A DNA stretch of 64,000 nt from Candidatus Accumulibacter conexus. Lineage in GTDB: Bacteria > Pseudomonadota > Gammaproteobacteria > Burkholderiales > Rhodocyclaceae. Positions 1 through 64,000 of the stretch are shown in pieces. The DNA lies in assembly GCA_017592775.1 (NCBI GenBank), contig JAGFNJ010000026.1, positions 1 through 64,000 on the forward strand, read 5' to 3'. Made by a program: the position numbers and the translations under genes. The notes under the pieces are model-generated. The model did no database searches. It saw only the letters and a program-made list of their open reading frames with translations, and was not told the DNA's origin. Position 1 is the stretch's first letter; every line of letters begins with the position of its first letter.

Positions 1-127
1 TTACTTCGACCGACTCGGCGTGCCGCGTCTCTCATAACCTCAACTACTTGAACCGCCCGGTGCGGACCCGCATGCCGGGTGGTGTGGCAGGGGAACGGTC
101 AGGTAATCTGACCGCCCCTATGCCGAT
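1..127 (+). mobile_element. 3' end of a group II intron (domains V and VI)
   Basis: Positions about 51-88 fold like group II intron domain V: CCGCCCGG pairs with CCGGGTGG (one G-T pair), a TGCG/CGCA upper stem closes a small loop, and a two-base TG bulge sits on the 3' strand. Positions about 90-122 form a domain VI-like hairpin in which CGGTCAG pairs perfectly with CTGACCG inside an AGGGG/CCCCT stem. The wording GCGGACCCGCATGCCGGGTGG is what I know from the tail of bacterial introns just after the reverse transcriptase ORF. The 3' splice junction should lie near 122-127, but the exact base is uncertain. The intron body and its maturase are outside the window. The following 239 bases up to the next gene show nothing else I can name. 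Confidence 0.6.
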
Positions 128-366
128 CGCCGAGGCCGCTCTCGCCAGTCGTTGCGCTTTCGGAGCGACCTCCGTCCGATATGTTGCGGCGCAGCAATCA
201 TGCCCTGTGGTGCCGGAGAGACGGAATCGCGGCAACAGTCGGCCTTTTGCAGTCCATGGACTTGAGCAGGCGGCGCCACCGGCGCTACGATCCGCCGGCT
301 TCGCTGCTGGATCGTTGATCGGCAGCGGACAGCCACCCTTCACTGGTCATTCGCCGGGAGACACGA

Positions 367-1014
367 TTGGAAGACGCACCGGGCCTGCTGCTTCACCTTT
401 CCTCGCTCCTCGGTACCGGCAGTGCCGTCGAGTTCTCCGCGGCGGTGGCAACCAGTTTCGCGCTCATCGCTGCTGCCGAGATCGGCGACAAGAGCCAACT
501 GGTCTGCATGACCCTGGCCTCGCGGCATCGGCCACTGCCCGTCATGCTCGGTGCCGTGGCGGCCTTTGCCCTGCTCAATACGCTCGCTGTCGTCTTCGGC
601 GTCGCCATCGCCAGTTGGTTGCCGGAATGGGTGGTCAGTGCGGTTGTCGCCCTGCTGTTCTTCACCTTCGGGCTGCACGCCCTGCGCGCCAAGGCCGACG
701 ACGACGATGAGGAAGTCGAGGAGAAAAGCGGTCACGGCATCTTCTTCACCACCTTCCTGCTGCTGACGGTGGCGGAGTTCGGTGACAAGACACAACTCGC
801 CGTCGTCGCCATGAGCAGCACGCACGTCCCGGCTGGCGTCTGGCTGGGGGCGACGCTCGCGCTGGCGGCGACGTCGGCGCTCGGCATCCTTGCCGGCAGA
901 ACGATCCTGCAGAAGATCCCGCTGCAACTGCTGCACCGCATCAGCGGTGCCTTCTTCATCGCTCTGGCGGTATTCGCTGCCTATCAGGCGTATTCGGCAT
1001 TCACGGCCGGCTAG
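367..1014 (+). CDS. TMEM165/GDT1 (UPF0016) family Mn2+ exporter, MneA-like
   Basis: A 215-residue integral membrane protein carrying the family hallmark twice: E-I-G-D-K-S near residue 38 and E-F-G-D-K-T near residue 138, each at the start of a three-helix repeat. The halves are joined by an acidic cytoplasmic loop (D/E run around residues 103-117). Family members export manganese (MneA of Vibrio, MntX-like proteins) or move Ca2+/Mn2+ in Golgi membranes; transport across the inner membrane is inferred here. The start is a TTG preceded by GGGAG at a 7-base spacing; the first ATG lies beyond the first motif and cannot be the start. I looked for a yybP-ykoY manganese riboswitch upstream and did not find one. 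Confidence 0.88.
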   Translation: MEDAPGLLLHLSSLLGTGSAVEFSAAVATSFALIAAAEIGDKSQLVCMTLASRHRPLPVMLGAVAAFALLNTLAVVFGVAIASWLPEWVVSAVVALLFFTFGLHALRAKADDDDEEVEEKSGHGIFFTTFLLLTVAEFGDKTQLAVVAMSSTHVPAGVWLGATLALAATSALGILAGRTILQKIPLQLLHRISGAFFIALAVFAAYQAYSAFTAG

Positions 1015-1524
1015 TCGTCGGGCCGCGAGGCGGGTCGGGCCGCCGCCGCTCCGCAGCCAGGTGCGCGGCAGGTGGCGGTAGGTTGCCGTCCGATGCCACC
1101 CGCCCGCGGCGCCGCGGAGGGGCAGGCGGTACCGGTTGCAGCGCCGATCGCCCGCGCCACCCAGGAGACTGAGGAAAAACCTCGGACAAAGGGTGGATTA
1201 CTTCACGGTCGCCAGGGCGGTGGCGCGCTAAGCTGCAGACAGATCAGGAGGTCACGGTGTCAGGCAAATGACGGCACAGCCTCCCGGATCGGCCGGCTGG
1301 GGAATGTCTTTACGGGGCCCCGGGGCGGGCACCGACAGGTCGGCGCCTGCTTGGAGACGCTTCCAATGGCTTGAATCGGGGCACGCATTCACCAGTTTAG
1401 AATCGTTTACTAACTTTTCGAACGTACATTCGCTATAATCATGCTGCACTGCAACAGAGACCCGCTTTGGGATGGATGGTCCATCCTTGGGGTCGAGCAG
1501 CACCCGAATCTCAGGAGTACCTTG
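1015..1524. other. Non-coding interval with a candidate promoter
   Basis: About 500 bases between the Mn exporter and the next supported start. The open frames here have no recognisable protein character. A perfect TATAAT lies near the right end and the last bases hold a ribosome binding site; nothing else is recognised. Confidence 0.5.
1434..1439 (+). promoter_or_regulatory. Candidate sigma-70 -10 box upstream of the 115-aa protein
   Basis: Perfect TATAAT, 86 bases before the ATG at 1525. No convincing -35 at 16-18 bases. Its position makes an in-frame ATG at 1441 an unlikely start, because that codon would fall before the transcription start. Confidence 0.45.
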
Positions 1525-1872
1525 ATGAAAGCACCGAAAATCCTGCCGTGGATCGCACATCGCACCGGTATCAGCGAAGAGCTGGCGCTCAAGCTGTGGC
1601 GGCGTGCAGCCGGCGAAGCCGAAGTGATCGCCGGTTGCTGTACGAGTTCGGCCTATTACCGCCTCGCGGTGGAACGTTTCATTGACTACGCGGAGGCCGA
1701 GGGTGACCGTTCGGTGGCCCGCGACGCACTGGCTTCAAGAACCTGCGTCTCCTGGCTGTTGCGCCACCAGAACCGGATCTCGAAACTCAACCTCATCACG
1801 GCGCATAGCCTGGTCCGCCTGTGGCAGTCGAAGTGGGTTCACTACTTCGGTCCGCAGCGGCACGCCTTCTAG
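1525..1872 (+). CDS. Conserved hypothetical protein, 115 aa
   Basis: Small soluble protein with no signal peptide or membrane segment. It begins MKAPKILPWIAHRTGI and is rich in Trp, Arg and Ala, with a mostly helical look. The start was chosen because AGGAG (1513-1517) precedes the ATG by 7 bases; the longer frame from 1441 begins right on the -10 box. I recognise no domain, although the opening (P-W-I-A-H-R-T-G-I, then L-A-L-K-L-W-R-R-A) resembles short proteins I have seen in Rhodocyclales and relatives. It stands alone, followed by a convergent gene. Function unknown. Confidence 0.7.
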   Translation: MKAPKILPWIAHRTGISEELALKLWRRAAGEAEVIAGCCTSSAYYRLAVERFIDYAEAEGDRSVARDALASRTCVSWLLRHQNRISKLNLITAHSLVRLWQSKWVHYFGPQRHAF

Positions 1873-1938
1873 CCATTCACCACCTCTGCGCCGGCATCGT
1901 CGGCCGCCGCGGTGGCAGTCAGCCGCGGCACGAGGGAG

Positions 1939-2874
1939 TCAGTTGCGGACAAGGCTCACCGGCGTGTGCGGCAGCGCGTTGCCGATGTCCGCCGCCAGGG
2001 CAGCCGCCTCCGCTTCGGAGGGCAACGGTCCGAGACGAAGCGCGTAGCGGTAGCCACCGCCGGCTGCGGGCAGCGGTCTGATGCGTGCGCCATAGCCCGC
2101 TGCCCGCGCGCGGTCGTAGACTGAGAGCGCAGCCGCTTCGCCATCGACGGCCGCCACTTCGACCGACCAGTTGCCAGCACGTGCGGAGCGTGCGACGCGT
2201 GCCGGCCTCGGCGCTGCCGCCGTCTGACTGGCCGGCTCTGCCCCTGGCGGCATTCCCGTCTGTGCCGCCCACCACGCCAGCTGCCCCGGAGTGACAGCCT
2301 GCAGCGCAGCCGGGCCGCCATCCTTCGCTGCCAGATAGCAGCTGCCTGCCTCGCTGACCTGCCGTGCTTCGTTGTCCGGTTGCAGCAGCGTGATGCGACC
2401 CTCAAGCAGGCAGATGCGGTCGCCGGTAGCGTCGGCCGTGCCCCACAGGTCGGTGCCACGGACGCTGGCAGTCAGCGTGCCGAGGCGCAGATTGACCGCC
2501 CTTTGTCGCAGGCTGCGCGCCAGTTCGCCGGTGGTGAATCGCACCGCGCCCTGCGCGACGTCGATCGCTGCGGTGAAGACCTCGGGCTCGCGCACGCCGA
2601 GCGCGTTCACTTCGCAGTGTGTGTCACCGCCGAGGCGCAGCACGCTGCCGTCGCGCAGGCGCACCTCGACGCGCGCATTGGTACCGGTGAGCAGCCGGTC
2701 ACGATTCTGCAGCGCCACTCCCGGTGTCAGCTCCTGCCGGGTGCCCTGGCGCTCGAGCCAGGCCGGCATGAGGACGCCGGCGACGACCGCGTCGGCCACC
2801 GGCACTGCCGGCGCCGCGACCGACGCGGCAAGCAGGCAGCAAGCCACAAGAGCGTGTAGGCGATTCCGGTTCAT
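1939..2874 (-). CDS. Exported FecR-domain protein with C-terminal SPOR domain
   Basis: 311 residues. An N-terminal signal peptide (about residues 1-22) is followed by a FecR-type beta domain at about 40-170 (typical phrase V-R-L-R-D-G-S-V-L-R-L-G-G, then A-S-V-R-G-T-D-L-W-G). An Ala/Pro linker leads to a C-terminal SPOR-like repeat at about 232-311 (W-S-V-E-V-A-A-V-D-G, R-Y-A-L-R-L-G-P-L), the type that binds denuded peptidoglycan. It is probably periplasmic. The start ATG has GGAG 6 bases upstream; an in-frame extension to 2985 would overlap the divergent sigma factor and lacks a site. It is divergent from the ECF operon across a 110-base gap, suggesting a shared regulatory region. FecR proteins often work with ECF sigma factors, but this one lacks the usual cytoplasmic and membrane segments. 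Confidence 0.82.
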   Translation of the reverse strand: MNRNRLHALVACCLLAASVAAPAVPVADAVVAGVLMPAWLERQGTRQELTPGVALQNRDRLLTGTNARVEVRLRDGSVLRLGGDTHCEVNALGVREPEVFTAAIDVAQGAVRFTTGELARSLRQRAVNLRLGTLTASVRGTDLWGTADATGDRICLLEGRITLLQPDNEARQVSEAGSCYLAAKDGGPAALQAVTPGQLAWWAAQTGMPPGAEPASQTAAAPRPARVARSARAGNWSVEVAAVDGEAAALSVYDRARAAGYGARIRPLPAAGGGYRYALRLGPLPSEAEAAALAADIGNALPHTPVSLVRN

Positions 2875-2984
2875 GACCTGCTCCTGGCGACGATGAAGCA
2901 CGGATTCTAGCACTGCCCGCAGCGACTCCGCTGCCGCCTGCCGTGCCGGCTTGCGTTTGCCGGCGCAGCGGCTAGACTGCTGCA

Positions 2985-3572
2985 ATGCAGACGGACTGGA
3001 GCGACGAGCGACTGATGCTGGCCTACCGTGCAGGCGACGCCGATGCCTTCACACTGCTCTATCGCCGCCACCGCGGCCCGCTTTACCGCTATCTGGCGCG
3101 GCAATGCGGCAACCCGGCGCTGGCCGATGAGCTGCACCAGGATGTCTGGTTGAAGGTGATCAATGCGCGCAGCCAGTACGAGCCGCTGGCGCGCTTCCCG
3201 ACCTGGCTCTTCCGCATCGCCCGTCACCGTCTGATCGATCACTATCGCCAGCATGCCCGGCATCTGCTGGCGCATTACGAGTCGACCGCCGACGAGGATC
3301 CCGAGGAGGGCAACGAGTTGATCGAAGCTTTGCCGGCAGCGTACGAGGAAATGCCGCACGTTCTGCACGAGCGGCACGACACGGCACGCAGGATCAGCCT
3401 GGCGCTGGACGAATTGCCGCCGCTGCAGCGTGAAGTCTTTCTGCTCGCCGAGGAGGGCGGGCTGACGCTGGACGAGATCGCCGTCGCCACCGGCTGCGGC
3501 CGCGAAACGACCAAGAGCCGCCTGCGCTACGCCCTGGGCAAACTCCGGACGCGCTTGCGGGATCTGCTATGA
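2985..3572 (+). CDS. ECF-family RNA polymerase sigma factor
   Basis: 195 residues, the usual ECF size. Region 2 covers about 10-90, with Y-R-A-G-D-A-D-A-F and the F-P-T-W-L-F-R-I-A-R promoter-melting segment. An acidic linker (D-E-D-P-E-E-G) precedes region 4 at about 135-190, with L-P-P-L-Q-R-E-V-F and the helix-turn-helix L-T-L-D-E-I-A-V-A-T-G. It would redirect RNA polymerase to a small stress regulon. Its last codon overlaps the next start (ATGA), so it is translationally coupled to a membrane protein that is probably its anti-sigma factor. The signal it answers cannot be read from the sequence. Confidence 0.93.
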   Translation: MQTDWSDERLMLAYRAGDADAFTLLYRRHRGPLYRYLARQCGNPALADELHQDVWLKVINARSQYEPLARFPTWLFRIARHRLIDHYRQHARHLLAHYESTADEDPEEGNELIEALPAAYEEMPHVLHERHDTARRISLALDELPPLQREVFLLAEEGGLTLDEIAVATGCGRETTKSRLRYALGKLRTRLRDLL

Positions 3573-4441
3573 GCGAACTGCAGCAAGGTTTTCCGGGCGA
3601 CCCGCAAATCTCGGCACTCTATCGGGAGCATGCGCGCGAGGAGCCGTCGGCTGCGGTCGACGATCGGATTCTGGCGGCTGCGCGGGCGGCGGTGAGCGCA
3701 GCAGCGCCCGCCGCGCGGCGCACCTGGTGGCAGCGCTGGCGAGCGACCCTGGCGCTGGCGACGACGCTCGTACTCACCCTGAGCTTGTCGCTGCTGCACG
3801 AGCGGCAGCCTGACGACCGGCGCCGCGAGGCCGAGGTCGCCGCGCCTCCGCAGCCGGTGGCGCCGGGCGTCTCGCCGGCTGCTGTTGCGCGCGACGTTGC
3901 CGTGCCGGCGGCGGCACCGGCCGCGGCACCGGCGGTGACGGCAGAGCCTGCCGTCGGCAGCAACGCGGCGGCTGCTGCCGACGCTTCGGCGCCCGGCGCG
4001 GCCCCGAGGCAGCCGGCCAGCGGGGAACGACTCGGCGGACAGAGGGCGGCGCCGCCGGCTGGCGAGAGCGGGCCGCGCCCGTCCGCCGGCGACTGGTCGC
4101 ACCCGGGCGGCAGCGTGGCCGCCAAACGGGAGGAGGCGACCGCCGCCGCGCTGCCGCCAGTCGCGAAGGAAAGCCCTGCCGTACCGCTGGCCACCACGGC
4201 GGCGCCGGCAGTGGCGGGCGTGGCGCCGGAGGCTGCTGCGCCCGGGCAGGTACCGGCTGCACGCCAGCAGGCTCCGGCAGGAGAGAAGGCGCGCGCCGCG
4301 GATCTGCGCCGCGCCGACGACTGGCTCGAAGAGATTCGCGCGTTGCGCCGCGCGGGGCGCAGCGCCGAAGCCGCGAGGCAGCTTGCCGACTTTCGTCGTG
4401 CCCACCCCGACTACCCGCTGCCGGAGGAATTTCGCCAGTGA
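3569..4441 (+). CDS. Probable anti-sigma factor, single-pass membrane protein
   Basis: 290 residues. The first ~55 residues are soluble and would face the cytoplasm. One transmembrane helix follows at about 58-76 (L-A-L-A-T-T-L-V-L-T-L-S-L-S-L-L). A long Ala/Pro-rich low-complexity periplasmic stretch leads to a C-terminal helical unit (D-D-W-L-E-E-I-R-A-L-R-R-A-G-R) ending in H-P-D-Y-P-L-P-E-E-F. That tail, and the ATGA overlap with the ECF gene, is the arrangement I know from proteobacterial anti-sigma factors. No zinc-binding H-x3-C-x2-C motif is visible, so it is not a ZAS-type anti-sigma factor. Function is inferred mainly from context. Confidence 0.72.
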   Translation: MSELQQGFPGDPQISALYREHAREEPSAAVDDRILAAARAAVSAAAPAARRTWWQRWRATLALATTLVLTLSLSLLHERQPDDRRREAEVAAPPQPVAPGVSPAAVARDVAVPAAAPAAAPAVTAEPAVGSNAAAAADASAPGAAPRQPASGERLGGQRAAPPAGESGPRPSAGDWSHPGGSVAAKREEATAAALPPVAKESPAVPLATTAAPAVAGVAPEAAAPGQVPAARQQAPAGEKARAADLRRADDWLEEIRALRRAGRSAEAARQLADFRRAHPDYPLPEEFRQ

Positions 4442-4503
4442 CTTGACCCCGTTCGCCGGTCGGCGACGTTTACACGGTCACCAACCCCATCCAGGAGACC
4501 GTC

Positions 4504-5304
4504 ATGAACCGATTCGCCACCCTCCTTGCCGCCCTGCCGCTGGCCGGCTGCCTGAGTATCGCCGACGCCGGCGCTCTGGTCGACATCAGCGTCGTCGATC
4601 GCCAGACGGGCGAGCGGCTCGAGGTCCATCGCCATCACGGCCGCCTTTACGTCGCCGGTACGCCGGGCAGCCGCTATGCCGTACAACTGCACAACAGGAG
4701 CGCCGGGCGGCTGCTGACGGTGCTCTCGGTCGACGGCGTCAACGCCATCAGCGGCGAGACCGCGGCCACGTCGCAGTCGGGCTACGTTCTCTCGGCGGGG
4801 CAGGCGACCGAGGTCTCAGGCTGGCGCAAGAGCATGGACGAGGTCGCCGCCTTCTACTTCACCAGCGTCGCCGACAGTTATGCCGGTCGCACTGACCGGC
4901 CACGCAATGTCGGCGTGATTGCCGTCGCCGTCTTCCGCGAGAACGTCGCCCCAGCACCGGCCGTCGCGCGGCAGTCGCATGACGCCGAGGCCGGCGCGGC
5001 TGGCGAGAGGGCGCCAGCGGGTACGGCGGCCAAGGCGGCATCGCCCGCCGAGCCGCAGGCCGACGCGGCGGCGCGCGCCAGCCAGCAGCCGGCGAACCGA
5101 CTCGGCACGGGCCACGGCGAGCGCCTGAGCGCGCCGACGCAGTACACCGAGTTCCGCCGCGCCAGCGACCACCCGGCCGAGATCGTCAGCATCCATTACG
5201 ACAGTCGCGCCCGGCTGCTTGCCCAGGGCATCATCCCGCGGCCGCGCCAGTCGTCGCAGCCGAATCCGTTCCCGGCCGGGTTCACACCCGATCCGTGCAG
5301 CTGA
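4504..5304 (+). CDS. Uncharacterised exported protein, possible lipoprotein
   Basis: 266 residues with a signal sequence; P-L-A-G-C at residues 12-16 could be a lipobox. The globular part (about 25-150) has a compact beta pattern: V-D-I-S-V-V-D-R-Q-T-G-E-R-L, then G-R-L-Y-V-A-G-T-P-G-S-R-Y. The rest is Ala-rich and ends in a conserved-looking segment (I-H-Y-D-S-R-A-R-L-L-A-Q-G-I-I-P). The start ATG follows CAGGAG at a good spacing. It sits 62 bases behind the anti-sigma gene and is probably its operon partner, so it may be a target or sensor of the ECF system. I do not recognise the family. Confidence 0.65.
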   Translation: MNRFATLLAALPLAGCLSIADAGALVDISVVDRQTGERLEVHRHHGRLYVAGTPGSRYAVQLHNRSAGRLLTVLSVDGVNAISGETAATSQSGYVLSAGQATEVSGWRKSMDEVAAFYFTSVADSYAGRTDRPRNVGVIAVAVFRENVAPAPAVARQSHDAEAGAAGERAPAGTAAKAASPAEPQADAAARASQQPANRLGTGHGERLSAPTQYTEFRRASDHPAEIVSIHYDSRARLLAQGIIPRPRQSSQPNPFPAGFTPDPCS

Positions 5305-5455
5305 GCGGTCCGGCCGCAGTCGGTGCCAGCCTGTCGGGCGAGCCGGTGCCAGGCCGCAGCCGACGGCTGCCTGCAGCGCCATGGGCGAGGGCGCCGTGGC
5401 AGCCGGCGAGGGCGCCGATCGGCCGCACGGGGACGGGGGAGGATGGCTATGCGGG

Positions 5456-8112
<2,657 letters not shown>

Positions 8113-8131
8113 GACCGCGAGGACCCCTGCC

Positions 8132-8644
8132 ATGCCCGCCGCCCTGCGCTCCATCGTCCTGCTCGCCGTCGGCACGCTGCTCGCTGCCTGTGGTTTTCAG
8201 TTGCGTGGTTCCTACTCCTTTCCCTTCGACAGCCTGTATCTTTCGGTTGCGGATTACTCGGTGATCGGCGCCCAGCTCAGGCGATCGATCAAGGCATCGA
8301 ATCCGAACCTCCTGGTGGCGACGGCGAGTGAGGCGCAGGTCCTGTTCGTTCCCGGCGCCGAATATCGGGACCGGGTGATCCTGACCGTCTCGGGTACCGG
8401 CCGCGTCAGCGAGATTCGCTTGCGCTATCTGTTTCCGTATCGGCTGACCGACAACAAGGGCCGCGACGTCGTGCCTCCGGCCAGCGTCGAACTGGTGCGC
8501 GACCTGACCTACGACGACTCGCAGGTGCTTGCCAAGCAGCAGGAGGAAACGCTTCTCTGGCGGGACATGGAACTGGATCTCGTGCAACAGTTGTTGCGTC
8601 GCCTGGCGGCCGCCAAACCAGTGTTCGTGGACGCCGGAACCTAG
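8132..8644 (+). CDS. lptE: LPS-assembly lipoprotein LptE
   Basis: 170 residues. A signal peptide ends in the lipobox L-A-A-C, followed at once by the typical G-F-Q-L-R-G. LptE plugs the LptD outer-membrane barrel and helps insert lipopolysaccharide into the outer leaflet. Short size, alternating beta strands and a C-terminal amphipathic helix (L-V-Q-Q-L-L-R-R-L-A-A) agree with the family. The start was set at 8132 because this ATG opens the signal peptide and lies 19 bases after leuS; the longer frame runs back inside leuS. It lies between leuS and holA, its normal place. Confidence 0.93.
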   Translation: MPAALRSIVLLAVGTLLAACGFQLRGSYSFPFDSLYLSVADYSVIGAQLRRSIKASNPNLLVATASEAQVLFVPGAEYRDRVILTVSGTGRVSEIRLRYLFPYRLTDNKGRDVVPPASVELVRDLTYDDSQVLAKQQEETLLWRDMELDLVQQLLRRLAAAKPVFVDAGT

Positions 8645-8655
8645 GATCTGCCGGC

Positions 8656-9660
8656 ATGCAGCTCAAGGGCGAACAACTGGCCGCCCATCTCGCCCGCGAA
8701 CTGCGGCCGGTCTATCTCGTCTACGGCGACGAGCCGCTGCTGGTCATCGAGGCGGCCGACGCGATCCGGGCTACCGCCCGTCGCCAGGGCTTCGACGAGC
8801 GCAAGGTGCTCACCGCCATCGCCGGCTTCAACTGGCACGAGCTGCATCATGCGGCCGGCAGCATGTCGCTCTTCGGCGGCCGGACGCTGCTCGACCTGCG
8901 CATTCCAGGTGGCAAGCCGGGACGCGAGGGCGGCTTGGCGCTGCAGGAGTATTGTGCCCGTCCGTCGCCGGATTCGCTGCTGCTGGTGAGCATGATCGGC
9001 GTCGAATGGCGGGAGGAGAAATCGGCGTGGATGGCTGCCCTGGCTGCCGCCGGGGTCGTCGTCAGGCTGCCCTCACCGGGCCTCGCCGAATTGCCCGGCT
9101 GGCTTGCCGGCCGCCTGGCCCGCCAGCAGCAGAGTGCCGACGCCGACGGCCTGCGCTTCATTGCCGAGCGTGTCGAGGGCAACCTGCTGGCAGCCCACCA
9201 GGAGATCCTCAAGCTCGCCGTGCTCTACCCGGAAGGGGCCCTGAGCCTGGAACAGATCCGCGACGCCGTGCTCGATGTCGCGCGCTACGACCTCGACGCC
9301 TTGCGCGAGGCGCTGTTGAGTGGCGACGTGGCGCGCCTGACGCGCACCCTCGACGGCTTGCAGCAGGAGGGTGAGGCGCCGCCGCTGATCCTCTGGGCGC
9401 TGACCGAGGAGGTGCGCGCACTGGCGCAGGTGCGCGCCGGCCTCGACCGTCGTCAGCCGCTCGATGGGCTGCTCCGGGAAGCGCGCGTCTGGGGACCGCG
9501 ACAGGCGCCGTTCCGGCGGGCGGTGCAGAGGATGCGGGCGGAGCAGGCGAACGCTGCGCTCGCGCACGCCGCGCGCATCGACCGGATGATCAAGGGCGCG
9601 CTGCGCGGGGACGTGTGGGACGAATTCCGGCAACTGTCGCTGCGGCTCGTTGCCTCCTGA
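8656..9660 (+). CDS. holA: DNA polymerase III subunit delta
   Basis: 334 residues, the usual HolA length. It starts with the family phrase L-R-P-V-Y-L-V-Y-G-D-E-P-L-L and continues through a degenerate AAA+-like ATPase fold, a lid, and a C-terminal collar domain (about 220-334). In the clamp-loader complex delta opens the beta sliding clamp. It lies 11 bases after lptE with AGGA before the ATG, so it is co-transcribed with leuS and lptE. The downstream neighbour converges on it. Confidence 0.95.
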   Translation: MQLKGEQLAAHLARELRPVYLVYGDEPLLVIEAADAIRATARRQGFDERKVLTAIAGFNWHELHHAAGSMSLFGGRTLLDLRIPGGKPGREGGLALQEYCARPSPDSLLLVSMIGVEWREEKSAWMAALAAAGVVVRLPSPGLAELPGWLAGRLARQQQSADADGLRFIAERVEGNLLAAHQEILKLAVLYPEGALSLEQIRDAVLDVARYDLDALREALLSGDVARLTRTLDGLQQEGEAPPLILWALTEEVRALAQVRAGLDRRQPLDGLLREARVWGPRQAPFRRAVQRMRAEQANAALAHAARIDRMIKGALRGDVWDEFRQLSLRLVAS

Positions 9661-9709
9661 CGGGACGGCTGCTGCCGTCAGCCGCAGCCTGCCGGCGGGG
9701 TCGCGCTTC

Positions 9710-9970
9710 TCAGCCAGCGGCCGGCGGCTCGCCGGCCGGCGGGTCAGTGGCCAGCGCATCGGGAGCGAGGTGTTCCCAGGCGCAATCCTCGCTGCTCTGG
9801 TGCCGGACGTCGCTGAGGCCGTGGCTGTCCTTGCCCCGTACCAGGCACTCCCCGGAGCAATCATCGGCAACGACGACCAGTCGCAGTTCGGTGTCGACCT
9901 GACGCTCGCCGTCCCAGTAGCTGCAGGTGGCACACACTTTTGCCTCGGCGGGCAGGATCAGCTTCTTCAT
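9710..9970 (-). CDS. Small cysteine-containing conserved hypothetical protein, 86 aa
   Basis: The protein begins M-K-K-L-I-L-P-A-E-A-K-V-C-A-T-C-S-Y-W-D-G and contains five cysteines: C-A-T-C near the N terminus, D-D-C-S-G-E-C in the middle and E-D-C-A-W-E near the end. The spacing suggests metal binding or a small redox or zinc-ribbon-like fold, which is inference. The last ~15 residues are Pro/Ala-rich and possibly disordered. Longer in-frame starts run into the proA antisense strand and are not credible. It converges with holA and diverges from proA. Confidence 0.65.
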   Translation of the reverse strand: MKKLILPAEAKVCATCSYWDGERQVDTELRLVVVADDCSGECLVRGKDSHGLSDVRHQSSEDCAWEHLAPDALATDPPAGEPPAAG

Positions 9971-10059
9971 GGTCGGTCCGGGCAGGAGATGGTGACGGTT
10001 GGTGACGGCAGGTGACGGTGGCGATGGACCTGAGAGTGCGCTTCGCGGCAGAGGTTCCG

Positions 10060-10090
10060 TTGACGTTTGCCGACGCCCACTGGCTATAAT
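10060..10090 (+). promoter_or_regulatory. Candidate sigma-70 promoter of proA
   Basis: TTGACG at 10060-10065 and a perfect TATAAT at 10085-10090, with a long 19-base spacer; the ATG follows 28 bases after the -10 box. Confidence 0.55.
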
Positions 10091-10117
10091 CGATCCTCGT
10101 GGACGAAAGAGGGGCAG

Positions 10118-11374
10118 ATGGACATCGAGAACTATGTGCAGCAGGTGGGCCGGGACGCGCGTGCCGCCTCGCGCATCATCGCACGCGCCGACAGCAATGC
10201 CAAGAACCGCGCGCTGTGCGCGATTGCGGCCGCGATTCGCCGCGAGAGCGCGGCGCTCGTCGCCGCCAACCGGCAGGACCTCGAGGCGGCGCGGGCGGCC
10301 GGCTTGGACGCGGCCCTGCTCGATCGCCTGACGCTCTCGCCGCAGGGCGTGGCGGCGATGGCGGAGGGGGTCGAACAGGTGGCGGCGCTGCCCGATCCGG
10401 TCGGCGAGATCAGCGAACTGCGCCGCCGGCCGAGCGGCATCCAGGTCGGCCGCATGCGCGTGCCGCTGGGGGTCATCGGCATCATCTACGAGGCGCGGCC
10501 GAACGTCACCGCCGACGCGGCCGCTCTGTGTCTCAAGTCGGGCAACGCGTCGATCCTGCGCGGCGGATCGGAAGCGATCCACTGCAACCAGGCGATCGCC
10601 GCGCTGGTCCACGAGGGCCTCGCCAGTGCCGGACTGCCGGGCAGCGTGGTGCAGGTCATCGCGACGACCGATCGCGCCGTCGTTGGCCATCTGATCCGCA
10701 TGCGCGACTACGTCGACGTGATCGTTCCGCGCGGCGGCAAGGGACTGGTCGCGCGCCTGCTGGCCGAGGCCAGGGTGCCGATGATCCAGCATCTGGATGG
10801 CAACTGCCATGTCTATGTCGATGACGCCGCCGACGCCGGGCAGGCGCTGCGCATCGTCGAGAACGCCAAGACGCAGCGCTACGGCACCTGCAACACCGCC
10901 GAATCGCTGCTGCTCGCGCGCTCGGTGGCCGGCCGGCTGCTGCCGCCGATTGCTGCCATGCTGACGCGCAAGGGGGTCGAGATTCGTGGCTGCCCGGAGA
11001 CCATGGCACTGATTGGCGAGGCGGTGGCGGCGAGCGAGGAGGACTACGCCAGCGAGTTCCTGGCGCCGATCATCTCGGTCCGGGTGGTCGACGGCATCGA
11101 GCAGGCGATCGAGCACATCAATCACTACGGCTCGCATCATACCGACGCCATCGTCACCGAGAATTACAGCGCGGCGATGCGTTTCCTGCGCGAAGTCGAT
11201 TCGGCTTCGGTGATGGTCAATGCCTCGACGCGTTTCGCCGACGGCTTCGAGTACGGTCTGGGTGCCGAGATCGGCATTTCGACCGACAAGATCCACGCCC
11301 GCGGTCCGGTCGGTCTCGAGGGGCTGACGAGCCAGAAGTGGATCGTCCTGGGCCAGGGTGAGGTGCGCGGCTGA
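10118..11374 (+). CDS. proA: Gamma-glutamyl phosphate reductase
   Basis: 418 residues, aldehyde-dehydrogenase fold. It reduces gamma-glutamyl phosphate with NADPH to glutamate-5-semialdehyde in proline synthesis. The nucleophile is Cys258 in Y-G-T-C-N-T-A-E. The R-P-N-V-T-A-D-A-A stretch and the C-terminal [20 protein letters not shown] signature are present. The start was placed at 10118 because GAGGGG lies 5-10 bases before it and the promoter -10 box at 10085 excludes the longer frame. It stands as a single gene. Confidence 0.97.
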
Positions 11375-11501
11375 TGCCGGTCCGCACCCTTTGCTGCCGC
11401 CGGCGGTCCTTGCCGGCGACGACCCGGTGGCGGCAGGCGGATGCCGTCACCGGTCCTTTGCGTAACCGCCGAATGAGCCTGACACAGACCAAGGAGACGA
11501 T

Positions 11502-12074
11502 ATGAAACACCTGCTGCTGGCGGCCCTTGCCGCCCTGTCGTTCAACCTCGCCAGCGCCGTCGAAGTTGCCGGCGTCCGCTTCGAGGACAAGTCGCACGTC
11601 GGCAGTGCCGATCTCGTGGTGAACGGCGCCGGCCTGCGCAAGAAGGCGGTCTTCAAGGTTTACGCGATGGCGCTCTACCTGCCCGAGAAACGCGGCGACG
11701 CCGAGGCGGTCCTCGCCGCCAAGGGCGGCAAGCGGGTGGCGATCACGCTGCTGCGCGATCTGTCGGCGCAGCAGTTCGTCGAGGCGCTGCAGGAAGGCAT
11801 GACCAGCAATCATTCGGAAGCCGAGATGGCCGGCCTCAAGGATCGCCTGAAGCAGTTCTCGGACACCATGCTGGCGGCCGGCGAGCCGAAGACCGGCACC
11901 ATCGTCCTCATCGACTGGCTGCCGGAGAGCGGCACCCGGCTCACGGTCAACGGACAGGTCAAGGGCAAGGATATCGCCGGCGAGGACTTCTACAAGGCGC
12001 TGCTGAAGATCTGGCTGGGCAGCAAGCCGGTGCAGGAGGATCTCAAGCAGGCGTTGCTCGGCAAGGCATCCTGA
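11502..12074 (+). CDS. Exported chalcone-isomerase-like protein
   Basis: 190 residues with a clear signal peptide (cut after about A-S-A at residue 19). The mature part follows the bacterial chalcone isomerase-like family: V-A-G-V-R-F-E-D, then L-V-V-N-G-A-G-L-R-K-K-A-V-F-K-V-Y-A-M-A-L-Y-L, with later L-L-R-D-L-S-A-Q-Q-F-V-E-A-L. Bacterial members are periplasmic and of unknown activity; true chalcone isomerase activity should not be assumed. It follows proA by 127 bases and precedes ogt by 5 bases, so it is probably co-transcribed with ogt and xerD. AAGGAG precedes the ATG. Confidence 0.85.
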   Translation: MKHLLLAALAALSFNLASAVEVAGVRFEDKSHVGSADLVVNGAGLRKKAVFKVYAMALYLPEKRGDAEAVLAAKGGKRVAITLLRDLSAQQFVEALQEGMTSNHSEAEMAGLKDRLKQFSDTMLAAGEPKTGTIVLIDWLPESGTRLTVNGQVKGKDIAGEDFYKALLKIWLGSKPVQEDLKQALLGKAS

Positions 12075-12079
12075 TTCCG

Positions 12080-12571
12080 ATGCGCGGCGCGGCGCTGGCT
12101 GCCGACTCGTCGCCCTGGCAGGCGGTGATCGCCGCGCCGGGTTTCCGGCTCGGCTTGCGCTGCGACGAAGAGGCTGTGCAGGGCATCGTCTTCCTGCCGC
12201 CGGGCCCTGCACAGGCGCCGGCCAACGCGCTCGCCGCCGCGGCGGCAAGCCAGCTCACGGCCTATCTGGCGGACCCGGAGTACGCCTTCGCGCTGCCGTT
12301 GCAGCCCGCCGGGACGCCTTTCCAGCGCCGCGTCTGGCAGCGGATCGCCGCCATTCCGGTGCACCAGACGCGCAGCTACGGCGACATCGCCCGCGACCTC
12401 GGCAGCGCGGCGCGCGCCGTTGGCCAGGCCTGCGGCCGCAATCCCTACCCGGTGGTCGTTCCCTGCCACCGCGTGCTCGCTGCCGCCGGTGGCCTCGGCG
12501 GCTTTGCCCGGCAGCGCGACGGCCATCTGCTCGACGTCAAGCGCTGGTTGCTGGCGCATGAAGCCCGCTGA
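12080..12571 (+). CDS. ogt: Methylated-DNA--protein-cysteine methyltransferase
   Basis: 163 residues. The suicide methyl acceptor Cys129 is in the canonical V-V-V-P-C-H-R-V-L, preceded by the DNA-binding segment G-T-P-F-Q-R-R-V-W and the G-Q-A-C-G-R-N-P-Y-P active-site approach. It repairs O6-methylguanine and O4-methylthymine in DNA by transferring the alkyl group to its own cysteine. The N-terminal domain is short and Ala-rich. It overlaps the xerD start by 14 bases, so the two are translationally coupled. Confidence 0.95.
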   Translation: MRGAALAADSSPWQAVIAAPGFRLGLRCDEEAVQGIVFLPPGPAQAPANALAAAAASQLTAYLADPEYAFALPLQPAGTPFQRRVWQRIAAIPVHQTRSYGDIARDLGSAARAVGQACGRNPYPVVVPCHRVLAAAGGLGGFARQRDGHLLDVKRWLLAHEAR

Positions 12572-13472
12572 GCCGGCTTCGGCCGACCTCGCCGCGATCG
12601 ATTCCTTCTGCGACACCCTCTGGCTCGAGGACGGGCTGGCGCGGGCGTCGCTCGCCAGCTATCGCAGCGACCTCATGCAGCTCGCCGGCTGGCTCGCCGA
12701 GCAGCAGTGCGGCAGCCTCTGCGACCTCGACGAGGCAACCCTGCTGGCCTTCGTCGCCGTCCTCTCGCAAAGCCTGCGTGCCTCGTCGCAGGCGCGCTAT
12801 CTGTCCACCCTGCGCCGTTTCTACCGCTACCAACTGGCGCGCGGCTTGCGCCAAGACGATCCGACACTGCGGATCGCCATGCCGGCGAAGCCTTCACGGT
12901 TGCCGAAAGTGCTGTCCGAGGCGCAGGTCGAAGCCCTGCTGGCGGCGCCGCGCAGCGAGACGGCGCTCGGCCAGCGCGATCGCGCGATGCTCGAGACACT
13001 CTACGCCACCGGCCTGCGCGTCAGCGAACTCGTCGGCCTGCGGCTGCACGAGATCAGCCTCGACATGGGCGTCCTGCGGGTGTTCGGCAAGGGCAGCAAG
13101 GAGCGCCTGGTGCCGCTGGGCGAGGAAGCCGGCGACTGGCTGCGCTGCTATCTCGCCGAGGGGCGACGCGCGCTGCTCGACGGCAGGCAGAGCGACGACG
13201 TCTTCGTCACTGCCCGTGCGGCAGCGATGAGTCGGCAGGCCTTCTGGCAACTGATCAAGCGCTACGCCGTGGTGGCCGGAATCGATCCCGCCCGGCTGTC
13301 GCCGCACGTCCTGCGCCACGCCTTTGCCACGCACCTCATCAACCACGGCGCCGACCTGCGCGTCGTGCAGTTGCTGCTCGGCCATGCCGACATCTCGACG
13401 ACGCAGATCTACACCCATGTCGCGCGTGAACGACTGAAGCTGCTGCACGCGCAGCACCACCCGCGCGGCTGA
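12558..13472 (+). CDS. xerD: Site-specific tyrosine recombinase XerD
   Basis: 304 residues. The SAM-like core-binding domain covers about 10-95 and the catalytic domain about 110-300, with the R (G-L-R-V-S-E-L), H-x-x-R (H-V-L-R-H-A-F), H (L-L-G-H-A-D) and nucleophile Tyr (Q-I-Y-T-H-V) all present. XerCD resolves chromosome dimers at dif. XerD rather than XerC is favoured by the end T-H-V-A-R-E-R-L-K-L-L-H-A-Q-H-H-P-R. The start at 12558 overlaps ogt. Its stop codon abuts the stop of convergent cobC with no spacer. Confidence 0.95.
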   Translation: MKPAEPASADLAAIDSFCDTLWLEDGLARASLASYRSDLMQLAGWLAEQQCGSLCDLDEATLLAFVAVLSQSLRASSQARYLSTLRRFYRYQLARGLRQDDPTLRIAMPAKPSRLPKVLSEAQVEALLAAPRSETALGQRDRAMLETLYATGLRVSELVGLRLHEISLDMGVLRVFGKGSKERLVPLGEEAGDWLRCYLAEGRRALLDGRQSDDVFVTARAAAMSRQAFWQLIKRYAVVAGIDPARLSPHVLRHAFATHLINHGADLRVVQLLLGHADISTTQIYTHVARERLKLLHAQHHPRG

Positions 13473-14060
13473 TCAGGGGGCGCCCTCGGCGCCACGCCGG
13501 TTGAGGTAGTGCAGGATGGCGCCGGCGGGCGGACGACCGTCACCGTTGCCGGCGACGAGTTCGAGCAGCGTGATGCTGCCGAAGTCGAGCGGCAGCCGGA
13601 TCCACTCGCCGAGCGGCAACTGCAGCCAGTGGCCGAGCAGCACGCGGATGACGCCGGCGTGGGTGACGAGGGCGCAGTCGCTGCCGCACAGATCGCCGAC
13701 GCAGTCGATCGCGCGCGCCTGCAGCATGGCGACCGACTCGCCTCCTGGCGGCACGAAGTGCAGCACATCGCTGGCCCAGGCGTCGAGCAGGCCGCGCTCG
13801 ATCCGCTCCCAGGGGCGTCCCTCCCATTCGCCGAAGTCGATCTCGAGCAGCCGCTCGTCGCAAGACGGCTGCGGGTGCAGTGCCGCCGCCAGCCGGCGGG
13901 TCCGCTGCAACGGGCTGCTGATCACCGGCGTGCCCGCCGGCAGCAGCGGGCGCAGGCGCGCGGCGACCGGCTGCGGGTCTTCCGCCGCGACGTCGAGCCG
14001 GCCGTAGCAGATGCCGTCGGCAAGCAGCGGCCGCGGATGGCGGATCAGGAAAAGTCGCAC
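13473..14060 (-). CDS. cobC: Alpha-ribazole phosphatase / histidine phosphatase
   Basis: 195 residues of the histidine phosphatase superfamily. The N-terminal catalytic motif reads L-I-R-H-P-R-P. A second arginine lies in S-S-P-L-Q-R-T-R, then F-G-E-W-E-G-R-P-W and the distal catalytic histidine in V-T-H-A-G-V-I-R. CobC removes phosphate from alpha-ribazole 5'-phosphate, or acts after CobS on adenosylcobalamin phosphate. The start is a GTG overlapping the end of cobS by 16 bases, which supports the assignment and coupling. The gene meets xerD tail to tail. Confidence 0.88.
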   Translation of the reverse strand: MRLFLIRHPRPLLADGICYGRLDVAAEDPQPVAARLRPLLPAGTPVISSPLQRTRRLAAALHPQPSCDERLLEIDFGEWEGRPWERIERGLLDAWASDVLHFVPPGGESVAMLQARAIDCVGDLCGSDCALVTHAGVIRVLLGHWLQLPLGEWIRLPLDFGSITLLELVAGNGDGRPPAGAILHYLNRRGAEGAP

Positions 14061-14797
14061 AGCAGTCCGCAGTAGAAGGCGACCTCCGCCAGTTGCTGCG
14101 TCGCCCCGAGGCAGTCGCCGGTGTAGCCGCCGATCCGTCGCCGGTACATGCGGGCGAGCCAGTGGGTGGCCAGTGCGGCCAGCAGGCAGCCGAGCAGGGC
14201 GGGCAGCGGCGGCAGCAGCAGCAACGGCAGGACGGCGGTGCCAGCGGCGAAGGCGAGTTCGCCGGCGCCGATGCGCGTTGCCAGCGGCTTCGCCTTGCCC
14301 TCGTCCCGCACGTAGTCGAGGCCGCGCAGCAGCGTCGTCGCGGCGAAACGCGACAGCGCGTGGCCGGCGACGAGGGCCAGCGGGATCGTCAGTGGATCGA
14401 GTTCGATCAGCGCGCAGAAGCGGGCGAGCAGCAGCATGACCAGCGCGATGGCACCGAAGCTGCCGATCCGCGAATCCTTCATGATGCCGAGGATCTGCGA
14501 CTTCTCCCAGCCGCCGCCGAAGCCGTCCACCATGTCGCTCCAGCCGTCCTCGTGGAAGGCTCCGGTCAGGTAGAGCGCACTCGCCATGGCCGCGAGGACG
14601 GCGAGCGTCGTCGGCCAGAATGACGCAGCGAGCAGGTACACCAGCGCCGCCAGCGCGCCGACCAGCACGCCGACTGCCGGGAAGTAGCGCGCCGAGTGGT
14701 CGAGTGCGACGCTGCTGTGACCCACCCATGCCGGTACCGGCAGCCGGGTGAAGAAGCGCAGCGCGCCGAAGAAGTATTCGAGTTCGCGCCTAAGCAT
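14045..14797 (-). CDS. cobS: Adenosylcobinamide-GDP ribazoletransferase (cobalamin synthase)
   Basis: 250 residues, polytopic inner-membrane protein. It joins alpha-ribazole (phosphate) to adenosylcobinamide-GDP, a late step of B12 synthesis. Family marks are F-F-T-R-L-P-V-P near the N terminus, the acidic G-A-F-H-E-D-G-W-S-D-M-V-D-G-F-G-G-G that binds Mg2+, and G-Y-T-G-D-C-L-G-A near the C terminus. The start ATG opens L-R-R-E-L-E-Y-F-F-G-A-L-R-F-F; longer frames are Arg/Pro-rich and not credible. It is coupled to cobC. The other cob genes are not in this window, and I saw no clear cobalamin riboswitch upstream. Confidence 0.93.
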   Translation of the reverse strand: MLRRELEYFFGALRFFTRLPVPAWVGHSSVALDHSARYFPAVGVLVGALAALVYLLAASFWPTTLAVLAAMASALYLTGAFHEDGWSDMVDGFGGGWEKSQILGIMKDSRIGSFGAIALVMLLLARFCALIELDPLTIPLALVAGHALSRFAATTLLRGLDYVRDEGKAKPLATRIGAGELAFAAGTAVLPLLLLPPLPALLGCLLAALATHWLARMYRRRIGGYTGDCLGATQQLAEVAFYCGLLCDFS

Positions 14798-15083
14798 GGC
14801 TGCGCGGCTGGCCGGGGCCGCCCGTTGCCCGTGCCCGGCGGAAGTCCGGCGGCCGTGCTGGCCGTTGCTGCCGGCAGCGCGGCGGCGGCCGGCGCCCGCG
14901 GCAGGCTGCCGGGTGTGTGCTGGCGGTTCGTGTGGACATGGTCGTGACGATCCCGAAGACGATTCGCGATGGTATCCTGATCGGGTGGCCGGCGGACAGA
15001 GGTATCGGCCGCCACGGGCTGCGGCGCTGCCGCAATGGCGGGCAGCGGGTCGCCCGGATGGGATGAGGAAGGGGCGTGCGGGC

Positions 15084-15725
15084 ATGCAGATGCAGTCGGG
15101 CGAGGCGGGCGCCGATCTCCTGCAACGGGTCGGTGAGCGCAGGTTCCGCACGGTGCTTGCCGATCCGCCGTGGCAGTTCGAGAACCGCACCGGAAAGATG
15201 GCTCCCGAGCACAAGCGCCTCAATCGCTATGCGACGCTGACCCTGGACGAGATCGTCAGGCTGCCGGTGGCGCGCATCGTCGAGAACACCGCCCACCTCT
15301 ACCTGTGGGTGCCCAACGCGCTGCTGCCGGAGGGCTTGCGGGTGCTCGCCGCCTGGGGATTCGACTACAAGAGCAACATCGTCTGGCACAAGGTGCGCAA
15401 GGATGGTGGCCCCGACGGTCGCGGCGTCGGTTTCTATTTCCGCAACACGACCGAGTTACTGCTCTTTGGCGTGCGCGGCCGCAATGCCCGCACGCTGGCG
15501 CCAGGCCGCCGCCAGGTGAACATCATCCGTAGCCGCAAGCGGGAGCATTCGCGCAAGCCCGACGAAGCCTACGACCTGATCGAAGCGTGCTCGCCCGGAC
15601 CCTTCCTCGAGATGTTCGCCCGCGGGTCGCGCGCCGGCTGGCAGAGCTGGGGCAGCCAGGCGGACACCTACGCTCCGGACTGGCCGACCTACGCCCACCA
15701 CTCGCAGGCGGCGACAAAGGACTGA
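15084..15725 (+). CDS. MT-A70 family adenine-specific DNA methyltransferase
   Basis: 213 residues. The catalytic motif D-P-P-W sits at the N-terminal side (L-A-D-P-P-W-Q-F-E-N), followed by Y-x-T-x-x-x-x-E-I (Y-A-T-L-T-L-D-E-I), W-V-P-N-A-L-L, and a C-terminal R-x-H-S-R-K-P-D-E. This matches phage- and plasmid-borne MT-A70 enzymes that make N6-methyladenine. AGGAAGGGG before the ATG at 15084 supports this start; an ATG at 15063 is possible. No restriction enzyme is adjacent, so it is a solitary methylase, possibly acquired from a mobile element. Confidence 0.88.
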   Translation: MQMQSGEAGADLLQRVGERRFRTVLADPPWQFENRTGKMAPEHKRLNRYATLTLDEIVRLPVARIVENTAHLYLWVPNALLPEGLRVLAAWGFDYKSNIVWHKVRKDGGPDGRGVGFYFRNTTELLLFGVRGRNARTLAPGRRQVNIIRSRKREHSRKPDEAYDLIEACSPGPFLEMFARGSRAGWQSWGSQADTYAPDWPTYAHHSQAATKD

Positions 15726-15797
15726 CTGCGGCGGCAGCCAAGCGCGTCGCCGTCGTCTCGCGGTGGCGGCCGGCTGCCGCTCGCGGATCGCGCCGGC

Positions 15798-15826
15798 TTG
15801 AATTTTTTCCGCCGCCTGCGCATAGT
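15798..15826 (+). promoter_or_regulatory. Candidate promoter of the SNF2 helicase gene
   Basis: TTGAAT (15798-15803) and CATAGT (15821-15826) with a 17-base spacer, 132 bases before the ATG. Confidence 0.4.
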
Positions 15827-15957
15827 TGCGGCTTTGCCATTTCCCCGTACCGATCATCCGGGATGTATGGGCCGTGGGTGCGGGCAGGCGCGATCGCTGG
15901 CTGCGGCGCAGACCCTGAAACATCACTGCCGCCAGCGCACCAAAGCCAGGAGAAGCC

Positions 15958-18567
15958 ATGGAAAAATCGAGCGACAAAGCGAACCGCAAGGGCCGCAAGA
16001 CCAGCCAACGCAGCACGTCGCCGCCGCGCCTCTCCCGGCAACGCCCACCTGCCGACCTGAGGGTCGACGACTGGCAGCGCGAACTGCGCCGGCAGTTCGG
16101 CCGCGAGCAGCGCTTCGGTTTCGAGAATCTCGGCGAGGAGCCGGTCTTTTCCGAGTTCGCGGTCTACAACCCGGACAGCCGGCGCCGCTACCGCGTCGTC
16201 ATTCGCGGCGACCAGCCCGGCGACAACCGCTGCTCGTGTCCCGATTTTTCGACCAACGACCTCGGAACGTGCAAGCACATCGAATTCACGCTGGCGCAGA
16301 TCAGCAATCGCCCGGACGGCAGGCAGACGCTCGCCGCAGGTTTCCAGGGGGCATTCAGCGAACTCTTCCTCGACTACGCCGGGCAGCGTCGCGTGCGGCT
16401 GCGCCCCGGTCACGAGTTTCCGGCCGAACTGCTGATGACGGCGCAGGATCTGTTCGACCGGGAGCAGGGGTGGCAACTGTCGAGCGAGCGTTTCGTCGAT
16501 CTGCCGGCCTTCATCGACAGCGTCCATGCCGCTGGCCACGACCTGCGTTGCGACGACGATGCGCTGGCCTTCATCGCCGAACTGCGCGATCGCGACATTC
16601 GCCAGCAGGCCCTGGCTGCCGCCTATCCGCTGGGCAGCGACAGCCCCGAACTCGGCGCCCTGCTCAAGGTCGGTCTCTACCCCTATCAGCGGCAGGGAGC
16701 GCTTTTCGCGGCAGGTTCCGGGCGGGTGCTGATCGGCGACGAGATGGGGCTCGGCAAGACGGTGCAGGCGATCGCGGCGATGGAGATCTTCGCCCGCCAC
16801 TTCGGCGCCGAGCGCGTCCTGGTCGTCTGCCCGACCTCGCTCAAGCACCAGTGGCAACGCGAGATCGCCCGCTTCAGCGAACGCCAGGCGACGGTGATCG
16901 GCGGCCTGCGTGCGGTCCGCCAGACGCGTTATGCGCAGCCCGATTTCTGCAAGATCACCAACTACGAAACGCTGAGCCGCGACCTCGACCTGATCCAGGC
17001 CTGGGCGCCCGACGTGGTGGTCGTCGACGAAGCACAGCGGATCAAGAACTGGAACACGATCGCCGCCCGTGCCCTGAAACAGATCGACAGCCCTTACGCC
17101 ATCGTCCTCACCGGAACGCCGCTCGAGAACCGGCTCGAGGAACTGATCTCGATCGTCCAGTTCGTCGACCAGCACCGGCTCGGCCCGACCTGGCGTCTGC
17201 TGCACGAACACCAGCAGCGCGACGAGCATGGTCGGGTCGTCGGCTATCGCGAGCTGCATCGCATCGGCGAGACGCTGGCGCCGATCATGCTGCGCCGGCG
17301 CAAGGCGGAAGTGCTCGAGCAGTTGCCCGAGCGCGTGGACAACACGCTGCTGATGCCGATGAGCGCCCTGCAGGCGAAACATCACGAGGAGAACCGCGAG
17401 ACCGTCGCGCGCATCGTCCAGCGCTGGCGGCGTACCGGCTTCCTGTCGGAAAAGGAGCAACTCCGCCTGCACTGCGCGCTCCAGAACATGCGCATGGTGT
17501 GCAACAGCAGCTTCCTGATCGACAAGGAAACCGACGACGGCTACAAGGCCGATGAGTTGATCGCGCTGCTCGATGTCCTCTTCGCCGATCCGCAGGCCAA
17601 GGTCGTCGTCTTCAGCCAGTGGCTGCGGACACACGAACTGATCATCCGCCGCCTGCGGCCGCGTGGCTGGGAGCACGTGCTGTTCCATGGCGGCGTCGCC
17701 GCCGACAAGCGCGGCGCCCTCGTCGACCGCTTCCACAGCGACGCCGACTGCCGCGTCTTCCTCAGCACCGATGCCGGTGGCGTCGGCCTCAACCTGCAGC
17801 ATGCGGCGGCGGTCGTGGTCAATATGGATCTGCCCTGGAATCCGGCCGTTCTCGAGCAGCGGATCGGCCGCGTCCATCGCCTGGGGCAGACGCGCGGCGT
17901 GCAGGTGGTCAATTTCGTCGCCCGCGGAACGATCGAGGAGGGCATGCTCGCGGTCCTGGCGTTCAAGCAGTCGCTGTTCTCCGGCGTCCTCGACGGCGGC
18001 GACGACGAGGTCGTGCTGCACGGCTCCCGGCTTTCCCGGTTCATGGAGACGGTCGACCGGGTGACCGGCGAAATGGCGGGCGAAAGCACCGCCAGCGAAG
18101 ACGAACGTCGCGATACCCCGCCGCTCGAAGCGACCGCCGAAGCCGGGGTCGCCGCTGCCGCCGACGGCGAAGAGGAGTACCAGGAGACGGGGTCGCCGGT
18201 GCAGGTGGAGGTGCAGTTGGTGCCGCAGGCTGGCGAGCCGCCGGCCGCTGCGGTTGCTGACGCTCCCGCAGCGGCCGCCGCGCCGCAAGTGGGCGAAGTG
18301 GATGCGGCATCGGCCGCGGCGGTGGCAACGGGCACACCGGCCCCGACCACACCGGCCCCGTCTGCCGACCCGTGGTCGCCGTTGCTGTCCGCCGGCGTGC
18401 AACTGCTTGGCGAACTCGCCGCCGCGTCGAGCGGCGAGCGCCCCTCGCCGTGGGTGCAGACCGATCCGGCGACCGGCGAGCGCTTCCTCAAGCTGCCCGT
18501 TCCCGATCCGCAGACCGTGCAGCGCCTCGCCGAGGGCTTGCTCGGTCTGCTCGGCGGCCGCAAGTAG
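15958..18567 (+). CDS. SWIM zinc-finger SNF2-family DNA helicase/translocase
   Basis: 869 residues. A SWIM-type zinc finger (C-x-C-x10-C-x-H) uses Cys92, Cys94, Cys105 and His107. The SNF2 ATPase domain begins near 235; Walker A G-D-E-M-G-L-G-K-T is at about 259-267 and Walker B D-E-A-Q at about 356-359. The helicase C domain covers about 530-690, with motif VI R-I-G-R-V-H-R-L-G-Q. The last ~170 residues are Ala/Pro/Glu-rich and end in a short conserved tail (L-P-V-P-D-P-Q-T-V-Q). Bacterial relatives (RapA/HepA-like) remodel nucleoprotein; the exact role is unknown. CAGGAG precedes the ATG. A deleted copy of parts of this gene lies at 19100-19255. Confidence 0.92.
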   Translation: MEKSSDKANRKGRKTSQRSTSPPRLSRQRPPADLRVDDWQRELRRQFGREQRFGFENLGEEPVFSEFAVYNPDSRRRYRVVIRGDQPGDNRCSCPDFSTNDLGTCKHIEFTLAQISNRPDGRQTLAAGFQGAFSELFLDYAGQRRVRLRPGHEFPAELLMTAQDLFDREQGWQLSSERFVDLPAFIDSVHAAGHDLRCDDDALAFIAELRDRDIRQQALAAAYPLGSDSPELGALLKVGLYPYQRQGALFAAGSGRVLIGDEMGLGKTVQAIAAMEIFARHFGAERVLVVCPTSLKHQWQREIARFSERQATVIGGLRAVRQTRYAQPDFCKITNYETLSRDLDLIQAWAPDVVVVDEAQRIKNWNTIAARALKQIDSPYAIVLTGTPLENRLEELISIVQFVDQHRLGPTWRLLHEHQQRDEHGRVVGYRELHRIGETLAPIMLRRRKAEVLEQLPERVDNTLLMPMSALQAKHHEENRETVARIVQRWRRTGFLSEKEQLRLHCALQNMRMVCNSSFLIDKETDDGYKADELIALLDVLFADPQAKVVVFSQWLRTHELIIRRLRPRGWEHVLFHGGVAADKRGALVDRFHSDADCRVFLSTDAGGVGLNLQHAAAVVVNMDLPWNPAVLEQRIGRVHRLGQTRGVQVVNFVARGTIEEGMLAVLAFKQSLFSGVLDGGDDEVVLHGSRLSRFMETVDRVTGEMAGESTASEDERRDTPPLEATAEAGVAAAADGEEEYQETGSPVQVEVQLVPQAGEPPAAAVADAPAAAAAPQVGEVDAASAAAVATGTPAPTTPAPSADPWSPLLSAGVQLLGELAAASSGERPSPWVQTDPATGERFLKLPVPDPQTVQRLAEGLLGLLGGRK

Positions 18568-18653
18568 AAGAAAGGGAGCACTCGAAGGATAGGAAATCCA
18601 GCTTCAGCCAACGAGAGTTCATGCGCCTTCATCAAGCCCCCCGTCGCGGGCGT

Positions 18654-18770
18654 ATGCGCGTGCAATGTCTCTTCGGTGTCGGCGACCCGTTTCTCTTGAC
18701 ATACATATCCATGCGCAAGGCGGACAGCAATGAAACGGACCTCTTCCAGCAAAACGCTGGATACTTCTGA
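18654..18770 (+). pseudogene. Possible decayed brnT toxin gene
   Basis: The frame ending at 18770 reads Y-I-S-M-R-K-A-D-S-N-E-T-D-L-F just before brnA, close to the BrnT C terminus (R-I-I-S-x-R-K-A-x-x-x-E). It overlaps the brnA start by about 40 bases, as brnT-brnA pairs often do. No frame carries a full ~90-residue BrnT: upstream sequence is out of frame or missing. I infer a truncated, frameshifted toxin remnant; the match is short and could be chance. Confidence 0.4.
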
Positions 18771-19053
18771 CGACGCGCCGAAGCTCACGCCAGCGGACTT
18801 CGAGCGCGCCCGGCCGCGAATCGCCGGCAGGGATGTCAGCCGGGCCGAGTGGCAGGCAGTGGTGCGCCAACGCGTCGGCAAGTTGCGGATCAGCATCATG
18901 CTCGACGCGCCAATCGTCGAACACTTCAAGGCTCTGGCTGGTGAGCGTGGCTACCAGACGATCATCAACGATACCCTTCGCCGCGTCATCGAAAGCGGTC
19001 ACCTGGAAGCCGACCTGCGGCAGGTCATTCGCGAAGAACTCGCGCGGCGCTGA
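18730..19053 (+). CDS. brnA: BrnA-type antitoxin, apparently without an intact toxin
   Basis: 107 residues. The C-terminal half carries the BrnA ribbon-helix-helix pattern: L-R-I-S-I-M-L-D-A-P-I-V-E-H-F-K-A-L-A, then G-Y-Q-T-I-I-N-D-T-L-R-R-V-I-E. In type II brnTA modules BrnA binds and neutralises the RNase BrnT and represses the operon. The N-terminal part (T-P-A-D-F-E-R-A-R-P) is typical of the variable BrnA lead-in. Directly upstream there is only a fragment resembling the end of brnT, so this looks like an orphan antitoxin. It sits between the helicase gene and a scrambled piece of that gene, which points to past insertion. Confidence 0.75.
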   Translation: MKRTSSSKTLDTSDDAPKLTPADFERARPRIAGRDVSRAEWQAVVRQRVGKLRISIMLDAPIVEHFKALAGERGYQTIINDTLRRVIESGHLEADLRQVIREELARR

Positions 19054-19099
19054 GGAGACTCCACACTCAGCGGAGTCGTACGTTCGTTCGATGGCGTGT

Positions 19100-19255
19100 C
19101 ACGGCGGCGTTGCCGGCGACAAGCGCGGCGTCCTCGTCGATCGCTTCCACAACGATGCCGACTGCCGCGTCTTTCTCAAGCTGCCCGTTCCCGATCCGCA
19201 AACCGTGCAGCGCCCGGCCGAGGGCCTGCTCGGACTGCTCGGCGGCCGCAAATGA
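19100..19255 (+). pseudogene. Deletion-scrambled remnant of a second SNF2 helicase copy
   Basis: The reading frame is a join of two separate parts of the upstream helicase. H-G-G-V-A-G-D-K-R-G-V-L-V-D-R-F-H matches its residues around 578-603 (DNA 17689-17764). It then passes at once to L-K-L-P-V-P-D-P-Q-T-V-Q, which matches its extreme C terminus (18487-18567), ending G-G-R-K-stop in both. The join falls at a short common stretch, CTTCCTCA in the parent versus CTTTCTCA here. DNA similarity is high with scattered substitutions. It is too short to work as a protein. Confidence 0.8.
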
Positions 19256-19258
19256 AGA

Positions 19259-19290
19259 CGGGGGAGCCCGGCCAGTGCCGGGCTCCCCCG
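19259..19290. terminator. Strong hairpin between helicase remnant and pfp
   Basis: A perfect 14-bp inverted repeat, CGGGGGAGCCCGGC / GCCGGGCTCCCCCG, around a CAGT loop. It lies between convergent genes and could stop transcription from both sides. No T-run follows on either strand. Confidence 0.6.
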
Positions 19291-19311
19291 CTCACAGCCA
19301 GGCGGTGCGGC

Positions 19312-21018
19312 TCAGCCGATGCGGAACATCAGCGAGTCGGCACCCGAGTTCAGCGCGACGCTGATCGGCAACTGGTGCGTCGTCGGACCCCAGAACTGCC
19401 GCGGACCCGGTGAGGAGAAGAGGTCAGCCGCCGCCCACTCGTCACGCCGCGAAACGAAGAACTTCATCGCTGGCGAATCCATCTTCACCAGCGCCTTCTC
19501 GATCACGAACTCGTCCTTGCCGTGCCGCCGCTCGATGTTCAGCAGGCCGGCGAGCGGGATCGCCTGCGGCGTGCCACCGCTGCTCAGGCCGGTGATCGTC
19601 GCCATGTAGCCGGTGCGGCCGTCGAGGATCAGCGAGCCGGCGGTGAGGCCGAGGTTGTAGGTGTAGGCGGCATCGAACAGCGTCGGCGCACCGCAACGGC
19701 CCTCGTAGCCGAGGAAGTGGTTGTGCGCGGCAAAGGGAACGGCGGGGTCGAGTTCCCTGACCCGCTTCTTCGCCATGTCGATCAGCAACTGCTCGGTGGG
19801 GATCAGCGAGACCTGCAGGTTGCCGTGCGAATCGCGTTCGGCAAGCAGCATGTTGACGATGTAGTGCGGCAGCGAGGCGAGGAGGGCGGCGTTGTCGGCG
19901 CTCAGCTTGCTGCCGACGAAGTCTGCCTTGGCGTCCTCGGCGAGCGCCGCGAACGCGCCGGCGTGGTGCGCCAGGACGTCGTTGAGTTCGGCGATCATCG
20001 CGTTCATCTCCGGGATGAACTCGATCAGGCCCTCGGGTGCGAGCAGGACGCCGTAGTTCATTCCCTTGTGCGAACGCTCGACGATGACCCGCGCGACGCG
20101 GTCGATGATGCTGGCCAGCGACTCCTGCTTGGTGGCGATCTCCTCGGAGATCAGCGCGATCGCCGGCTTCGTCTGCAGCGCCACCTCGAGCGCGACGTGC
20201 GAGGCCGAACGGCCCATCAGCTTGACGAAGTGCCAGTACTTCAGTGACGAACTGGTGTCCTGCAGGATGTTGCCGACCATCTCGCTGTAGATCCGCGTCG
20301 CGGTGTCGAAGCCGAAGGAGATCGACAGCAGGCCGGCGATCTGCAGGTCGCCATCGATCGTCTTCGGCACACCGATGACCTGGACGCCGGAACCGTCGGC
20401 CTTGACGCCGCTGAACAGCGATTCGGCGAGCACCGCCGCGTTGGTGTTCGAGTCGTCACCCCCGACGACGACGATCGCGTCGAGATTGTGCTTGACGCAG
20501 GTCTCGCGCACCTGCGCGAACTGTTCCGTCGACTTGATCTTCGTCCGGTCCGAGCCGAGGAAGTCGAAGCCGCCGGTGTTGAGGATGAAGTCGACGTTGG
20601 CGTCGGTGATCTCGAACAGCGAGCCCTTGAGCAGGCCCTTGGGGCCCGCCTTGACGCCGAACAGCGTGTTGCCGGCGCCGAGGACGCGCTTGAGACCGCA
20701 GACGACGTTGTGGCCGCCGGCCGCCGGCCCACCGGAAAAGAGGACGGCGACCCGCTTGCCGGTGACGCCCGCGGTGCTGGCGCCGGCCGAGCTGAGGACG
20801 ACGTTGCCGGAGGCGGCGACGGTCTGCGGGAACTGCGCGCGAACGCCGTCGGCGTCCTTGGTGCCAAGGACCTGGCTGGTGTTGCTGAAGCGGACCGGCT
20901 GCGGGTGGTCGGAGGAGCCGAAGGCGGCACAGACCGGCAGCGGGTTCTGGCGCACGGCCGTCTCGAAAATCGACCGGTGCGCTTCGGTGTTGAGGAGTTG
21001 TTCTACGAGGGTACTCAT
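19312..21018 (-). CDS. pfp: Diphosphate--fructose-6-phosphate 1-phosphotransferase (PPi-PFK)
   Basis: 568 residues, the long plant-type PFP. It interconverts fructose 6-phosphate and fructose 1,6-bisphosphate using pyrophosphate instead of ATP, reversibly, in the cytoplasm. Two marks show PPi use: G-G-D-D-S-N-T-N-A, where ATP-PFK has G-G-D-G-S, and P-K-T-I-D-G-D around the catalytic Asp. F-S-G-G-P-A-A-G-G-H-N begins the nucleotide-fold region, and M-G-R-S-A-S-H is the sugar-phosphate site. GAGG precedes the ATG. It follows fba on the same strand but behind a terminator, so it probably has its own promoter. With fba it forms the reversible hexose-phosphate to triose-phosphate step. Confidence 0.95.
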   Translation of the reverse strand: MSTLVEQLLNTEAHRSIFETAVRQNPLPVCAAFGSSDHPQPVRFSNTSQVLGTKDADGVRAQFPQTVAASGNVVLSSAGASTAGVTGKRVAVLFSGGPAAGGHNVVCGLKRVLGAGNTLFGVKAGPKGLLKGSLFEITDANVDFILNTGGFDFLGSDRTKIKSTEQFAQVRETCVKHNLDAIVVVGGDDSNTNAAVLAESLFSGVKADGSGVQVIGVPKTIDGDLQIAGLLSISFGFDTATRIYSEMVGNILQDTSSSLKYWHFVKLMGRSASHVALEVALQTKPAIALISEEIATKQESLASIIDRVARVIVERSHKGMNYGVLLAPEGLIEFIPEMNAMIAELNDVLAHHAGAFAALAEDAKADFVGSKLSADNAALLASLPHYIVNMLLAERDSHGNLQVSLIPTEQLLIDMAKKRVRELDPAVPFAAHNHFLGYEGRCGAPTLFDAAYTYNLGLTAGSLILDGRTGYMATITGLSSGGTPQAIPLAGLLNIERRHGKDEFVIEKALVKMDSPAMKFFVSRRDEWAAADLFSSPGPRQFWGPTTHQLPISVALNSGADSLMFRIG

Positions 21019-21128
21019 GCTTTGACCTCTATGTCACGTGGTGTGGTTACGTGGTTGCCTGCTCCGGGCCGGCGCAGCGGGCCCGTTGGCGGCGGTTGCG
21101 GATTGCTGGTCGGGAACGGGGCAGACAC

Positions 21129-21161
21129 AAAAACGGGCCAGTCCACCTCTGGACCAGCCCG
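21129..21161 (-). terminator. Rho-independent terminator of fba
   Basis: On the minus strand CGGGCTGGTCCA pairs with TGGACTGGCCCG (two G-T pairs) around GAGG, followed by TTTTT. It ends 20 bases after the fba stop codon and precedes the pfp start. Confidence 0.85.
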
Positions 21162-21181
21162 CTGTCCTGCCACGCAGCCGA

Positions 21182-22255
21182 TTATCCGAGCGTGCCGACG
21201 TTGTTCAGGTCGGCAAACGCCTGCTTCAGGCGCGCGCGGAAGGCGTCCTCGCCCTTGCGCATCCAGGCGCGCGGGTCGTAGAACTTCTTGTTCGGCTTGT
21301 CGTCGCCTTCGGGGTTGCCGATCTGGCCTTGCAGGTAACCTTCGTTCTTCTTGTAGAAGCCCCTGACGCCATCCCAGAAAGCCCATTGCAGGTCGGTGTC
21401 GATGTTCATCTTGACGACGCCGTAGGAGATGGCCTCGCGGATCTCCTCGAGGGTCGACCCGGAACCACCGTGGAAGACGAAGTTGATCGGCTGCGCGCCG
21501 GTGCCGAACTTCTTCTGTACGAATTCCTGCGAGTTCTTCAGGATGACCGGCTGCAACTTGACGTTGCCCGGCTTGTAGACCCCATGCACGTTGCCGAACG
21601 AGGCGGCGATCGTGAAACGGTCGCTGACCTTCGACAGTTCCTCGTAGGCGTAGGCGACGTCCTCGGGCTGCGTGTACAGGCGCGAGCTGTCGACGTCGGT
21701 ATTGTCAACGCCGTCCTCCTCGCCGCCGGTGACGCCGAGTTCGATCTCCAGCGTCATGCCGATCTTGCTCATCCGCTCGAGATAGCGCTTGCAGATTTCG
21801 ATGTTCTCCTCGATCGGCTCTTCCGAGAGGTCGAGCATGTGCGAGCTGTAAAGCGGCTTGCCGTTCGCCTTGAAGTACTGCTCACCGGCATCGAGCAGGC
21901 CGTCGATCCACGGCAGCAGTTTCTTCGCCGCGTGGTCGGTGTGCAGGATGATCGTCGCGCCATAGAGCGCGGCAAGCTGGTGGATGTGGTTGGCGCCCGA
22001 AACTGCTCCGGCGATGCATGAACGCTGGTTGCTGTTGTCGAGCCCCTTGCCGGCGAAGAACTGCGCGCCGCCGTTGGAGAACTGGATGATCGCCGGTGAC
22101 TTGAGTTCGGCGGCGGTCTCCATGACCGCGTTGACCGTGCTGGTGTTGATGACATTGACCGCCGGCAGGGCGAACTGCTTGGCCTTTGCCAGATTGAAGA
22201 TGGCCTGCAGTTCGTCGCCGGTGGCGACGCCGGCTTTGACTTCTGATGCGCTCAT
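21182..22255 (-). CDS. fba: Class II fructose-bisphosphate aldolase (type A)
   Basis: 357 residues, zinc-dependent aldolase that cleaves fructose 1,6-bisphosphate to dihydroxyacetone phosphate and glyceraldehyde 3-phosphate. The catalytic Asp and zinc His lie in L-H-T-D-H-A-A-K-K. E-I-E-L-G-V-T-G-G-E-E-D, F-G-N-V-H-G-V and F-H-G-G-S-G-S supply further zinc and phosphate ligands. The length and H-T-D-H-A-A-K-K wording place it with the E. coli FbaA subtype. AGGA precedes the ATG. It is monocistronic, with a promoter at about 22354-22382 and its own terminator, and is adjacent to PPi-PFK. Confidence 0.97.
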   Translation of the reverse strand: MSASEVKAGVATGDELQAIFNLAKAKQFALPAVNVINTSTVNAVMETAAELKSPAIIQFSNGGAQFFAGKGLDNSNQRSCIAGAVSGANHIHQLAALYGATIILHTDHAAKKLLPWIDGLLDAGEQYFKANGKPLYSSHMLDLSEEPIEENIEICKRYLERMSKIGMTLEIELGVTGGEEDGVDNTDVDSSRLYTQPEDVAYAYEELSKVSDRFTIAASFGNVHGVYKPGNVKLQPVILKNSQEFVQKKFGTGAQPINFVFHGGSGSTLEEIREAISYGVVKMNIDTDLQWAFWDGVRGFYKKNEGYLQGQIGNPEGDDKPNKKFYDPRAWMRKGEDAFRARLKQAFADLNNVGTLG

Positions 22256-22700
22256 GATTTGCGTGTCCTGATTCGGTTGATCGAGAGGTTCGGAAAGGAG
22301 GGTGAAGCCAGATGCGAGGGCAAAACGGACGCCGGAACGCCCGATTCGGTGGAAGTATCTCCGGCGTTTAACGGCTCGTCAAGCGCTGTCTGCCGTGTCT
22401 CTGCGCCAGCGCCGACGGGTAGCCCAATCGGCAGCCGACCGCTGGCTGAACGGAGGCCTTGGCGAGCGCAGGGGCGTGTCGGGAAGGCGATGAAAGCCGG
22501 TTGCCTGAATGCACCGCGCGCTCGGCAGTACGTTGGCCAGCGGGCCAAGCATCCTCGCTGGACGCCTTCCACGTGCCCCGAGGCAGGGAACCATCCGGTG
22601 CTGGCGCCGGCGTTGGGTGTCGCCGCCAGTCGCTGGTGGATCCTGCACCACGTCGTGCTTTTGCTCGGCAGTCCCGTGGCCCGTTACCCGCAAGATCAGA
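22256..22700. other. Non-coding interval between fba and the glycan cluster
   Basis: About 445 bases. The fba promoter lies in its left part. The rest has open frames on both strands but none with a ribosome site or recognisable product. It marks the change from central-metabolism genes to the accessory glycan locus. Confidence 0.5.
22354..22382 (-). promoter_or_regulatory. Candidate fba promoter
   Basis: On the minus strand TTGACG and GATACT are separated by 17 bases; the -10 box is about 100 bases before the fba ATG. Confidence 0.5.
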
Positions 22701-23447
22701 TCAACCCAGCGATCGTCGAGACAGAACGACGAGATCCTGTACTCCATCAATATGGTCCGCCATCACTTTCTCCACCTGCATCCCCTGACCGAAATTCTCG
22801 CTGCAGTAGGACGGCGAGTTAACGGTCAGTCCATAATCTGCAGTGATCCCGGGTGTCCAGACATCCTGTGAATCGCCGGTCACCGCATAAGGGATGAATA
22901 TGACTCCACGTCGATTCAGGTCGTCCTCGGAGACCTGACTCCAGCCAGGGTCTCCGCGCAGCTTTCTCGCCTTCAGCGCACTGTAGCTCGAGGTTGAGAT
23001 GAATACATATCCGCCCTTCTTGGTGACACGCGCCACTTCGGCGAGCCAGGTCATCTGGTCCGGTGGCGAGAGATGGGTCCAGATCGAGATGGAGTAGACC
23101 AGATCAAAGTACTGATCTGTGAAGGGCAGGGGCGGTTGAAAATCGGTGCACCTCAGGTCGATGTCGGGCAACTGTGTTCGCAGGTAGTCAATCGCAGACT
23201 GATCCACATCGACTCCATGGAAATGGTGGTCGGGAAGCAATTCCAGCATCGGATAGAGCACTCTGCCGCACCCACAGCCGAAATCAAGTACGTTCATGCC
23301 CCCAGAGGCAAATTGCGGCATTTCCTGCAATATTGCGACAAGCAACTGCCGGCTGATGCGCCGGCCGGCGGCCTGAAACTCCGACCAATTGGGAGCGCCA
23401 ACTCTCTGGAGATTGCGAATGTCTGGTGGGTCAATCGTTCGAATCAC
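22701..23447 (-). CDS. SAM-dependent class I methyltransferase in glycan cluster
   Basis: 248 residues. The SAM-binding motif I reads V-L-D-F-G-C-G-C-G-R-V-L, with an acidic motif II (F-H-G-V-D-V-D) and a post-I segment L-V-Y-S-I-S-I-W-T-H-L, the pattern of type 11/25 methyltransferases. Its substrate is unknown; a sugar or an acyl/peptidyl carrier intermediate of the surface glycan is plausible. It is the last gene of the minus-strand glycan block. Its base composition looks less GC-rich than the genes to the left, in keeping with acquisition by transfer. Confidence 0.82.
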   Translation of the reverse strand: MIRTIDPPDIRNLQRVGAPNWSEFQAAGRRISRQLLVAILQEMPQFASGGMNVLDFGCGCGRVLYPMLELLPDHHFHGVDVDQSAIDYLRTQLPDIDLRCTDFQPPLPFTDQYFDLVYSISIWTHLSPPDQMTWLAEVARVTKKGGYVFISTSSYSALKARKLRGDPGWSQVSEDDLNRRGVIFIPYAVTGDSQDVWTPGITADYGLTVNSPSYCSENFGQGMQVEKVMADHIDGVQDLVVLSRRSLG

Positions 23448-23506
23448 GGCAGTTTTCCTTCAGTGAAGAGCCATGCGGCCGGTGTGTAATTGTCACGAGT
23501 GTGGAC

Positions 23507-24460
23507 TCAATAATGAGAAAGGGGAACGAATCCCCGCGCAGCCTGCGGTAGCCGGTAGAATATCTGCGGCAGGAACTTCGTCCCGAGCTGCGCCGCGCTG
23601 TCGGGGCGAATATTCATGTCAAGCCGAGACTCATCTGCAAGATAATGCCAGACGGTCTTTTCCCAAACGACGGACCCAGACGCGGCCTTGAGCGCGGCCG
23701 GGGGCGAAATCCCGACCCCAGATTCGTGCCAGCCGTTGAAGGAGGAGTAGTCCAGATCCTCTCCGACAATGACCTCCGATCGGGAAAAGATGACGTCGGC
23801 GACCGCCGCGAAAGACAGTTTCTGAGCCGAGCGGGTGTAGTAGAATCCGCGCTTGTCAACGATCTGGCGCTCCAGCAGGAGATTGGAGTCGCGATCGAAA
23901 CGAGGCACATAACCCATTGATATGAAATGCGATCTCACTGGCTTGACGACGCTGAAAAGCTCGTCGGAATCCTCGGGAAAGTATGATGTATTGAACAGGA
24001 AAAGCATGCCATCCGCCGTGAGGAGCCTCGCCAATTGCACCGCCAGTTGCTCGAACTTCGAGAACGGAAACTCGGCGCGCAATAGTGCCGGATTCGGCGC
24101 GTTGATGCAGAGAACGGAGTTGGCGAAGATGATGTCGAATGGCCCGTATTTCTCGAGATTCGCGCGGTTGGACTCGAAAACCGAAATGTCGCTCTGCTGC
24201 GTCAGTTCCCGCGCTGCCGCCAAAGCCTCGGGATTGATGTCGCAGCCGTATATTCTGTCACCCGGGAAATACGCAGCGAGCGTCATCAGCTCGTCCCCGG
24301 TCGAGCAGCCGAACGAAAGGATCTTGATTCGGGATCCCTGATACTTCCGTCGCAGGTAGTATGCGTTGCCGAAAAGAAGCGGGTAGCGATTCTTTTCCGT
24401 GTGTATTTGTGAGTTGACTCTCTTCACGGCGAAAGGTCCTGAGAGGTGGGGTCCGAGCAA
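23507..24460 (-). CDS. CheR-like / class I SAM methyltransferase
   Basis: 317 residues. Motif I is I-L-S-F-G-C-S-T-G-D-E, which recalls the CheR type (G-C-S-T-G-E-E). D-I-N-P-E-A-L-A-A-A-R follows, and F-D-I-I-F-A-N-S-V-L-C is motif IV. No chemotaxis gene is near, so a glycan role is more likely. The gene overlaps the preceding glycosyltransferase by 37 bases, so they are probably coupled. The substrate cannot be told. Composition is visibly less GC-rich than neighbouring housekeeping genes. Confidence 0.78.
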   Translation of the reverse strand: MLGPHLSGPFAVKRVNSQIHTEKNRYPLLFGNAYYLRRKYQGSRIKILSFGCSTGDELMTLAAYFPGDRIYGCDINPEALAAARELTQQSDISVFESNRANLEKYGPFDIIFANSVLCINAPNPALLRAEFPFSKFEQLAVQLARLLTADGMLFLFNTSYFPEDSDELFSVVKPVRSHFISMGYVPRFDRDSNLLLERQIVDKRGFYYTRSAQKLSFAAVADVIFSRSEVIVGEDLDYSSFNGWHESGVGISPPAALKAASGSVVWEKTVWHYLADESRLDMNIRPDSAAQLGTKFLPQIFYRLPQAARGFVPLSHY

Positions 24461-26358
24461 TCAGTGGCGAGCTTGGACAGGAAGATCCCCAACAACCGGG
24501 ATGAAGCCTTTTCCGGTTGTGCGTGAGGAAAGTCGAAATGCACTTGGACGAGTCCGCCCGAGGCAACGAACGGGGGAATGGCTAGGGACAGGCGATGAGT
24601 CTCGAGTTTCGAGGAAACCTTTATTCTGCCGACTTCCTGGTTCCCTATTCTGAGTATCGTCACCTGGCTGGTGCCCTGGCATCGTGCAGTGGCGACGAGG
24701 CGCAACGGGCCCCGCATCTCCTTGGGGAGAAAGAACACCAAGCCGGCAGTGCGCTCACACGACCATACTCCGGACGCCTCCGGCGAACTCCAGCCGAAGT
24801 TGAGGAAGCGGGATGCCGTGCCGCTGCGTCCGAAATCATGAGTGGCATCAAGGAACCCGAGGTAAAGACGGTGCTGAGCGTGCATCGTCGTCTCACGTTC
24901 CTGGCGATGCAACTCGGCAACTTCATCGCGAAGCAGCTGGCTGGCCGCCAAGCCGTTGCCAATCGAGGCATACGAAGGCAATGCCTGGAAGGAACGGGCG
25001 GGACCACGCATCGCAGCCTTGTGCGAGAGATACTCAGCGATGCGGGTATCGACTGGATCGAGGAAGTTCGGATTCAAGTTGGTGTATAAGCCTACCGTGT
25101 TGTAGCCGATCGTCGCCAGGGAATGGTTGGCCACCAGAGCCTGGCGGTCGAAGCGCCGCAGCCGAGTCCGCAAGGAGTGGTCGGTGAGAAAGCGTTGAAT
25201 GGCCCTGGCGAGGGCGTGTGCACTGCCTACCGGGTCGACCAGCAGTCCATTCTCGCCGTCGCCGATCTGCTCCGGGATGCCGCCACAGGAGAAAGCGATG
25301 ACGGGAGTGCCGGAGAGCAGCGACTCGATGATCACGTTGGGATAATTCTCCTCGAGCGACGGGACGATGAAGCAATCCGAGACTGACAGAACCTCCGATA
25401 TTTCCTCCTCGACGTGCAGTTCACCGACAAAGGAGACCCGAACTCTGCCGGCGAGTTTATCGAGTTCATCAGAGCGGCCACCAAAGATCAGCAGCCCGAC
25501 ATCGGACCGATCGAACACCTCGGTGGACGCAGCGAGCCGGGTGAGTGCCTCGACGAGCAGGCCGAAGCCCTTTCGCTTGTCTGCCAGAGACTGGGCGCCG
25601 AATGCGAGCACGATCGTGTGGTCAGCGAAGCCACGAGCCTGGCGGAGTTCGGTCCGGCGTTGCCGGGGCAATGGGCGGAAGGTCGTTGTGTCGAAGGGGT
25701 TTCTGACGACTTGGACGTCCTTGTTCCGCAGCAGCCGGGAACGTCGAGCACGGTCGCCCAACCACTCGCTGGGGGTGACGACGGTCAGGTTGAGTTGGTC
25801 GATCAGTTCAGACTTCTGGGCGAACCAGTATTCGACGAGTTCGTAGGGATCGCGCAGAAGCTGCGGGCAGTTCGAGCAGTGGGAAAGGTATTGGGTACAG
25901 CCAGTTGTGTAGTGGCAGCCAGCGGTGTAAAGCCACTCATCATGGAGGGTCCAGACCAACGGGATGCCGAGCCTGCCGAGTTCGGCTATCGATTGGATGT
26001 CGAGAAAATGGTTGATCCAGTGGAAATGAAGAATTCGCGAGTGCCGGATGACCGGGTTGTCGGCGACCAGGTGGCCGCTCGCCCATGGCGAACTGTAGAT
26101 GGTTCGGGAAACGCTTGAGCGGTTGCTGTTGATGTAGCGCTTCTGGACGCGAGCGACGGCCTCGCGATGCAGCGAGAGCGATGGCGAAAGCTCACTGCGC
26201 CGTACCTCGTAGCGGAAGGTGTTGGCGTCATTGAACTTCCTGTGCAGGCAGAGCAGGGGTGAGCTCACGCCCTGGGTTTCGAGCGCGCGCGCGAGACGGA
26301 AGGCGGCGATGCCGGCACCGCCACTGCGGTCGGTCGTATTGAAGATGGAAACAAGCAT
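24424..26358 (-). CDS. Glycosyltransferase family 4-like protein with extra C-terminal domain
   Basis: 644 residues. The start (M-L-V-S-I-F-N-T-T-D-R-S-G-G-A-G-I-A-A) is the usual GT-B opening. The C-terminal Rossmann half has F-G-A-Q-S-L-A-D-K-R-K-G-F and the E-x7-E donor motif in L-E-E-N-Y-P-N-V-I-I-E-S-L-L-S-G-T-P. After about residue 460 an extra ~180-residue beta-rich domain follows (F-G-W-S-S-P-E-A-S-G-V-W-S), similar to modules on other polysaccharide enzymes. A GTG at 26412 is an alternative start but would overlap the upstream gene; the ATG at 26358 is preferred. Donor and acceptor sugars are unknown. Confidence 0.83.
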   Translation of the reverse strand: MLVSIFNTTDRSGGAGIAAFRLARALETQGVSSPLLCLHRKFNDANTFRYEVRRSELSPSLSLHREAVARVQKRYINSNRSSVSRTIYSSPWASGHLVADNPVIRHSRILHFHWINHFLDIQSIAELGRLGIPLVWTLHDEWLYTAGCHYTTGCTQYLSHCSNCPQLLRDPYELVEYWFAQKSELIDQLNLTVVTPSEWLGDRARRSRLLRNKDVQVVRNPFDTTTFRPLPRQRRTELRQARGFADHTIVLAFGAQSLADKRKGFGLLVEALTRLAASTEVFDRSDVGLLIFGGRSDELDKLAGRVRVSFVGELHVEEEISEVLSVSDCFIVPSLEENYPNVIIESLLSGTPVIAFSCGGIPEQIGDGENGLLVDPVGSAHALARAIQRFLTDHSLRTRLRRFDRQALVANHSLATIGYNTVGLYTNLNPNFLDPVDTRIAEYLSHKAAMRGPARSFQALPSYASIGNGLAASQLLRDEVAELHRQERETTMHAQHRLYLGFLDATHDFGRSGTASRFLNFGWSSPEASGVWSCERTAGLVFFLPKEMRGPLRLVATARCQGTSQVTILRIGNQEVGRIKVSSKLETHRLSLAIPPFVASGGLVQVHFDFPHAQPEKASSRLLGIFLSKLATDCSDPTSQDLSP

Positions 26359-26386
26359 TGTCGTCCGGGTATGCAGGTGGGGGGTG

Positions 26387-28870
26387 TCAGAGCGACGAGC
26401 GAAACTGATCACGCCACAGCTCGATCGCCTCGATCGGGAGGGAGATGCTGTGCGGGGAGCAGGTGGCTATCTGGCTGTCGAGGGAGCTTGGCGCCTCCTC
26501 GCGAGGTATGCAGGGGAGCCCGGTATCTCTCGCGATTTCGATTGCACGATTGTCGACCGCGAGAATGAGTGCTCTGCGGCCTTTCTGCAAGGCTCGTACT
26601 CCGGCATGCAGCCGAGTGCCAACGTAATCAAGGTCGAGATCGGACGTCAACAACTCATCGTAAGCCTCGAGTGTCGGCGGTACCAGACGAATGTTGCCGG
26701 CCATGTCGCGAAGCAAGGCTTGGAGGTATTTGTAGTCACCGGTTCCCTGTATCCAGAGGAACACCGTGGCGTAGCGCGAGCTGAGGTGATCGAGCATTAA
26801 GCGATCGGTCGTCGGGTCGGCCTTGTAGTCGGTCAGCGTCGTCACCACATCCTTTGCCTGGGTCTCAGGGATGCGGGCCAGATGGTCCGGGGTGAGCTGC
26901 CAGAGGGTGGGGCATGTGGTGTTCAACAGTCTCCTGCCAGCAAGGAACTCCAGTTGTCGCAGGGTGTAGCCGTCACGCACGGAATGGATCGTCGACTCGG
27001 AAAGAATGGCGTCGAGAAGCAACTGAGTGTACTTGTTTGGCGCGTCCTGGTATTGCCACCAGCCGCATCCGAGCAGGGTGAGCTCGCGCAGGCTGCTGAA
27101 CTCGAGGCCGCCGATCTTCCATTGCTTGTACTCGTCCATATGTGACGCGAGGAGGTTGGTGCCACAAACGATTCGCGCATGCGACGAGTCGAGCAGCTTG
27201 AGGGACTCCGGACCCAGGTATTCGTGCGTTGGAATGTTGACAAAGATGGCGCCTGGCATGATTGCACGGAGCTCTCGTCTGATGGAGTCAACAATGATGT
27301 GATCTCCCATGTTTCTCGAGGAGACACTGGTGTCCAGGAGGCATACCTGCTTCACGTCGGAAAACGATGGTAGCCTGAAGGGACGCGATCGCGCCGTTTC
27401 GGGGCGCGGCTTGTGGATGATCGCCCTGGCTTCTGCAGTCTCAGGTTCCGCAGGCCCCGGCTTCAGTGGCCCCGGCGCGGAGTCGAAGGCGGTCGAGAGG
27501 GCTGTGAGGGTTGCTTCGTAGCTGTGGCTCACAAAGTACGACAGGCATCTCTTCGAGTATGCTTCATAGTCGGCTGCCGTCATCGCGGCCGCGGCCTTGA
27601 CGAGAGTGAAGAGTGCCTGGTCGTCGCCAGTCTCATAGGTCCAGCCGAGATCATAGTGGCGGACTCGCCATCCAATGCAGCCATGGCTGGTGCTGATCAC
27701 TGGTTTTCCGAAAGCCATCGCATGTGCGAAGACGCCGCTCGAGCCGGAAAAGTCTCTGGCGTAGGGAAGCAGGACGAAGTCGCAGGAGTTGTAGGTGCTG
27801 AGCATCTCCGTGTCATTGACGTACTGCGTGCGTCGCCTGATGACGGCCGAAAGGAGGTCTGCCTGTTTGCTCAGCTCGGCCTCGTCGTCGGGAATCAATC
27901 CGCTAAGGTAGTACTTTATCGGCAGCTTCTCTTCCTCGATCAGTCTGGCGGACCGGATAATGTCGCGCAGGCCCTTTCTCGCCGACTGGCGGCCAACTGC
28001 GAGAAATCGACGCCCGGCGTTCTCCCCCTGCGGATCGAGAAATGCAGAGGCTGAGGACCGAGCCGTGACGAGCGTGGGCGAGTCCTGCCTGTGCGGAACT
28101 GGATCTGGAACGATTCTGATGGAAACTCCGGGCAGTTCGAGCTCGGATGGTGCGATGCTCTCGTCGAGAAGAAAAAGGGTCAGCGAGTCGACGGTGCCGG
28201 CACATTGCGTCAGCAGGCTGCGCTTTTCGGGGGAGCGTAGCGAGCCGGCGTTGTACTCGTAGGCGAAAACGTGAATCGGCAGGTGCCTGCCGCACGACAG
28301 CAGCGCCTGCGGCAGGAAAGGGAAGATTTCGTTCAATCCTGCGAATACGACGCGCGTGCCCCTGTCAGTCTGTGACAGCACGTCCACGATTTGGTTGCAT
28401 GTCTCCACCGGTAACTGGCCGTACCAGAGTTCAGGTGGCACGTGCAGGGTCGGGCTGAGTGAGGAAGGTGGCAAGCGGTCTCGGTAGGAGTCATAGAGAT
28501 CGGATTCGTAGTCTGCGCGAGTCAGAATGTCCACTGCACCGATGGCGTGTTGCAGTGCGGCCTCAACGATCATGGCCGTGTAATAGAGGCGACTGCCGCG
28601 GAAGATCGGGTCGACAACCAGGCAGCGGTAGCCTTCGTACGGCCGGAGTGGCAGCTTGCCGGCGGGATCCGCGGCTCGCATCAGAGACTCGATCGCAGGA
28701 TTGACATGGGCGAGCTTCGCGTCGGCTCGGGTCAGGCGGTAGATGTCTCGCAGCCGCAACAGCGGCAGCAGGCTCTGCGGGTGAGCGGCGAGGTAGTCGA
28801 GCAACTCGGCCTCAGCACGAGCGTAGTTGCGATCACGGATCAGCTTGTCAGCGGTAGCAATGCTTGCCAT
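26387..28870 (-). CDS. Glycosyltransferase fused to a polysaccharide pyruvyltransferase
   Basis: 827 residues. Residues 1-60 look like a TPR-type helical lead. About 75-465 form a GT-B glycosyltransferase whose C-terminal half reads F-L-A-V-G-R-Q-S-A-R-K-G-L, with D-F-S-G-S-S-G-V-F-A-H-A-M-A-F-G-K-P-V-I-S near 373-393. After a Pro-rich linker (466-505), about 507-800 match the polysaccharide pyruvyltransferase (CsaB/WcaK/ExoV) family: R-N-M-G-D-H-I-I near 519-526, S-V-R-D-G-Y-T and Y-V-G-T-R-L-H-A-G-V near the end. Such enzymes add ketal pyruvate from phosphoenolpyruvate to a sugar, giving it a negative charge. The fusion suggests one protein both adds and pyruvylates a residue. Confidence 0.85.
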   Translation of the reverse strand: MASIATADKLIRDRNYARAEAELLDYLAAHPQSLLPLLRLRDIYRLTRADAKLAHVNPAIESLMRAADPAGKLPLRPYEGYRCLVVDPIFRGSRLYYTAMIVEAALQHAIGAVDILTRADYESDLYDSYRDRLPPSSLSPTLHVPPELWYGQLPVETCNQIVDVLSQTDRGTRVVFAGLNEIFPFLPQALLSCGRHLPIHVFAYEYNAGSLRSPEKRSLLTQCAGTVDSLTLFLLDESIAPSELELPGVSIRIVPDPVPHRQDSPTLVTARSSASAFLDPQGENAGRRFLAVGRQSARKGLRDIIRSARLIEEEKLPIKYYLSGLIPDDEAELSKQADLLSAVIRRRTQYVNDTEMLSTYNSCDFVLLPYARDFSGSSGVFAHAMAFGKPVISTSHGCIGWRVRHYDLGWTYETGDDQALFTLVKAAAAMTAADYEAYSKRCLSYFVSHSYEATLTALSTAFDSAPGPLKPGPAEPETAEARAIIHKPRPETARSRPFRLPSFSDVKQVCLLDTSVSSRNMGDHIIVDSIRRELRAIMPGAIFVNIPTHEYLGPESLKLLDSSHARIVCGTNLLASHMDEYKQWKIGGLEFSSLRELTLLGCGWWQYQDAPNKYTQLLLDAILSESTIHSVRDGYTLRQLEFLAGRRLLNTTCPTLWQLTPDHLARIPETQAKDVVTTLTDYKADPTTDRLMLDHLSSRYATVFLWIQGTGDYKYLQALLRDMAGNIRLVPPTLEAYDELLTSDLDLDYVGTRLHAGVRALQKGRRALILAVDNRAIEIARDTGLPCIPREEAPSSLDSQIATCSPHSISLPIEAIELWRDQFRSSL

Positions 28871-29065
28871 GGTGTCTCTATCGAGTCGATACGGTGAAGC
28901 TGGTTGGTCAATGCGGCGCCGGTGACCAGGATGGTGGCAGCCGCCGCAGGTTGGGTGGGCAGCCCTTCAGAACGGCGAAGATGGCCTGGACGCCGCAGCC
29001 GATGGGTGACCCATGCCCACGGAAGCCACGCTCGCCCAAGTCCGTCAGCGCGGCGGGAGGTTGCA

Positions 29066-30370
29066 TCAGCCATCGGGACCTGGTACCGGCATTCGTGATG
29101 TCGCCAAGAGGACAAGCGTCTTGCCATCCGGTGTGGAGACGCTCTTGGCAACCTGGAATCCGGCGGACTGGCAATGCTCGGCAAGAGCCTCGCGTGTCAG
29201 ATGGGTCACCCATCCGAGTTCCTTCAGCCTCGCAGGGCTGTACGTGTGGCCATCATCAAGGACGTGGCTGACGATGATGTATGGCGTTTTCGGTTGCAGG
29301 CGCTGAAAGAGCAGATCCACGTTGCTGACATACTCGATGACACCCAGCAGGATGGCGACGTCAAAGCCATCGGGCAAGTCGTCGATCGTCACGTCAAACC
29401 GGATGACCGACGAGCTTTGCGGCAGGAGGTCAAAGCCCTGATACGTGATTCCTGGATCGAGCTCGTACAATACCCGTTCAAGTTTCTGGTCTCCACAGCC
29501 AATGTCTGCCACCTTGGGAGCGCCGCGGCACCTGCCCTTGATCTCCATGACCAGGGCGCCGGCTATCCGTGCGCGCTCCAGCCAGTCCCGGTTGTTCTGG
29601 TCGGCCAAATTGTAGGCACTGCCAGCACGCGCAGGCTGTTTTTCTGGAAGCTGTGGCTTCTCGCGCATCTCTGACACCAGCGTCCGTAATCTGAGGATCT
29701 CCTTGCGATAGTCGACCAGCGTCTTCTCAAGCATCGTGCGGTCGCTGGGCGAGGGTCCGGAGTCTTCAGCGTCCAGACCAAGCGAGCGGATCTGATGAGA
29801 GAACCTGGCATCCGTCAGCAGATGCATGTCACCGCCACCGGCGCCGAGAGCGACCGATGCGGAGAAATGCTCGAGTGATCTTGACCGGTTTCCGAGCAGG
29901 GATGTGGCCCGGCCGAGGCTGTTGTGGACGCCCGCCACGAGTATCTGCGTCACCAGTCTCCTGCTGCAACCCCAGTCCTGCGCGAGGCGGACGAACTGTC
30001 TGGCGGCGACGGTGTTGCTCGTCTGCAGATGGCCGCCTGCTGCCAGGAGAGCCAGTTTGGCGCGGTCAGGATGATGCTGCAGGGTCTCTCGTTCGAGCTT
30101 GGCCAGGCTCGCCCAGTCGCCAAACTGCCATTGCGTGCGAGCCCGCTCGAGCAGGTCTTCGTCGTAGGGAAGCGGGAGAGAATCGGTTGTCTCCGGGGTG
30201 CCCTGTCGCTCTATCAAGTAGGGAGTGGCCACCGCTCCCAGACCCGTCGCGATCGTAATGTCCTCGTTCGGCGCGCGCGCCGGCGTCGCCTTGGCGCGGC
30301 GTCTGGGCGGTGCCTTGCTGCCCGGTGTGGCGGGCCGCGGGCCTTTGCCGCTGTCGCTGGTGCCGTTCAC
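29066..30370 (-). CDS. TPR-like and SAM methyltransferase fusion protein
   Basis: 434 residues. The start is taken as a GTG at 30370 because AGGAAC lies 6-7 bases before it on the minus strand; an ATG at 30412 is possible. The first ~40 residues are basic and low-complexity. About 75-200 are helical and TPR-like, and a short coiled coil follows. The last ~200 residues form a class I methyltransferase (V-A-D-I-G-C-G-D-Q-K-L-E, then Y-Q-G-F-D-L-L and V-A-I-L-L-G-V-I-E-Y). The substrate is unknown. It lies between the pyruvyltransferase fusion and the repeat-containing FkbM protein on the same strand. Confidence 0.75.
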   Translation of the reverse strand: MNGTSDSGKGPRPATPGSKAPPRRRAKATPARAPNEDITIATGLGAVATPYLIERQGTPETTDSLPLPYDEDLLERARTQWQFGDWASLAKLERETLQHHPDRAKLALLAAGGHLQTSNTVAARQFVRLAQDWGCSRRLVTQILVAGVHNSLGRATSLLGNRSRSLEHFSASVALGAGGGDMHLLTDARFSHQIRSLGLDAEDSGPSPSDRTMLEKTLVDYRKEILRLRTLVSEMREKPQLPEKQPARAGSAYNLADQNNRDWLERARIAGALVMEIKGRCRGAPKVADIGCGDQKLERVLYELDPGITYQGFDLLPQSSSVIRFDVTIDDLPDGFDVAILLGVIEYVSNVDLLFQRLQPKTPYIIVSHVLDDGHTYSPARLKELGWVTHLTREALAEHCQSAGFQVAKSVSTPDGKTLVLLATSRMPVPGPDG

Positions 30371-30688
30371 AGACCAGTTCCTTTCACCGGATGTTGCCGC
30401 CCGGAGTGCCATCGACCTTCAGTCCATCCACACGTTGCAGCGAAACCGAACGGCGCTCGGTCGTGACGAGAAGGATGTCGAACCGACTCGGTGGCGAGGA
30501 ATCGCCGCGACTAGGACAAAGCCCGTCACTCGCGTGACTGCCCGCCGCAGCACGCGACGGGGCGGTCGGAACAGTGCGCAAAGCGGTGCTGACCGGTGGG
30601 CTGGAGTCGTGAGGCCAACGCGACAGCGCCTTGTGGTCGAAGCGGGAACGGTGCGCTGCGAGGCACGTGGCAGCAGGCGGCAGCGGGT
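30371..30688. other. Interval without a supported gene
   Basis: 318 bases between two minus-strand genes. The open frames are Arg/Pro/Ser-rich and have no ribosome site. On the minus strand the last bases hold the AGGAAC site of the next gene. A leader or a decayed gene end is possible. Confidence 0.45.
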
Positions 30689-32770
30689 TCACAGTCCCGG
30701 CTCCCGCAAGAGAATGTCCTTGATCAGATCGATCTGCGCTTCAGCTCGCACCACTTCTTCATGCAACATTTGCTGCCGTGCAGAGACTTCGGCGTCGGCT
30801 GATTGCTTCTTTTCCATCTGCTGCTGTAACTCCGCCAACTGCCGCTGCCGTTCGGCTGCCAGTTTCGCGTGTTCATCGTGGCGCAGCGTCAGCGTCCGGA
30901 CTTGGTTCTCCAGTGCTGTGCGTTGTTCGGCCATGGTCGAGTTCTTCTGCTCGAGAGCCTTTCCGGCGGCGACCAAGTCCGCGATTTGCACCTGGCTGTC
31001 CGCCGCGACCCTGGCCTGCTCGTCGCGGGCCTGCGTGAGGGAATGGATCTGCTTCTCGAGTTCTTCGCGGCGGACGATGAGGGCCGCCCGCTCCTGCTGC
31101 AGCTCGTCGCTGGCCTGCGTGAGCGCCACGATCTGCGCCTGGCGGTCCGCCGCGACCCTGGCCTGCTCGTCGCGGGCCTGCGTGAGCGAATGGACTAGGT
31201 TCTGGAGTTCCTCGCGGCGGACGTTGAGGGCCGCCCGCTCCTGCTGCAGCTCGTCGCTGGCCTGCGTGAGCGCCGCGATCTGCGCCTGGCGGTCCGTCGC
31301 GACCCCGGCCTGCTCGTCGCGGGCCTGCGTGAGCGAATGGACCTGGTTCTCGAGTTCCTCGCGGCGGACGATGAGGGCCGCCCGCTCCTGCTGCAGCTCG
31401 TCGCTGGCCTGCGTGAGTGTCGCGATCTGCGCCTGGCGGTCCGCCGCGACCCTGGCCTGCTCGTCGCGGGCCTGCGTGAGGGAATGGACCTGCTTCTCGA
31501 GTTCCTCGCGGCGGACGATGAGGGCCGCCCGCTCCTGCTGCAGCTCGTCGCTGGCCTGCGTGAGCGCCACGATCTGCGCCTGGCGGTCCGCCGCGACCCT
31601 GGCCTGCTCGTCGCGGGCCTGCGTGAGGGAATGGACCTGCTTCTCGAGTTCCTCGCGGCGGACGATGAGGGCCGCCCGCTCCTGCTGCAGCTCGTCGCTG
31701 GCCTGCGTGAGCGCCACGATCTGCGCCTGGCGGTCCGCCGCGACCCTGGCCTGCTCGTCGCGGGCCTGCGTGAGGGAATGGACCTGCTTCTCGAGTTCCT
31801 CGCGGCGGACGATGAGGGCCGCCCGCTCCTGCTGCAGCTCGTCGCTGGCCTGCGTGAGCGCCGCGATCTGCGCCTGGCGGTCCGCCGCGACCCCGGCCTG
31901 CTCGTCGCGGGCCTGCGTGAGGGAATGGACCTGGTTCTCGAGTTCCTCGCGGCGGACGATGAGGGCCGCCCGCTCCTGCTGCAGCTCGTCGCTGGCCTGC
32001 GTGAGTGTCGCGAGCTTCGCCTGCTGGTTCGTCACGAGGACTGTTTGCTGTTCAGCCGTCTGCGTCAACCGAGCCACCCGCTCGGTCTGCTGAACGAGCT
32101 GTGTGCTGAGAACGGCCTTCCAGTCACGTACGTATAGCGCCAGGCCGACCGCCGGATGCCGCTCGGTCTCAAGAGCCAGACAGCGGTAACCCTTCGCAAG
32201 CAGCACTTCCTCGACCTCATCCTTGCTTGCGCCGCTGTCGAGCAGGAGTGAGCCGTCGATCAGCACGCGGGTGAGTACGACGTCCCAGTCCTCCAGGCTT
32301 TTCTCCGCGCCCGCCAGAATCCGTGCCGCCGGGAAGCAGTCGATGATTGCCCAGTTGAAGCCGTCGGTCGCATGGCCGGCGCTCATTGATAGCTGATCGA
32401 GGGTCGTGGTTGGCAGTCGCCGCGCTTCGCGTTGCCGAAGGTTGCACCATACGCCCGTCAGCTTCTCTGGTTCGATCAGGCTACTCTCATTCTGGCTGGA
32501 TGCCACGTAAAACGCGTCCTCGCGTTCGCCATCAGCCAGCAGTGCGTTGGCTGCAATCCATCTGGTCCTTCCCGCAGTAGCTGCTGCCAGGCGCGCGGCG
32601 AGACCCTCGTCTGCCTCGACAAACAAGGCCGCAGCAGCGTCCATCCGGCTGCAGAACGCGCTGGCCCGCATCCCGCTGCCTGCGCCTGCATAAACGATTC
32701 CCCGCGGCGGCGCGATCTGCTTCACCACGGTGAGCCATTGTTCTATTGATGGTTCGGATTGCATCTGCAC
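30689..32770 (-). CDS. FkbM-type methyltransferase with long repetitive coiled coil
   Basis: 693 residues. About 1-215 form a SAM methyltransferase-like domain of the FkbM kind: G-I-V-Y-A-G-A-G-S-G, L-F-V-E-A-D-E-G-L, then R-R-L-P-T-T-T-L-D-Q-L and A-I-I-D-C-F-P-A-A-R-I-L-A-G-A. From 220 to the end the protein is predicted coiled coil, holding seven tandem 49-residue units (256-598). Leucine recurs every seven residues at unit positions 1, 8, 15, 22 and 29, and 49 is seven heptads. It begins 6 bases after the stop of the next coiled-coil gene. By analogy with WbdD, which caps O-antigen with a methyl group and uses a coiled coil as a ruler, it may set glycan length; that is inference. Confidence 0.78.
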   Translation of the reverse strand: MQMQSEPSIEQWLTVVKQIAPPRGIVYAGAGSGMRASAFCSRMDAAAALFVEADEGLAARLAAATAGRTRWIAANALLADGEREDAFYVASSQNESSLIEPEKLTGVWCNLRQREARRLPTTTLDQLSMSAGHATDGFNWAIIDCFPAARILAGAEKSLEDWDVVLTRVLIDGSLLLDSGASKDEVEEVLLAKGYRCLALETERHPAVGLALYVRDWKAVLSTQLVQQTERVARLTQTAEQQTVLVTNQQAKLATLTQASDELQQERAALIVRREELENQVHSLTQARDEQAGVAADRQAQIAALTQASDELQQERAALIVRREELEKQVHSLTQARDEQARVAADRQAQIVALTQASDELQQERAALIVRREELEKQVHSLTQARDEQARVAADRQAQIVALTQASDELQQERAALIVRREELEKQVHSLTQARDEQARVAADRQAQIATLTQASDELQQERAALIVRREELENQVHSLTQARDEQAGVATDRQAQIAALTQASDELQQERAALNVRREELQNLVHSLTQARDEQARVAADRQAQIVALTQASDELQQERAALIVRREELEKQIHSLTQARDEQARVAADSQVQIADLVAAGKALEQKNSTMAEQRTALENQVRTLTLRHDEHAKLAAERQRQLAELQQQMEKKQSADAEVSARQQMLHEEVVRAEAQIDLIKDILLREPGL
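30977..32005 (-). repeat. Seven in-frame 147-bp tandem repeats (coding minisatellite)
   Basis: Seven consecutive units of 147 bp encode 49 residues each, with every unit opening L-T-Q-A-S-D-E-L-Q-Q-E-R-A-A-L. The central units appear identical at the DNA level over long stretches; outer units differ by a few substitutions (K/N, R/G, V/T). Such similarity implies recent duplication and likely copy-number variation. Confidence 0.93.
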
Positions 32771-32776
32771 CGGCCT

Positions 32777-34681
32777 CTACCGTCTACGCTTCCAGATTGC
32801 CCACCAGGGGAGGGGTGGGCTCGTCTTCGACCAAGGGGCTGTTTCATCGGCCACTCGCAGGCACAGGGAGGCCAGCCGAATCGCCAGGTGGCGCTGGTCG
32901 TCGGAACCGCGCTCGGCGGGCGATACCAGCTTGCTGAAGGTGAATGCGAACTGCCAGACGGGCGCCACGTCTGTTTCGGCCACAGTGAAGTCGGCCTGCA
33001 CCAGCTTCGGGTAGCGATTGTCGTCCGGAACGGCGATCGCAATCGGCACGTCGTTCAACGACATCGACATGCCGAACAGGATTTCCGGCTCCATTGCGTC
33101 CACAGCACAGAGCTCAAGGCGATAGTGTCCGGGTGGCAGTGCCGGAACCCGCAGGGTGCTGCGCATTTCCGGTCCCGCCCAGCGGCCATCGTGCTCCGCG
33201 TAGTACCAGTTCTCGCCGTCGATCTCCTGGCGCAGGTCGTAAAGTATCTCTGCTGGCACGAGTTCGCTGGCGGCGAGGGGAGCCGGCGGCAAGTTCCTCG
33301 TGCCGTCAAGCAGCGCGCGGTTCTCGAGGTAGTAACGCTCGAGCTCTTCCTCAACTTGGTGCAATTGCAGCAGCAGCAGCTCGTTTTCCTCGAGGAGACC
33401 CATGTACTGCGCCTTGGTCTCGGCGAGTTCCAAGGTCGCAGGTGTCGACGCGGACTGTGCGGTGGCGAGCTGGCGATGACATTCGGCGATCACCCTTGAT
33501 TGCTCGTCGCGTTCCCGCAGCAAGGTCTCGATGTCCCTTTCCAGTTCGCAGCGGCGCGTGACCAGCGCTGAGCGCTGCTGCTCAAGCTCCGCTCGGGCCG
33601 CGTTCAGCGCTTCGACCTGCGTTTGCCGTTCCGCCGCCAGCTTGGCATGCTCGACACGGGCCTGCCTCTGCGATTCCACCTCGCACTCAAGCTCGCGGAT
33701 TCTTGCGCTGAGGGCAGATGCTCGCTGCCTCTGTTCGTTCAGGGTCTTGTCAAGAGCTTCGAGTTGCACCTGGCGCTGCGCCGCTGCTCCAGCCTGTTCG
33801 GCGTGGGCGTGAGTCAGGGTCTCGATCTCCTGTTCGAGCACGCGGCATCCCGTCGCCAACGAAGCCCTTTCCGTCTCCAGGGCATCGGTCCTGTCGCTTT
33901 GGGTACGGAGCTGAGCGGCGCTTGCTGCGAGGATCGCAGCGTAGTCGTTCCACGGCGAAGAGGGCGACGGTAGCAGGGCAAGTGGCATGTCGGCAGTACT
34001 CTCGAACTCTTCATAGAGTGCCCGGGCATCGTCGCGGTCCTGCAACAACTCCTGTGCCAGATACTCGAGCAACCTGGCATCCGCGGCACGCGCGGGCAGA
34101 CTCGAGGATCCCGCGGCCGGGATCGTCAGGTCGACTCCGAAAGCCCTTACGACCAAGCCGACCAGAGCCTCAGGTGCGTGGCGCACGCTACTGGCGTTGA
34201 CCAGGAGGCAGCGCTGGCGATTGGAGTAGTAGAAGCGAAGAAGTTCGGCATTGAATGCGCACCAGGCTGCAAGAACACCCGCGACATCGGCTTCGGTAAC
34301 CTGCTGACCACGCAGTACTTCACCCACAACGGCTGCCGGAGGGTTGTAAGCCAGAACGAAGCCGATCTGGGGTTCGAACGCGTGCCAGAAGTCAAGCAGG
34401 TATATGAGCCGGCTCTCGACCCAACCCCAGGGACCGGTTTCGACGTTTTCCCTGAAGAGATCTGTCGCGAGTTCCTGCCAGCGCTTGCCCGGGACAAGCT
34501 GCTGGATCGATGCCGAATCCCTCTCGATACGATGACTATCGACAATGCTGTCGAGCAACGCCGCAGGAGCGAGATCCTGCCCGCGTGCGCACCGCGCAGC
34601 GGACAGCCCCGCAGCTTCAAGCGCCTGATGAGGCAGTTCATACCCCGGCTGCGGAAAGGCGCAGGTGAGGATTACATTCAC
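32777..34681 (-). CDS. Coiled-coil protein with sulfotransferase-like N-terminal and beta C-terminal domains
   Basis: 634 residues. About 1-215 form an alpha/beta domain (M-N-V-I-L-T-C-A-F-P, L-L-D-F-W-H-A-F-E-P, F-V-L-A-Y-N-P-P) that resembles sulfotransferase-like domains, but no P-loop sulfate-donor motif is clear, so activity is doubtful. About 255-430 are coiled coil whose wording (R-A-S-L-A-T-G, E-Q-A-G-A-A-A-Q-R-Q-V-Q-L-E-A-L) echoes the repeats in the adjacent FkbM protein, in diverged form. The C-terminal ~150 residues are beta-rich (E-N-W-Y-Y-A-E-H-D-G-R-W-A-G-P-E), possibly carbohydrate-binding. The closeness of the two genes suggests the proteins form a shared coiled-coil complex. 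Confidence 0.65.
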   Translation of the reverse strand: MNVILTCAFPQPGYELPHQALEAAGLSAARCARGQDLAPAALLDSIVDSHRIERDSASIQQLVPGKRWQELATDLFRENVETGPWGWVESRLIYLLDFWHAFEPQIGFVLAYNPPAAVVGEVLRGQQVTEADVAGVLAAWCAFNAELLRFYYSNRQRCLLVNASSVRHAPEALVGLVVRAFGVDLTIPAAGSSSLPARAADARLLEYLAQELLQDRDDARALYEEFESTADMPLALLPSPSSPWNDYAAILAASAAQLRTQSDRTDALETERASLATGCRVLEQEIETLTHAHAEQAGAAAQRQVQLEALDKTLNEQRQRASALSARIRELECEVESQRQARVEHAKLAAERQTQVEALNAARAELEQQRSALVTRRCELERDIETLLRERDEQSRVIAECHRQLATAQSASTPATLELAETKAQYMGLLEENELLLLQLHQVEEELERYYLENRALLDGTRNLPPAPLAASELVPAEILYDLRQEIDGENWYYAEHDGRWAGPEMRSTLRVPALPPGHYRLELCAVDAMEPEILFGMSMSLNDVPIAIAVPDDNRYPKLVQADFTVAETDVAPVWQFAFTFSKLVSPAERGSDDQRHLAIRLASLCLRVADETAPWSKTSPPLPWWAIWKRRR

Positions 34682-34756
34682 GTATCTCTCCGTGGGTCAG
34701 GTCTAGGGCGTGGTTGGTAGTCAGAGACGGTGAACACGTTTCACTGTCGCGAGACG

Positions 34757-35533
34757 TCAACATGGCGTCTGGAAAAACAGGAAAATGCCCAGTTCACCGC
34801 CATGATCGGTGAACTCGACGTGGAAGCGGTGCACCCCGGCATTCTGAAGAATGAACAGGAGTTCGTTCAGGTTATAGGGGTTCATCTGCATTTCGGGGTC
34901 CGCGTCTGCCCGTCGTGTGGCAGCGGAGGCCCTCCATGCCTTGACCATCCCGGATACGGACCCGCCGGTCGGGGCGGAAGCAGGGGCCGCAGGGGCGATG
35001 CCATGGGTTTCCGCGTAGCAGGTCTTGGCGTAAGCGAAGTGGACGGCGCCAACACCTCCGGCAGCGAGGCGGGTCAGCAGCCGGCGGAAGATCTCGCGGC
35101 CGCGATCGGCCGCGATGTGCTGAAAGACGATGAACGAGTGGATCAGATCATAGTGGCCGTCCACGGTGGACAGCAGGTCATCCGACACGAGTAGCTGAAC
35201 ATTGCTGGCGCCGAAGTCTTCGCAGTTTCTCTTCGCTTCCTCCAGCATCGACGGGGAGACGTCCAAGCCGACCACCTGCATCGCAGTCCGGGAAAAAGGA
35301 ACGACAAGTCGCCCGACGCCACAGCCGAAGTCGAGAATCGATGTCGGCTGAAAGCCCGGTGAGATGTATTGCCGGATCATCTGCAGCACATAATCCACAT
35401 GCACGCGCCCGGACTCGAAGAACTCACTTCTGGCGGCTTCCGTAAGCTCTGTCCGCCGAAACTTCGGGTTGGTGATGACCCCAAAATAGGGATCCCGGCG
35501 ACCCCATTCCTCCCATGCGATGTCGGTTGTCAA
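34757..35533 (-). CDS. SAM-dependent class I methyltransferase
   Basis: 258 residues. Motif I is I-L-D-F-G-C-G-V-G-R-L-V, motif II V-V-G-L-D-V-S-P-S-M-L, and post-motif Y-D-L-I-H-S-F-I-V-F-Q-H-I, close to the other methyltransferase at 22701 in layout. The start overlaps the stop of the upstream glycosyltransferase by 4 bases (ATGA), so it is translationally coupled within the kps-linked operon. It probably methylates a sugar or terminal residue of the exported glycan; the substrate cannot be told from sequence. Confidence 0.83.
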   Translation of the reverse strand: MTTDIAWEEWGRRDPYFGVITNPKFRRTELTEAARSEFFESGRVHVDYVLQMIRQYISPGFQPTSILDFGCGVGRLVVPFSRTAMQVVGLDVSPSMLEEAKRNCEDFGASNVQLLVSDDLLSTVDGHYDLIHSFIVFQHIAADRGREIFRRLLTRLAAGGVGAVHFAYAKTCYAETHGIAPAAPASAPTGGSVSGMVKAWRASAATRRADADPEMQMNPYNLNELLFILQNAGVHRFHVEFTDHGGELGIFLFFQTPC

Positions 35534-37062
35534 GCCGGCCGCTCCTTCCCGTCTCCTGGACCGGCGTGCAGCCTCTGGTGCAGGAAGTCATGCCACTTGG
35601 GAAGAATCCGATCGGGCAGGTAGCGCAGCGAGTTCGTTGCCCCTTTGTCGATGAGTTCCAAGCGCCTTTCTCGCCGCAGCGGATCGAGCACGCTGGCGAT
35701 CGCGCGGGCGGCGTCTTCAATTGAATATGGGCTGAAGTATTCAGCCGCATCGTCGTAGATCTCGCGGTGCACCGTGATATCGGAAGCGACAACTGCGCCG
35801 CCGCTACGCATGGCCTCGACTCCAGAAAAGTCAAACCCCTCACCAAAACTGGGGCAGACAGTTGCACGTGCATGCCGGTAAAGCAATCGCAACTCGGGAG
35901 CTGGAACGTCGGTGAGCACAAACAACTCACCTCGCTCGATCCACGGCAGGAACTTCTTGACGATCGCCTTGTGGCCCCAGCCAAGCATGCCGACGATTAC
36001 CAGCTTCAGGTCGGGGAACCTTTCGGTGCGCAACTGTTCCCATGCGGCAAGCAAGGTCGCATGGTTCTTGCGCGGTTCGACGGTCGAGACCACCAGGAGA
36101 AAGTCAGGCGTCGCGGCCTGATCCTTCATCCCGCCGTTCCAAGCCACGCTCGGGCGTGCCGGAATGCGGTCATTTCTCCTCGTCGAGATGATTTCTGGCA
36201 CCCGGGCCGGAGAAGACTCTTCAGGGAAGTAATGGTGCGAGACCATATTGTAAATGGTGGTCGAACGGCCTTCGGCCTGCGGGAATATGGAGACCAGATC
36301 CTTGCGTGTCGCGTCCGAGACACACGAAAAGACGGCGCCATGAATCACGTTGTTGCGCAGTGCATGGTAGTGCGACGCCTGATGATAGACCTTGTCGGAA
36401 ATCGTGTGTGGCATGAGCAGCGGGATCGCGTCGTGATAGCGGACGATCAGTCGTGTCGAGGGCGAAACGATCGCCGGGTAGGGCGTCTCGACGATCATTA
36501 TGTCATAGGCTGAGGTGTCGAGGCGAGGGTACAGGGCGTACCCGACCTTCCGGGTAAGCAGGGCGCAATGATGCATTGCGGTCCACGGAACGCGGGCAAC
36601 GCGGAAGTCAGCGCAAGTCACCGCCTCGAAGTTCTCGTACGGTAGCGTCCTGGCAAACAGCATGCGCCAGACGAAGTCACGGAAATGGGTCGCCTCGAAC
36701 CGGCCGAGCTTCTCGCTGCCACCCAGAAGACGCCGCACCGCCATGCCGACGGCGGCCAGATGGGCATTGGAAACCCTCTGCTGCAATGAGATCACGACGC
36801 GGGACAGGCGGTTGATCTGCTTGTCGCGGGTCAGTGGTGCCTGCCACCGGCTGGCGTCCGCGGGCAGCCCCTTGGCGAGAACATGACTGCTGCTCTGAAT
36901 GAGGCCGTCGACATTGACGCCGTGCAGGCTTCGCAGGCCATTGAACAGCAGTCGGGTTTCCTGCGGAATGCCGGCGTAGCCGTCGAGAGCCGGGCGCATT
37001 TCGAGAAGCACTTTCATACCGATGTGAGATTCGGGCTGGGTCGTGGTCATGGCACGAGTCAA
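35530..37062 (-). CDS. Glycosyltransferase family 4 protein
   Basis: 510 residues, GT-B fold. The N-terminal half begins M-K-V-L-L-E-M-R-P-A-L-D-G-Y-A-G-I-P-Q-E-T. The C-terminal half has V-V-S-T-V-E-P-R-K-N-H, then the catalytic-site phrase P-S-F-G-E-G-F-D-F-S-G-V-E-A-M-R-S-G-G. Such enzymes transfer a sugar from a nucleotide-sugar to a growing glycan on the cytoplasmic face. The start is uncertain: a TTG at 37062 has AAGGA 8 bases upstream, while ATG codons at 37050 and 37017 lack a good site. Only one base separates it from the kpsT stop. Confidence 0.87.
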   Translation of the reverse strand: MTRAMTTTQPESHIGMKVLLEMRPALDGYAGIPQETRLLFNGLRSLHGVNVDGLIQSSSHVLAKGLPADASRWQAPLTRDKQINRLSRVVISLQQRVSNAHLAAVGMAVRRLLGGSEKLGRFEATHFRDFVWRMLFARTLPYENFEAVTCADFRVARVPWTAMHHCALLTRKVGYALYPRLDTSAYDIMIVETPYPAIVSPSTRLIVRYHDAIPLLMPHTISDKVYHQASHYHALRNNVIHGAVFSCVSDATRKDLVSIFPQAEGRSTTIYNMVSHHYFPEESSPARVPEIISTRRNDRIPARPSVAWNGGMKDQAATPDFLLVVSTVEPRKNHATLLAAWEQLRTERFPDLKLVIVGMLGWGHKAIVKKFLPWIERGELFVLTDVPAPELRLLYRHARATVCPSFGEGFDFSGVEAMRSGGAVVASDITVHREIYDDAAEYFSPYSIEDAARAIASVLDPLRRERRLELIDKGATNSLRYLPDRILPKWHDFLHQRLHAGPGDGKERPA

Positions 37063-37063
37063 G

Positions 37064-37750
37064 TCAGAGTTCCTTCACCGGTAGGAGGTCTGGCTGCCGG
37101 TGAATGATCTCCTGATAGTAATCGTAGGCATGCTCCACGCTGTCACAATGATGCAGCTTCCCGTCATGCAAGACATGTGCCGTCTGGCAGTACATCTTGA
37201 TTACGTTCGCGTCGTGGCTGACGAGAATGTAGGCGCGGTCCTTGCGCTTGTGCAGGAGTTCGTAATGGCTCTTCTCATGGAAACGGGCGTCGCCGACGAC
37301 CATCGCCTCATCGATGAGGAAACAGTCAAACTCGATTGCCATCGAGAGTGCGAAGGCCAGGCGCGTCAACATGCCATGGGAGTAATGCTGGACCGGCTCG
37401 CGAAAATAGGGTCCGAGTTCGGCAAAATCTTCAACAAAAGGCAGGAGAGGCTTGTAATCCACACCGTAGACACGGCAGACGAACTTCAGGTTGTCGAGGC
37501 CGGTGAGATGGGTCTGAAAGGCGCCGCCGAAGGCGAGTGGCCATGAAACACTCATGTCCCGGCGGATGGTTCCGGCTGATGGAAGGTCCGCCCCACTGAG
37601 AATACGGATGAGCGTGGATTTGCCGGCGCCGTTGCAGCCGACGATGCCGAGCTTCTCTCCCGGATGCACCGTCAGGTCGATCCCATCGAGCACGGTGTGC
37701 AAGCCATTGCGCGTCGGGTAGGTCTTGTGGACGTCGCGCAGGGTGATCAT
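37064..37750 (-). CDS. kpsT: Capsule/polysaccharide ABC transporter ATP-binding protein, KpsT-like
   Basis: 228 residues. Walker A G-C-N-G-A-G-K-S, the KpsT-type signature Y-S-H-G-M in place of L-S-G-G-Q, Walker B F-D-C-F-L-I-D-E, and the switch histidine in V-S-H-D. It powers export of a lipid-linked polysaccharide through KpsM. The short length means there is no C-terminal carbohydrate-binding domain, unlike Wzt of O-antigen systems, so export is probably of the capsule type. It overlaps kpsM by 4 bases (ATGA). Confidence 0.93.
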   Translation of the reverse strand: MITLRDVHKTYPTRNGLHTVLDGIDLTVHPGEKLGIVGCNGAGKSTLIRILSGADLPSAGTIRRDMSVSWPLAFGGAFQTHLTGLDNLKFVCRVYGVDYKPLLPFVEDFAELGPYFREPVQHYSHGMLTRLAFALSMAIEFDCFLIDEAMVVGDARFHEKSHYELLHKRKDRAYILVSHDANVIKMYCQTAHVLHDGKLHHCDSVEHAYDYYQEIIHRQPDLLPVKEL

Positions 37751-38544
37751 CTCATCCGTACCCTGCGGCCGGTCTCACGCGCCAGTGCGAGTCCAATCAG
37801 CGTCAGCACGAGGTTGGCCGCCGCAAAATAGGCTGGGTCAGCATGGGTGGGCACCAAGTCGCCAAAATAGCCTTCGCGGATCATCTCCACCCCGTGCACC
37901 ATGGGCAGCCAGAGAACGGTTTCCTGGGCAGGTTTTGGCAGCCACTCCACCATATAGACGGCGCCGGAAAGGGGGAACAGCAGATAGGTGATGATGGGCC
38001 AAGTACGTTCGAAGGTTTCCGAGCGCTCCGACAAGGCACCGACAGTCAGTCCCAACCCGAGAGAGAACCAGGCCAGAAGAAGCCAGCCACCGATGATCGG
38101 CCACGGGTCTTCCGGCCAGTTCATGGCGCCAGCGCTGGCAAAGATGATGGTCAGTACCGCGATCGAGGCGGTGGCACCCACCCACTCGAGAATGACTCGC
38201 GCCAGGAAGATGTCGAGGACGTTCACGTTGCGGTGATACATCAGCGGGCGATTCGACTCGATCGCCTTCGAGCAGCGGCCCGAAGTATTGCGCCACATCA
38301 GGACCGACGAATAGCCGGTTATGGCAAAGGCTATGATCGGGATACTGGAGAGGATGTGCATCTTGGCTAGGTACCAGAAGGCGGCAACTCCCAAGGTAAA
38401 CAGGGCGGGCTCGATGATGATCCAGAGCACCCCGAAGCCATGCCTGCCATAGCGCGTGATCGCTTCGCGCAGCAACAACGCACCGATGACGCGCTGCTGG
38501 ATGGCGACGGAACGGGCGAAGCTTGTTCGACCGATGGTTGTCAA
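37747..38544 (-). CDS. kpsM: Capsule/polysaccharide ABC transporter permease, KpsM-like
   Basis: 265 residues, ABC-2 type inner-membrane permease with six predicted transmembrane helices. Typical KpsM phrases are L-L-L-R-E-A-I-T-R-Y-G-R-H-G-F-G near the N terminus, W-R-N-T-S-G-R-C, and P-L-S-G-A-V-Y-M-V-E-W-L-P toward the C terminus. With KpsT it moves the polysaccharide from cytoplasm to periplasm. It overlaps both kpsE and kpsT by ATGA, so the three are one coupled unit. Confidence 0.93.
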   Translation of the reverse strand: MTTIGRTSFARSVAIQQRVIGALLLREAITRYGRHGFGVLWIIIEPALFTLGVAAFWYLAKMHILSSIPIIAFAITGYSSVLMWRNTSGRCSKAIESNRPLMYHRNVNVLDIFLARVILEWVGATASIAVLTIIFASAGAMNWPEDPWPIIGGWLLLAWFSLGLGLTVGALSERSETFERTWPIITYLLFPLSGAVYMVEWLPKPAQETVLWLPMVHGVEMIREGYFGDLVPTHADPAYFAAANLVLTLIGLALARETGRRVRMR

Positions 38545-39677
38545 TCCTGATGCTCCCTGATGCCGGCGACCAGCATCGTCAGGACGCCCCAGGCGATCAG
38601 GCCGAGAACGAAAACAGCAAGGATGGCACGCAGGCGGCGTGGCTCCATCGCCTCGTCGGGCAGACTGGGTTGCGCGACGCGCTCCAAGTAGAGCGCTTGG
38701 CGCTGCGCGTCGTTGCGCGCCTGTTCAAGCGAAGCGAACGCGCTTGCGAGCTGCTTGTCGGCAAACTCCTTTTCCAGTGCGAGCCGCTGGAACTCGGCCG
38801 CCTTGCTGGCCAGCGAGCGGCCGCCGCCGGTAACCCGGGCCGACTCGAGTTCGACTTCGTGTTCGAGGATCTCGATGCGCTTCCTGAGCACCGGGATCTG
38901 TGGGTTGTCCTTGGTGATCATCTGCAATTGCACCAGTTGCGTCTTGGCAGCGATGAGTTCCTCCTGCAACCGGGCGATCTGCTGCAGGGGTATGGCGGAC
39001 TGCCGCTCCGGGTCGATGACGCCCTTCTCGTTGCGGTAGCGGGCCAGGGTCAAGGCCGCGAGCTTCGCTTTCTTCTCCGCGTCCGTGACCTCGTTGGCGG
39101 CAAAGCGGATCATGTCCTGCCGTCCGCGCTCGTTGAGGCGATTGACCAGCTTTTCGCTCATCTCCAGCAGCCTCTGGTTGATGCGCAGTGCATCCTCGGC
39201 ATTGAACGCGCGAACGGTCACCGTGGCGATCGACGAGGCGGAGTCGAGTTGCGTGCTGACGACCATCTTCTGGTAGTAGCGGTGCAGGTTCTCGAAACTG
39301 TCGTCCCAGTCGAGGCCGGGAAAGCGCCTGAACAGATCCCCCTGGCCGAAGGCGCGCCGGAGGTCCAATTCCTGGTCGAGCACGCGCAGCGCATCGCGCG
39401 AGAGGACGAAATCCTGCACCGTGTAGCTGTCGTCCTGCGAACGTGTGAACCCCGCGCCCTTGAAGATGATGCCCAGGGGTGAGGTCGCTTGCCGCTCCGG
39501 GCTGCGTACGACGAAACGGGATTCGCTGATGTAGATGTCGGAGGCGATGAGACCAAAATACAGGATGGCCAGAAACGTCGGCACGACCACGGTCAGCCAG
39601 AAAAGTCTGTGGGTGGTCCAGGATCGCACGAGGCTCGCGCGGTTGCACTTGCTGGCGATGGAAGTGATTGGGGTCAT
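38541..39677 (-). CDS. kpsE: Capsule polysaccharide export inner-membrane protein, KpsE-like
   Basis: 378 residues. One transmembrane helix is near the N terminus (about 28-48, W-L-T-V-V-V-P-T-F-L-A-I-L) and one near the C terminus (about 347-368). Between lies a large periplasmic part with coiled coil, the polysaccharide co-polymerase type 3 layout of KpsE/CtrB. It links the KpsMT transporter to an outer-membrane polysaccharide channel. No KpsD/Wza-type channel gene lies in the window and must be elsewhere. It is the first gene of the block, with a 610-base non-coding region upstream that probably holds the promoter. Confidence 0.9.
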   Translation of the reverse strand: MTPITSIASKCNRASLVRSWTTHRLFWLTVVVPTFLAILYFGLIASDIYISESRFVVRSPERQATSPLGIIFKGAGFTRSQDDSYTVQDFVLSRDALRVLDQELDLRRAFGQGDLFRRFPGLDWDDSFENLHRYYQKMVVSTQLDSASSIATVTVRAFNAEDALRINQRLLEMSEKLVNRLNERGRQDMIRFAANEVTDAEKKAKLAALTLARYRNEKGVIDPERQSAIPLQQIARLQEELIAAKTQLVQLQMITKDNPQIPVLRKRIEILEHEVELESARVTGGGRSLASKAAEFQRLALEKEFADKQLASAFASLEQARNDAQRQALYLERVAQPSLPDEAMEPRRLRAILAVFVLGLIAWGVLTMLVAGIREHQD

Positions 39678-40287
39678 GTTGGGTCGCTCGGGCGCTGGCG
39701 TGGGCTACGCGGCTATCGATGCCTTGCGCTGACAGATTGATGGGGCTGGGCAGAATGCCGTGCGTCGCCGACGGGCTCTGCTCGCTTCTTCGCCGTCGCC
39801 ACCGATCGCAGTCGCTCCGGCGGTCGCGCGATGTGGCCGTTCGCCATGGAACGTATGCCGAGTGGGCAGCGAAGCAACAATCAACACAGTGCTGGTTGCC
39901 TGCTATGGCAAGGAAAATCAGACATGAGCATCATCGTCGAAACGGCGGTTGGGGCGGCCCCCGTCCAGTGTCCGCCCGCACCCGACAGGGCGGATGGTCC
40001 GCCACTGGCAGGGGAATCGGAGTGAGAGCGGGAAAGGGCGCCAATGCTACACCAATGACGGCCGTTTTTGCTGTTCGAATGAGTGGTGGTGACATGCAGC
40101 AGAGGCGGCCAGCCGGGTTGCACGTTGCTGGCGCGCTCTCGGCTCGGACGTTCGGTCGGCACGAAGGCCCATGGCAGTCGTTTGTCGACCGCGGTTGCCC
40201 GGGTGAAACGGGGGGGCAGGCAAGGGGATCGCTGCGAGTCCACTGAAGACCGATCGACACCTCCCGGCAGGCGGGTGGGGCCGCCGG
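39678..40287. other. 610-base interval without a supported gene
   Basis: Lies between kpsE and the KpsS-like gene, both on the minus strand. Short frames exist on both strands but none has a credible ribosome site or protein character. I saw no strong sigma-70 box. As the only long gap before kpsE, it probably holds regulatory sequence for the glycan operon. Confidence 0.5.
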
Positions 40288-41655
40288 CTACACCTTGCGG
40301 GTCCTGCTGCTCCGTGCCTCCTGTCGGCCGGGCGCCGACTCATCGACCGCGCGTTCGGGCAGCCACGGCAGCCCTTCTTCGAGGCGCTGCACCGTTGCCG
40401 GTACCGCCATCTTGAGCGCCTGGCGCGTGTAGTAGCCGCCGCGCACGTGCAGTGCACCAGCGAGGAGACGAATGAAATCGCCGACGAGGTCGGCATCCGG
40501 TGCTGCTGGCGCTCGCCAGAAGCGATCCAGCTCGCCGGCGAAGCTCAGCCCGGCAACGTCGAAAATGGCACTGCCCATCACCTTGAGCGGACAACCGACC
40601 AGAAGAGCAGACAGGCCGACGGTGCTGTTGACCAGCACGCAGCCCGTCGCCTGGCGCAACATGGCGACGACATCGCCGCTGCTGACGCAATGAACACGGT
40701 TGGCGACCCCAAGTTGTGCGGCGATCTCGCCGATCACCTTCGGCCAAGGAGTGATACCGGGGTCGAGCGGGTGCACCTTGACGACCAGGCGGGACAGTGC
40801 GGGCGAGTGCGCGGCGAAGGAAGCGATGATCTCGCGCGCAGCCGTCGGCATGTCGGGGTAGCGCGAATGGTCGCGAATCTGGTAATCGGTCGAGAGTTGC
40901 AGCGGCAGGACGAAGGTCGGCACTTCCTGCCGTTGCAGCGCGTCAAGTGTCTGCGCCGTGCGTCGTTGCTCGCCGCCGCCGCAGATCCAGCGTCGCAGCC
41001 AGCCCGCGTACTCGGCGAAGGGGTGGTGTATGGCGTGCCGCCGGTAGCCCGGGTAAAGTGGGCGGGAAAGCACCTCGGCGACGTTGTAGACCACGTCCAG
41101 CATGGCCAGCCGCCAGAACGGTGTGGTGCAGCGCACGGCCAGGTCAGGCACCGGGTACTGCTGCGCCAGCGAGCGGATGAGCGCGGGATCGCGCGGCATG
41201 CGCGAGTAGGTGCCCATGCCGTCACGTTCGAGAACCAGCCAATCCGGTCGCAGGTAGCCGAGTTCGCTGCAGATGATCTCGGCACCGCGGGCACGCGCTT
41301 CCTCGATGGCAATCCGGTGATGTGGTCGCCGGTCACCGAGCAGGAAGAGGTGCGTGATCGGGTGGTCATCCAGGAACTGGGCGATGTAGTCCCGCCAGTC
41401 GTCGATGCCGCCGCGGTAGTCGCGCGCCGGCAGGCGCCAGAACAGGCGGTCGCCGAGATGCAGATTGATGCGCGAGACGCGGTGGCCGCGTGCGATCAGC
41501 TCGCGTGCGACCTCGTACATGTAGAATGACGACGGTCCTTGGAGAAAGAGAACGTGCAATGTTCTGTCGAGCTGCTGTCGGCTGGAGGGGTGGCTGGCTG
41601 CGCGGGCGACCGGGGCCCCCGGGCTGGGTCGGGCTGGCGATGATACGGCAAACAC
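40288..41655 (-). CDS. kpsS: KpsS/RkpJ-like capsule polysaccharide biosynthesis/export protein
   Basis: About 455 residues. L-H-V-L-F-L-Q-G-P-S-S-F-Y-M-Y-E-V is the usual KpsS opening, followed by G-H-R-V-S-R-I-N-L-H-L-G-D. The C-terminal half holds K-V-H-P-L-D-P and the N-S-T-V-G-L-S-A-L-L-V-G donor-site stretch. KpsS and KpsC are beta-Kdo transferases that build the linker between lipid anchor and capsule; rhizobial RkpJ is related. The start is uncertain: a GTG at 41655 has AGG close by, a TTG at 41559 begins the conserved part, and the longest frame (41739) overlaps the divergent SDR gene. Confidence 0.83.
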   Translation of the reverse strand: MFAVSSPARPSPGAPVARAASHPSSRQQLDRTLHVLFLQGPSSFYMYEVARELIARGHRVSRINLHLGDRLFWRLPARDYRGGIDDWRDYIAQFLDDHPITHLFLLGDRRPHHRIAIEEARARGAEIICSELGYLRPDWLVLERDGMGTYSRMPRDPALIRSLAQQYPVPDLAVRCTTPFWRLAMLDVVYNVAEVLSRPLYPGYRRHAIHHPFAEYAGWLRRWICGGGEQRRTAQTLDALQRQEVPTFVLPLQLSTDYQIRDHSRYPDMPTAAREIIASFAAHSPALSRLVVKVHPLDPGITPWPKVIGEIAAQLGVANRVHCVSSGDVVAMLRQATGCVLVNSTVGLSALLVGCPLKVMGSAIFDVAGLSFAGELDRFWRAPAAPDADLVGDFIRLLAGALHVRGGYYTRQALKMAVPATVQRLEEGLPWLPERAVDESAPGRQEARSSRTRKV

Positions 41656-41674
41656 GCTGCCTGGTGGTAGCGCC

Positions 41675-42460
41675 GTGACGCCGCGGCGCGGAAGGGTGGA
41701 GCCGCGCCGCGTGCTGATCACCGGCGCCAGCGGCGGCATCGGCGGTGCGTTGGCCAGGGCCTATGCCGAGCCGGGGCGTACGCTCGTTCTGCAGGGGCGG
41801 GACACGCAGCGGCTCGCCGCGGTGGCGTGGGAGTGCGCGTTGCGCGGTGCGCGCGTGCTGACCAAGGTTCTCGACCTGCGTGATCGCATCGAGCTTGTGG
41901 CATGGCTGCAATCGGTTTCGGATGAGGAGCCGCTGGACCTCGTGATCGTCAATGCCGGCGTCAATACCAGTATCGGGGCTGACGCCGCGGGCGAGCGCTG
42001 GGCCGCCGTCGAGGAACTGATCGCGGTCAATGTGCTCGCCGCCATGGCGACCGTCGATGCCGTGTTGCCGGCGATGCGCGCTCGCCGTTCGGGCCAACTG
42101 GCGCTGATCAGTTCGCTCGCCGCCTACTACGGTCTGCCGGTGACGCCGAGCTACTGCGCCAGCAAGGCGGCCGTCAAGGCCTACGGCGAGGCCATCCGTG
42201 GCTGGCTGGCGGGCGAAGGCGTGCGCGTCAGCGTCGTCATGCCGGGCTACGTCGAGTCGCAGATGTGCCGCGAGATGCCCGGGCCGAAGCCCTTCCTGTG
42301 GTCGGCCGAGCGTGCCGCGCAGCGCATCCGGCGGGGGCTGGCGCGCAACCGGCCGCGCATCAGCTTTCCCTTTCCGCTCAATCTCGGCACCTGGTTGCTG
42401 GCGGTCCTGCCGCCGACGCTGTCCGAATGGTTGCTGCGCCGGCTCGGCTACCGTGGGTGA
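41675..42460 (+). CDS. rkpH: Short-chain dehydrogenase/reductase, RkpH-like
   Basis: 261 residues, classical SDR. The nucleotide motif is T-G-A-S-G-G-I-G, then N-A-G-V-N and the catalytic S-S-L-A-A-Y-Y and Y-C-A-S-K. NADPH or NADH use is not decided. In the rhizobial rkp-1 region an SDR stands beside the alpha-oxoamine synthase; reduction of a 2-amino-3-ketone to an amino alcohol, as 3-ketosphinganine reductase does, is the natural inference. The start is GTG, and an internal start nearby is possible. Its last 8 bases overlap the next gene. Confidence 0.82.
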   Translation: MTPRRGRVEPRRVLITGASGGIGGALARAYAEPGRTLVLQGRDTQRLAAVAWECALRGARVLTKVLDLRDRIELVAWLQSVSDEEPLDLVIVNAGVNTSIGADAAGERWAAVEELIAVNVLAAMATVDAVLPAMRARRSGQLALISSLAAYYGLPVTPSYCASKAAVKAYGEAIRGWLAGEGVRVSVVMPGYVESQMCREMPGPKPFLWSAERAAQRIRRGLARNRPRISFPFPLNLGTWLLAVLPPTLSEWLLRRLGYRG

Positions 42461-43988
42461 TTCGTTCTGGTCAGCCGTGCTGCCGGCGATGGTCTGCAGT
42501 GGCGCCCTGGCGCTGCTCGTCGAGCGCCTGCTCAAGCCGCCGCCGCGGACCTGCTGGCGGCGACCCGTGGCGGCACTGGCCATCCACTTCGGCCTCTGGC
42601 TGTGGTTTGCGAGCGTGCTGCTGCTGCTTCTGCAGCGTCCGGTCTTTGCCGCCAGTTCGCTGCTCGCGGGTTTCCTGTTCGTCGTCCTGGTCAGCAACGC
42701 GAAGGTGCATTCCCTGCGCGAACCCTTCATCTTCCAGGACTTCGAGTATTTCAGCGATGCCCTGCGCCATCCGCGTCTCTACATGCCGTTTCTCGGCGCT
42801 GCACGGGCGCTTCTGTCGCTGTTCGCGCTCGGTCTGGCGATTGCCACCGGGTTGACGATCGAGGATTCTCTGCTTGGCCGGATGTCGGTCGGGGAGTTCC
42901 TCAGCGGCGCGGCAACGCTGGTGCTGGCCGGGCTGCTGCTGATCGGGTTCGGGGCGCGGCACAGGCTCGCCGTCGCGTTCGACCCGATCGCCGACTTGCG
43001 GCAGCTCGGCTTGTTGACGGCCCTCTGGCGCTACGGCGAGGAGGAGCATGTGCCCTGCCAGCCGCAGTCGCCCTACGAGCGGCTGCCCTGCGCTTCCGCG
43101 GTCACCGCCGGGTCGGCGACGCTGGTGGTCGTGCAGAGCGAGTCGTTCTTCGATACGCGGCGGCTGTTCTCCGGCATTCGTGGCGATGTCCTGAGCGAGT
43201 TCGACTCGCTGTGCCGCAGCGCCGTCTGTCATGGGCCGCTGCAGGTTGCCGCCTGGGGCGCCAATACCGTACGCACCGAGTTTGCTTTTCTCTCCGGTCT
43301 GGCTGCCGAGTCGCTCGGCGTACACCGGTTCAACCCCTATCGCCGGCTTGGCCGTCAGGGCGTGGCGACTCTCGCCACCTTCCTCGGGCGCCGTGGCTAC
43401 CGGACGATCTGCGTACACCCGTACGCAGCCAGCTTTTACTCCCGCCACACGGTGTTCCCACTGCTCGGGTTCGATGAGTTCATCGACATTCGTGCCTTTG
43501 CCGGCGCGGCGCGGGAGGGTCCGTATGTCAGCGACCTGGCGGTTGCCGAGCAGGTCGCTGCCCTGCTCGAGAAGGCTGCCGGGCAGCCGGTGTTCGTCTT
43601 CGTCATCACGATGGAAAACCACGGCCCCCTGCATCTGGAGAAGATCGCTCCGGGTGACGAAGAGCGGCTCTATTCGGTTCCGCCTCCGCCAGGCTGCGAC
43701 GATCTGACTGTCTATCTGCGGCACCTCGTCAACGCTGACCGGATGGCTGGCCGGCTGCGTGCGGTGATCGATGGCCTGCCTGGCCCCGCCTGCCTGTGTT
43801 GGTTCGGTGACCACGTGCCGATCATGCCCGGCGCCTATCACGCGCTCGGCGTGCCGGACGGACGCACCGATTACCTCATCTGGCGCAAGGGCGATCGCCC
43901 CGGAGCGGCGGCGCCGCGCGAGATGCGGATCGACGAACTGGGCGGCCATATCCTGCAGCAGATGGGTCTGCTGGCAGCGCGCGAGTGA
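42453..43988 (+). CDS. rkpI: LTA-synthase/sulfatase-family membrane protein, RkpI-like
   Basis: 511 residues. The N-terminal part holds about five transmembrane helices (to about residue 175). A large extracytoplasmic alkaline-phosphatase-fold domain follows: V-V-V-Q-S-E-S-F-F-D supplies a metal ligand, N-T-V-R-T-E-F-A-F-L-S-G the candidate Thr nucleophile, and C-W-F-G-D-H-V-P the later Asp-His ligands. Family members transfer phosphoglycerol or phosphoethanolamine from phospholipids. In a Gram-negative capsule locus it could decorate a lipid or glycan. The start is a GTG overlapping the SDR stop (GTGGGTGA); the frame before it is an SDR shadow. It is convergent with the oxoamine synthase gene. 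Confidence 0.8.
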   Translation: MGDSFWSAVLPAMVCSGALALLVERLLKPPPRTCWRRPVAALAIHFGLWLWFASVLLLLLQRPVFAASSLLAGFLFVVLVSNAKVHSLREPFIFQDFEYFSDALRHPRLYMPFLGAARALLSLFALGLAIATGLTIEDSLLGRMSVGEFLSGAATLVLAGLLLIGFGARHRLAVAFDPIADLRQLGLLTALWRYGEEEHVPCQPQSPYERLPCASAVTAGSATLVVVQSESFFDTRRLFSGIRGDVLSEFDSLCRSAVCHGPLQVAAWGANTVRTEFAFLSGLAAESLGVHRFNPYRRLGRQGVATLATFLGRRGYRTICVHPYAASFYSRHTVFPLLGFDEFIDIRAFAGAAREGPYVSDLAVAEQVAALLEKAAGQPVFVFVITMENHGPLHLEKIAPGDEERLYSVPPPPGCDDLTVYLRHLVNADRMAGRLRAVIDGLPGPACLCWFGDHVPIMPGAYHALGVPDGRTDYLIWRKGDRPGAAAPREMRIDELGGHILQQMGLLAARE

Positions 43989-44020
43989 ACCGGGGGTCAG
44001 CTGTGGCCGCTTCGCCGGAG

Positions 44021-45376
44021 CTACAGCCGCTGCATTTCGGCGGCCAGCGCGCTGACGGTCTCGCGAATCTGCTCCTCGCTGTGCTCGCAGGAAATGAAGA
44101 AGCGCAGCCGGGCCGCTTTCTCCGGAACGGCGGGGTAAACGATCGGCTGCACGTTGATGCCGCGGGCGAAGAGCGCGGCGGCGAGGCAGGCGGCCCGGAC
44201 CGACCCACCGGTGATCGCCGGGATCACCGCCAGACCGGCGCTGGTCCCGGTGTCGATGCCGGCTGCACGGGCCAGCGCGAGAAAGAGCTGGCCACGTGCC
44301 TGCAGGGTTCGCACGCGTTGCGGCTCGCGTTGCAGGCAGCGCAGCGCCGCCAGCGAAGCGGCGGCGACCGGCGGTGGCATGCCGACGCTGTAGAGAAAGC
44401 CGGGCGCCAGGTGGCGCAGGTGCTCGACGAGAGCGCTCTCCCCGGCAACATAGCCGCCACATCCGGCGAGGGCCTTGCTCAGGGTGCCCATCCAGATGTC
44501 GACGTCGCTGCTGTCGACGCCGAAGTGCTCCCTGATGCCGAGCCCGTTGTTTCCCATGACGCCGAAGGAGTGTGCCTCGTCGATCATCAGGAAGGCGCGG
44601 TACTTGCGCTTGATGTCGATGAAGCGCGGCAGGTCGGGGTAGTCGCCGTCCATGCTGTAGATCCCTTCGAGCACGATCAGCACCCGCTGAAAGTGTGCTC
44701 GCTGCTCGGCCAGCAGGGAATCGAGGGCAGCCCAGTCGTTGTGCGAAAAGGGCAGGCGGCGGGCACCCGCGAGGCTGATCCCCTGCAGGACGCTGTTGTG
44801 TACCAGTTCGTCATGGACGATCAGGTCGCGTGCGCCGAACAGGTAGCCGATCGTCGTCACGTTGGTCGCGTGGCCACTGACGAAGGTGACGGCGCTCTGG
44901 CTGCCATAGGCCGCGGCAATCGCCTGCTCGAGCTCGCGGTGCACCGAGCGCTCGCCGGCGACCAGCCTGCTCGCTGAGACGGAGGTACCGAAGCGATCGA
45001 TCGCCTGTTTCGCCGCCTCGCAGACTTCGGCATGACCGGACAGGCCGAGATAGTTGTAGCTGGCGAAATTGATGTATTCGCGACCGCCGATGCGCGTGCA
45101 GGCGCCGGCAATGCCCTCATGCAGCATGAAGAAGGGGCTGTCGATCTCGAGCCGTGCGGCGCCTTCGGTAATGATCCGCAGCTGCTGGTAGCCGGGGTGG
45201 AGATCAAAGCGCCAGTGCTGCTCGGGTGTGCTCTCCGCCGCCAGTGCGGCGCTGGTCGGCGGCTTCAGATCACTGTCCTGCGCCGCCTGACGCAGCCGTC
45301 TTTCGAGTGCCTGCTGGATCAGCCGGTCCTTGATCTGCGCCGTGAGGCCGGGAAGTCCCTTACGCGCCACGGCCAT
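44021..45376 (-). CDS. rkpG: PLP-dependent alpha-oxoamine synthase, RkpG-like
   Basis: 451 residues, a fold-type I aminotransferase of the KBL/BioF/serine palmitoyltransferase group. The PLP lysine is Lys301 in G-T-L-S-K-A-L-A-G-C-G-G-Y; D-E-A-H-S is at 266-270, S-G-H-A-T-N near 167-172, and N-F-A-S-Y-N-Y-L-G-L-S near 103-113. These enzymes condense an amino acid with an acyl thioester, losing CO2, to give an alpha-amino ketone. About 80 residues precede the catalytic domain and could help dock a carrier protein. The start overlaps the PKS stop by 17 bases, so PKS and synthase are coupled, as expected if this enzyme releases the polyketide chain. Confidence 0.9.
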   Translation of the reverse strand: MAVARKGLPGLTAQIKDRLIQQALERRLRQAAQDSDLKPPTSAALAAESTPEQHWRFDLHPGYQQLRIITEGAARLEIDSPFFMLHEGIAGACTRIGGREYINFASYNYLGLSGHAEVCEAAKQAIDRFGTSVSASRLVAGERSVHRELEQAIAAAYGSQSAVTFVSGHATNVTTIGYLFGARDLIVHDELVHNSVLQGISLAGARRLPFSHNDWAALDSLLAEQRAHFQRVLIVLEGIYSMDGDYPDLPRFIDIKRKYRAFLMIDEAHSFGVMGNNGLGIREHFGVDSSDVDIWMGTLSKALAGCGGYVAGESALVEHLRHLAPGFLYSVGMPPPVAAASLAALRCLQREPQRVRTLQARGQLFLALARAAGIDTGTSAGLAVIPAITGGSVRAACLAAALFARGINVQPIVYPAVPEKAARLRFFISCEHSEEQIRETVSALAAEMQRL

Positions 45377-48300
45377 CTCTCGCGGACTTGTCGTCGCTCG
45401 GTCTGGTGGTGTTGAAGTCGGCGGCGAAACGCGCAATCTCCTCGTCCGAGACCTCGACTCCCTGCTGTCTGGCGATCAGTTCCGTCTGCGCCAGCAGCTC
45501 TTCCTGGGCTGCTGCACCTCCCCGCGCACCGTCTTCGGTCTCGCGCAACTGCAGCAGCAGGCGCTCGGCGAGCCTGCTGATCGTCGGGGTCTGACTGAGT
45601 GCCAGCACTGGCAGCCGAATGCCGAAACGTGCATCGAGGGCGACCGCCAGTTCGACGCCCATCAGCGAATCGAGGCCCATGTCGAAGAGCGATCGGTTGG
45701 CATCGATCTTCTCCGGCGGAATGCGCAGGATCTCGCCAATCTCGCTCCGGAGCATATCGCCAATGACGACCAGCAACTCGTCGTCGGGGAGTTCGGCCAG
45801 CAGCCGCCTGATGTCCTGCGACTGATCGTCGTCGTCGCCGCCGCACTCGCGGGCCAGTTCGCCAAACTTCGGGCTGCCTGCGGACGGCAGGACGCGGCTC
45901 AGCGCCTGCCACTCGAACTCGAGTGCCGCCAGGCCGGAGCGATCGGCAAGCAGCATTTCTTCGAGCACGTCGAGCGCCAGCTCCGACTTCAGTGCCGACC
46001 CGCCGAGGCGATTCTCGAGAGCGTCGCGCATCTTCTCGTTGCGTGCGAGGAAGCCGGAATCGGCAATCGGACCCCAGCCCACAGCGGTCGCACACAGACC
46101 CTGTGCGCGACGATGCGCGGCGAGTGCCTCGAGCCAGGTGTTGGCGGCGACGTAAGCTGCTTGCCCCGGGTTGCCGAAGGCTGCGGTCGCCGACGAGAAG
46201 AGCACGAACAGATCGAGCGCTTGCGGGCGGGTCAGTTCATCCAGGTGGCGGGCGCCCAGCACCTTCGCTGCCAGCGCCTGGCGAATCTGGGTATCGTCGA
46301 GATTGCGCACCAGCGCGTCGTCGATCACCGTTGCCGCGTGCAGGATTCCCCTGAGTGGTGGCAGATCGCCGTCCGTCACGTCGAGCAGTGCCGCCAGAGC
46401 GTCCCGGTTGGTGACGTCGCAGGCTGCCGCGTGCACCCGCACCCCCTGCTCTGCGAGGCGCTCGATGGCTGCCCTGGCGGCGGCGGAATCGGGACCGCTG
46501 CGGCTGATCAGGATCAGGTGGCGGGCACCCCGGCTGGCCAGCCACTCGGCGGCGCGCAGACCAAAGCCGCTGAGGCCGCCGGTGACCAGGTAGGAGGCGT
46601 CGGCGGCGAGTTGCAGCCGCCTGCGCGGGCCGGGCTTTGGCGGCTGCACGCGCTTGATGCCGTGGTGATAGGTGATGACGATCTTGCCGATCTGGCGTGC
46701 CTGCTGCATGTAACGGAAGGCTTCGACGACGTCCTCGGCCTCGAAGCTGCGGTAGGGCAGGGGATGCAGAATGCCGTCGCTGAACAGCTCCATCAGCTCG
46801 CCAAAGAGCCGGCGCGTCAGCTCCGGATGGAGCAGCATCAACTGGTCGGCGTCGATGCCGAAGTAACTGACATTGTTGCGGAAGGGACGCAGACCGATGC
46901 GGGTGTTCTCGTAGAAATCCCGCTTGCCGAGTTCGAGGAAGCGGCCGAAGGGGCGCAGCACGCGGAAGTTGCGATTGATCGCTTCGCCGGCGAGCGAGTT
47001 GAGGACGACATCGACGCCATGGCCACCACTTTGCTCGAGGATCTGGTCGGCGAAGGCCAGCGAACGCGAGTCGAAGATGTGCACGACGCCCAGCAGGCGG
47101 AGAAAATCGCGCTTCTCGTCCGAGCCGGCGGTGGCGTAGATCTCGGCGCCCAGCCAGCGCGCGATCTGGATCGCCGCGATGCCAACGCCTCCCGCCGCGC
47201 CGTGAATCAGGACCCGCTCACCCGCCTGCAGGCGGGCCAGGTGGTGCAGCGCGTAGTAAACGGTGAAGAAGGTGCTCGGAATCGTCGCTGCCGCTTCACA
47301 GGAGATTCCCGGCGGGATATGGGCGACGGCAGTGCTCTGGGTGAGTACGCGGTTGCCGAAGCTCGAAGGAGCGAAGCCGACCACCTCGTCGCCGGGGCTG
47401 AAGGCCGTGCAGTTGCTGCCGACACGCGAGATCACGCCGGCGAACTCGAAACCGAGCGTCGGTCCGGCAAAGCCGTTCTCGATCGCCTCGTCGGAGAGCA
47501 GGCCCAGTGCGTACATGACGTCGCGGAAGTTGAGCCCGCTCGCCTGTACCTCGACTTCCACCTGATCCGGCGCAGGCGCCACGCGCGGATGTGTCTCCCA
47601 GCGCAGATTGCGCAGTTGCCCGGCGAACTGGAAACCGAGTGCGATGGTCGGTGATTCGAGAAGCCGCGGTGCACGGGCATCCGGGCGCGGTTCGTCGCGT
47701 AGGCGCGGGACGTAGCGCTGGCCAGTGGCGGTGAGAATGATCTCCAGTTCGTCGTCGGGCTGCTCGAACTCTTTGTCGAGCAGGCAGGCGGCCGCCTGTG
47801 GGGGCATCGGCAATGCCAGGTCGATCAGGCGGACGCTGCCGGGCTCTGCCTCGTTGAGCATCGTTCGCGCGAAACCACAAAATGCCGCATCGTCGCTGGG
47901 ACCGGCGATCGAACCGTCGCCCCCGGCTGCGGCGGCAGCGGGCAGCAGGGCCGTCCCGGCGTTGCCCGTGATCAGCCAGCGGATCGTGCGGGTGCCCGAC
48001 TGCTCGCACGCCTGCGCGATACGTGCCGCCAGCGCACAGCGCTCGACCTGGCGTGTCAGTGCCTCGTCGGCGGACACGGTGGGCGACGTCGGTGCGAGGC
48101 AGGTGAGCATGACGAGGCCGTCGAGTTCGCCGTAACTGGCGGTGGTCTGCTGCAGCAGCGCGGCGAGCGCCGCCGTGTCGGTGGTGCTGGCCTGAATCAC
48201 CAGGTCCTTTCTGGCCTGCAGCTTCCTCGCGAGTTCGTCGGCAAGGCGGGCGGAATAGCCCACCGGGTCGGCGAGCAGGATCCAGCTGCGGATGCTGGCT

Positions 48301-51300
48301 TCGGCTGCCACGACGGGCGCTGCGGCCGCTTCGTCGACCTCGGCCAGCAACAGATAGGGGCCGGAGAGGGTATCGGGGGAAAACTCGCAGGGGTCGGCGC
48401 AGCGACAGCCCAGATCCTCGAGTTGGCGTTGCCAGAAGGAGCTCGGCCGCTGGCTCGAGATCCAGCGGCCGCTTTCGGTGTGCGACCAGCCGTCGCGCTG
48501 GGCACCGAAGACGAAGTCGATCCAGCGTGAGGGCTGCTGGCCGACAACGATCAAAGAGGCGCCGCCGGCGAGGCAGCGGCGTGCATGGCGGAGGGCCTGC
48601 AGCGCCTGCTCGGTGGTCGGGAAATCCAGCATGACGATCGCCATCATGCACGATCCTGCTGCGGGCTCCTGACTCCCGTCGGCCCGGTGGGCGTCATCGA
48701 TCAGGCTGGTCCGGATCGTCGGGAAGAATTCACCAAGGCGCACCTGTGCCTCCTCGAGCGCGGTTGTCGAGGTGCTGGCAAAGCAGTAGTCCGAGCGCGT
48801 GAAGTCGAGGGCGAAGCAGATGTCCATGGCAAGCGCCGGCGCGCCGTCGCTGATCTCGACGATGCCGAGGCGCTGTCCTGCTGGCAATGCGGCGAGCGCC
48901 TCCGTCACCAGGGCACTCAGCGCCTGTCCGAGCTTCATCCTGCCACGGGCGCCGATGACCTGCAGCAGCAGTGTCGCCAATGACGATTCCTGCGGGCAGA
49001 TCTCGGACAGGGTGGAACTGCCCGCGATGAGCGCCGGCAGGTGCAGGCCGACCCGTCCGACCGAATGGATGATCTGGAAGTAGTCCGGGTAGTCGGCGAG
49101 CAGGCTGTTCCAGATGTCCTCCGCGGACGACTCCTCCCGGTGATCAGGGACAATCGTCCAGCCATCGGCCGCCGCGGCGAGCGACCGCTCATCGTTCGCG
49201 AGCCGCAGGAGATCGGCGAGAAAAGGTGCGCTGTCAGGACTGGCGGACTGGCAGGACAGGATCATCGCCGCCGACAGCGTGCCGTCCGCAGCGGCCATCT
49301 GCTGCAGGGCACGGCGCGTGAAGCGGCTGCACAGGCTGTCCAGGAGCGGATCGACTTCTTCCGTGTAGCGGCGGTGCGTTCCCTTGAGGGCCGCTCGTTG
49401 CGTGACGGCGGCGAGGGCCGAGCGGACGCGGTCGAAGCCCAGTGCCGGCGCGCCGGCAGGCTGTCGGGCGTGCGGCCTTGGCGTCGCGTGCAGGGCGAGA
49501 AAGCGCAGCCGGTCGCGGCCACTCCTGTTCAGGCGAACGCCGCGAAAGCGCGCGTCCTTGACGACCGCGATGACGCGGCCGGCAGCCGAAAAGAGTGCAA
49601 ACTCGGCCTGCAGCGAACGCGCGCTGCGCCGCAGCAGCGTCGCGCGGGCGAAGCAGGGCGGGCCCTCCTGTCCAGCGCGAAGGATGACGCGGCCGAATCG
49701 CGTCGGGATGAAGGCGATCGCATCATCGGCGTCGATGGCCTTGTGCAGGAGTTGGAAGAGCAGCTGAAACGCGCTGTCGAGCAGGGCCGGATGCAGGTGG
49801 GCGTGCGGGATTTCGGCTTCGACGCCAGGCGCAACGCGCAAGGCGGCAAGCGCCGACTTGCCGTCGATCCAGCCCTGTTCGATGCACTGGAAGGCCGGGC
49901 CGTAGTGGATGCCGATCGCCCGCGTCAGCGCCGCGTGGCTGTCGGCGTCGAAGTCCGCCGGACGTTGCGGCAGATCCGGCAGCACTTCGCGCAGCAGGTT
50001 GTCCTGTGCCTCACGAACGACACGCGCCGACGCGTGCACGGCCCAATCGGTGCCGCCAAGCTGCTCGCGGCTGCGGATCGTCAGCTTGCCGTCGAGCGGG
50101 TCGATCGACAGGCGAACGACAGCAGAGCGATCATCGGCGAGCAGCAGGGGCGAGTGGATCTCCAGATCCTCGATCTCGACGATTGCCGACGGGTGCCAGA
50201 CAAGCGCCGCCGCCAGCGCCATTTCGGCATGGGCGGACCCCGGGAGAACGGCCGCCTCGCCGACGACATGGTCCGCGAGCACGGGGTTGAGCTGGGTGTC
50301 GAGCTGGTTTTCCCAGGTCAGCTCGTGCTGCGCCAGCGGATAACCGAGCAGCGGATGAATCTTGCGGCGGTCGATCAGGCCGAGTGCTTCGCTGGTCACC
50401 GGGTGCCAGTGGCGTTCGCGCTGCCACGGGTAACCCGGCAGGCGAACGAAGCGTCCAGGTTTCGGAAAGGCCGTTCGCCAATCGACGGCGGCGCCGGCAA
50501 TCGCGACCTCGCGCGCCGCCGACCTGATCCGCTGCGCGCCGTCGTCGTTGCGCGTGCCGGTCGCGATCACGCGGCCGTCGATCGAGCGCGCCTTGAGACA
50601 GTCATTCAGATAGGTGCGCAGGATCGGGTGTGCTCCGATCTCGACGAAGATCGTGATCCCCTGGTCGAGAAGCGAGTCGACTGCCTGGGCGAAGAGGACT
50701 GGTTCGCGAATGTTGCGCCACCAGTACTCGGCGCCGAGATCCTCGCCTGGCAGCGGCGAGCCGCTGACCGTCGAGCAGAAAGGCAGCGCACTCGCGCGTG
50801 GCTCGAGCCCGGACAGCGCCTGCCTGATCCCGGGCTCGAGGCGGTCCATTGCCGGGCTGTGGAAGGCGTAGTCGAGATCAAGCCGTTTCCAGGGCACCTG
50901 CCGGCTGCTCAGCGCGTCCTCGAGTACCGCCAGCGCTGGCTGCTCACCGGCGATCGTCAGGCCGCGCACGCTGTTGATGCCAGCGATCGTCAGGTCGCCG
51001 GCAAGCCCCAGTTCGGCGAGCAGACTCGCCGCGGCTGGCTGCGGCAGCGCGACCGCGGTCATCTGCCCATGGCCGCGGGTCGTTCCCTGCAGCAGGCTGC
51101 GCTGGTAGATCACCTCGACGGCATCCGCCAGGCTCAAGGCGCCGGCTGCCCAGGCCGCCGCGACCTCACCGACACTGTGCCCGGCGACGACGACCGGCGT
51201 CACCCCGTGCCGCTGCAGGAGCCTGGTGATGCCGACCTGCAGGGCAAAGAGGGCTGGCTGCGCAATCTCGGTCTGGTCGTAGCGATCGTCACCGTTCTCG

Positions 51301-53039
51301 CCGGCCAGTTCGTCGCTCAGCGAGAAATCGGCGTGCCGCCGGAACAGCGTGTCGACCTCGCGCACCGCCTCCCGGAACAACGGTTCCTCTGCCAGCAGTT
51401 GCCGGCCCATTCCGGACCACTGACAGCCATTGCCCGAGTAGATGAACGCCGGCCCACTGGCGGCCCCCACCATCCGGCCACTGGTCACTGCCGCATCCGC
51501 ACCGCGGTCTTCGGCGAAGTCGAGCAGGGCACGCCTGATCTCCGCCAGTGTCTGCGCTTCGACGACCAACCGCTCCTCCAGCCAGTCGCGGCGAAACGCG
51601 GCGCTGTGCGCGATGTCGTAGTACGCCGCCGGCGGTTGGTCGGCGAGAAAGGCAGCGAGACCGCCGGCGGCTGCCTGCAGCGCCTGCTCGCTGCGCGCCG
51701 AGACGAGCAGCGGTGGCAAGGTGCCGGGGGCGACCGCTGGCCGACCACGGGCGCGCCGTTGCGGCGGGCTCTCGATGATCAGGTGCGCGTTCGAGCCGCC
51801 GAAGCCGAAGGAGTTGACGCCGATCGTCAGCTTGCCGGTTTTCGGCAACGGGCGGTTGCGGGTGACCAGCTGGATGTTCCAGTCGCTGGTGCGGATGTGC
51901 GGATTGACCTTGCTGACGCCGATGGTCGCCGGCACCTGACGGTGTTCCAGGCAGTGCAGGGCCTTGACCAGGCCGGCGGCGCCGGAGGCCGTTTCGAGAT
52001 GGCCGAGGTTGCTTTTCACCGAGCCGATCGGCAGCGGCTTGCCAGACGGGCGACGTTTGCCGAGTGCATTGCCGATGGCCAGTGTTTCGATCGGGTCGCC
52101 AACCGCAGTGCCGGTGCCATGCGCCTCGAGATAGTCGATCGCTGCCGGATCGATGCCGGCCGCGGCGTAGGCTTCCTCGAGCAACGCCGCCTGCACCTCG
52201 GCGCTGGGGACGGTCAGTCCCGACTTGCGGCCATCGGTGTTGACCGCCGAGCCGGCGACGATTGCCAGGATCGGATCGCCGTCGGCGACAGCCTGGTCGT
52301 GGTCCTTGAGAAAGAAGACGCCGCCGCCCTCCGAGCGCACGTAACCGTCGGCCGCCGCGTCGAAGACGTTGCAGCGCCCGCGTGGCGACAGCATCGACGC
52401 CTTGGCGAAGCCGAGGAAGCCGTAAGGATGCAGGTGCAGGCTGATGCCGCCTGCCAGTGCCTGCGACACCTCGCCGCTGGCGATGGCGCGGCACGCCTGG
52501 TGCAGGGCGACCAGTGACGACGAGCAGGCGGTGTCGATCGCCATGCTGGGCCCCCGCAGGTCGAGCACGTAGGAGATCCGGTTGGCGGCGATGCTGGCGG
52601 TGTTGCCCGTCGCCATCGTCGAGTCGGCGACCGCCAGGTCATCTGCCATGCGGTAGGAGTAGTCGGCGCTGGCGATGCCGATGAAGACCCCGCAGCGACT
52701 GCCGCGCAGCCGCGATGGCCGGATGCCGGAGTTCTCCAGTGCTTCCCAGCTCATTTCGAGCAGAAGTCGTTGCTGCGGATCCATCAGGGCCGCTTCGCGC
52801 GGCGAGATGCCGAAGAAGGCGGCGTCGAAGGTTGTCACGTCACCGATCGATCCGGCGGCGAAGGTGTAGGTCGTTCCCGGGTGGTCCTTGCGCGGGTGCA
52901 GGAAGGTCTCCAGCGCCCAGCGCTGCGGATCGACCGTGCCGACCAGGTCGCGGCCGGCGAGCAGATCCTGCCAATAGGCCTCGGCGCTGGTCCCTGGCAT
53001 GCGGAAGGAATAGCCGGTGATGGCAATTCGCCGTGTCAT
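45360..53039 (-). CDS. rkpA: Reducing type I polyketide synthase (KS-AT-DH-psiMT-ER-KR-ACP), RkpA-like
   Basis: 2559 residues, one module. KS (1-425): Cys172 in D-T-A-C-S-S-S-L, His307 in E-A-H-G-T-G-T, His347 in S-N-L-G-H. AT (530-840): Ser622 in G-H-S-V-G-E; Y-A-F-H-S suggests malonyl use. DH (893-1170): His924 in D-H-V-V-G-E-A-A-V-L-P-G and Asp1088. About 1240-1580 resemble a methyltransferase whose SAM motif is degraded (V-E-I-S-D-G-A), so probably inactive. ER (1800-2125) has H-G-A-A-G-G-V-G; KR (2145-2390) has T-G-G-L-S-G-F-G, Tyr2296 and Asn2300; ACP has Ser2458 in G-L-D-S-L. There is no thioesterase. The full reductive loop predicts a saturated, fatty-acid-like chain made iteratively and passed to the coupled oxoamine synthase. 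Confidence 0.95.
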   Translation of the reverse strand: MTRRIAITGYSFRMPGTSAEAYWQDLLAGRDLVGTVDPQRWALETFLHPRKDHPGTTYTFAAGSIGDVTTFDAAFFGISPREAALMDPQQRLLLEMSWEALENSGIRPSRLRGSRCGVFIGIASADYSYRMADDLAVADSTMATGNTASIAANRISYVLDLRGPSMAIDTACSSSLVALHQACRAIASGEVSQALAGGISLHLHPYGFLGFAKASMLSPRGRCNVFDAAADGYVRSEGGGVFFLKDHDQAVADGDPILAIVAGSAVNTDGRKSGLTVPSAEVQAALLEEAYAAAGIDPAAIDYLEAHGTGTAVGDPIETLAIGNALGKRRPSGKPLPIGSVKSNLGHLETASGAAGLVKALHCLEHRQVPATIGVSKVNPHIRTSDWNIQLVTRNRPLPKTGKLTIGVNSFGFGGSNAHLIIESPPQRRARGRPAVAPGTLPPLLVSARSEQALQAAAGGLAAFLADQPPAAYYDIAHSAAFRRDWLEERLVVEAQTLAEIRRALLDFAEDRGADAAVTSGRMVGAASGPAFIYSGNGCQWSGMGRQLLAEEPLFREAVREVDTLFRRHADFSLSDELAGENGDDRYDQTEIAQPALFALQVGITRLLQRHGVTPVVVAGHSVGEVAAAWAAGALSLADAVEVIYQRSLLQGTTRGHGQMTAVALPQPAAASLLAELGLAGDLTIAGINSVRGLTIAGEQPALAVLEDALSSRQVPWKRLDLDYAFHSPAMDRLEPGIRQALSGLEPRASALPFCSTVSGSPLPGEDLGAEYWWRNIREPVLFAQAVDSLLDQGITIFVEIGAHPILRTYLNDCLKARSIDGRVIATGTRNDDGAQRIRSAAREVAIAGAAVDWRTAFPKPGRFVRLPGYPWQRERHWHPVTSEALGLIDRRKIHPLLGYPLAQHELTWENQLDTQLNPVLADHVVGEAAVLPGSAHAEMALAAALVWHPSAIVEIEDLEIHSPLLLADDRSAVVRLSIDPLDGKLTIRSREQLGGTDWAVHASARVVREAQDNLLREVLPDLPQRPADFDADSHAALTRAIGIHYGPAFQCIEQGWIDGKSALAALRVAPGVEAEIPHAHLHPALLDSAFQLLFQLLHKAIDADDAIAFIPTRFGRVILRAGQEGPPCFARATLLRRSARSLQAEFALFSAAGRVIAVVKDARFRGVRLNRSGRDRLRFLALHATPRPHARQPAGAPALGFDRVRSALAAVTQRAALKGTHRRYTEEVDPLLDSLCSRFTRRALQQMAAADGTLSAAMILSCQSASPDSAPFLADLLRLANDERSLAAAADGWTIVPDHREESSAEDIWNSLLADYPDYFQIIHSVGRVGLHLPALIAGSSTLSEICPQESSLATLLLQVIGARGRMKLGQALSALVTEALAALPAGQRLGIVEISDGAPALAMDICFALDFTRSDYCFASTSTTALEEAQVRLGEFFPTIRTSLIDDAHRADGSQEPAAGSCMMAIVMLDFPTTEQALQALRHARRCLAGGASLIVVGQQPSRWIDFVFGAQRDGWSHTESGRWISSQRPSSFWQRQLEDLGCRCADPCEFSPDTLSGPYLLLAEVDEAAAAPVVAAEASIRSWILLADPVGYSARLADELARKLQARKDLVIQASTTDTAALAALLQQTTASYGELDGLVMLTCLAPTSPTVSADEALTRQVERCALAARIAQACEQSGTRTIRWLITGNAGTALLPAAAAAGGDGSIAGPSDDAAFCGFARTMLNEAEPGSVRLIDLALPMPPQAAACLLDKEFEQPDDELEIILTATGQRYVPRLRDEPRPDARAPRLLESPTIALGFQFAGQLRNLRWETHPRVAPAPDQVEVEVQASGLNFRDVMYALGLLSDEAIENGFAGPTLGFEFAGVISRVGSNCTAFSPGDEVVGFAPSSFGNRVLTQSTAVAHIPPGISCEAAATIPSTFFTVYYALHHLARLQAGERVLIHGAAGGVGIAAIQIARWLGAEIYATAGSDEKRDFLRLLGVVHIFDSRSLAFADQILEQSGGHGVDVVLNSLAGEAINRNFRVLRPFGRFLELGKRDFYENTRIGLRPFRNNVSYFGIDADQLMLLHPELTRRLFGELMELFSDGILHPLPYRSFEAEDVVEAFRYMQQARQIGKIVITYHHGIKRVQPPKPGPRRRLQLAADASYLVTGGLSGFGLRAAEWLASRGARHLILISRSGPDSAAARAAIERLAEQGVRVHAAACDVTNRDALAALLDVTDGDLPPLRGILHAATVIDDALVRNLDDTQIRQALAAKVLGARHLDELTRPQALDLFVLFSSATAAFGNPGQAAYVAANTWLEALAAHRRAQGLCATAVGWGPIADSGFLARNEKMRDALENRLGGSALKSELALDVLEEMLLADRSGLAALEFEWQALSRVLPSAGSPKFGELARECGGDDDDQSQDIRRLLAELPDDELLVVIGDMLRSEIGEILRIPPEKIDANRSLFDMGLDSLMGVELAVALDARFGIRLPVLALSQTPTISRLAERLLLQLRETEDGARGGAAAQEELLAQTELIARQQGVEVSDEEIARFAADFNTTRPSDDKSARDGRGA

Positions 53040-53125
53040 CTGACTGCGATCTCCATTGTTGATCGGATTGGGCGGGACACCTGACGGGCACCGGCGCCGG
53101 CAGCGACTGCCGCCGGCAGAAGGCT

Positions 53126-53734
53126 TCAGGAGCGCGGCCTAGTATAAGCCTCGAAGGCTTCGCCGCGCATCCGGTAGCCGGCGACGCCCATGCCGGTATC
53201 GGTGCGATCGAGCCCGAGCGTGCCGCTGACCCACATCGCGTCCATGGTGCGCATGCCGCCGACGGGCTTTTCGGCGACGACATGGATGATCTGGTTGGCC
53301 GGTGGCGGCGGTACATGGATGCAGGCGCCGAAGTAGGGTACCAGCAGGAACTCGGTGACCTGCTCGCCGCGACGTTCGAGCGGCACGACGAAGCCGGCGA
53401 TGCGTACCTTCTGTCCGCTCATCGCCTTCTCGGCCGGTGCCTGGTCCCACAGCCGCCGGGCGCTCTCCAGCGCCTCCTGCGCTTTCGGATCGCTGTCCTG
53501 CAGGCGCGCGAGGTCGAGACCCTTGAAGGCCGCCATCGGATCCCAGCCCTTGGGCATCAGATCGTCCCAGCCGATCAGGCGGTAGCCTTGCGCGCCCTTG
53601 CGGTCGTCAGGCAGGCGGTCGCCGACACGGTAATCGGCCGGCTTCGTTTCCTTGCGCTGCGTCTGCGCCTGCGCGTGCTGTGGCTGCGACAACAGAACGG
53701 CGAGGCCGAGACAGATGGCAAGCAGGAGTGGCAT
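53126..53734 (-). CDS. Exported DUF3299-type protein
   Basis: 202 residues with an N-terminal signal peptide (L-L-L-A-I-C-L-G-L-A-V-L-L, cut near residue 23). The body matches the DUF3299 pattern: Y-R-L-I-G-W-D-D-L-M-P near the front, then G-Q-K-V-R-I-A-G-F-V-V-P-L-E and L-V-P-Y-F-G-A-C-I-H-V-P-P-P-P-A-N-Q. It is likely periplasmic. The conserved C-x-H-x-P-P-P-P may bind metal, which is inference. It lies 86 bases upstream of the PKS on the same strand but is found widely without a PKS, so it is not clearly part of that pathway. Confidence 0.8.
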   Translation of the reverse strand: MPLLLAICLGLAVLLSQPQHAQAQTQRKETKPADYRVGDRLPDDRKGAQGYRLIGWDDLMPKGWDPMAAFKGLDLARLQDSDPKAQEALESARRLWDQAPAEKAMSGQKVRIAGFVVPLERRGEQVTEFLLVPYFGACIHVPPPPANQIIHVVAEKPVGGMRTMDAMWVSGTLGLDRTDTGMGVAGYRMRGEAFEAYTRPRS

Positions 53735-53844
53735 TGATCGTTATTCCTGTTTCGCGCCCTGCCGCCCGGCAAGATCGCCGCCTGCGCTCGCGACACCTGG
53801 GTCTTGAGCGCAGCGGCGGCGGCCGCCGGCCGGTGAGCGTCCTG

Positions 53845-56733
53845 CTACTTGTGTGTTTCGACCATCACCATCGGTTCGTCCACAATGACCACCGGCGGCC
53901 GGCGCCGCCGCACCGGGCGCGGTGTCCCGCTGCCTTCGTCAGGCGTTGTCGGTGTCGCCTCCATCGCCGCCGCGTGTCTGGTCTCGACCATGATCAGTCC
54001 GCTACCCTCGAGCGCTTGCTGGCCGTTGATCGACGCGCCGCTGTCGGTCGCCGCTGCGTCGCGCTCGGCGGCCTTGGCAGGAGCCGATTCGTCGGGCACT
54101 GCGGGCATTTCGCGATCGATCATGGCAGCGATGGCCGGTGACTCGGCCGCTACCTCCGGAGCCGACTCGGCAGGCGGCGACTCGGTGACGGCGGCGGCAA
54201 TTGGCGGCGCCGCCGCAGGGGCGGCAATGGCAGCACGCGTCGGTGGCTCGACGATCGTCTCCGCCGCGTCAGCTGCCTGGCTGGCGACCGCTGGCACGAA
54301 TTCGACGGCCGTCGCCGGCGCAGCCGTCGGCTCGGCGGTGCCCTGATCGGCCGCTGTTGCGCTGGCGCGGTGGTCGCCAACAGCCAGCGCCGGCGCTGCG
54401 CTCGTCAGCGTGACATCACTGACGAGCGACTCTGCCGGCGGCGGCGAGGCGTCGCGGCGGTCGGCGCCGGCAACGGCGACAGCGCTGGCGGCTCCGGTGG
54501 CTGCCTCGCCGCTTTCGGCGGTGCGGGTTTCGGTCCTCTCGCCGCGCTCGCGGCGGCCGCCGCGGCGGCCGCGGCGACGCGCGGGGTTGGCGGACTCATC
54601 CCCGTTCTGCTCCGCTGCCGGGGCCGCTGCCGGGGCCGCTGCCGGCATCGTCGCGACGGGAGCGAGCAGTGCCTGGTCGTTGGTGCCGGCATTGTCGCTT
54701 GCCGGCGGTCGGCGCTCGTTGCGTTGCCGGCGTGGTTCGCGGGCGGCCGCCGGCTCGCGGCCGGTGCCACCCTCGCGTGCCTCACGGGGCTGCCGGGGCT
54801 CGCGCGGCTTCTGGCTTTCGCCGCGACTCGCTGGTTGCGATTCCTTCTGCTCCCGACTGCCCCGGGTGTCGCCAGGCTCGCGACTGTCGTCGCGGCGCGC
54901 GCCGCGCGACGTGCTGCCACCGCTTCGGCGGCCGTCGCGCACCGCTCCGGTCCCTGCCGGGAGCGGCGCGGCTGCCCTCGACGACACGGGTTCGTCCGCG
55001 CCCCCGGGTACCTCCTTGTGGCGGAACCAGGAAACGATCCGCTTCAGGAAGCGGCTCGCCGCCGTATCCGGTCTGGCGCTGTCGACCGGGGTTGCTGCTG
55101 GCTCGTCGACCAGCGGTGCAGGCTGCGCTGGGGTGATTCCCTTGATCGCCGCTTCGGCGCGGGGTGCCTGGGAACCTGCCGCGGCCGCCGCGTCGCTGCC
55201 GTCGTCGGCCGTCGGCAGTGCGACCATGCGGTACGATGCCTGCTGCAGTTCATCCTGCCCCGTCGCATCGTGGCGAACCCGCAGCACCGTATGCTGCGGC
55301 GTCTCGAGATGGATGTTTGGAATCAGCAGGATGGTGACCTTGTGCCGCAGCTCGACCGCCTGCACGTCGGTCCGCTTCTCGTTCAGCAGGAAGGTGGCGA
55401 CATCGACCGGCACCTGCGCATGCACGGCGGTGGTGTTGTCCTTCATCGCCTCCTCTTCGAGGATGCGCAGGATGTGCAGGGCGGCCGACTCGGTGCTGCG
55501 GATGTGGCCGGTTCCCGAGCAGCGCGGGCAGGGAATGTAGCTCGTCTCGGCGAGCGCCGGTCGCAGGCGCTGTCGTGACAGTTCGAGCAGCCCGAAGCGG
55601 CTGATCTTGCCGGTCTGCACGCGGGCGCGATCGAAACGCAACGCCTCGCGGACACGGTTCTCGACCTCGCGCTGATTGCGCTGGTTCTCCATGTCGATGA
55701 AGTCGATGATGATCAGCCCGCCGAGGTCGCGCAGGCGCAACTGCCGTGCGACTTCCTCGGCCGCTTCGAGGTTGGTCTTCAGCGCCGTTTCCTCGATGTC
55801 GGCGCCGCGCGTTGCACGGCCCGAGTTCACGTCGACCGATACCAGCGCCTCGGTGTGGTCGATGACGATGGCGCCGCCCGACGGCAGGCCAACCTGGCGC
55901 GAGTAGGCGGACTCGATCTGGTGCTCGATCTGGAAACGCGAGAACAGCGGCACATCGTCGCGGTAGCGCTTGATGCGGTTGACCGTTCCCGGCATCACGT
56001 GCGCCATGAACTGTTGCGCTTGATCGAAGACCTCGTCGGTGTCGATCAGGATCTCGCCGATGTCGGGCTGGAAGTAGTCGCGGATGGCACGGATGACAAG
56101 GCTGCCCTCCTGGTAGATCAGGAAGGCTCCCTGCTGCAGCTGGGCTGCGTCTTCGATCGCCTTCCACAGTTGCAGCAGGTAACCGAGATCCCATTGCAGC
56201 TCTTCGCTGCCGCGTCCGATGGCCGCCGTGCGGGCGATCAGGCTCATTCCCGGCGGCACCGGCAATTGGTCCATCACCTCGCGCAGTTCGGTTCGCTCGG
56301 TGCCCTCGACGCGGCGCGAGACGCCGCCACCGCGCGGGTTGTTGGGCATCAGCACCAGATAGCGGCCGGCGAGGCTGACGAAGGTGGTCAGGGCGGCACC
56401 CTTGTTGCCCCGCTCATCCTTGTCGACCTGGACGATCAACTCCTGGCCCTCACGCAGCGCTTCCTTGATCGTCGCCCGGCCGGCGTCCACCCCGGACTGG
56501 AAGTAGGCGCGCGAGACTTCCTTGAATGGCAGAAAACCGTGTCGTTCCGCCCCGTAGTCGACAAACGCCGCCTCCAGACTGGGCTCGATGCGGGTGATGA
56601 CCGCTTTATAAATGTTGCTCTTTCTCTGCTCCTTGTTGGCCGATTCGATGTCCAGGTCAATGAGTTTCTGACCGTCGACGATGGCGACACGCAGCTCTTC
56701 GGCCTGTGTCGCGTTGAACAGCATTCGTTTCAT
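53845..56733 (-). CDS. rne: Ribonuclease E
   Basis: 962 residues. It starts [10 protein letters not shown]. The S1 RNA-binding domain covers about 36-118 ([22 protein letters not shown]). The catalytic acidic residues lie in V-D-V-N-S-G-R and I-I-D-F-I-D-M, and the zinc link in C-P-R-C-S-G-T-G near 402. The remaining ~450 residues are Ala/Pro/Arg-rich and disordered, the degradosome scaffold type, ending [12 protein letters not shown]. It makes the rate-limiting cuts in mRNA decay and rRNA/tRNA processing. GGGAG precedes the ATG at 56733; the longer frame was rejected. Confidence 0.96.
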
Positions 56734-57136
56734 TCGTGGGGCTCCCGCGCGCTCTTGTGTGGGCTGCGCCTCGTGTGGGCAGCAACGGAACCGGTGTCTC
56801 CGGGACACTCGAAAATCTCGTCGGCAAAGGAAGCAGCGACACCATCTCGCTGACCCGCATGCTCATCGGGCCTTGACCAGGAAGGTTTCGGGAAGTTGCC
56901 AGGGCGATTCCGCAGATGCCAGGCGCGCGCAGTTCAAGTAGTATCGCTACTTTGTGGTGAGCGAACTTAACCAGGTGATCAGCGTCCGGCGAGAGTTGCG
57001 CAGCGGGGCGCAGAGCAGTCGGCTGGCGCATGCCGGAAAGCGCTCCGCAGGGGCTTCGGAATCGGCATCGCTCGCCGGCCGCAGGGCTCAAGGCATCCTT
57101 CAACCGACGACGCAAATCAACTGAAGTATATTCAAA
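56734..57136. other. Divergent rne/rluC interval, probable rne leader
   Basis: About 400 bases between the divergent rne and rluC starts. In other bacteria rne has a long autoregulatory 5' leader and is divergent from rluC, so the same is likely here. TATATT at 57127-57132 on the plus strand lies too close to the rluC ATG to be its main -10 box. No gene is seen here. Confidence 0.55.
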
Positions 57137-58126
57137 ATGGCCCAAGTTGGCAAAAACTCTGTCACCCAACAGCTTATCGGCGAGAACGAGCACGGCCAGC
57201 GGGTTGACAACCTGCTGTTGAAGCTCTGCAAGGGGGTGCCAAAGAGCCACGTCTACAGCATTGTCCGCAGCGGCCAGGTGCGGGTCAATGGTCGCCGCGT
57301 CGAAGTCTCGCACCGCCTGCAGAGCGGCGACCTGCTGCGCATTCCGCCGCTGCGCATCGGCGGCACCGAAGAGGTGGTGGTGGCGGCCGAACGCAGACTG
57401 CACCTGCCGGTCGTCTATGAGGACGAGGCCTTGCTGGTGGTCGACAAGCCCGCCGGTGTCGCCGTTCATGGTGGCAGCGGCGAGAGCTTCGGTGTCATCG
57501 AGGCGCTGCGGCAGCAGCGGCCGCAGGCGCGATTCCTCGAACTGGCGCACCGGCTTGATCGCGAGACCTCGGGGATCCTCCTGGTCGGCAAGAAGCGTTC
57601 GAGCTTGCTCGCCCTGCACGAGATGTTTCGCGCGGGTGCCGCCGGCAGCACGGCGCGGGTGGCCGACAAGCGTTACCTGGTGCTGGTTACCGGACGCTGG
57701 ATGGAGCCGCTGCGCCACGTTCGCCTGCCGCTGTTGAAGTACCTGCTGGTTTCGGGCGAACGGCGCGTGCGCGTGGCCGAGGAAGGCCGGACGGCGCACA
57801 CGGTCTTCCGCCTGCTGGCGCGCTGGCAGCGTTTCAGCCTGCTCGAGGCAGAACTGCGGACCGGGCGCACGCACCAGATTCGCGTCCATCTCGCGCATCT
57901 CGGTCATCCGGTCGTCGGTGACGAAAAGTATGGTGACTTTGCCCTCAATCGGGTGCTGGCCCGGGAAGGACTGAAGCGGATGTTCCTGCATGCCTCAAGG
58001 ATGCGTTTGCCGCACCCGCTGGCAGGCGGCGAACTGCAGCTCGAGGCGGCGCTGCCGCCGGCGCTGGCGGGCTTTCTGCAGGCGGTTGCGGCACGCGAGA
58101 GGCAGGATCATGGCGAGAAGATTTGA
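57137..58126 (+). CDS. rluC: 23S rRNA pseudouridine synthase RluC
   Basis: 329 residues. An S4 RNA-binding domain (about 20-80, R-V-D-N-L-L-L-K-L-C-K-G-V-P-K) is followed by the RluA-family catalytic domain with Asp in H-R-L-D-R-E-T-S-G and later R-T-G-R-T-H-Q-I-R-V-H. It converts uridines 955, 2504 and 2580 (E. coli numbers) of 23S rRNA to pseudouridine. The divergent rne neighbour is the classic context for RluC. No good ribosome site precedes the ATG. It overlaps the next gene by 17 bases. Confidence 0.95.
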   Translation: MAQVGKNSVTQQLIGENEHGQRVDNLLLKLCKGVPKSHVYSIVRSGQVRVNGRRVEVSHRLQSGDLLRIPPLRIGGTEEVVVAAERRLHLPVVYEDEALLVVDKPAGVAVHGGSGESFGVIEALRQQRPQARFLELAHRLDRETSGILLVGKKRSSLLALHEMFRAGAAGSTARVADKRYLVLVTGRWMEPLRHVRLPLLKYLLVSGERRVRVAEEGRTAHTVFRLLARWQRFSLLEAELRTGRTHQIRVHLAHLGHPVVGDEKYGDFALNRVLAREGLKRMFLHASRMRLPHPLAGGELQLEAALPPALAGFLQAVAARERQDHGEKI

Positions 58127-58766
58127 GCTGCTGGTCTTTGACTGGGATGGCACGCTGCTCGACTCGGCGGCGGCCATCGTCGAGGCCATCGCTGCCGCCT
58201 GTCGCGACCTCGAGCTGCCGCCGCCGCCCGTGGAGCGGGCGCGGCACGTCATCGGACTGGGATTGCGCGATGCGCTGCAGCATGCACTGCCGGATCTGCC
58301 GGAAAGCCGCTACCCGCAGCTCGTCGATCGCTACCGGCATCACTACCTGGCGCGCGATCACGAACTGCAGTTGTTCGCCGGCGCTGCCGCGTTGATCGCC
58401 GAGTTGTCGGCGGCGGGCCATCTGCTCGCCGTCGCCACCGGCAAGAGTCGCCTGGGGCTCGAGCGCGCCCTGCGGCACAGCGGCCTCGGCCCATTCTTCC
58501 ATGCTTCGCGCTGTGCCGACGAGTGCTTTTCCAAGCCGCATCCGCAGATGCTCGAGGAACTGCTCGACGAGCTGGCCGTCGATGGCGAGCGGGCGCTGAT
58601 GATCGGCGATACGACGCACGATCTGCAGATGGCACACAACGCCGGCGTCGCCTGCTTGGCGGTCGCCTATGGCGCGCACCCGGCGGCGGCACTCGACGCC
58701 ATGCAGCCGCTGGCGCGGGTGCACGAAGTGGCCGAACTGGCGGCATGGCTGCGGACGCACGCCTGA
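58110..58766 (+). CDS. gph: HAD-family phosphatase, phosphoglycolate phosphatase-like
   Basis: 218 residues, HAD superfamily subfamily IA. Motif I is F-D-W-D-G-T-L-L-D-S with the nucleophile Asp, motif II V-A-T-G-K-S, motif III Lys in S-K-P-H-P, motif IV M-I-G-D-T-T-H-D. The helical cap lies between motifs I and II. Phosphoglycolate phosphatase (2-phosphoglycolate to glycolate) is the common annotation for this rluC neighbour, but substrate choice cannot be read from sequence. The start overlaps rluC; the end overlaps the Rieske gene by 22 bases. Confidence 0.85.
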   Translation: MARRFELLVFDWDGTLLDSAAAIVEAIAAACRDLELPPPPVERARHVIGLGLRDALQHALPDLPESRYPQLVDRYRHHYLARDHELQLFAGAAALIAELSAAGHLLAVATGKSRLGLERALRHSGLGPFFHASRCADECFSKPHPQMLEELLDELAVDGERALMIGDTTHDLQMAHNAGVACLAVAYGAHPAAALDAMQPLARVHEVAELAAWLRTHA

Positions 58767-59104
58767 TCTGTCGGTCGTCCGACTTGCAGGACGGTGGCCG
58801 CGGCATCCGCTTCACGATCGAGCGGCGAGGGGCGGCAGAACCGGCTTTCGCCGTCCGTTTCGACGGCCGCGTGCGTGCCTATGTCAATCGCTGCGGACAT
58901 GTCGCGGTCGAACTCGACTGGCAACACAACGAGTTCTTCGACGATTCCAAGTTATACTTGATCTGCGCGACACACGGCGCCCTCTACTCGCCGGCAGATG
59001 GCCGCTGTCTCGGTGGTCGCTGCAACGGTCGCGGGCTGACGCCGGTAGCCGTCGAAGAACGTGATGGTGCGGTCTATCTAACCCCGAGCGAGCACGAGCC
59101 TTGA
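58745..59104 (+). CDS. Rieske [2Fe-2S] domain protein
   Basis: 119 residues, a single small Rieske domain. The cluster ligands are C-G-H (R-C-G-H-V-A-V-E-L) and C-A-T-H (L-I-C-A-T-H-G-A-L-Y-S-P), the C-x-H ... C-x2-H pattern of soluble ferredoxin-like Rieske proteins. No signal peptide is seen, so it is cytoplasmic. The electron partner is unknown. It overlaps gph by 22 bases and sppA by 4 (TTGA), so the four genes rluC-gph-Rieske-sppA form a coupled operon, a common betaproteobacterial arrangement. Confidence 0.88.
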   Translation: MAADARLICRSSDLQDGGRGIRFTIERRGAAEPAFAVRFDGRVRAYVNRCGHVAVELDWQHNEFFDDSKLYLICATHGALYSPADGRCLGGRCNGRGLTPVAVEERDGAVYLTPSEHEP

Positions 59105-60051
59105 GTACGCCTGAAGAACCACCCTGGGAGCGACAGTTGCTGGAGAAGGTTGCCTTTGCGACGCTGCAGGAGCAGCGGGCGAAGCGTCGCTGGGGCATCT
59201 TCTTCAAGCTTGCCGGACTGGCCTACCTGATCGCACTGCCGGCGCTGCTGATGGACTGGGGGGATTCCGAGCAGCTCGCCGACCGCCGGCACACGGCGGT
59301 CATCCACCTGCGGGGCACCATCGAGGCACAGGGCGAGGCAAGTGCGCAGAACCTCAACGACGCGCTCGAAGCGGCCTTCGCGGACAAGGGGACCGCCGGC
59401 GTCATCCTGCGCGTGAATAGCCCGGGCGGCAGTCCGGTGCAGGCCGGCATCGTGCACGACGAGATCCTGCGTCTGCGAACGGCGCATCCGCAGATTCCGA
59501 TCTACGCCGTGGTCGAGGACGTCTGCGCCTCCGGTGGCTACTACGTCGCCGTCGCCGCTGACAAGATCTTCGTGGACAAGGCGAGCATCGTCGGTTCGAT
59601 CGGCGTCCTGATGGACGCCTTCGGCTTTACCGGCACGATGGAGAAGCTGGGCATCGAGCGTCGTTTGCTGACTGCCGGCGAGAACAAGGGTTTTCTCGAT
59701 CCGTTCTCGCCGCAGGACCTGAAGCAGAAGGAGCACGCCCAGGTGCTGCTGCGCGAGATTCACCAGCAGTTCATCGAAGTCGTCCGGCGCGGGCGCGGCG
59801 ATCGCCTGCAGGAGACGCCGGAACTCTTCTCCGGCCTGATGTGGACCGGCAGCCAGAGCGTCAGCCTCGGCCTCGCCGACGGTCTGGGCACCGTCGGTTC
59901 GGTGGCGCGCGACGTGATCAAGGCCGAGAAACTGGTCGAGTACACGGTCAAGGACAATCTTGCCGAGCGTCTTGCCCGGCGCCTGCGCGCCGATACGACG
60001 GATGGTGCGCTCGGGTCGCTGTTCGACTTTGCCCGTCCCGTGCTGCGCTGA
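59101..60051 (+). CDS. sppA: Signal peptide peptidase SppA-type S49 serine protease
   Basis: 316 residues. One transmembrane helix is near 38-55 (F-F-K-L-A-G-L-A-Y-L-I-A-L). The S49 protease domain follows, with Ser144 in C-A-S-G-G-Y-Y as nucleophile and Lys196 in E-N-K-G-F-L-D as base. The 52-residue gap equals that of Bacillus SppA (Ser147/Lys199), so this is the short single-domain form. It degrades cleaved signal peptides at the inner membrane. The start is TTG overlapping the upstream stop. Confidence 0.93.
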   Translation: MSTPEEPPWERQLLEKVAFATLQEQRAKRRWGIFFKLAGLAYLIALPALLMDWGDSEQLADRRHTAVIHLRGTIEAQGEASAQNLNDALEAAFADKGTAGVILRVNSPGGSPVQAGIVHDEILRLRTAHPQIPIYAVVEDVCASGGYYVAVAADKIFVDKASIVGSIGVLMDAFGFTGTMEKLGIERRLLTAGENKGFLDPFSPQDLKQKEHAQVLLREIHQQFIEVVRRGRGDRLQETPELFSGLMWTGSQSVSLGLADGLGTVGSVARDVIKAEKLVEYTVKDNLAERLARRLRADTTDGALGSLFDFARPVLR

Positions 60052-60230
60052 GCGTTTGTCAGGCGAACGCCGCCAGCAGGCCTGGATGTCCGGCCGAGCA
60101 AGCGACGCGGCGATCGGGGGGGCGACGAGGAAACGGGCAGCGTTGCGTGCCAGGCAGCGGCGACTGCGCCCAGCTGCGCCGCGGCCGTGTGGCAGGGTCG
60201 CCCACCAGCACGGCATGGCTGGCGCGGGGT

Positions 60231-60941
60231 TCAGGCGTGCAGGAGGAAGACCGTCGGGCGACGGTTGATGTCCGGCAGCGTCTCCCGTCGCCACTCGGCG
60301 ACGGCACGGGTACGGATCAGTTCGTCCGCTGTCGTCAGATCGGTGGCGATGCAGACGTGTGTCGCCGGGGCGCAGACGGCGAGCAGCGAGGCCAGTAGCT
60401 GGCGGTTGCGGTATGGTGTTTCGATGAAGATCTGCGTCCGCCCCTGCTGCCGCGATTCCTTCTCCAACTCGCGCAAGCGCTGCTCGCGGGTAGCCGCTTC
60501 GCTCGGCAGGTAGCCGTGGAAGGTGAAGCTCTGGCCGTTCAGGCCGGACGCCATCAAGGCGAGCACGATCGACGACGGACCGACCAAGGGCACCACCTCG
60601 ACGCCCATTTCATGGGCCAGGGCCACCAGGTCGGCGCCCGGGTCGGCGATCGCCGGGCAGCCGGCTTCGGAGATCAGGCCGAGGTCGTTGCCGGCCAGCA
60701 CCGGTGCCAGCAGTTGCGCCAGCGTGCCGCGTGGCGTGTGCTGGTTGAGTTCGTCAATGCTGATCTGCTGCAGCGGCGTGTCGGCAGGCAGTGCCTTCAG
60801 GAAGACCCGTGCCGCCTTCGCGTTCTCGGCGACGAAATGCCGCAGCCGGCGGGCACAGCCGAGGACCGCTGCCGGCAGCACCGCCGCGGGCGCAGTCTGC
60901 CCGAGCGGCACCGGGACCAGGTAGAGCCGGCCCGCCTTCAT
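60231..60941 (-). CDS. Tetrapyrrole-methylase-family SAM methyltransferase, RsmI-like
   Basis: 236 residues. The family phrase is L-I-S-E-A-G-C-P-A-I-A-D-P-G, with V-V-P-L-V-G-P-S-S and F-T-F-H-G-Y-L-P as further marks of the RsmI group. RsmI 2'-O-methylates C1402 of 16S rRNA. This protein opens G-R-L-Y-L-V-P-V-P-L-G, not the RsmI L-Y-V-V-A-T-P-I-G-N-L, so it may be a paralogue with another target. It lies 10 bases after maf on the same strand. Confidence 0.82.
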   Translation of the reverse strand: MKAGRLYLVPVPLGQTAPAAVLPAAVLGCARRLRHFVAENAKAARVFLKALPADTPLQQISIDELNQHTPRGTLAQLLAPVLAGNDLGLISEAGCPAIADPGADLVALAHEMGVEVVPLVGPSSIVLALMASGLNGQSFTFHGYLPSEAATREQRLRELEKESRQQGRTQIFIETPYRNRQLLASLLAVCAPATHVCIATDLTTADELIRTRAVAEWRRETLPDINRRPTVFLLHA

Positions 60942-60951
60942 CCGGCTGCCG

Positions 60952-61542
60952 TCACGGTTGCAGCGGCGAGACGTTTTCGCGTCGCAGCAGTTCGCAGAGG
61001 GCGATCAGCGGCAGGCCGATGAGCGCATTCGGGTCCGGGCCATCGATGCGCGCGATCAGGGCGATCCCGAGCCCTTCGGCGCGGGCACTGCCGGCACAGT
61101 TGTACGGTTGCTCGAGCTGCAGATAGCGCTCGATCTCCGCATCGCTCAGCTCGCGGAAGCTGACCAGGGTCGGCACGCCGCGGCAATGCACCCGCCCGCT
61201 CGGCGCGTGCAGCAGGCAGAGGCCGGTGAAGAAATTGACCTGGCGGCCACGCATCGTTTGCAGTTGGCGTACGGCATTCGCGTGCGTCAGCGGTTTGCCG
61301 AAAACCCGGCCGTCGAGACAGGCGACCTGATCGCTGCCGATGATCAGCGCCGCCGGGTGCGCGCCGGCGACGGCCCGGGCCTTCGCCTCCGAGAGGCGCA
61401 GCGCGCCGTCCTCAGGGGATTCGCCGGGCAGCATCGTTTCCTCGACCGCAGGGTTCGCCGTGGCAAAGGGCAGGCCAAGGCGCGCCAGAAGTTCGCGACG
61501 AAAGGGGGAGGTCGAGGCAAGGATCAGCGGTGGCGTCGTCAT
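60952..61542 (-). CDS. maf: Maf-family nucleoside triphosphate pyrophosphatase (YceF type)
   Basis: 196 residues. It starts [15 protein letters not shown], the Maf opening that binds phosphate, and has the catalytic Asp in I-I-G-S-D-Q-V-A. The absence of the T-x-D of dTTPase YhdE and the wording S-D-Q-V-A favour the YceF subtype, which hydrolyses 7-methyl-GTP. The start was set at the ATG just before the conserved opening. It is divergent from the yceD-rpmF operon, the usual position. Confidence 0.9.
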
Positions 61543-61620
61543 CGGGCGGGCTCTCGCTGCGCGCCGCCACCGCATCGGGCCAGGAGATGGCATCGATTCG
61601 CTGCTGGCCGGCGCGTAGCT

Positions 61621-61646
61621 TTGACTTCAATACCCGAAGATAATAT
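61621..61646 (+). promoter_or_regulatory. Candidate promoter of the yceD-rpmF-plsX-fabH operon
   Basis: TTGACT at 61621-61626 and TAATAT at 61641-61646 with a 14-base spacer, shorter than usual; TAGCTT at 61616-61621 with GATAAT at 61639-61644 (17 bases) is the alternative. The ATG follows within 20 bases. Confidence 0.35.
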
Positions 61647-61658
61647 CATGCGCGCCTT

Positions 61659-62153
61659 ATGTCGCGACCCGTTGTTATCGACAGTCAGGAGTTTGGCCGT
61701 GGGGAGGGCTCGCTGCAGGGCGATGTGCTCGTCGCGACGCTGACCCGTCTGCACGACCTGCTGACCGATACCGGCGGCAGCCTGAGCTTTCGCATCGACG
61801 GCCGGCGCGGAGCGCGCGAGCGTTCGCAGTTGCTGCTGACGGTCGATGGCATGCTCTCGCTGTGCTGCCAGCGCTGCCTCGAGGCGTACGAGTACCCGCT
61901 GCACCTGCGCAGCCTGCTGGAGTTCGTCGGCAACGACGAGGACTTGACGCAGGACGAGCTGGAGGACGATGCGAAGGACTATCTGCCGCATCAGCAAGCC
62001 CTCGATGTGGTCGTGCTGATCGAGGACGAGATCCTGCTGGCGCTGCCCGCAGCGCCGCGGCACGAGAATTGCGCGCTGCCGGGCAGCACGGTGGAGTCGG
62101 CGCGGGTGTCACCGTTTTCGGTTTTGGCCGGGCTGCAAGGCAAGGTCGATTGA
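61659..62153 (+). CDS. yceD: YceD family protein (DUF177)
   Basis: 164 residues. The conserved C-C-Q-R-C-L-E-A-Y region, then L-E-F-V and an acidic stretch (E-D-L-T-Q-D-E-L-E-D-D) with D-Y-L-P, are the DUF177 signature. YceD homologues are linked to 23S rRNA accumulation; the plant homologue acts in ribosomal RNA processing. It is almost always encoded just before rpmF, as here (21-base gap). The cysteines may bind zinc. Confidence 0.92.
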   Translation: MSRPVVIDSQEFGRGEGSLQGDVLVATLTRLHDLLTDTGGSLSFRIDGRRGARERSQLLLTVDGMLSLCCQRCLEAYEYPLHLRSLLEFVGNDEDLTQDELEDDAKDYLPHQQALDVVVLIEDEILLALPAAPRHENCALPGSTVESARVSPFSVLAGLQGKVD

Positions 62154-62174
62154 ATCTCAATTTAGGAGTTTGTC

Positions 62175-62354
62175 ATGGCTGTTCAACAGAACAAGAAGTC
62201 CCCGTCGAAGCGCGGCATGCATCGTGCGCACGATTCACTGCCCGGCCTGCCGCTGGCGACCGAGCCGACGACCGGCGAGGTGCACCTGCGTCATCACATC
62301 AGCCCGAGCGGTTTCTATCGCGGCAAGAAAGTGACCCGGGGTTCGGCTGCGTGA
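62175..62354 (+). CDS. rpmF: 50S ribosomal protein L32
   Basis: 59 residues: [20 protein letters not shown] at the front and [14 protein letters not shown] at the end, the betaproteobacterial L32 pattern without zinc cysteines. It is a structural protein of the large ribosomal subunit. TAGGAG lies 9 bases before the ATG. It sits between yceD and plsX, the standard order that links ribosome and lipid synthesis genes. Confidence 0.97.
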
Positions 62355-62417
62355 TGCTGCCGCACCAGCTCGGCAACGGTGCGTTGTCTTGACTGAGTCG
62401 CAGCGGCCTGCCGGCGC

Positions 62418-63431
62418 ATGACCATCACCGTCGCAATCGACTGCATGGGTGGCGACCACGGTCCGCAGGTGACGGTCCCGGCGGCTCTGGGTTTCGTGCG
62501 TGACCACGCCGACGTGCGCGTCATCCTGGTCGGCCTGGCCGAAGGCATCAAACCCTTTCTCGGCGACGCCGCGGTCGGGCGCATCTCCGTGCGGCACGCG
62601 ACCGAAGTCGTCAGCATGCATGAGTCCCCGTCGCTGGCGCTGCGCAACAAGAAGGACTCGTCGATGCGGGTGGCGATCAATCTGGTCAAGCAGGGCGAGG
62701 CCGATGCCTGCGTTTCGGCGGGCAATACCGGCGCCCTGATGGCGATGTCGCGCTTCGTCCTGAAAATGCTGCCGGGGATCGAGCGGCCGGCGATCTGCGC
62801 CGTCCTGCCGACGCTGACCGGCCACACGCATGTCCTCGACCTCGGCGCCAACGTCGATTGCAGCCCCGAGCACCTGCTGCAGTTCGGCATCATGGGCGCC
62901 TCGCTGGTAGCCGCGCTCGAGCACCGGGAGCGACCGACGGTCGGTATCCTGAACATCGGTCAGGAGGACATCAAGGGCAACGATGTCGTCAAGCGCGCGG
63001 TCGACCTGCTTGCCGATTCGGAGCTCAATTTCGTCGGCAACGTCGAGGGCGACGGCGTCTACAAGGGAGCTGCCGACGTCGTCGTCTGTGACGGCTTCGT
63101 CGGCAACGTCGCGCTCAAGGCGTCGGAGGGGCTGGCGCAGTTGCTGGCAACCTTCCTCCGCCAGGAGTTTCGTCGCAGCCTGCTGACGCGGTTGCTGGCC
63201 GTGCTGGCCCTGCCGGTGCTGCGGCGGTTCAAGAAGCGGGTGGACCACCGGCAATACAATGGGGCCACGCTGCTCGGCCTGCGCGGGATCGTCGTCAAGA
63301 GCCATGGCTCGGCGGATACCCTGGCTTTCACCTGTGCGCTGAAGCGGGCGGCAGATGAGGTCAGGAACGGTGTTCTCGCCCGCATCAGCGAACGGATGGC
63401 GCAACAACAACCACTCCAGGAGACCGCATAG
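62418..63431 (+). CDS. plsX: Phosphate acyltransferase PlsX
   Basis: 337 residues. It starts [14 protein letters not shown], the PlsX opening, and has S-A-G-N-T-G-A-L-M and [10 protein letters not shown]. It converts acyl-ACP and phosphate to acyl-phosphate, the donor for PlsY in phospholipid synthesis. It follows rpmF by 63 bases and ends 1 base before fabH. Confidence 0.97.
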
Positions 63432-63432
63432 C

Positions 63433-64000
63433 ATGTTCTCCCGCATCACAGGGGTTGGCAGCTTCCTGCCAGGGCCGGCCGTCAGCAACGATGATCTCGC
63501 GCGCCGCGGCATCGAGACCAGCGATGACTGGATCACCAGTCGCACCGGAATTCGCTCTCGTCACCTGGCCGCGGACGGACAGACGGCGAGCGACCTGGGC
63601 CTCGAGGCGAGCCAGCGGGCACTGCAGGCAGCCGGGCTGACGGCGCCCGACATCGACCTGATCATCGTTGCCACCTCGACTCCGGACTTCATTTTCCCCA
63701 GTACCGCCTGCCTGCTGCAATGCAAGCTCGGCAACCGGACGGCGACGGCGTTCGACGTCCAGGCCGTCTGCAGCGGTTTCGTCTATGCGTTGACGATTGC
63801 CGAGAAGTTCATCCGCTCGGGCAGCCACCGGCGGGCGCTGGTCGTCGGCGCCGAGGTCTTCTCGCGCATCCTCGACTGGTCCGACCGCGGCACCTGCGTG
63901 CTGTTCGGCGATGGTGCCGGTGCCGTCGTTCTCGAAGCCGCGGAGCAGCCGGGAATCCTGGCGACCGCGCTGCATGCCGACGGCGCCCACCACGACATCC
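63433..64000 (+). CDS. fabH: Beta-ketoacyl-ACP synthase III, partial (cut by window end)
   Basis: 189 codons are visible. [11 protein letters not shown] opens the protein; R-T-G-I-R-S-R-H-L and the active cysteine in A-V-C-S-G-F are present; the His/Asn part of the triad lies beyond the window. FabH condenses acetyl-CoA with malonyl-ACP to start fatty-acid synthesis. ATG follows the plsX stop by one base, so the two are coupled. The remaining ~130 residues are missing only because the window ends. Confidence 0.96.

Follow-up and report, generated by a model that had tools for sequence, protein, structure and literature searches.

Five neighbouring genes of a Candidatus Accumulibacter locus probably make a sphingoid lipid, and prime it, as the anchor of a surface glycan that an ABC transporter exports, a reading to which we assign a probability of roughly 0.64. 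The genes encode an iterative-type reducing polyketide synthase (PKS), an alpha-oxoamine synthase (AOS), a short-chain dehydrogenase (SDR), an LtaS/GacH-type membrane phosphotransferase (LTAS-like) and a KpsS-like protein. They lie in the window, the whole stretch of 64,000 nucleotides analysed here, which belongs to contig C22; the genome measures 4.87 Mb (completeness 100). The idea that rkp-1 capsules rest on a dedicated lipid carrier dates from the 1990s and is not new here; a review names Kiss et al. 1997 as its source (PMC4881576), and we found no structure for the rkp-1 lipid in the literature searched. What is new here is that loci of the rkp-1/wcb kind are joined to sphingolipid chemistry published in 2025, together with a KpsC-less form of such a locus, evidence of modularity and a hint about membrane orientation.

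Gene content and predicted chain synthesis

Read from right to left, the genes run RNase E, a DUF3299 protein, PKS, AOS, LTAS-like, SDR, KpsS, KpsE, KpsM, KpsT and a glycan region. The PKS (45360..53039, minus strand, 2,559 aa; RkpA/WcbR/SgaA kind) has the layout KS-AT-DH-linker-ER-KR-ACP by Pfam and motifs, and its 3′ end is overlapped by the start of the AOS gene. The AOS (ORF 44021..45436, minus strand; RkpG/WcbT/SgaB kind) was recognised with Pfam, and homologue comparison points to the ATG at 45376 as its likely start. On the plus strand lie the LTAS-like gene (42453..43988; RkpI/WcbQ kind; PF00884, E=1e-33), whose frame is open from 42198 with the GTG at 42453 as the most likely start, and the gene for the SDR (41675..42460; RkpH/WcbP/SgaC kind; PF00106, E=8e-39), a proposed 3-keto reductase. 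The KpsS-like protein (40288..41739, minus strand; RkpJ kind), a putative beta-Kdo transferase, matched PF05159 at E=1.8e-69 and the NCBIfam KpsS model at E=8.9e-61, under that model's cut-off; its N-terminus is probably shorter than its ORF.

Profile searches further recovered, on the minus strand, the three exporter components of a group 2 capsule: a KpsE-like polysaccharide co-polymerase (38541..39677; NCBIfam TIGR01010, E=1e-114, 383 bits, under the 437.5 cut-off), a KpsM-like ABC transporter permease (37747..38544; PF01061) and a KpsT-like ABC transporter ATPase (37064..37750; PF00005). A family-4 glycosyltransferase adjoining kpsT (35530..37062, minus strand; PF00534) is a candidate for adding the first sugar after Kdo and has counterparts at the matching position in G244 and G252 (80%) and in G245 (48%). 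The remaining glycan genes (22701..35533, minus strand) encode glycosyltransferases, methyltransferases, a glycosyltransferase-pyruvyltransferase fusion and two long coiled-coil proteins, and among the relatives compared this region is less conserved than the lipid cassette. The first-pass annotation of 40288..53039 had named the five protein types and placed them beside a kpsEMT block; Pfam and NCBIfam found all five there under the right labels, and the neighbouring block is real, lying at 37064-39677, just outside that interval.

The motifs of the PKS are intact, with DTACSSS, HGTGT and DPQQR in the KS, GHSVG and xAFH in the AT, and those of the ER, KR and ACP; the DH motif pattern gave no match, yet Pfam detected both DH parts. 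Its Pfam table held no methyltransferase, thioesterase or reductase domain. The AFH of the AT motif suggests malonyl-CoA as the substrate, by a rule given for a different PKS (PMC3908369). From this domain content and the malonyl-type AT, the chain is expected to be saturated and to need a separate releasing activity, a role that would fall to the AOS because the PKS carries no recognised release domain. By gene type, the locus has the arrangement expected of an sga pathway: one KS-AT-DH-ER-KR-ACP module that lacks a release domain, with an AOS next to it. The sponge-symbiont swf type, marked by altered DPQQR and HGTGT motifs and a sulphotransferase-domain partner (PMC3908369), was ruled out, since both motifs are intact here and the partner genes are others.

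The chemistry of the sga type was described in Pseudomonas fluorescens MYb115, in which deletion of sgaA (PKS) or sgaB (AOS) abolishes the C24, C26 and C28 sphinganines, and purified SgaB shows serine palmitoyltransferase (SPT) activity with acyl-CoA and L-serine, alanine and glycine being hardly used (Peters et al. 2025, PMC12134224). As the 3-keto reductase the same paper proposes an SDR, and it takes its +154 Da series to be, most likely, phosphoglycerol-sphingolipids, a structure proposed from exact mass; the portion of it drawn on here names no enzyme for the phosphoglycerol step (PMC12134224). None of capsul, KpsS, rkp, wcb, polysaccharide, LTA synthase and Kdo appears in its main text, and no link between sga and capsules was found in print in the one open-access library searched.

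At the Accumulibacter locus, the PKS would iterate on malonyl units until its own ACP carries a saturated acyl chain of great length, the AOS would free this chain by decarboxylative condensation with serine as 3-ketosphinganine, and the SDR would reduce the latter to sphinganine. We infer these three steps from P. fluorescens, in which SPT activity, serine use and sgaA/sgaB dependence were shown and the role of the SDR was proposed. The first-pass annotation had suggested the same sequence of PKS, release with an amino acid and reduction; in the Pseudomonas homologue its steps have been demonstrated or put forward (PMC12134224), and for the present genes it is a prediction.

The AOS is 66-69% identical to the AOS proteins of four Pseudomonas loci (L032, L057, L068, L069), PfSgaB not being among them; the corresponding values are 51-53% for the PKS and 61-63% for the SDR. 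From the AOS identity, SPT activity and a sphinganine product can be predicted. The closest solved sequences of the AOS are BioF/Kbl enzymes and SPTs, and all its NCBIfam matches fell below cut-off, the BioF and glycine C-acetyltransferase models ranking best and SPT next. This ranking would favour an AOS that takes another amino acid or makes a non-sphingoid product, in which case the lipid would be of 1-deoxysphinganine type or a different amino ketone; we give this alternative very little credence, given the likeness to the four Pseudomonas AOS proteins and the strong serine preference of the P. fluorescens enzyme (PMC12134224). The canonical bacterial SPT pathway was itself rejected as an assignment, the AOS scoring 285.5, 263.6 and 203.1 bits against curated SPT cut-offs of 640, 500 and 670.

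Conservation and co-occurrence of the cassette

Within 1.5 kb of the AOS, a PKS end was present in 13/13 orthologous loci of the genus and LTAS in 11/13, and more distant AOS loci of the class had a PKS end in 4/6 and LTAS in 1/6. As a control, 23 loci of BioF-like paralogues were scored for a PKS end, LTAS or KpsS within the same distance, and 0/23 had any of them. This result (0/23 versus 13/13) rules out a chance grouping of the cassette genes.

Comparison of sister genomes showed PKS, AOS, LTAS and SDR travelling as a unit. G244 is 80-94% identical to the window from RNase E through the glycosyltransferase. G242 retains the PKS (84%), AOS (87%), LTAS (83%), SDR (87%) and KpsS (76%) beside a KpsM/T/E set of only 27/43/30% identity, and the 40 kb compared there held no match to the window's glycan genes; G239 and G243 retain the SDR (75%), LTAS (64-65%), AOS (74-78%) and PKS (67-68%) with a KpsS of 38%. 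Since the lipid genes are kept while the exporter or the KpsS type is swapped, the four genes do not track either. Strict unity is countered by G269, where some 25 kb separate the AOS from LTAS and SDR.

Loci of wider origin were drawn from the best 80 of 587 AOS relatives, a biased sample. A PKS directly precedes the AOS in at least 62 of the 72 such loci whose upstream flank is 2.5 kb or longer, a lower bound because L093, L104, L110 and L112 carry a PKS and missed the distance rule on stop-to-stop frames. Among the 53 loci of these best 80 with both flanks of at least 8.5 kb, LTAS was found in 32, SDR in 23, KpsS in 15, any capsule gene in 23, and a capsule gene or LTAS in 45.

Genes of three further families recur near the AOS in the same best 80 of 587. 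A GNAT of one type accompanies it in the four Pseudomonas loci and one of another type in L033 and nine Burkholderia-type loci; an LpxC-like deacetylase occurs in the same nine Burkholderia-type loci and in L033 and L034; and a formyltransferase immediately follows the AOS, on its strand, in seven loci, stands beside it on the opposite strand in L059 and lies 4.6 kb off in L066 (Pfam checked on two). These families usually target amines or N-acyl groups, as would be expected if the AOS product retains its amine. Among the cluster genes of the window scanned with Pfam there is no GNAT, LpxC-like deacetylase or formyltransferase partner; Formyl_trans_N has four matches elsewhere in the genome.

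The company of the cassette bears on whether its product is an anchor at all. The Pseudomonas strain contains phosphoglycerol-sphingolipids in free form, and such lipids therefore need not be anchors: the cassette could serve to make them as membrane or signalling lipids or secondary metabolites, with the neighbouring KpsS and exporter using ordinary phosphatidylglycerol. The Pseudomonas products were published as free sphingolipids and called secondary metabolites with effects on the nematode host (PMC12134224), and 8 of the 53 full-flank loci from the best 80 of 587 relatives (L064, L065, L072, L074, L083, L120, L123, L125) have neither a capsule gene nor LTAS in about 10 kb. Four genus genomes likewise carry the AOS without a PF05159 match: G233 (99% complete) and G269 (93% complete) with LTAS and SDR, G230 and G234 with LTAS. 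We nevertheless judge this alternative unlikely. The AOS and PF05159 proteins co-occur, the cassette adjoins KpsS or KpsMTE in distant lineages, and a review describes rkp-1 as needed for the secretion of K-antigen and poly-Kdo, states that the capsule is lost without its genes and ascribes to its products the making of a specific lipid carrier (PMC4881576).

Co-occurrence was scored in two samples, with related genomes treated as independent in both. Of 28 genus genomes, 12 had both AOS and PF05159, 4 the AOS only, 1 PF05159 only and 11 neither (Fisher p=0.0006). The single PF05159-only genome, G240, carries KpsS, SDR and a truncated LTAS on a contig of 3.2 kb; G249, which lacks LTAS, was scored positive on a weak PF05159 match (E=8e-6), and with it as negative the 25-genome version of the test gave p=0.004. 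In a class sample of 229 genomes, a cassette-like AOS (E below 1e-100) was present in 7 and a strong KpsS (PF05159 above 200 bits) in 8, with both in 4 (p=2e-5), namely the genome studied here, G074, G079 and G158, all with an AOS identity of at least 57%. G004, G092 and G197 have a weaker AOS (45-52%) and no strong PF05159 match; the split at 57% was seen post hoc, and p=6e-7 with it. A strong KpsS without a cassette-like AOS, seen in G009, G116, G145 and G224, fits ordinary group 2 capsules, as expected.

Head group and Kdo priming

Among solved proteins, the LTAS-like protein is most similar to GacH (E=9e-12), a phosphoglycerol transferase, and LtaP (E=4e-8). Five hydrophobic segments were found in it, and a Thr at the nucleophile position, an Asp-His pair, a Glu and a His are invariant in 5/5 and in 28/28 aligned proteins. 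The catalytic Thr and metal-binding residues of LtaS/GacH phosphoglycerol transferases are thereby present in 28/28. With GacH as the closest solved relative, the "phospho headgroup" of the first-pass annotation can be sharpened to a putative phosphoglycerol. The enzyme would transfer glycerol phosphate from phosphatidylglycerol to sphinganine, giving phosphoglycerol-sphinganine; the type of product is reported in P. fluorescens, and the enzyme is our proposal.

The LTAS-like protein is also 45-47% identical to the LTAS proteins of the four Pseudomonas loci. In a Pseudomonas plasmid locus, the four genes separating AOS from SDR are PhyH, KpsC, GNAT and LTAS, and the tags of PKS, AOS and SDR there (RS26445/26440/26415) are spaced like those of MYb115 (RS19805/19800/19775); we infer a corresponding gene content between AOS and SDR in MYb115.

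A topological conflict was overlooked in the first-pass annotation: known LtaS-type enzymes act outside the inner membrane, and KpsS inside. Loop charges were compared across 33 of the 53 LTAS proteins aligned, the rest having fewer than 15 residues in the first membrane segment. The loops that would lie inside with the catalytic domain facing the cytoplasm were the richer in Lys+Arg in 33/33 family members (summed loops), and the first loop alone exceeded the two opposite loops in 30/33, equalling them in 2 and falling below them in 1. The controls, only OpgB and EptA of E. coli, judged by eye, showed the usual pattern; both relatives are periplasmic. The charges suggest, as a hint only because loop 3-4, charged and conserved, may have a part in catalysis, that the family is oriented in reverse, with its catalytic domain toward the cytoplasm. 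If true, this would resolve the conflict.

If the LTAS-like protein instead acts outside, it might decorate the exported glycan, as GacH does, or the exported lipid, and the anchor would be plain or N-modified sphinganine. Homology to GacH and LtaP speaks for this, as do the periplasmic relatives EptA and OpgB with their fitting loop charges; we nonetheless hold it to be quite improbable, since in G242 the LTAS goes with the lipid genes though exporter and glycan genes differ, the loop charges are opposite in all 33 family members, and phosphoglycerol-sphingolipids are reported in P. fluorescens (PMC12134224).

An anchor built on phosphoglycerol-sphinganine would instead pass to KpsS. The KpsS-like protein has the Glu and QxxxD of a catalytic group 2 KpsS: E159, QxxxD (281-285) and HP (323-324) are invariant in 5/5, and the Glu, QxxxD and HP residues are those described by Doyle et al. 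for KpsC (PMC10148158). It is 46% identical to its S. meliloti counterpart and 35-37% identical to KpsS of the four Pseudomonas loci, and no solved relative was found at E 0.001. E. coli KpsS puts one Kdo on phosphatidylglycerol, which KpsC then extends (PMC10148158, PMC11666461). Phosphoglycerol-sphinganine has the head group of phosphatidylglycerol, the one that KpsS normally glycosylates, and the cassette is thus best read as supplying an acceptor for KpsS and its lipid as a capsule anchor. Three points here are predictions: the head-group step by the LTAS-like protein, the use of its product by KpsS, and the anchor role of the lipid.

KpsC is absent: KpsS is the single PF05159 match in the whole genome. 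G244, a single-contig relative, likewise has one such match, and KpsC-like matches occur in other members of the genus. This absence predicts that Kdo stays single or that the second sugar is not Kdo. KpsS would add one beta-Kdo to the glycerol of phosphoglycerol-sphinganine, as to phosphatidylglycerol in E. coli; there would be no poly-Kdo, and the glycosyltransferases would build on the single Kdo. The product would then be exported by KpsMTE with an outer-membrane partner encoded elsewhere, there being no kpsD-like gene in the cluster and no OPX match in the window, and four OPX matches elsewhere in the genome. These last steps are projected from gene content and E. coli biochemistry.

A broader picture can be put forward tentatively, as somewhat doubtful taken whole. 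The PKS-made phosphoglycerol-sphinganines of 2025 may anchor a second and widespread class of capsules exported by ABC transporters. In these, a cytoplasm-facing LtaS-type enzyme would supply KpsS with a mimic of phosphatidylglycerol made from sphinganine, some lineages, including this one, would manage with one Kdo and no KpsC, and the acetyltransferase-, formyltransferase- and deacetylase-type genes next to the AOS of other lineages would vary the amine of the anchor.

Relation to known systems

Accumulibacter forms granules and flocs, and the locus bears on how it holds its surface polymers. Joining rkp-1 and sga predicts a concrete molecule, phosphoglycerol-sphinganine with Kdo, as a capsule anchor in many Proteobacteria; if confirmed, it would settle a question of capsule anchoring that dates from the 1990s.

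The same five families stand together in S. meliloti, Shinella, Pseudomonas and Paraburkholderia, which places the locus, on gene content, in the rkp-1/wcb kind. Kinship to the Rkp set, claimed by the first-pass annotation, is borne out by profile search and synteny: Sinorhizobium rkp-1 (rkpA, G, H, I, J) has the five families in the order PKS-AOS-SDR-LTAS-KpsS, and the S. meliloti pSymB stretch reads KpsD, PKS, AOS, SDR, an unannotated LTAS ORF, KpsS and KpsF. KpsS is the nearest in type (46%), and the AOS is 48% identical; over best local segments the PKS reaches 38%, the SDR 30% and the LTAS 29%. The Accumulibacter locus differs from rkp-1 in gene order and orientation and in its directly adjoining exporter.

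The Burkholderia wcb block (wcbO-wcbT) holds the same five families as seen in Paraburkholderia dioscoreae pII, in the order KpsS, SDR, LTAS, PKS, LpxC-like, AOS, GNAT; it adds the LpxC-like deacetylase between PKS and AOS and the GNAT after the AOS. Other lineages vary the set: a Shinella locus has LTAS, KpsS, PKS, AOS and SDR with exporter genes, a Caballeronia locus has SDR, LTAS, PKS, LpxC-like, AOS and exporter, and Halomonas/Vreelandella-type loci have PKS, AOS, SDR and LTAS, with no KpsS within the stretch examined in either of the last two. The Pseudomonas plasmid locus reads PKS, AOS, PhyH, KpsC, GNAT, LTAS, SDR, KpsS, KpsC and Kdo genes, and in all four Pseudomonas loci KpsC and GNAT (in three also PhyH) stand between AOS and SDR, whereas the Accumulibacter locus lacks them there.

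E. coli group 2 capsules (KpsMTED, KpsS, KpsC) share KpsMTE and KpsS with the Accumulibacter locus, which lacks KpsC and has an extra lipid-synthesis cassette. Fungal sphinganine-analogue pathways have in common a reducing PKS, release by an AOS and reduction by an SDR. With sgaA/sgaB/sgaC of P. fluorescens MYb115 the shared genes are the one-module PKS, AOS and SDR, the chemistry being demonstrated there for sgaA/sgaB (PMC12134224). The same paper names fumonisin FUM13 and sphingofungin SphF among the fungal PKS, AOS and SDR pathways (PMC12134224); compared with these, the Accumulibacter locus is bacterial, linked to a capsule and equipped with a phosphotransferase.

Accessory genes around the alpha-oxoamine synthase

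Among the loci compared with the window (L-numbers), the alpha-oxoamine synthase (AOS) was directly adjoined by a formyltransferase (PF00551) in those of the Thiothrix, Cocleimonas, Methylolobus and Marinobacterium type, this gene lying next to the AOS in L072, L076-L079, L081 and L083 (L083 11377-12198) and, on the opposite strand, in L059. This arrangement hints that the lipid is N-formylated in these loci. In Burkholderia, Cupriavidus and Ralstonia-type loci, an LpxC-family deacetylase (PF03331) was located between the polyketide synthase (PKS) and the AOS; it was identified in L033 (22659-23573; also NF009666), L034 (22623-23549), L090, L095, L097, L099, L113, L115, L117, L118 and L121.

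Additionally, L007 (1-2709; genome G092, contig C207) encoded a single fusion in which acyl-AMP ligase and ACP domains precede a related AOS, perhaps representing a fatty-acid-fed variant of the AOS release step. The AOS match in genome G270 was split between two contig ends (C57:12987-13832 and C4:43159-43818), the pieces covering residues 15-296 and 252-471.

Window genes outside the core cassette

The glycan region contained a fused glycosyltransferase and polysaccharide pyruvyl transferase (26387-28870) and two long coiled-coil proteins (30689-32770 and 32777-34681), which are possible chain-length rulers. The latter partially resembled proteins in four other Accumulibacter loci (31-50%), a coiled-coil similarity that may be unspecific. 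Between RNase E and the PKS, a DUF3299 protein (53126-53734) was observed, which also neighbored the PKS in three relatives with 87-91% conservation.

KpsS and the LtaS/GacH-type protein in other loci

The cassette at L158 (G233:C132) comprised AOS, LtaS/GacH-type and SDR genes and lacked KpsS; no PF05159 match was detected anywhere in its host genome, G233 (99% complete). In the S. meliloti pSymB record, the rkpI-like ORF encoding the LtaS/GacH-type protein (L035 19893-21455) carried no annotation.
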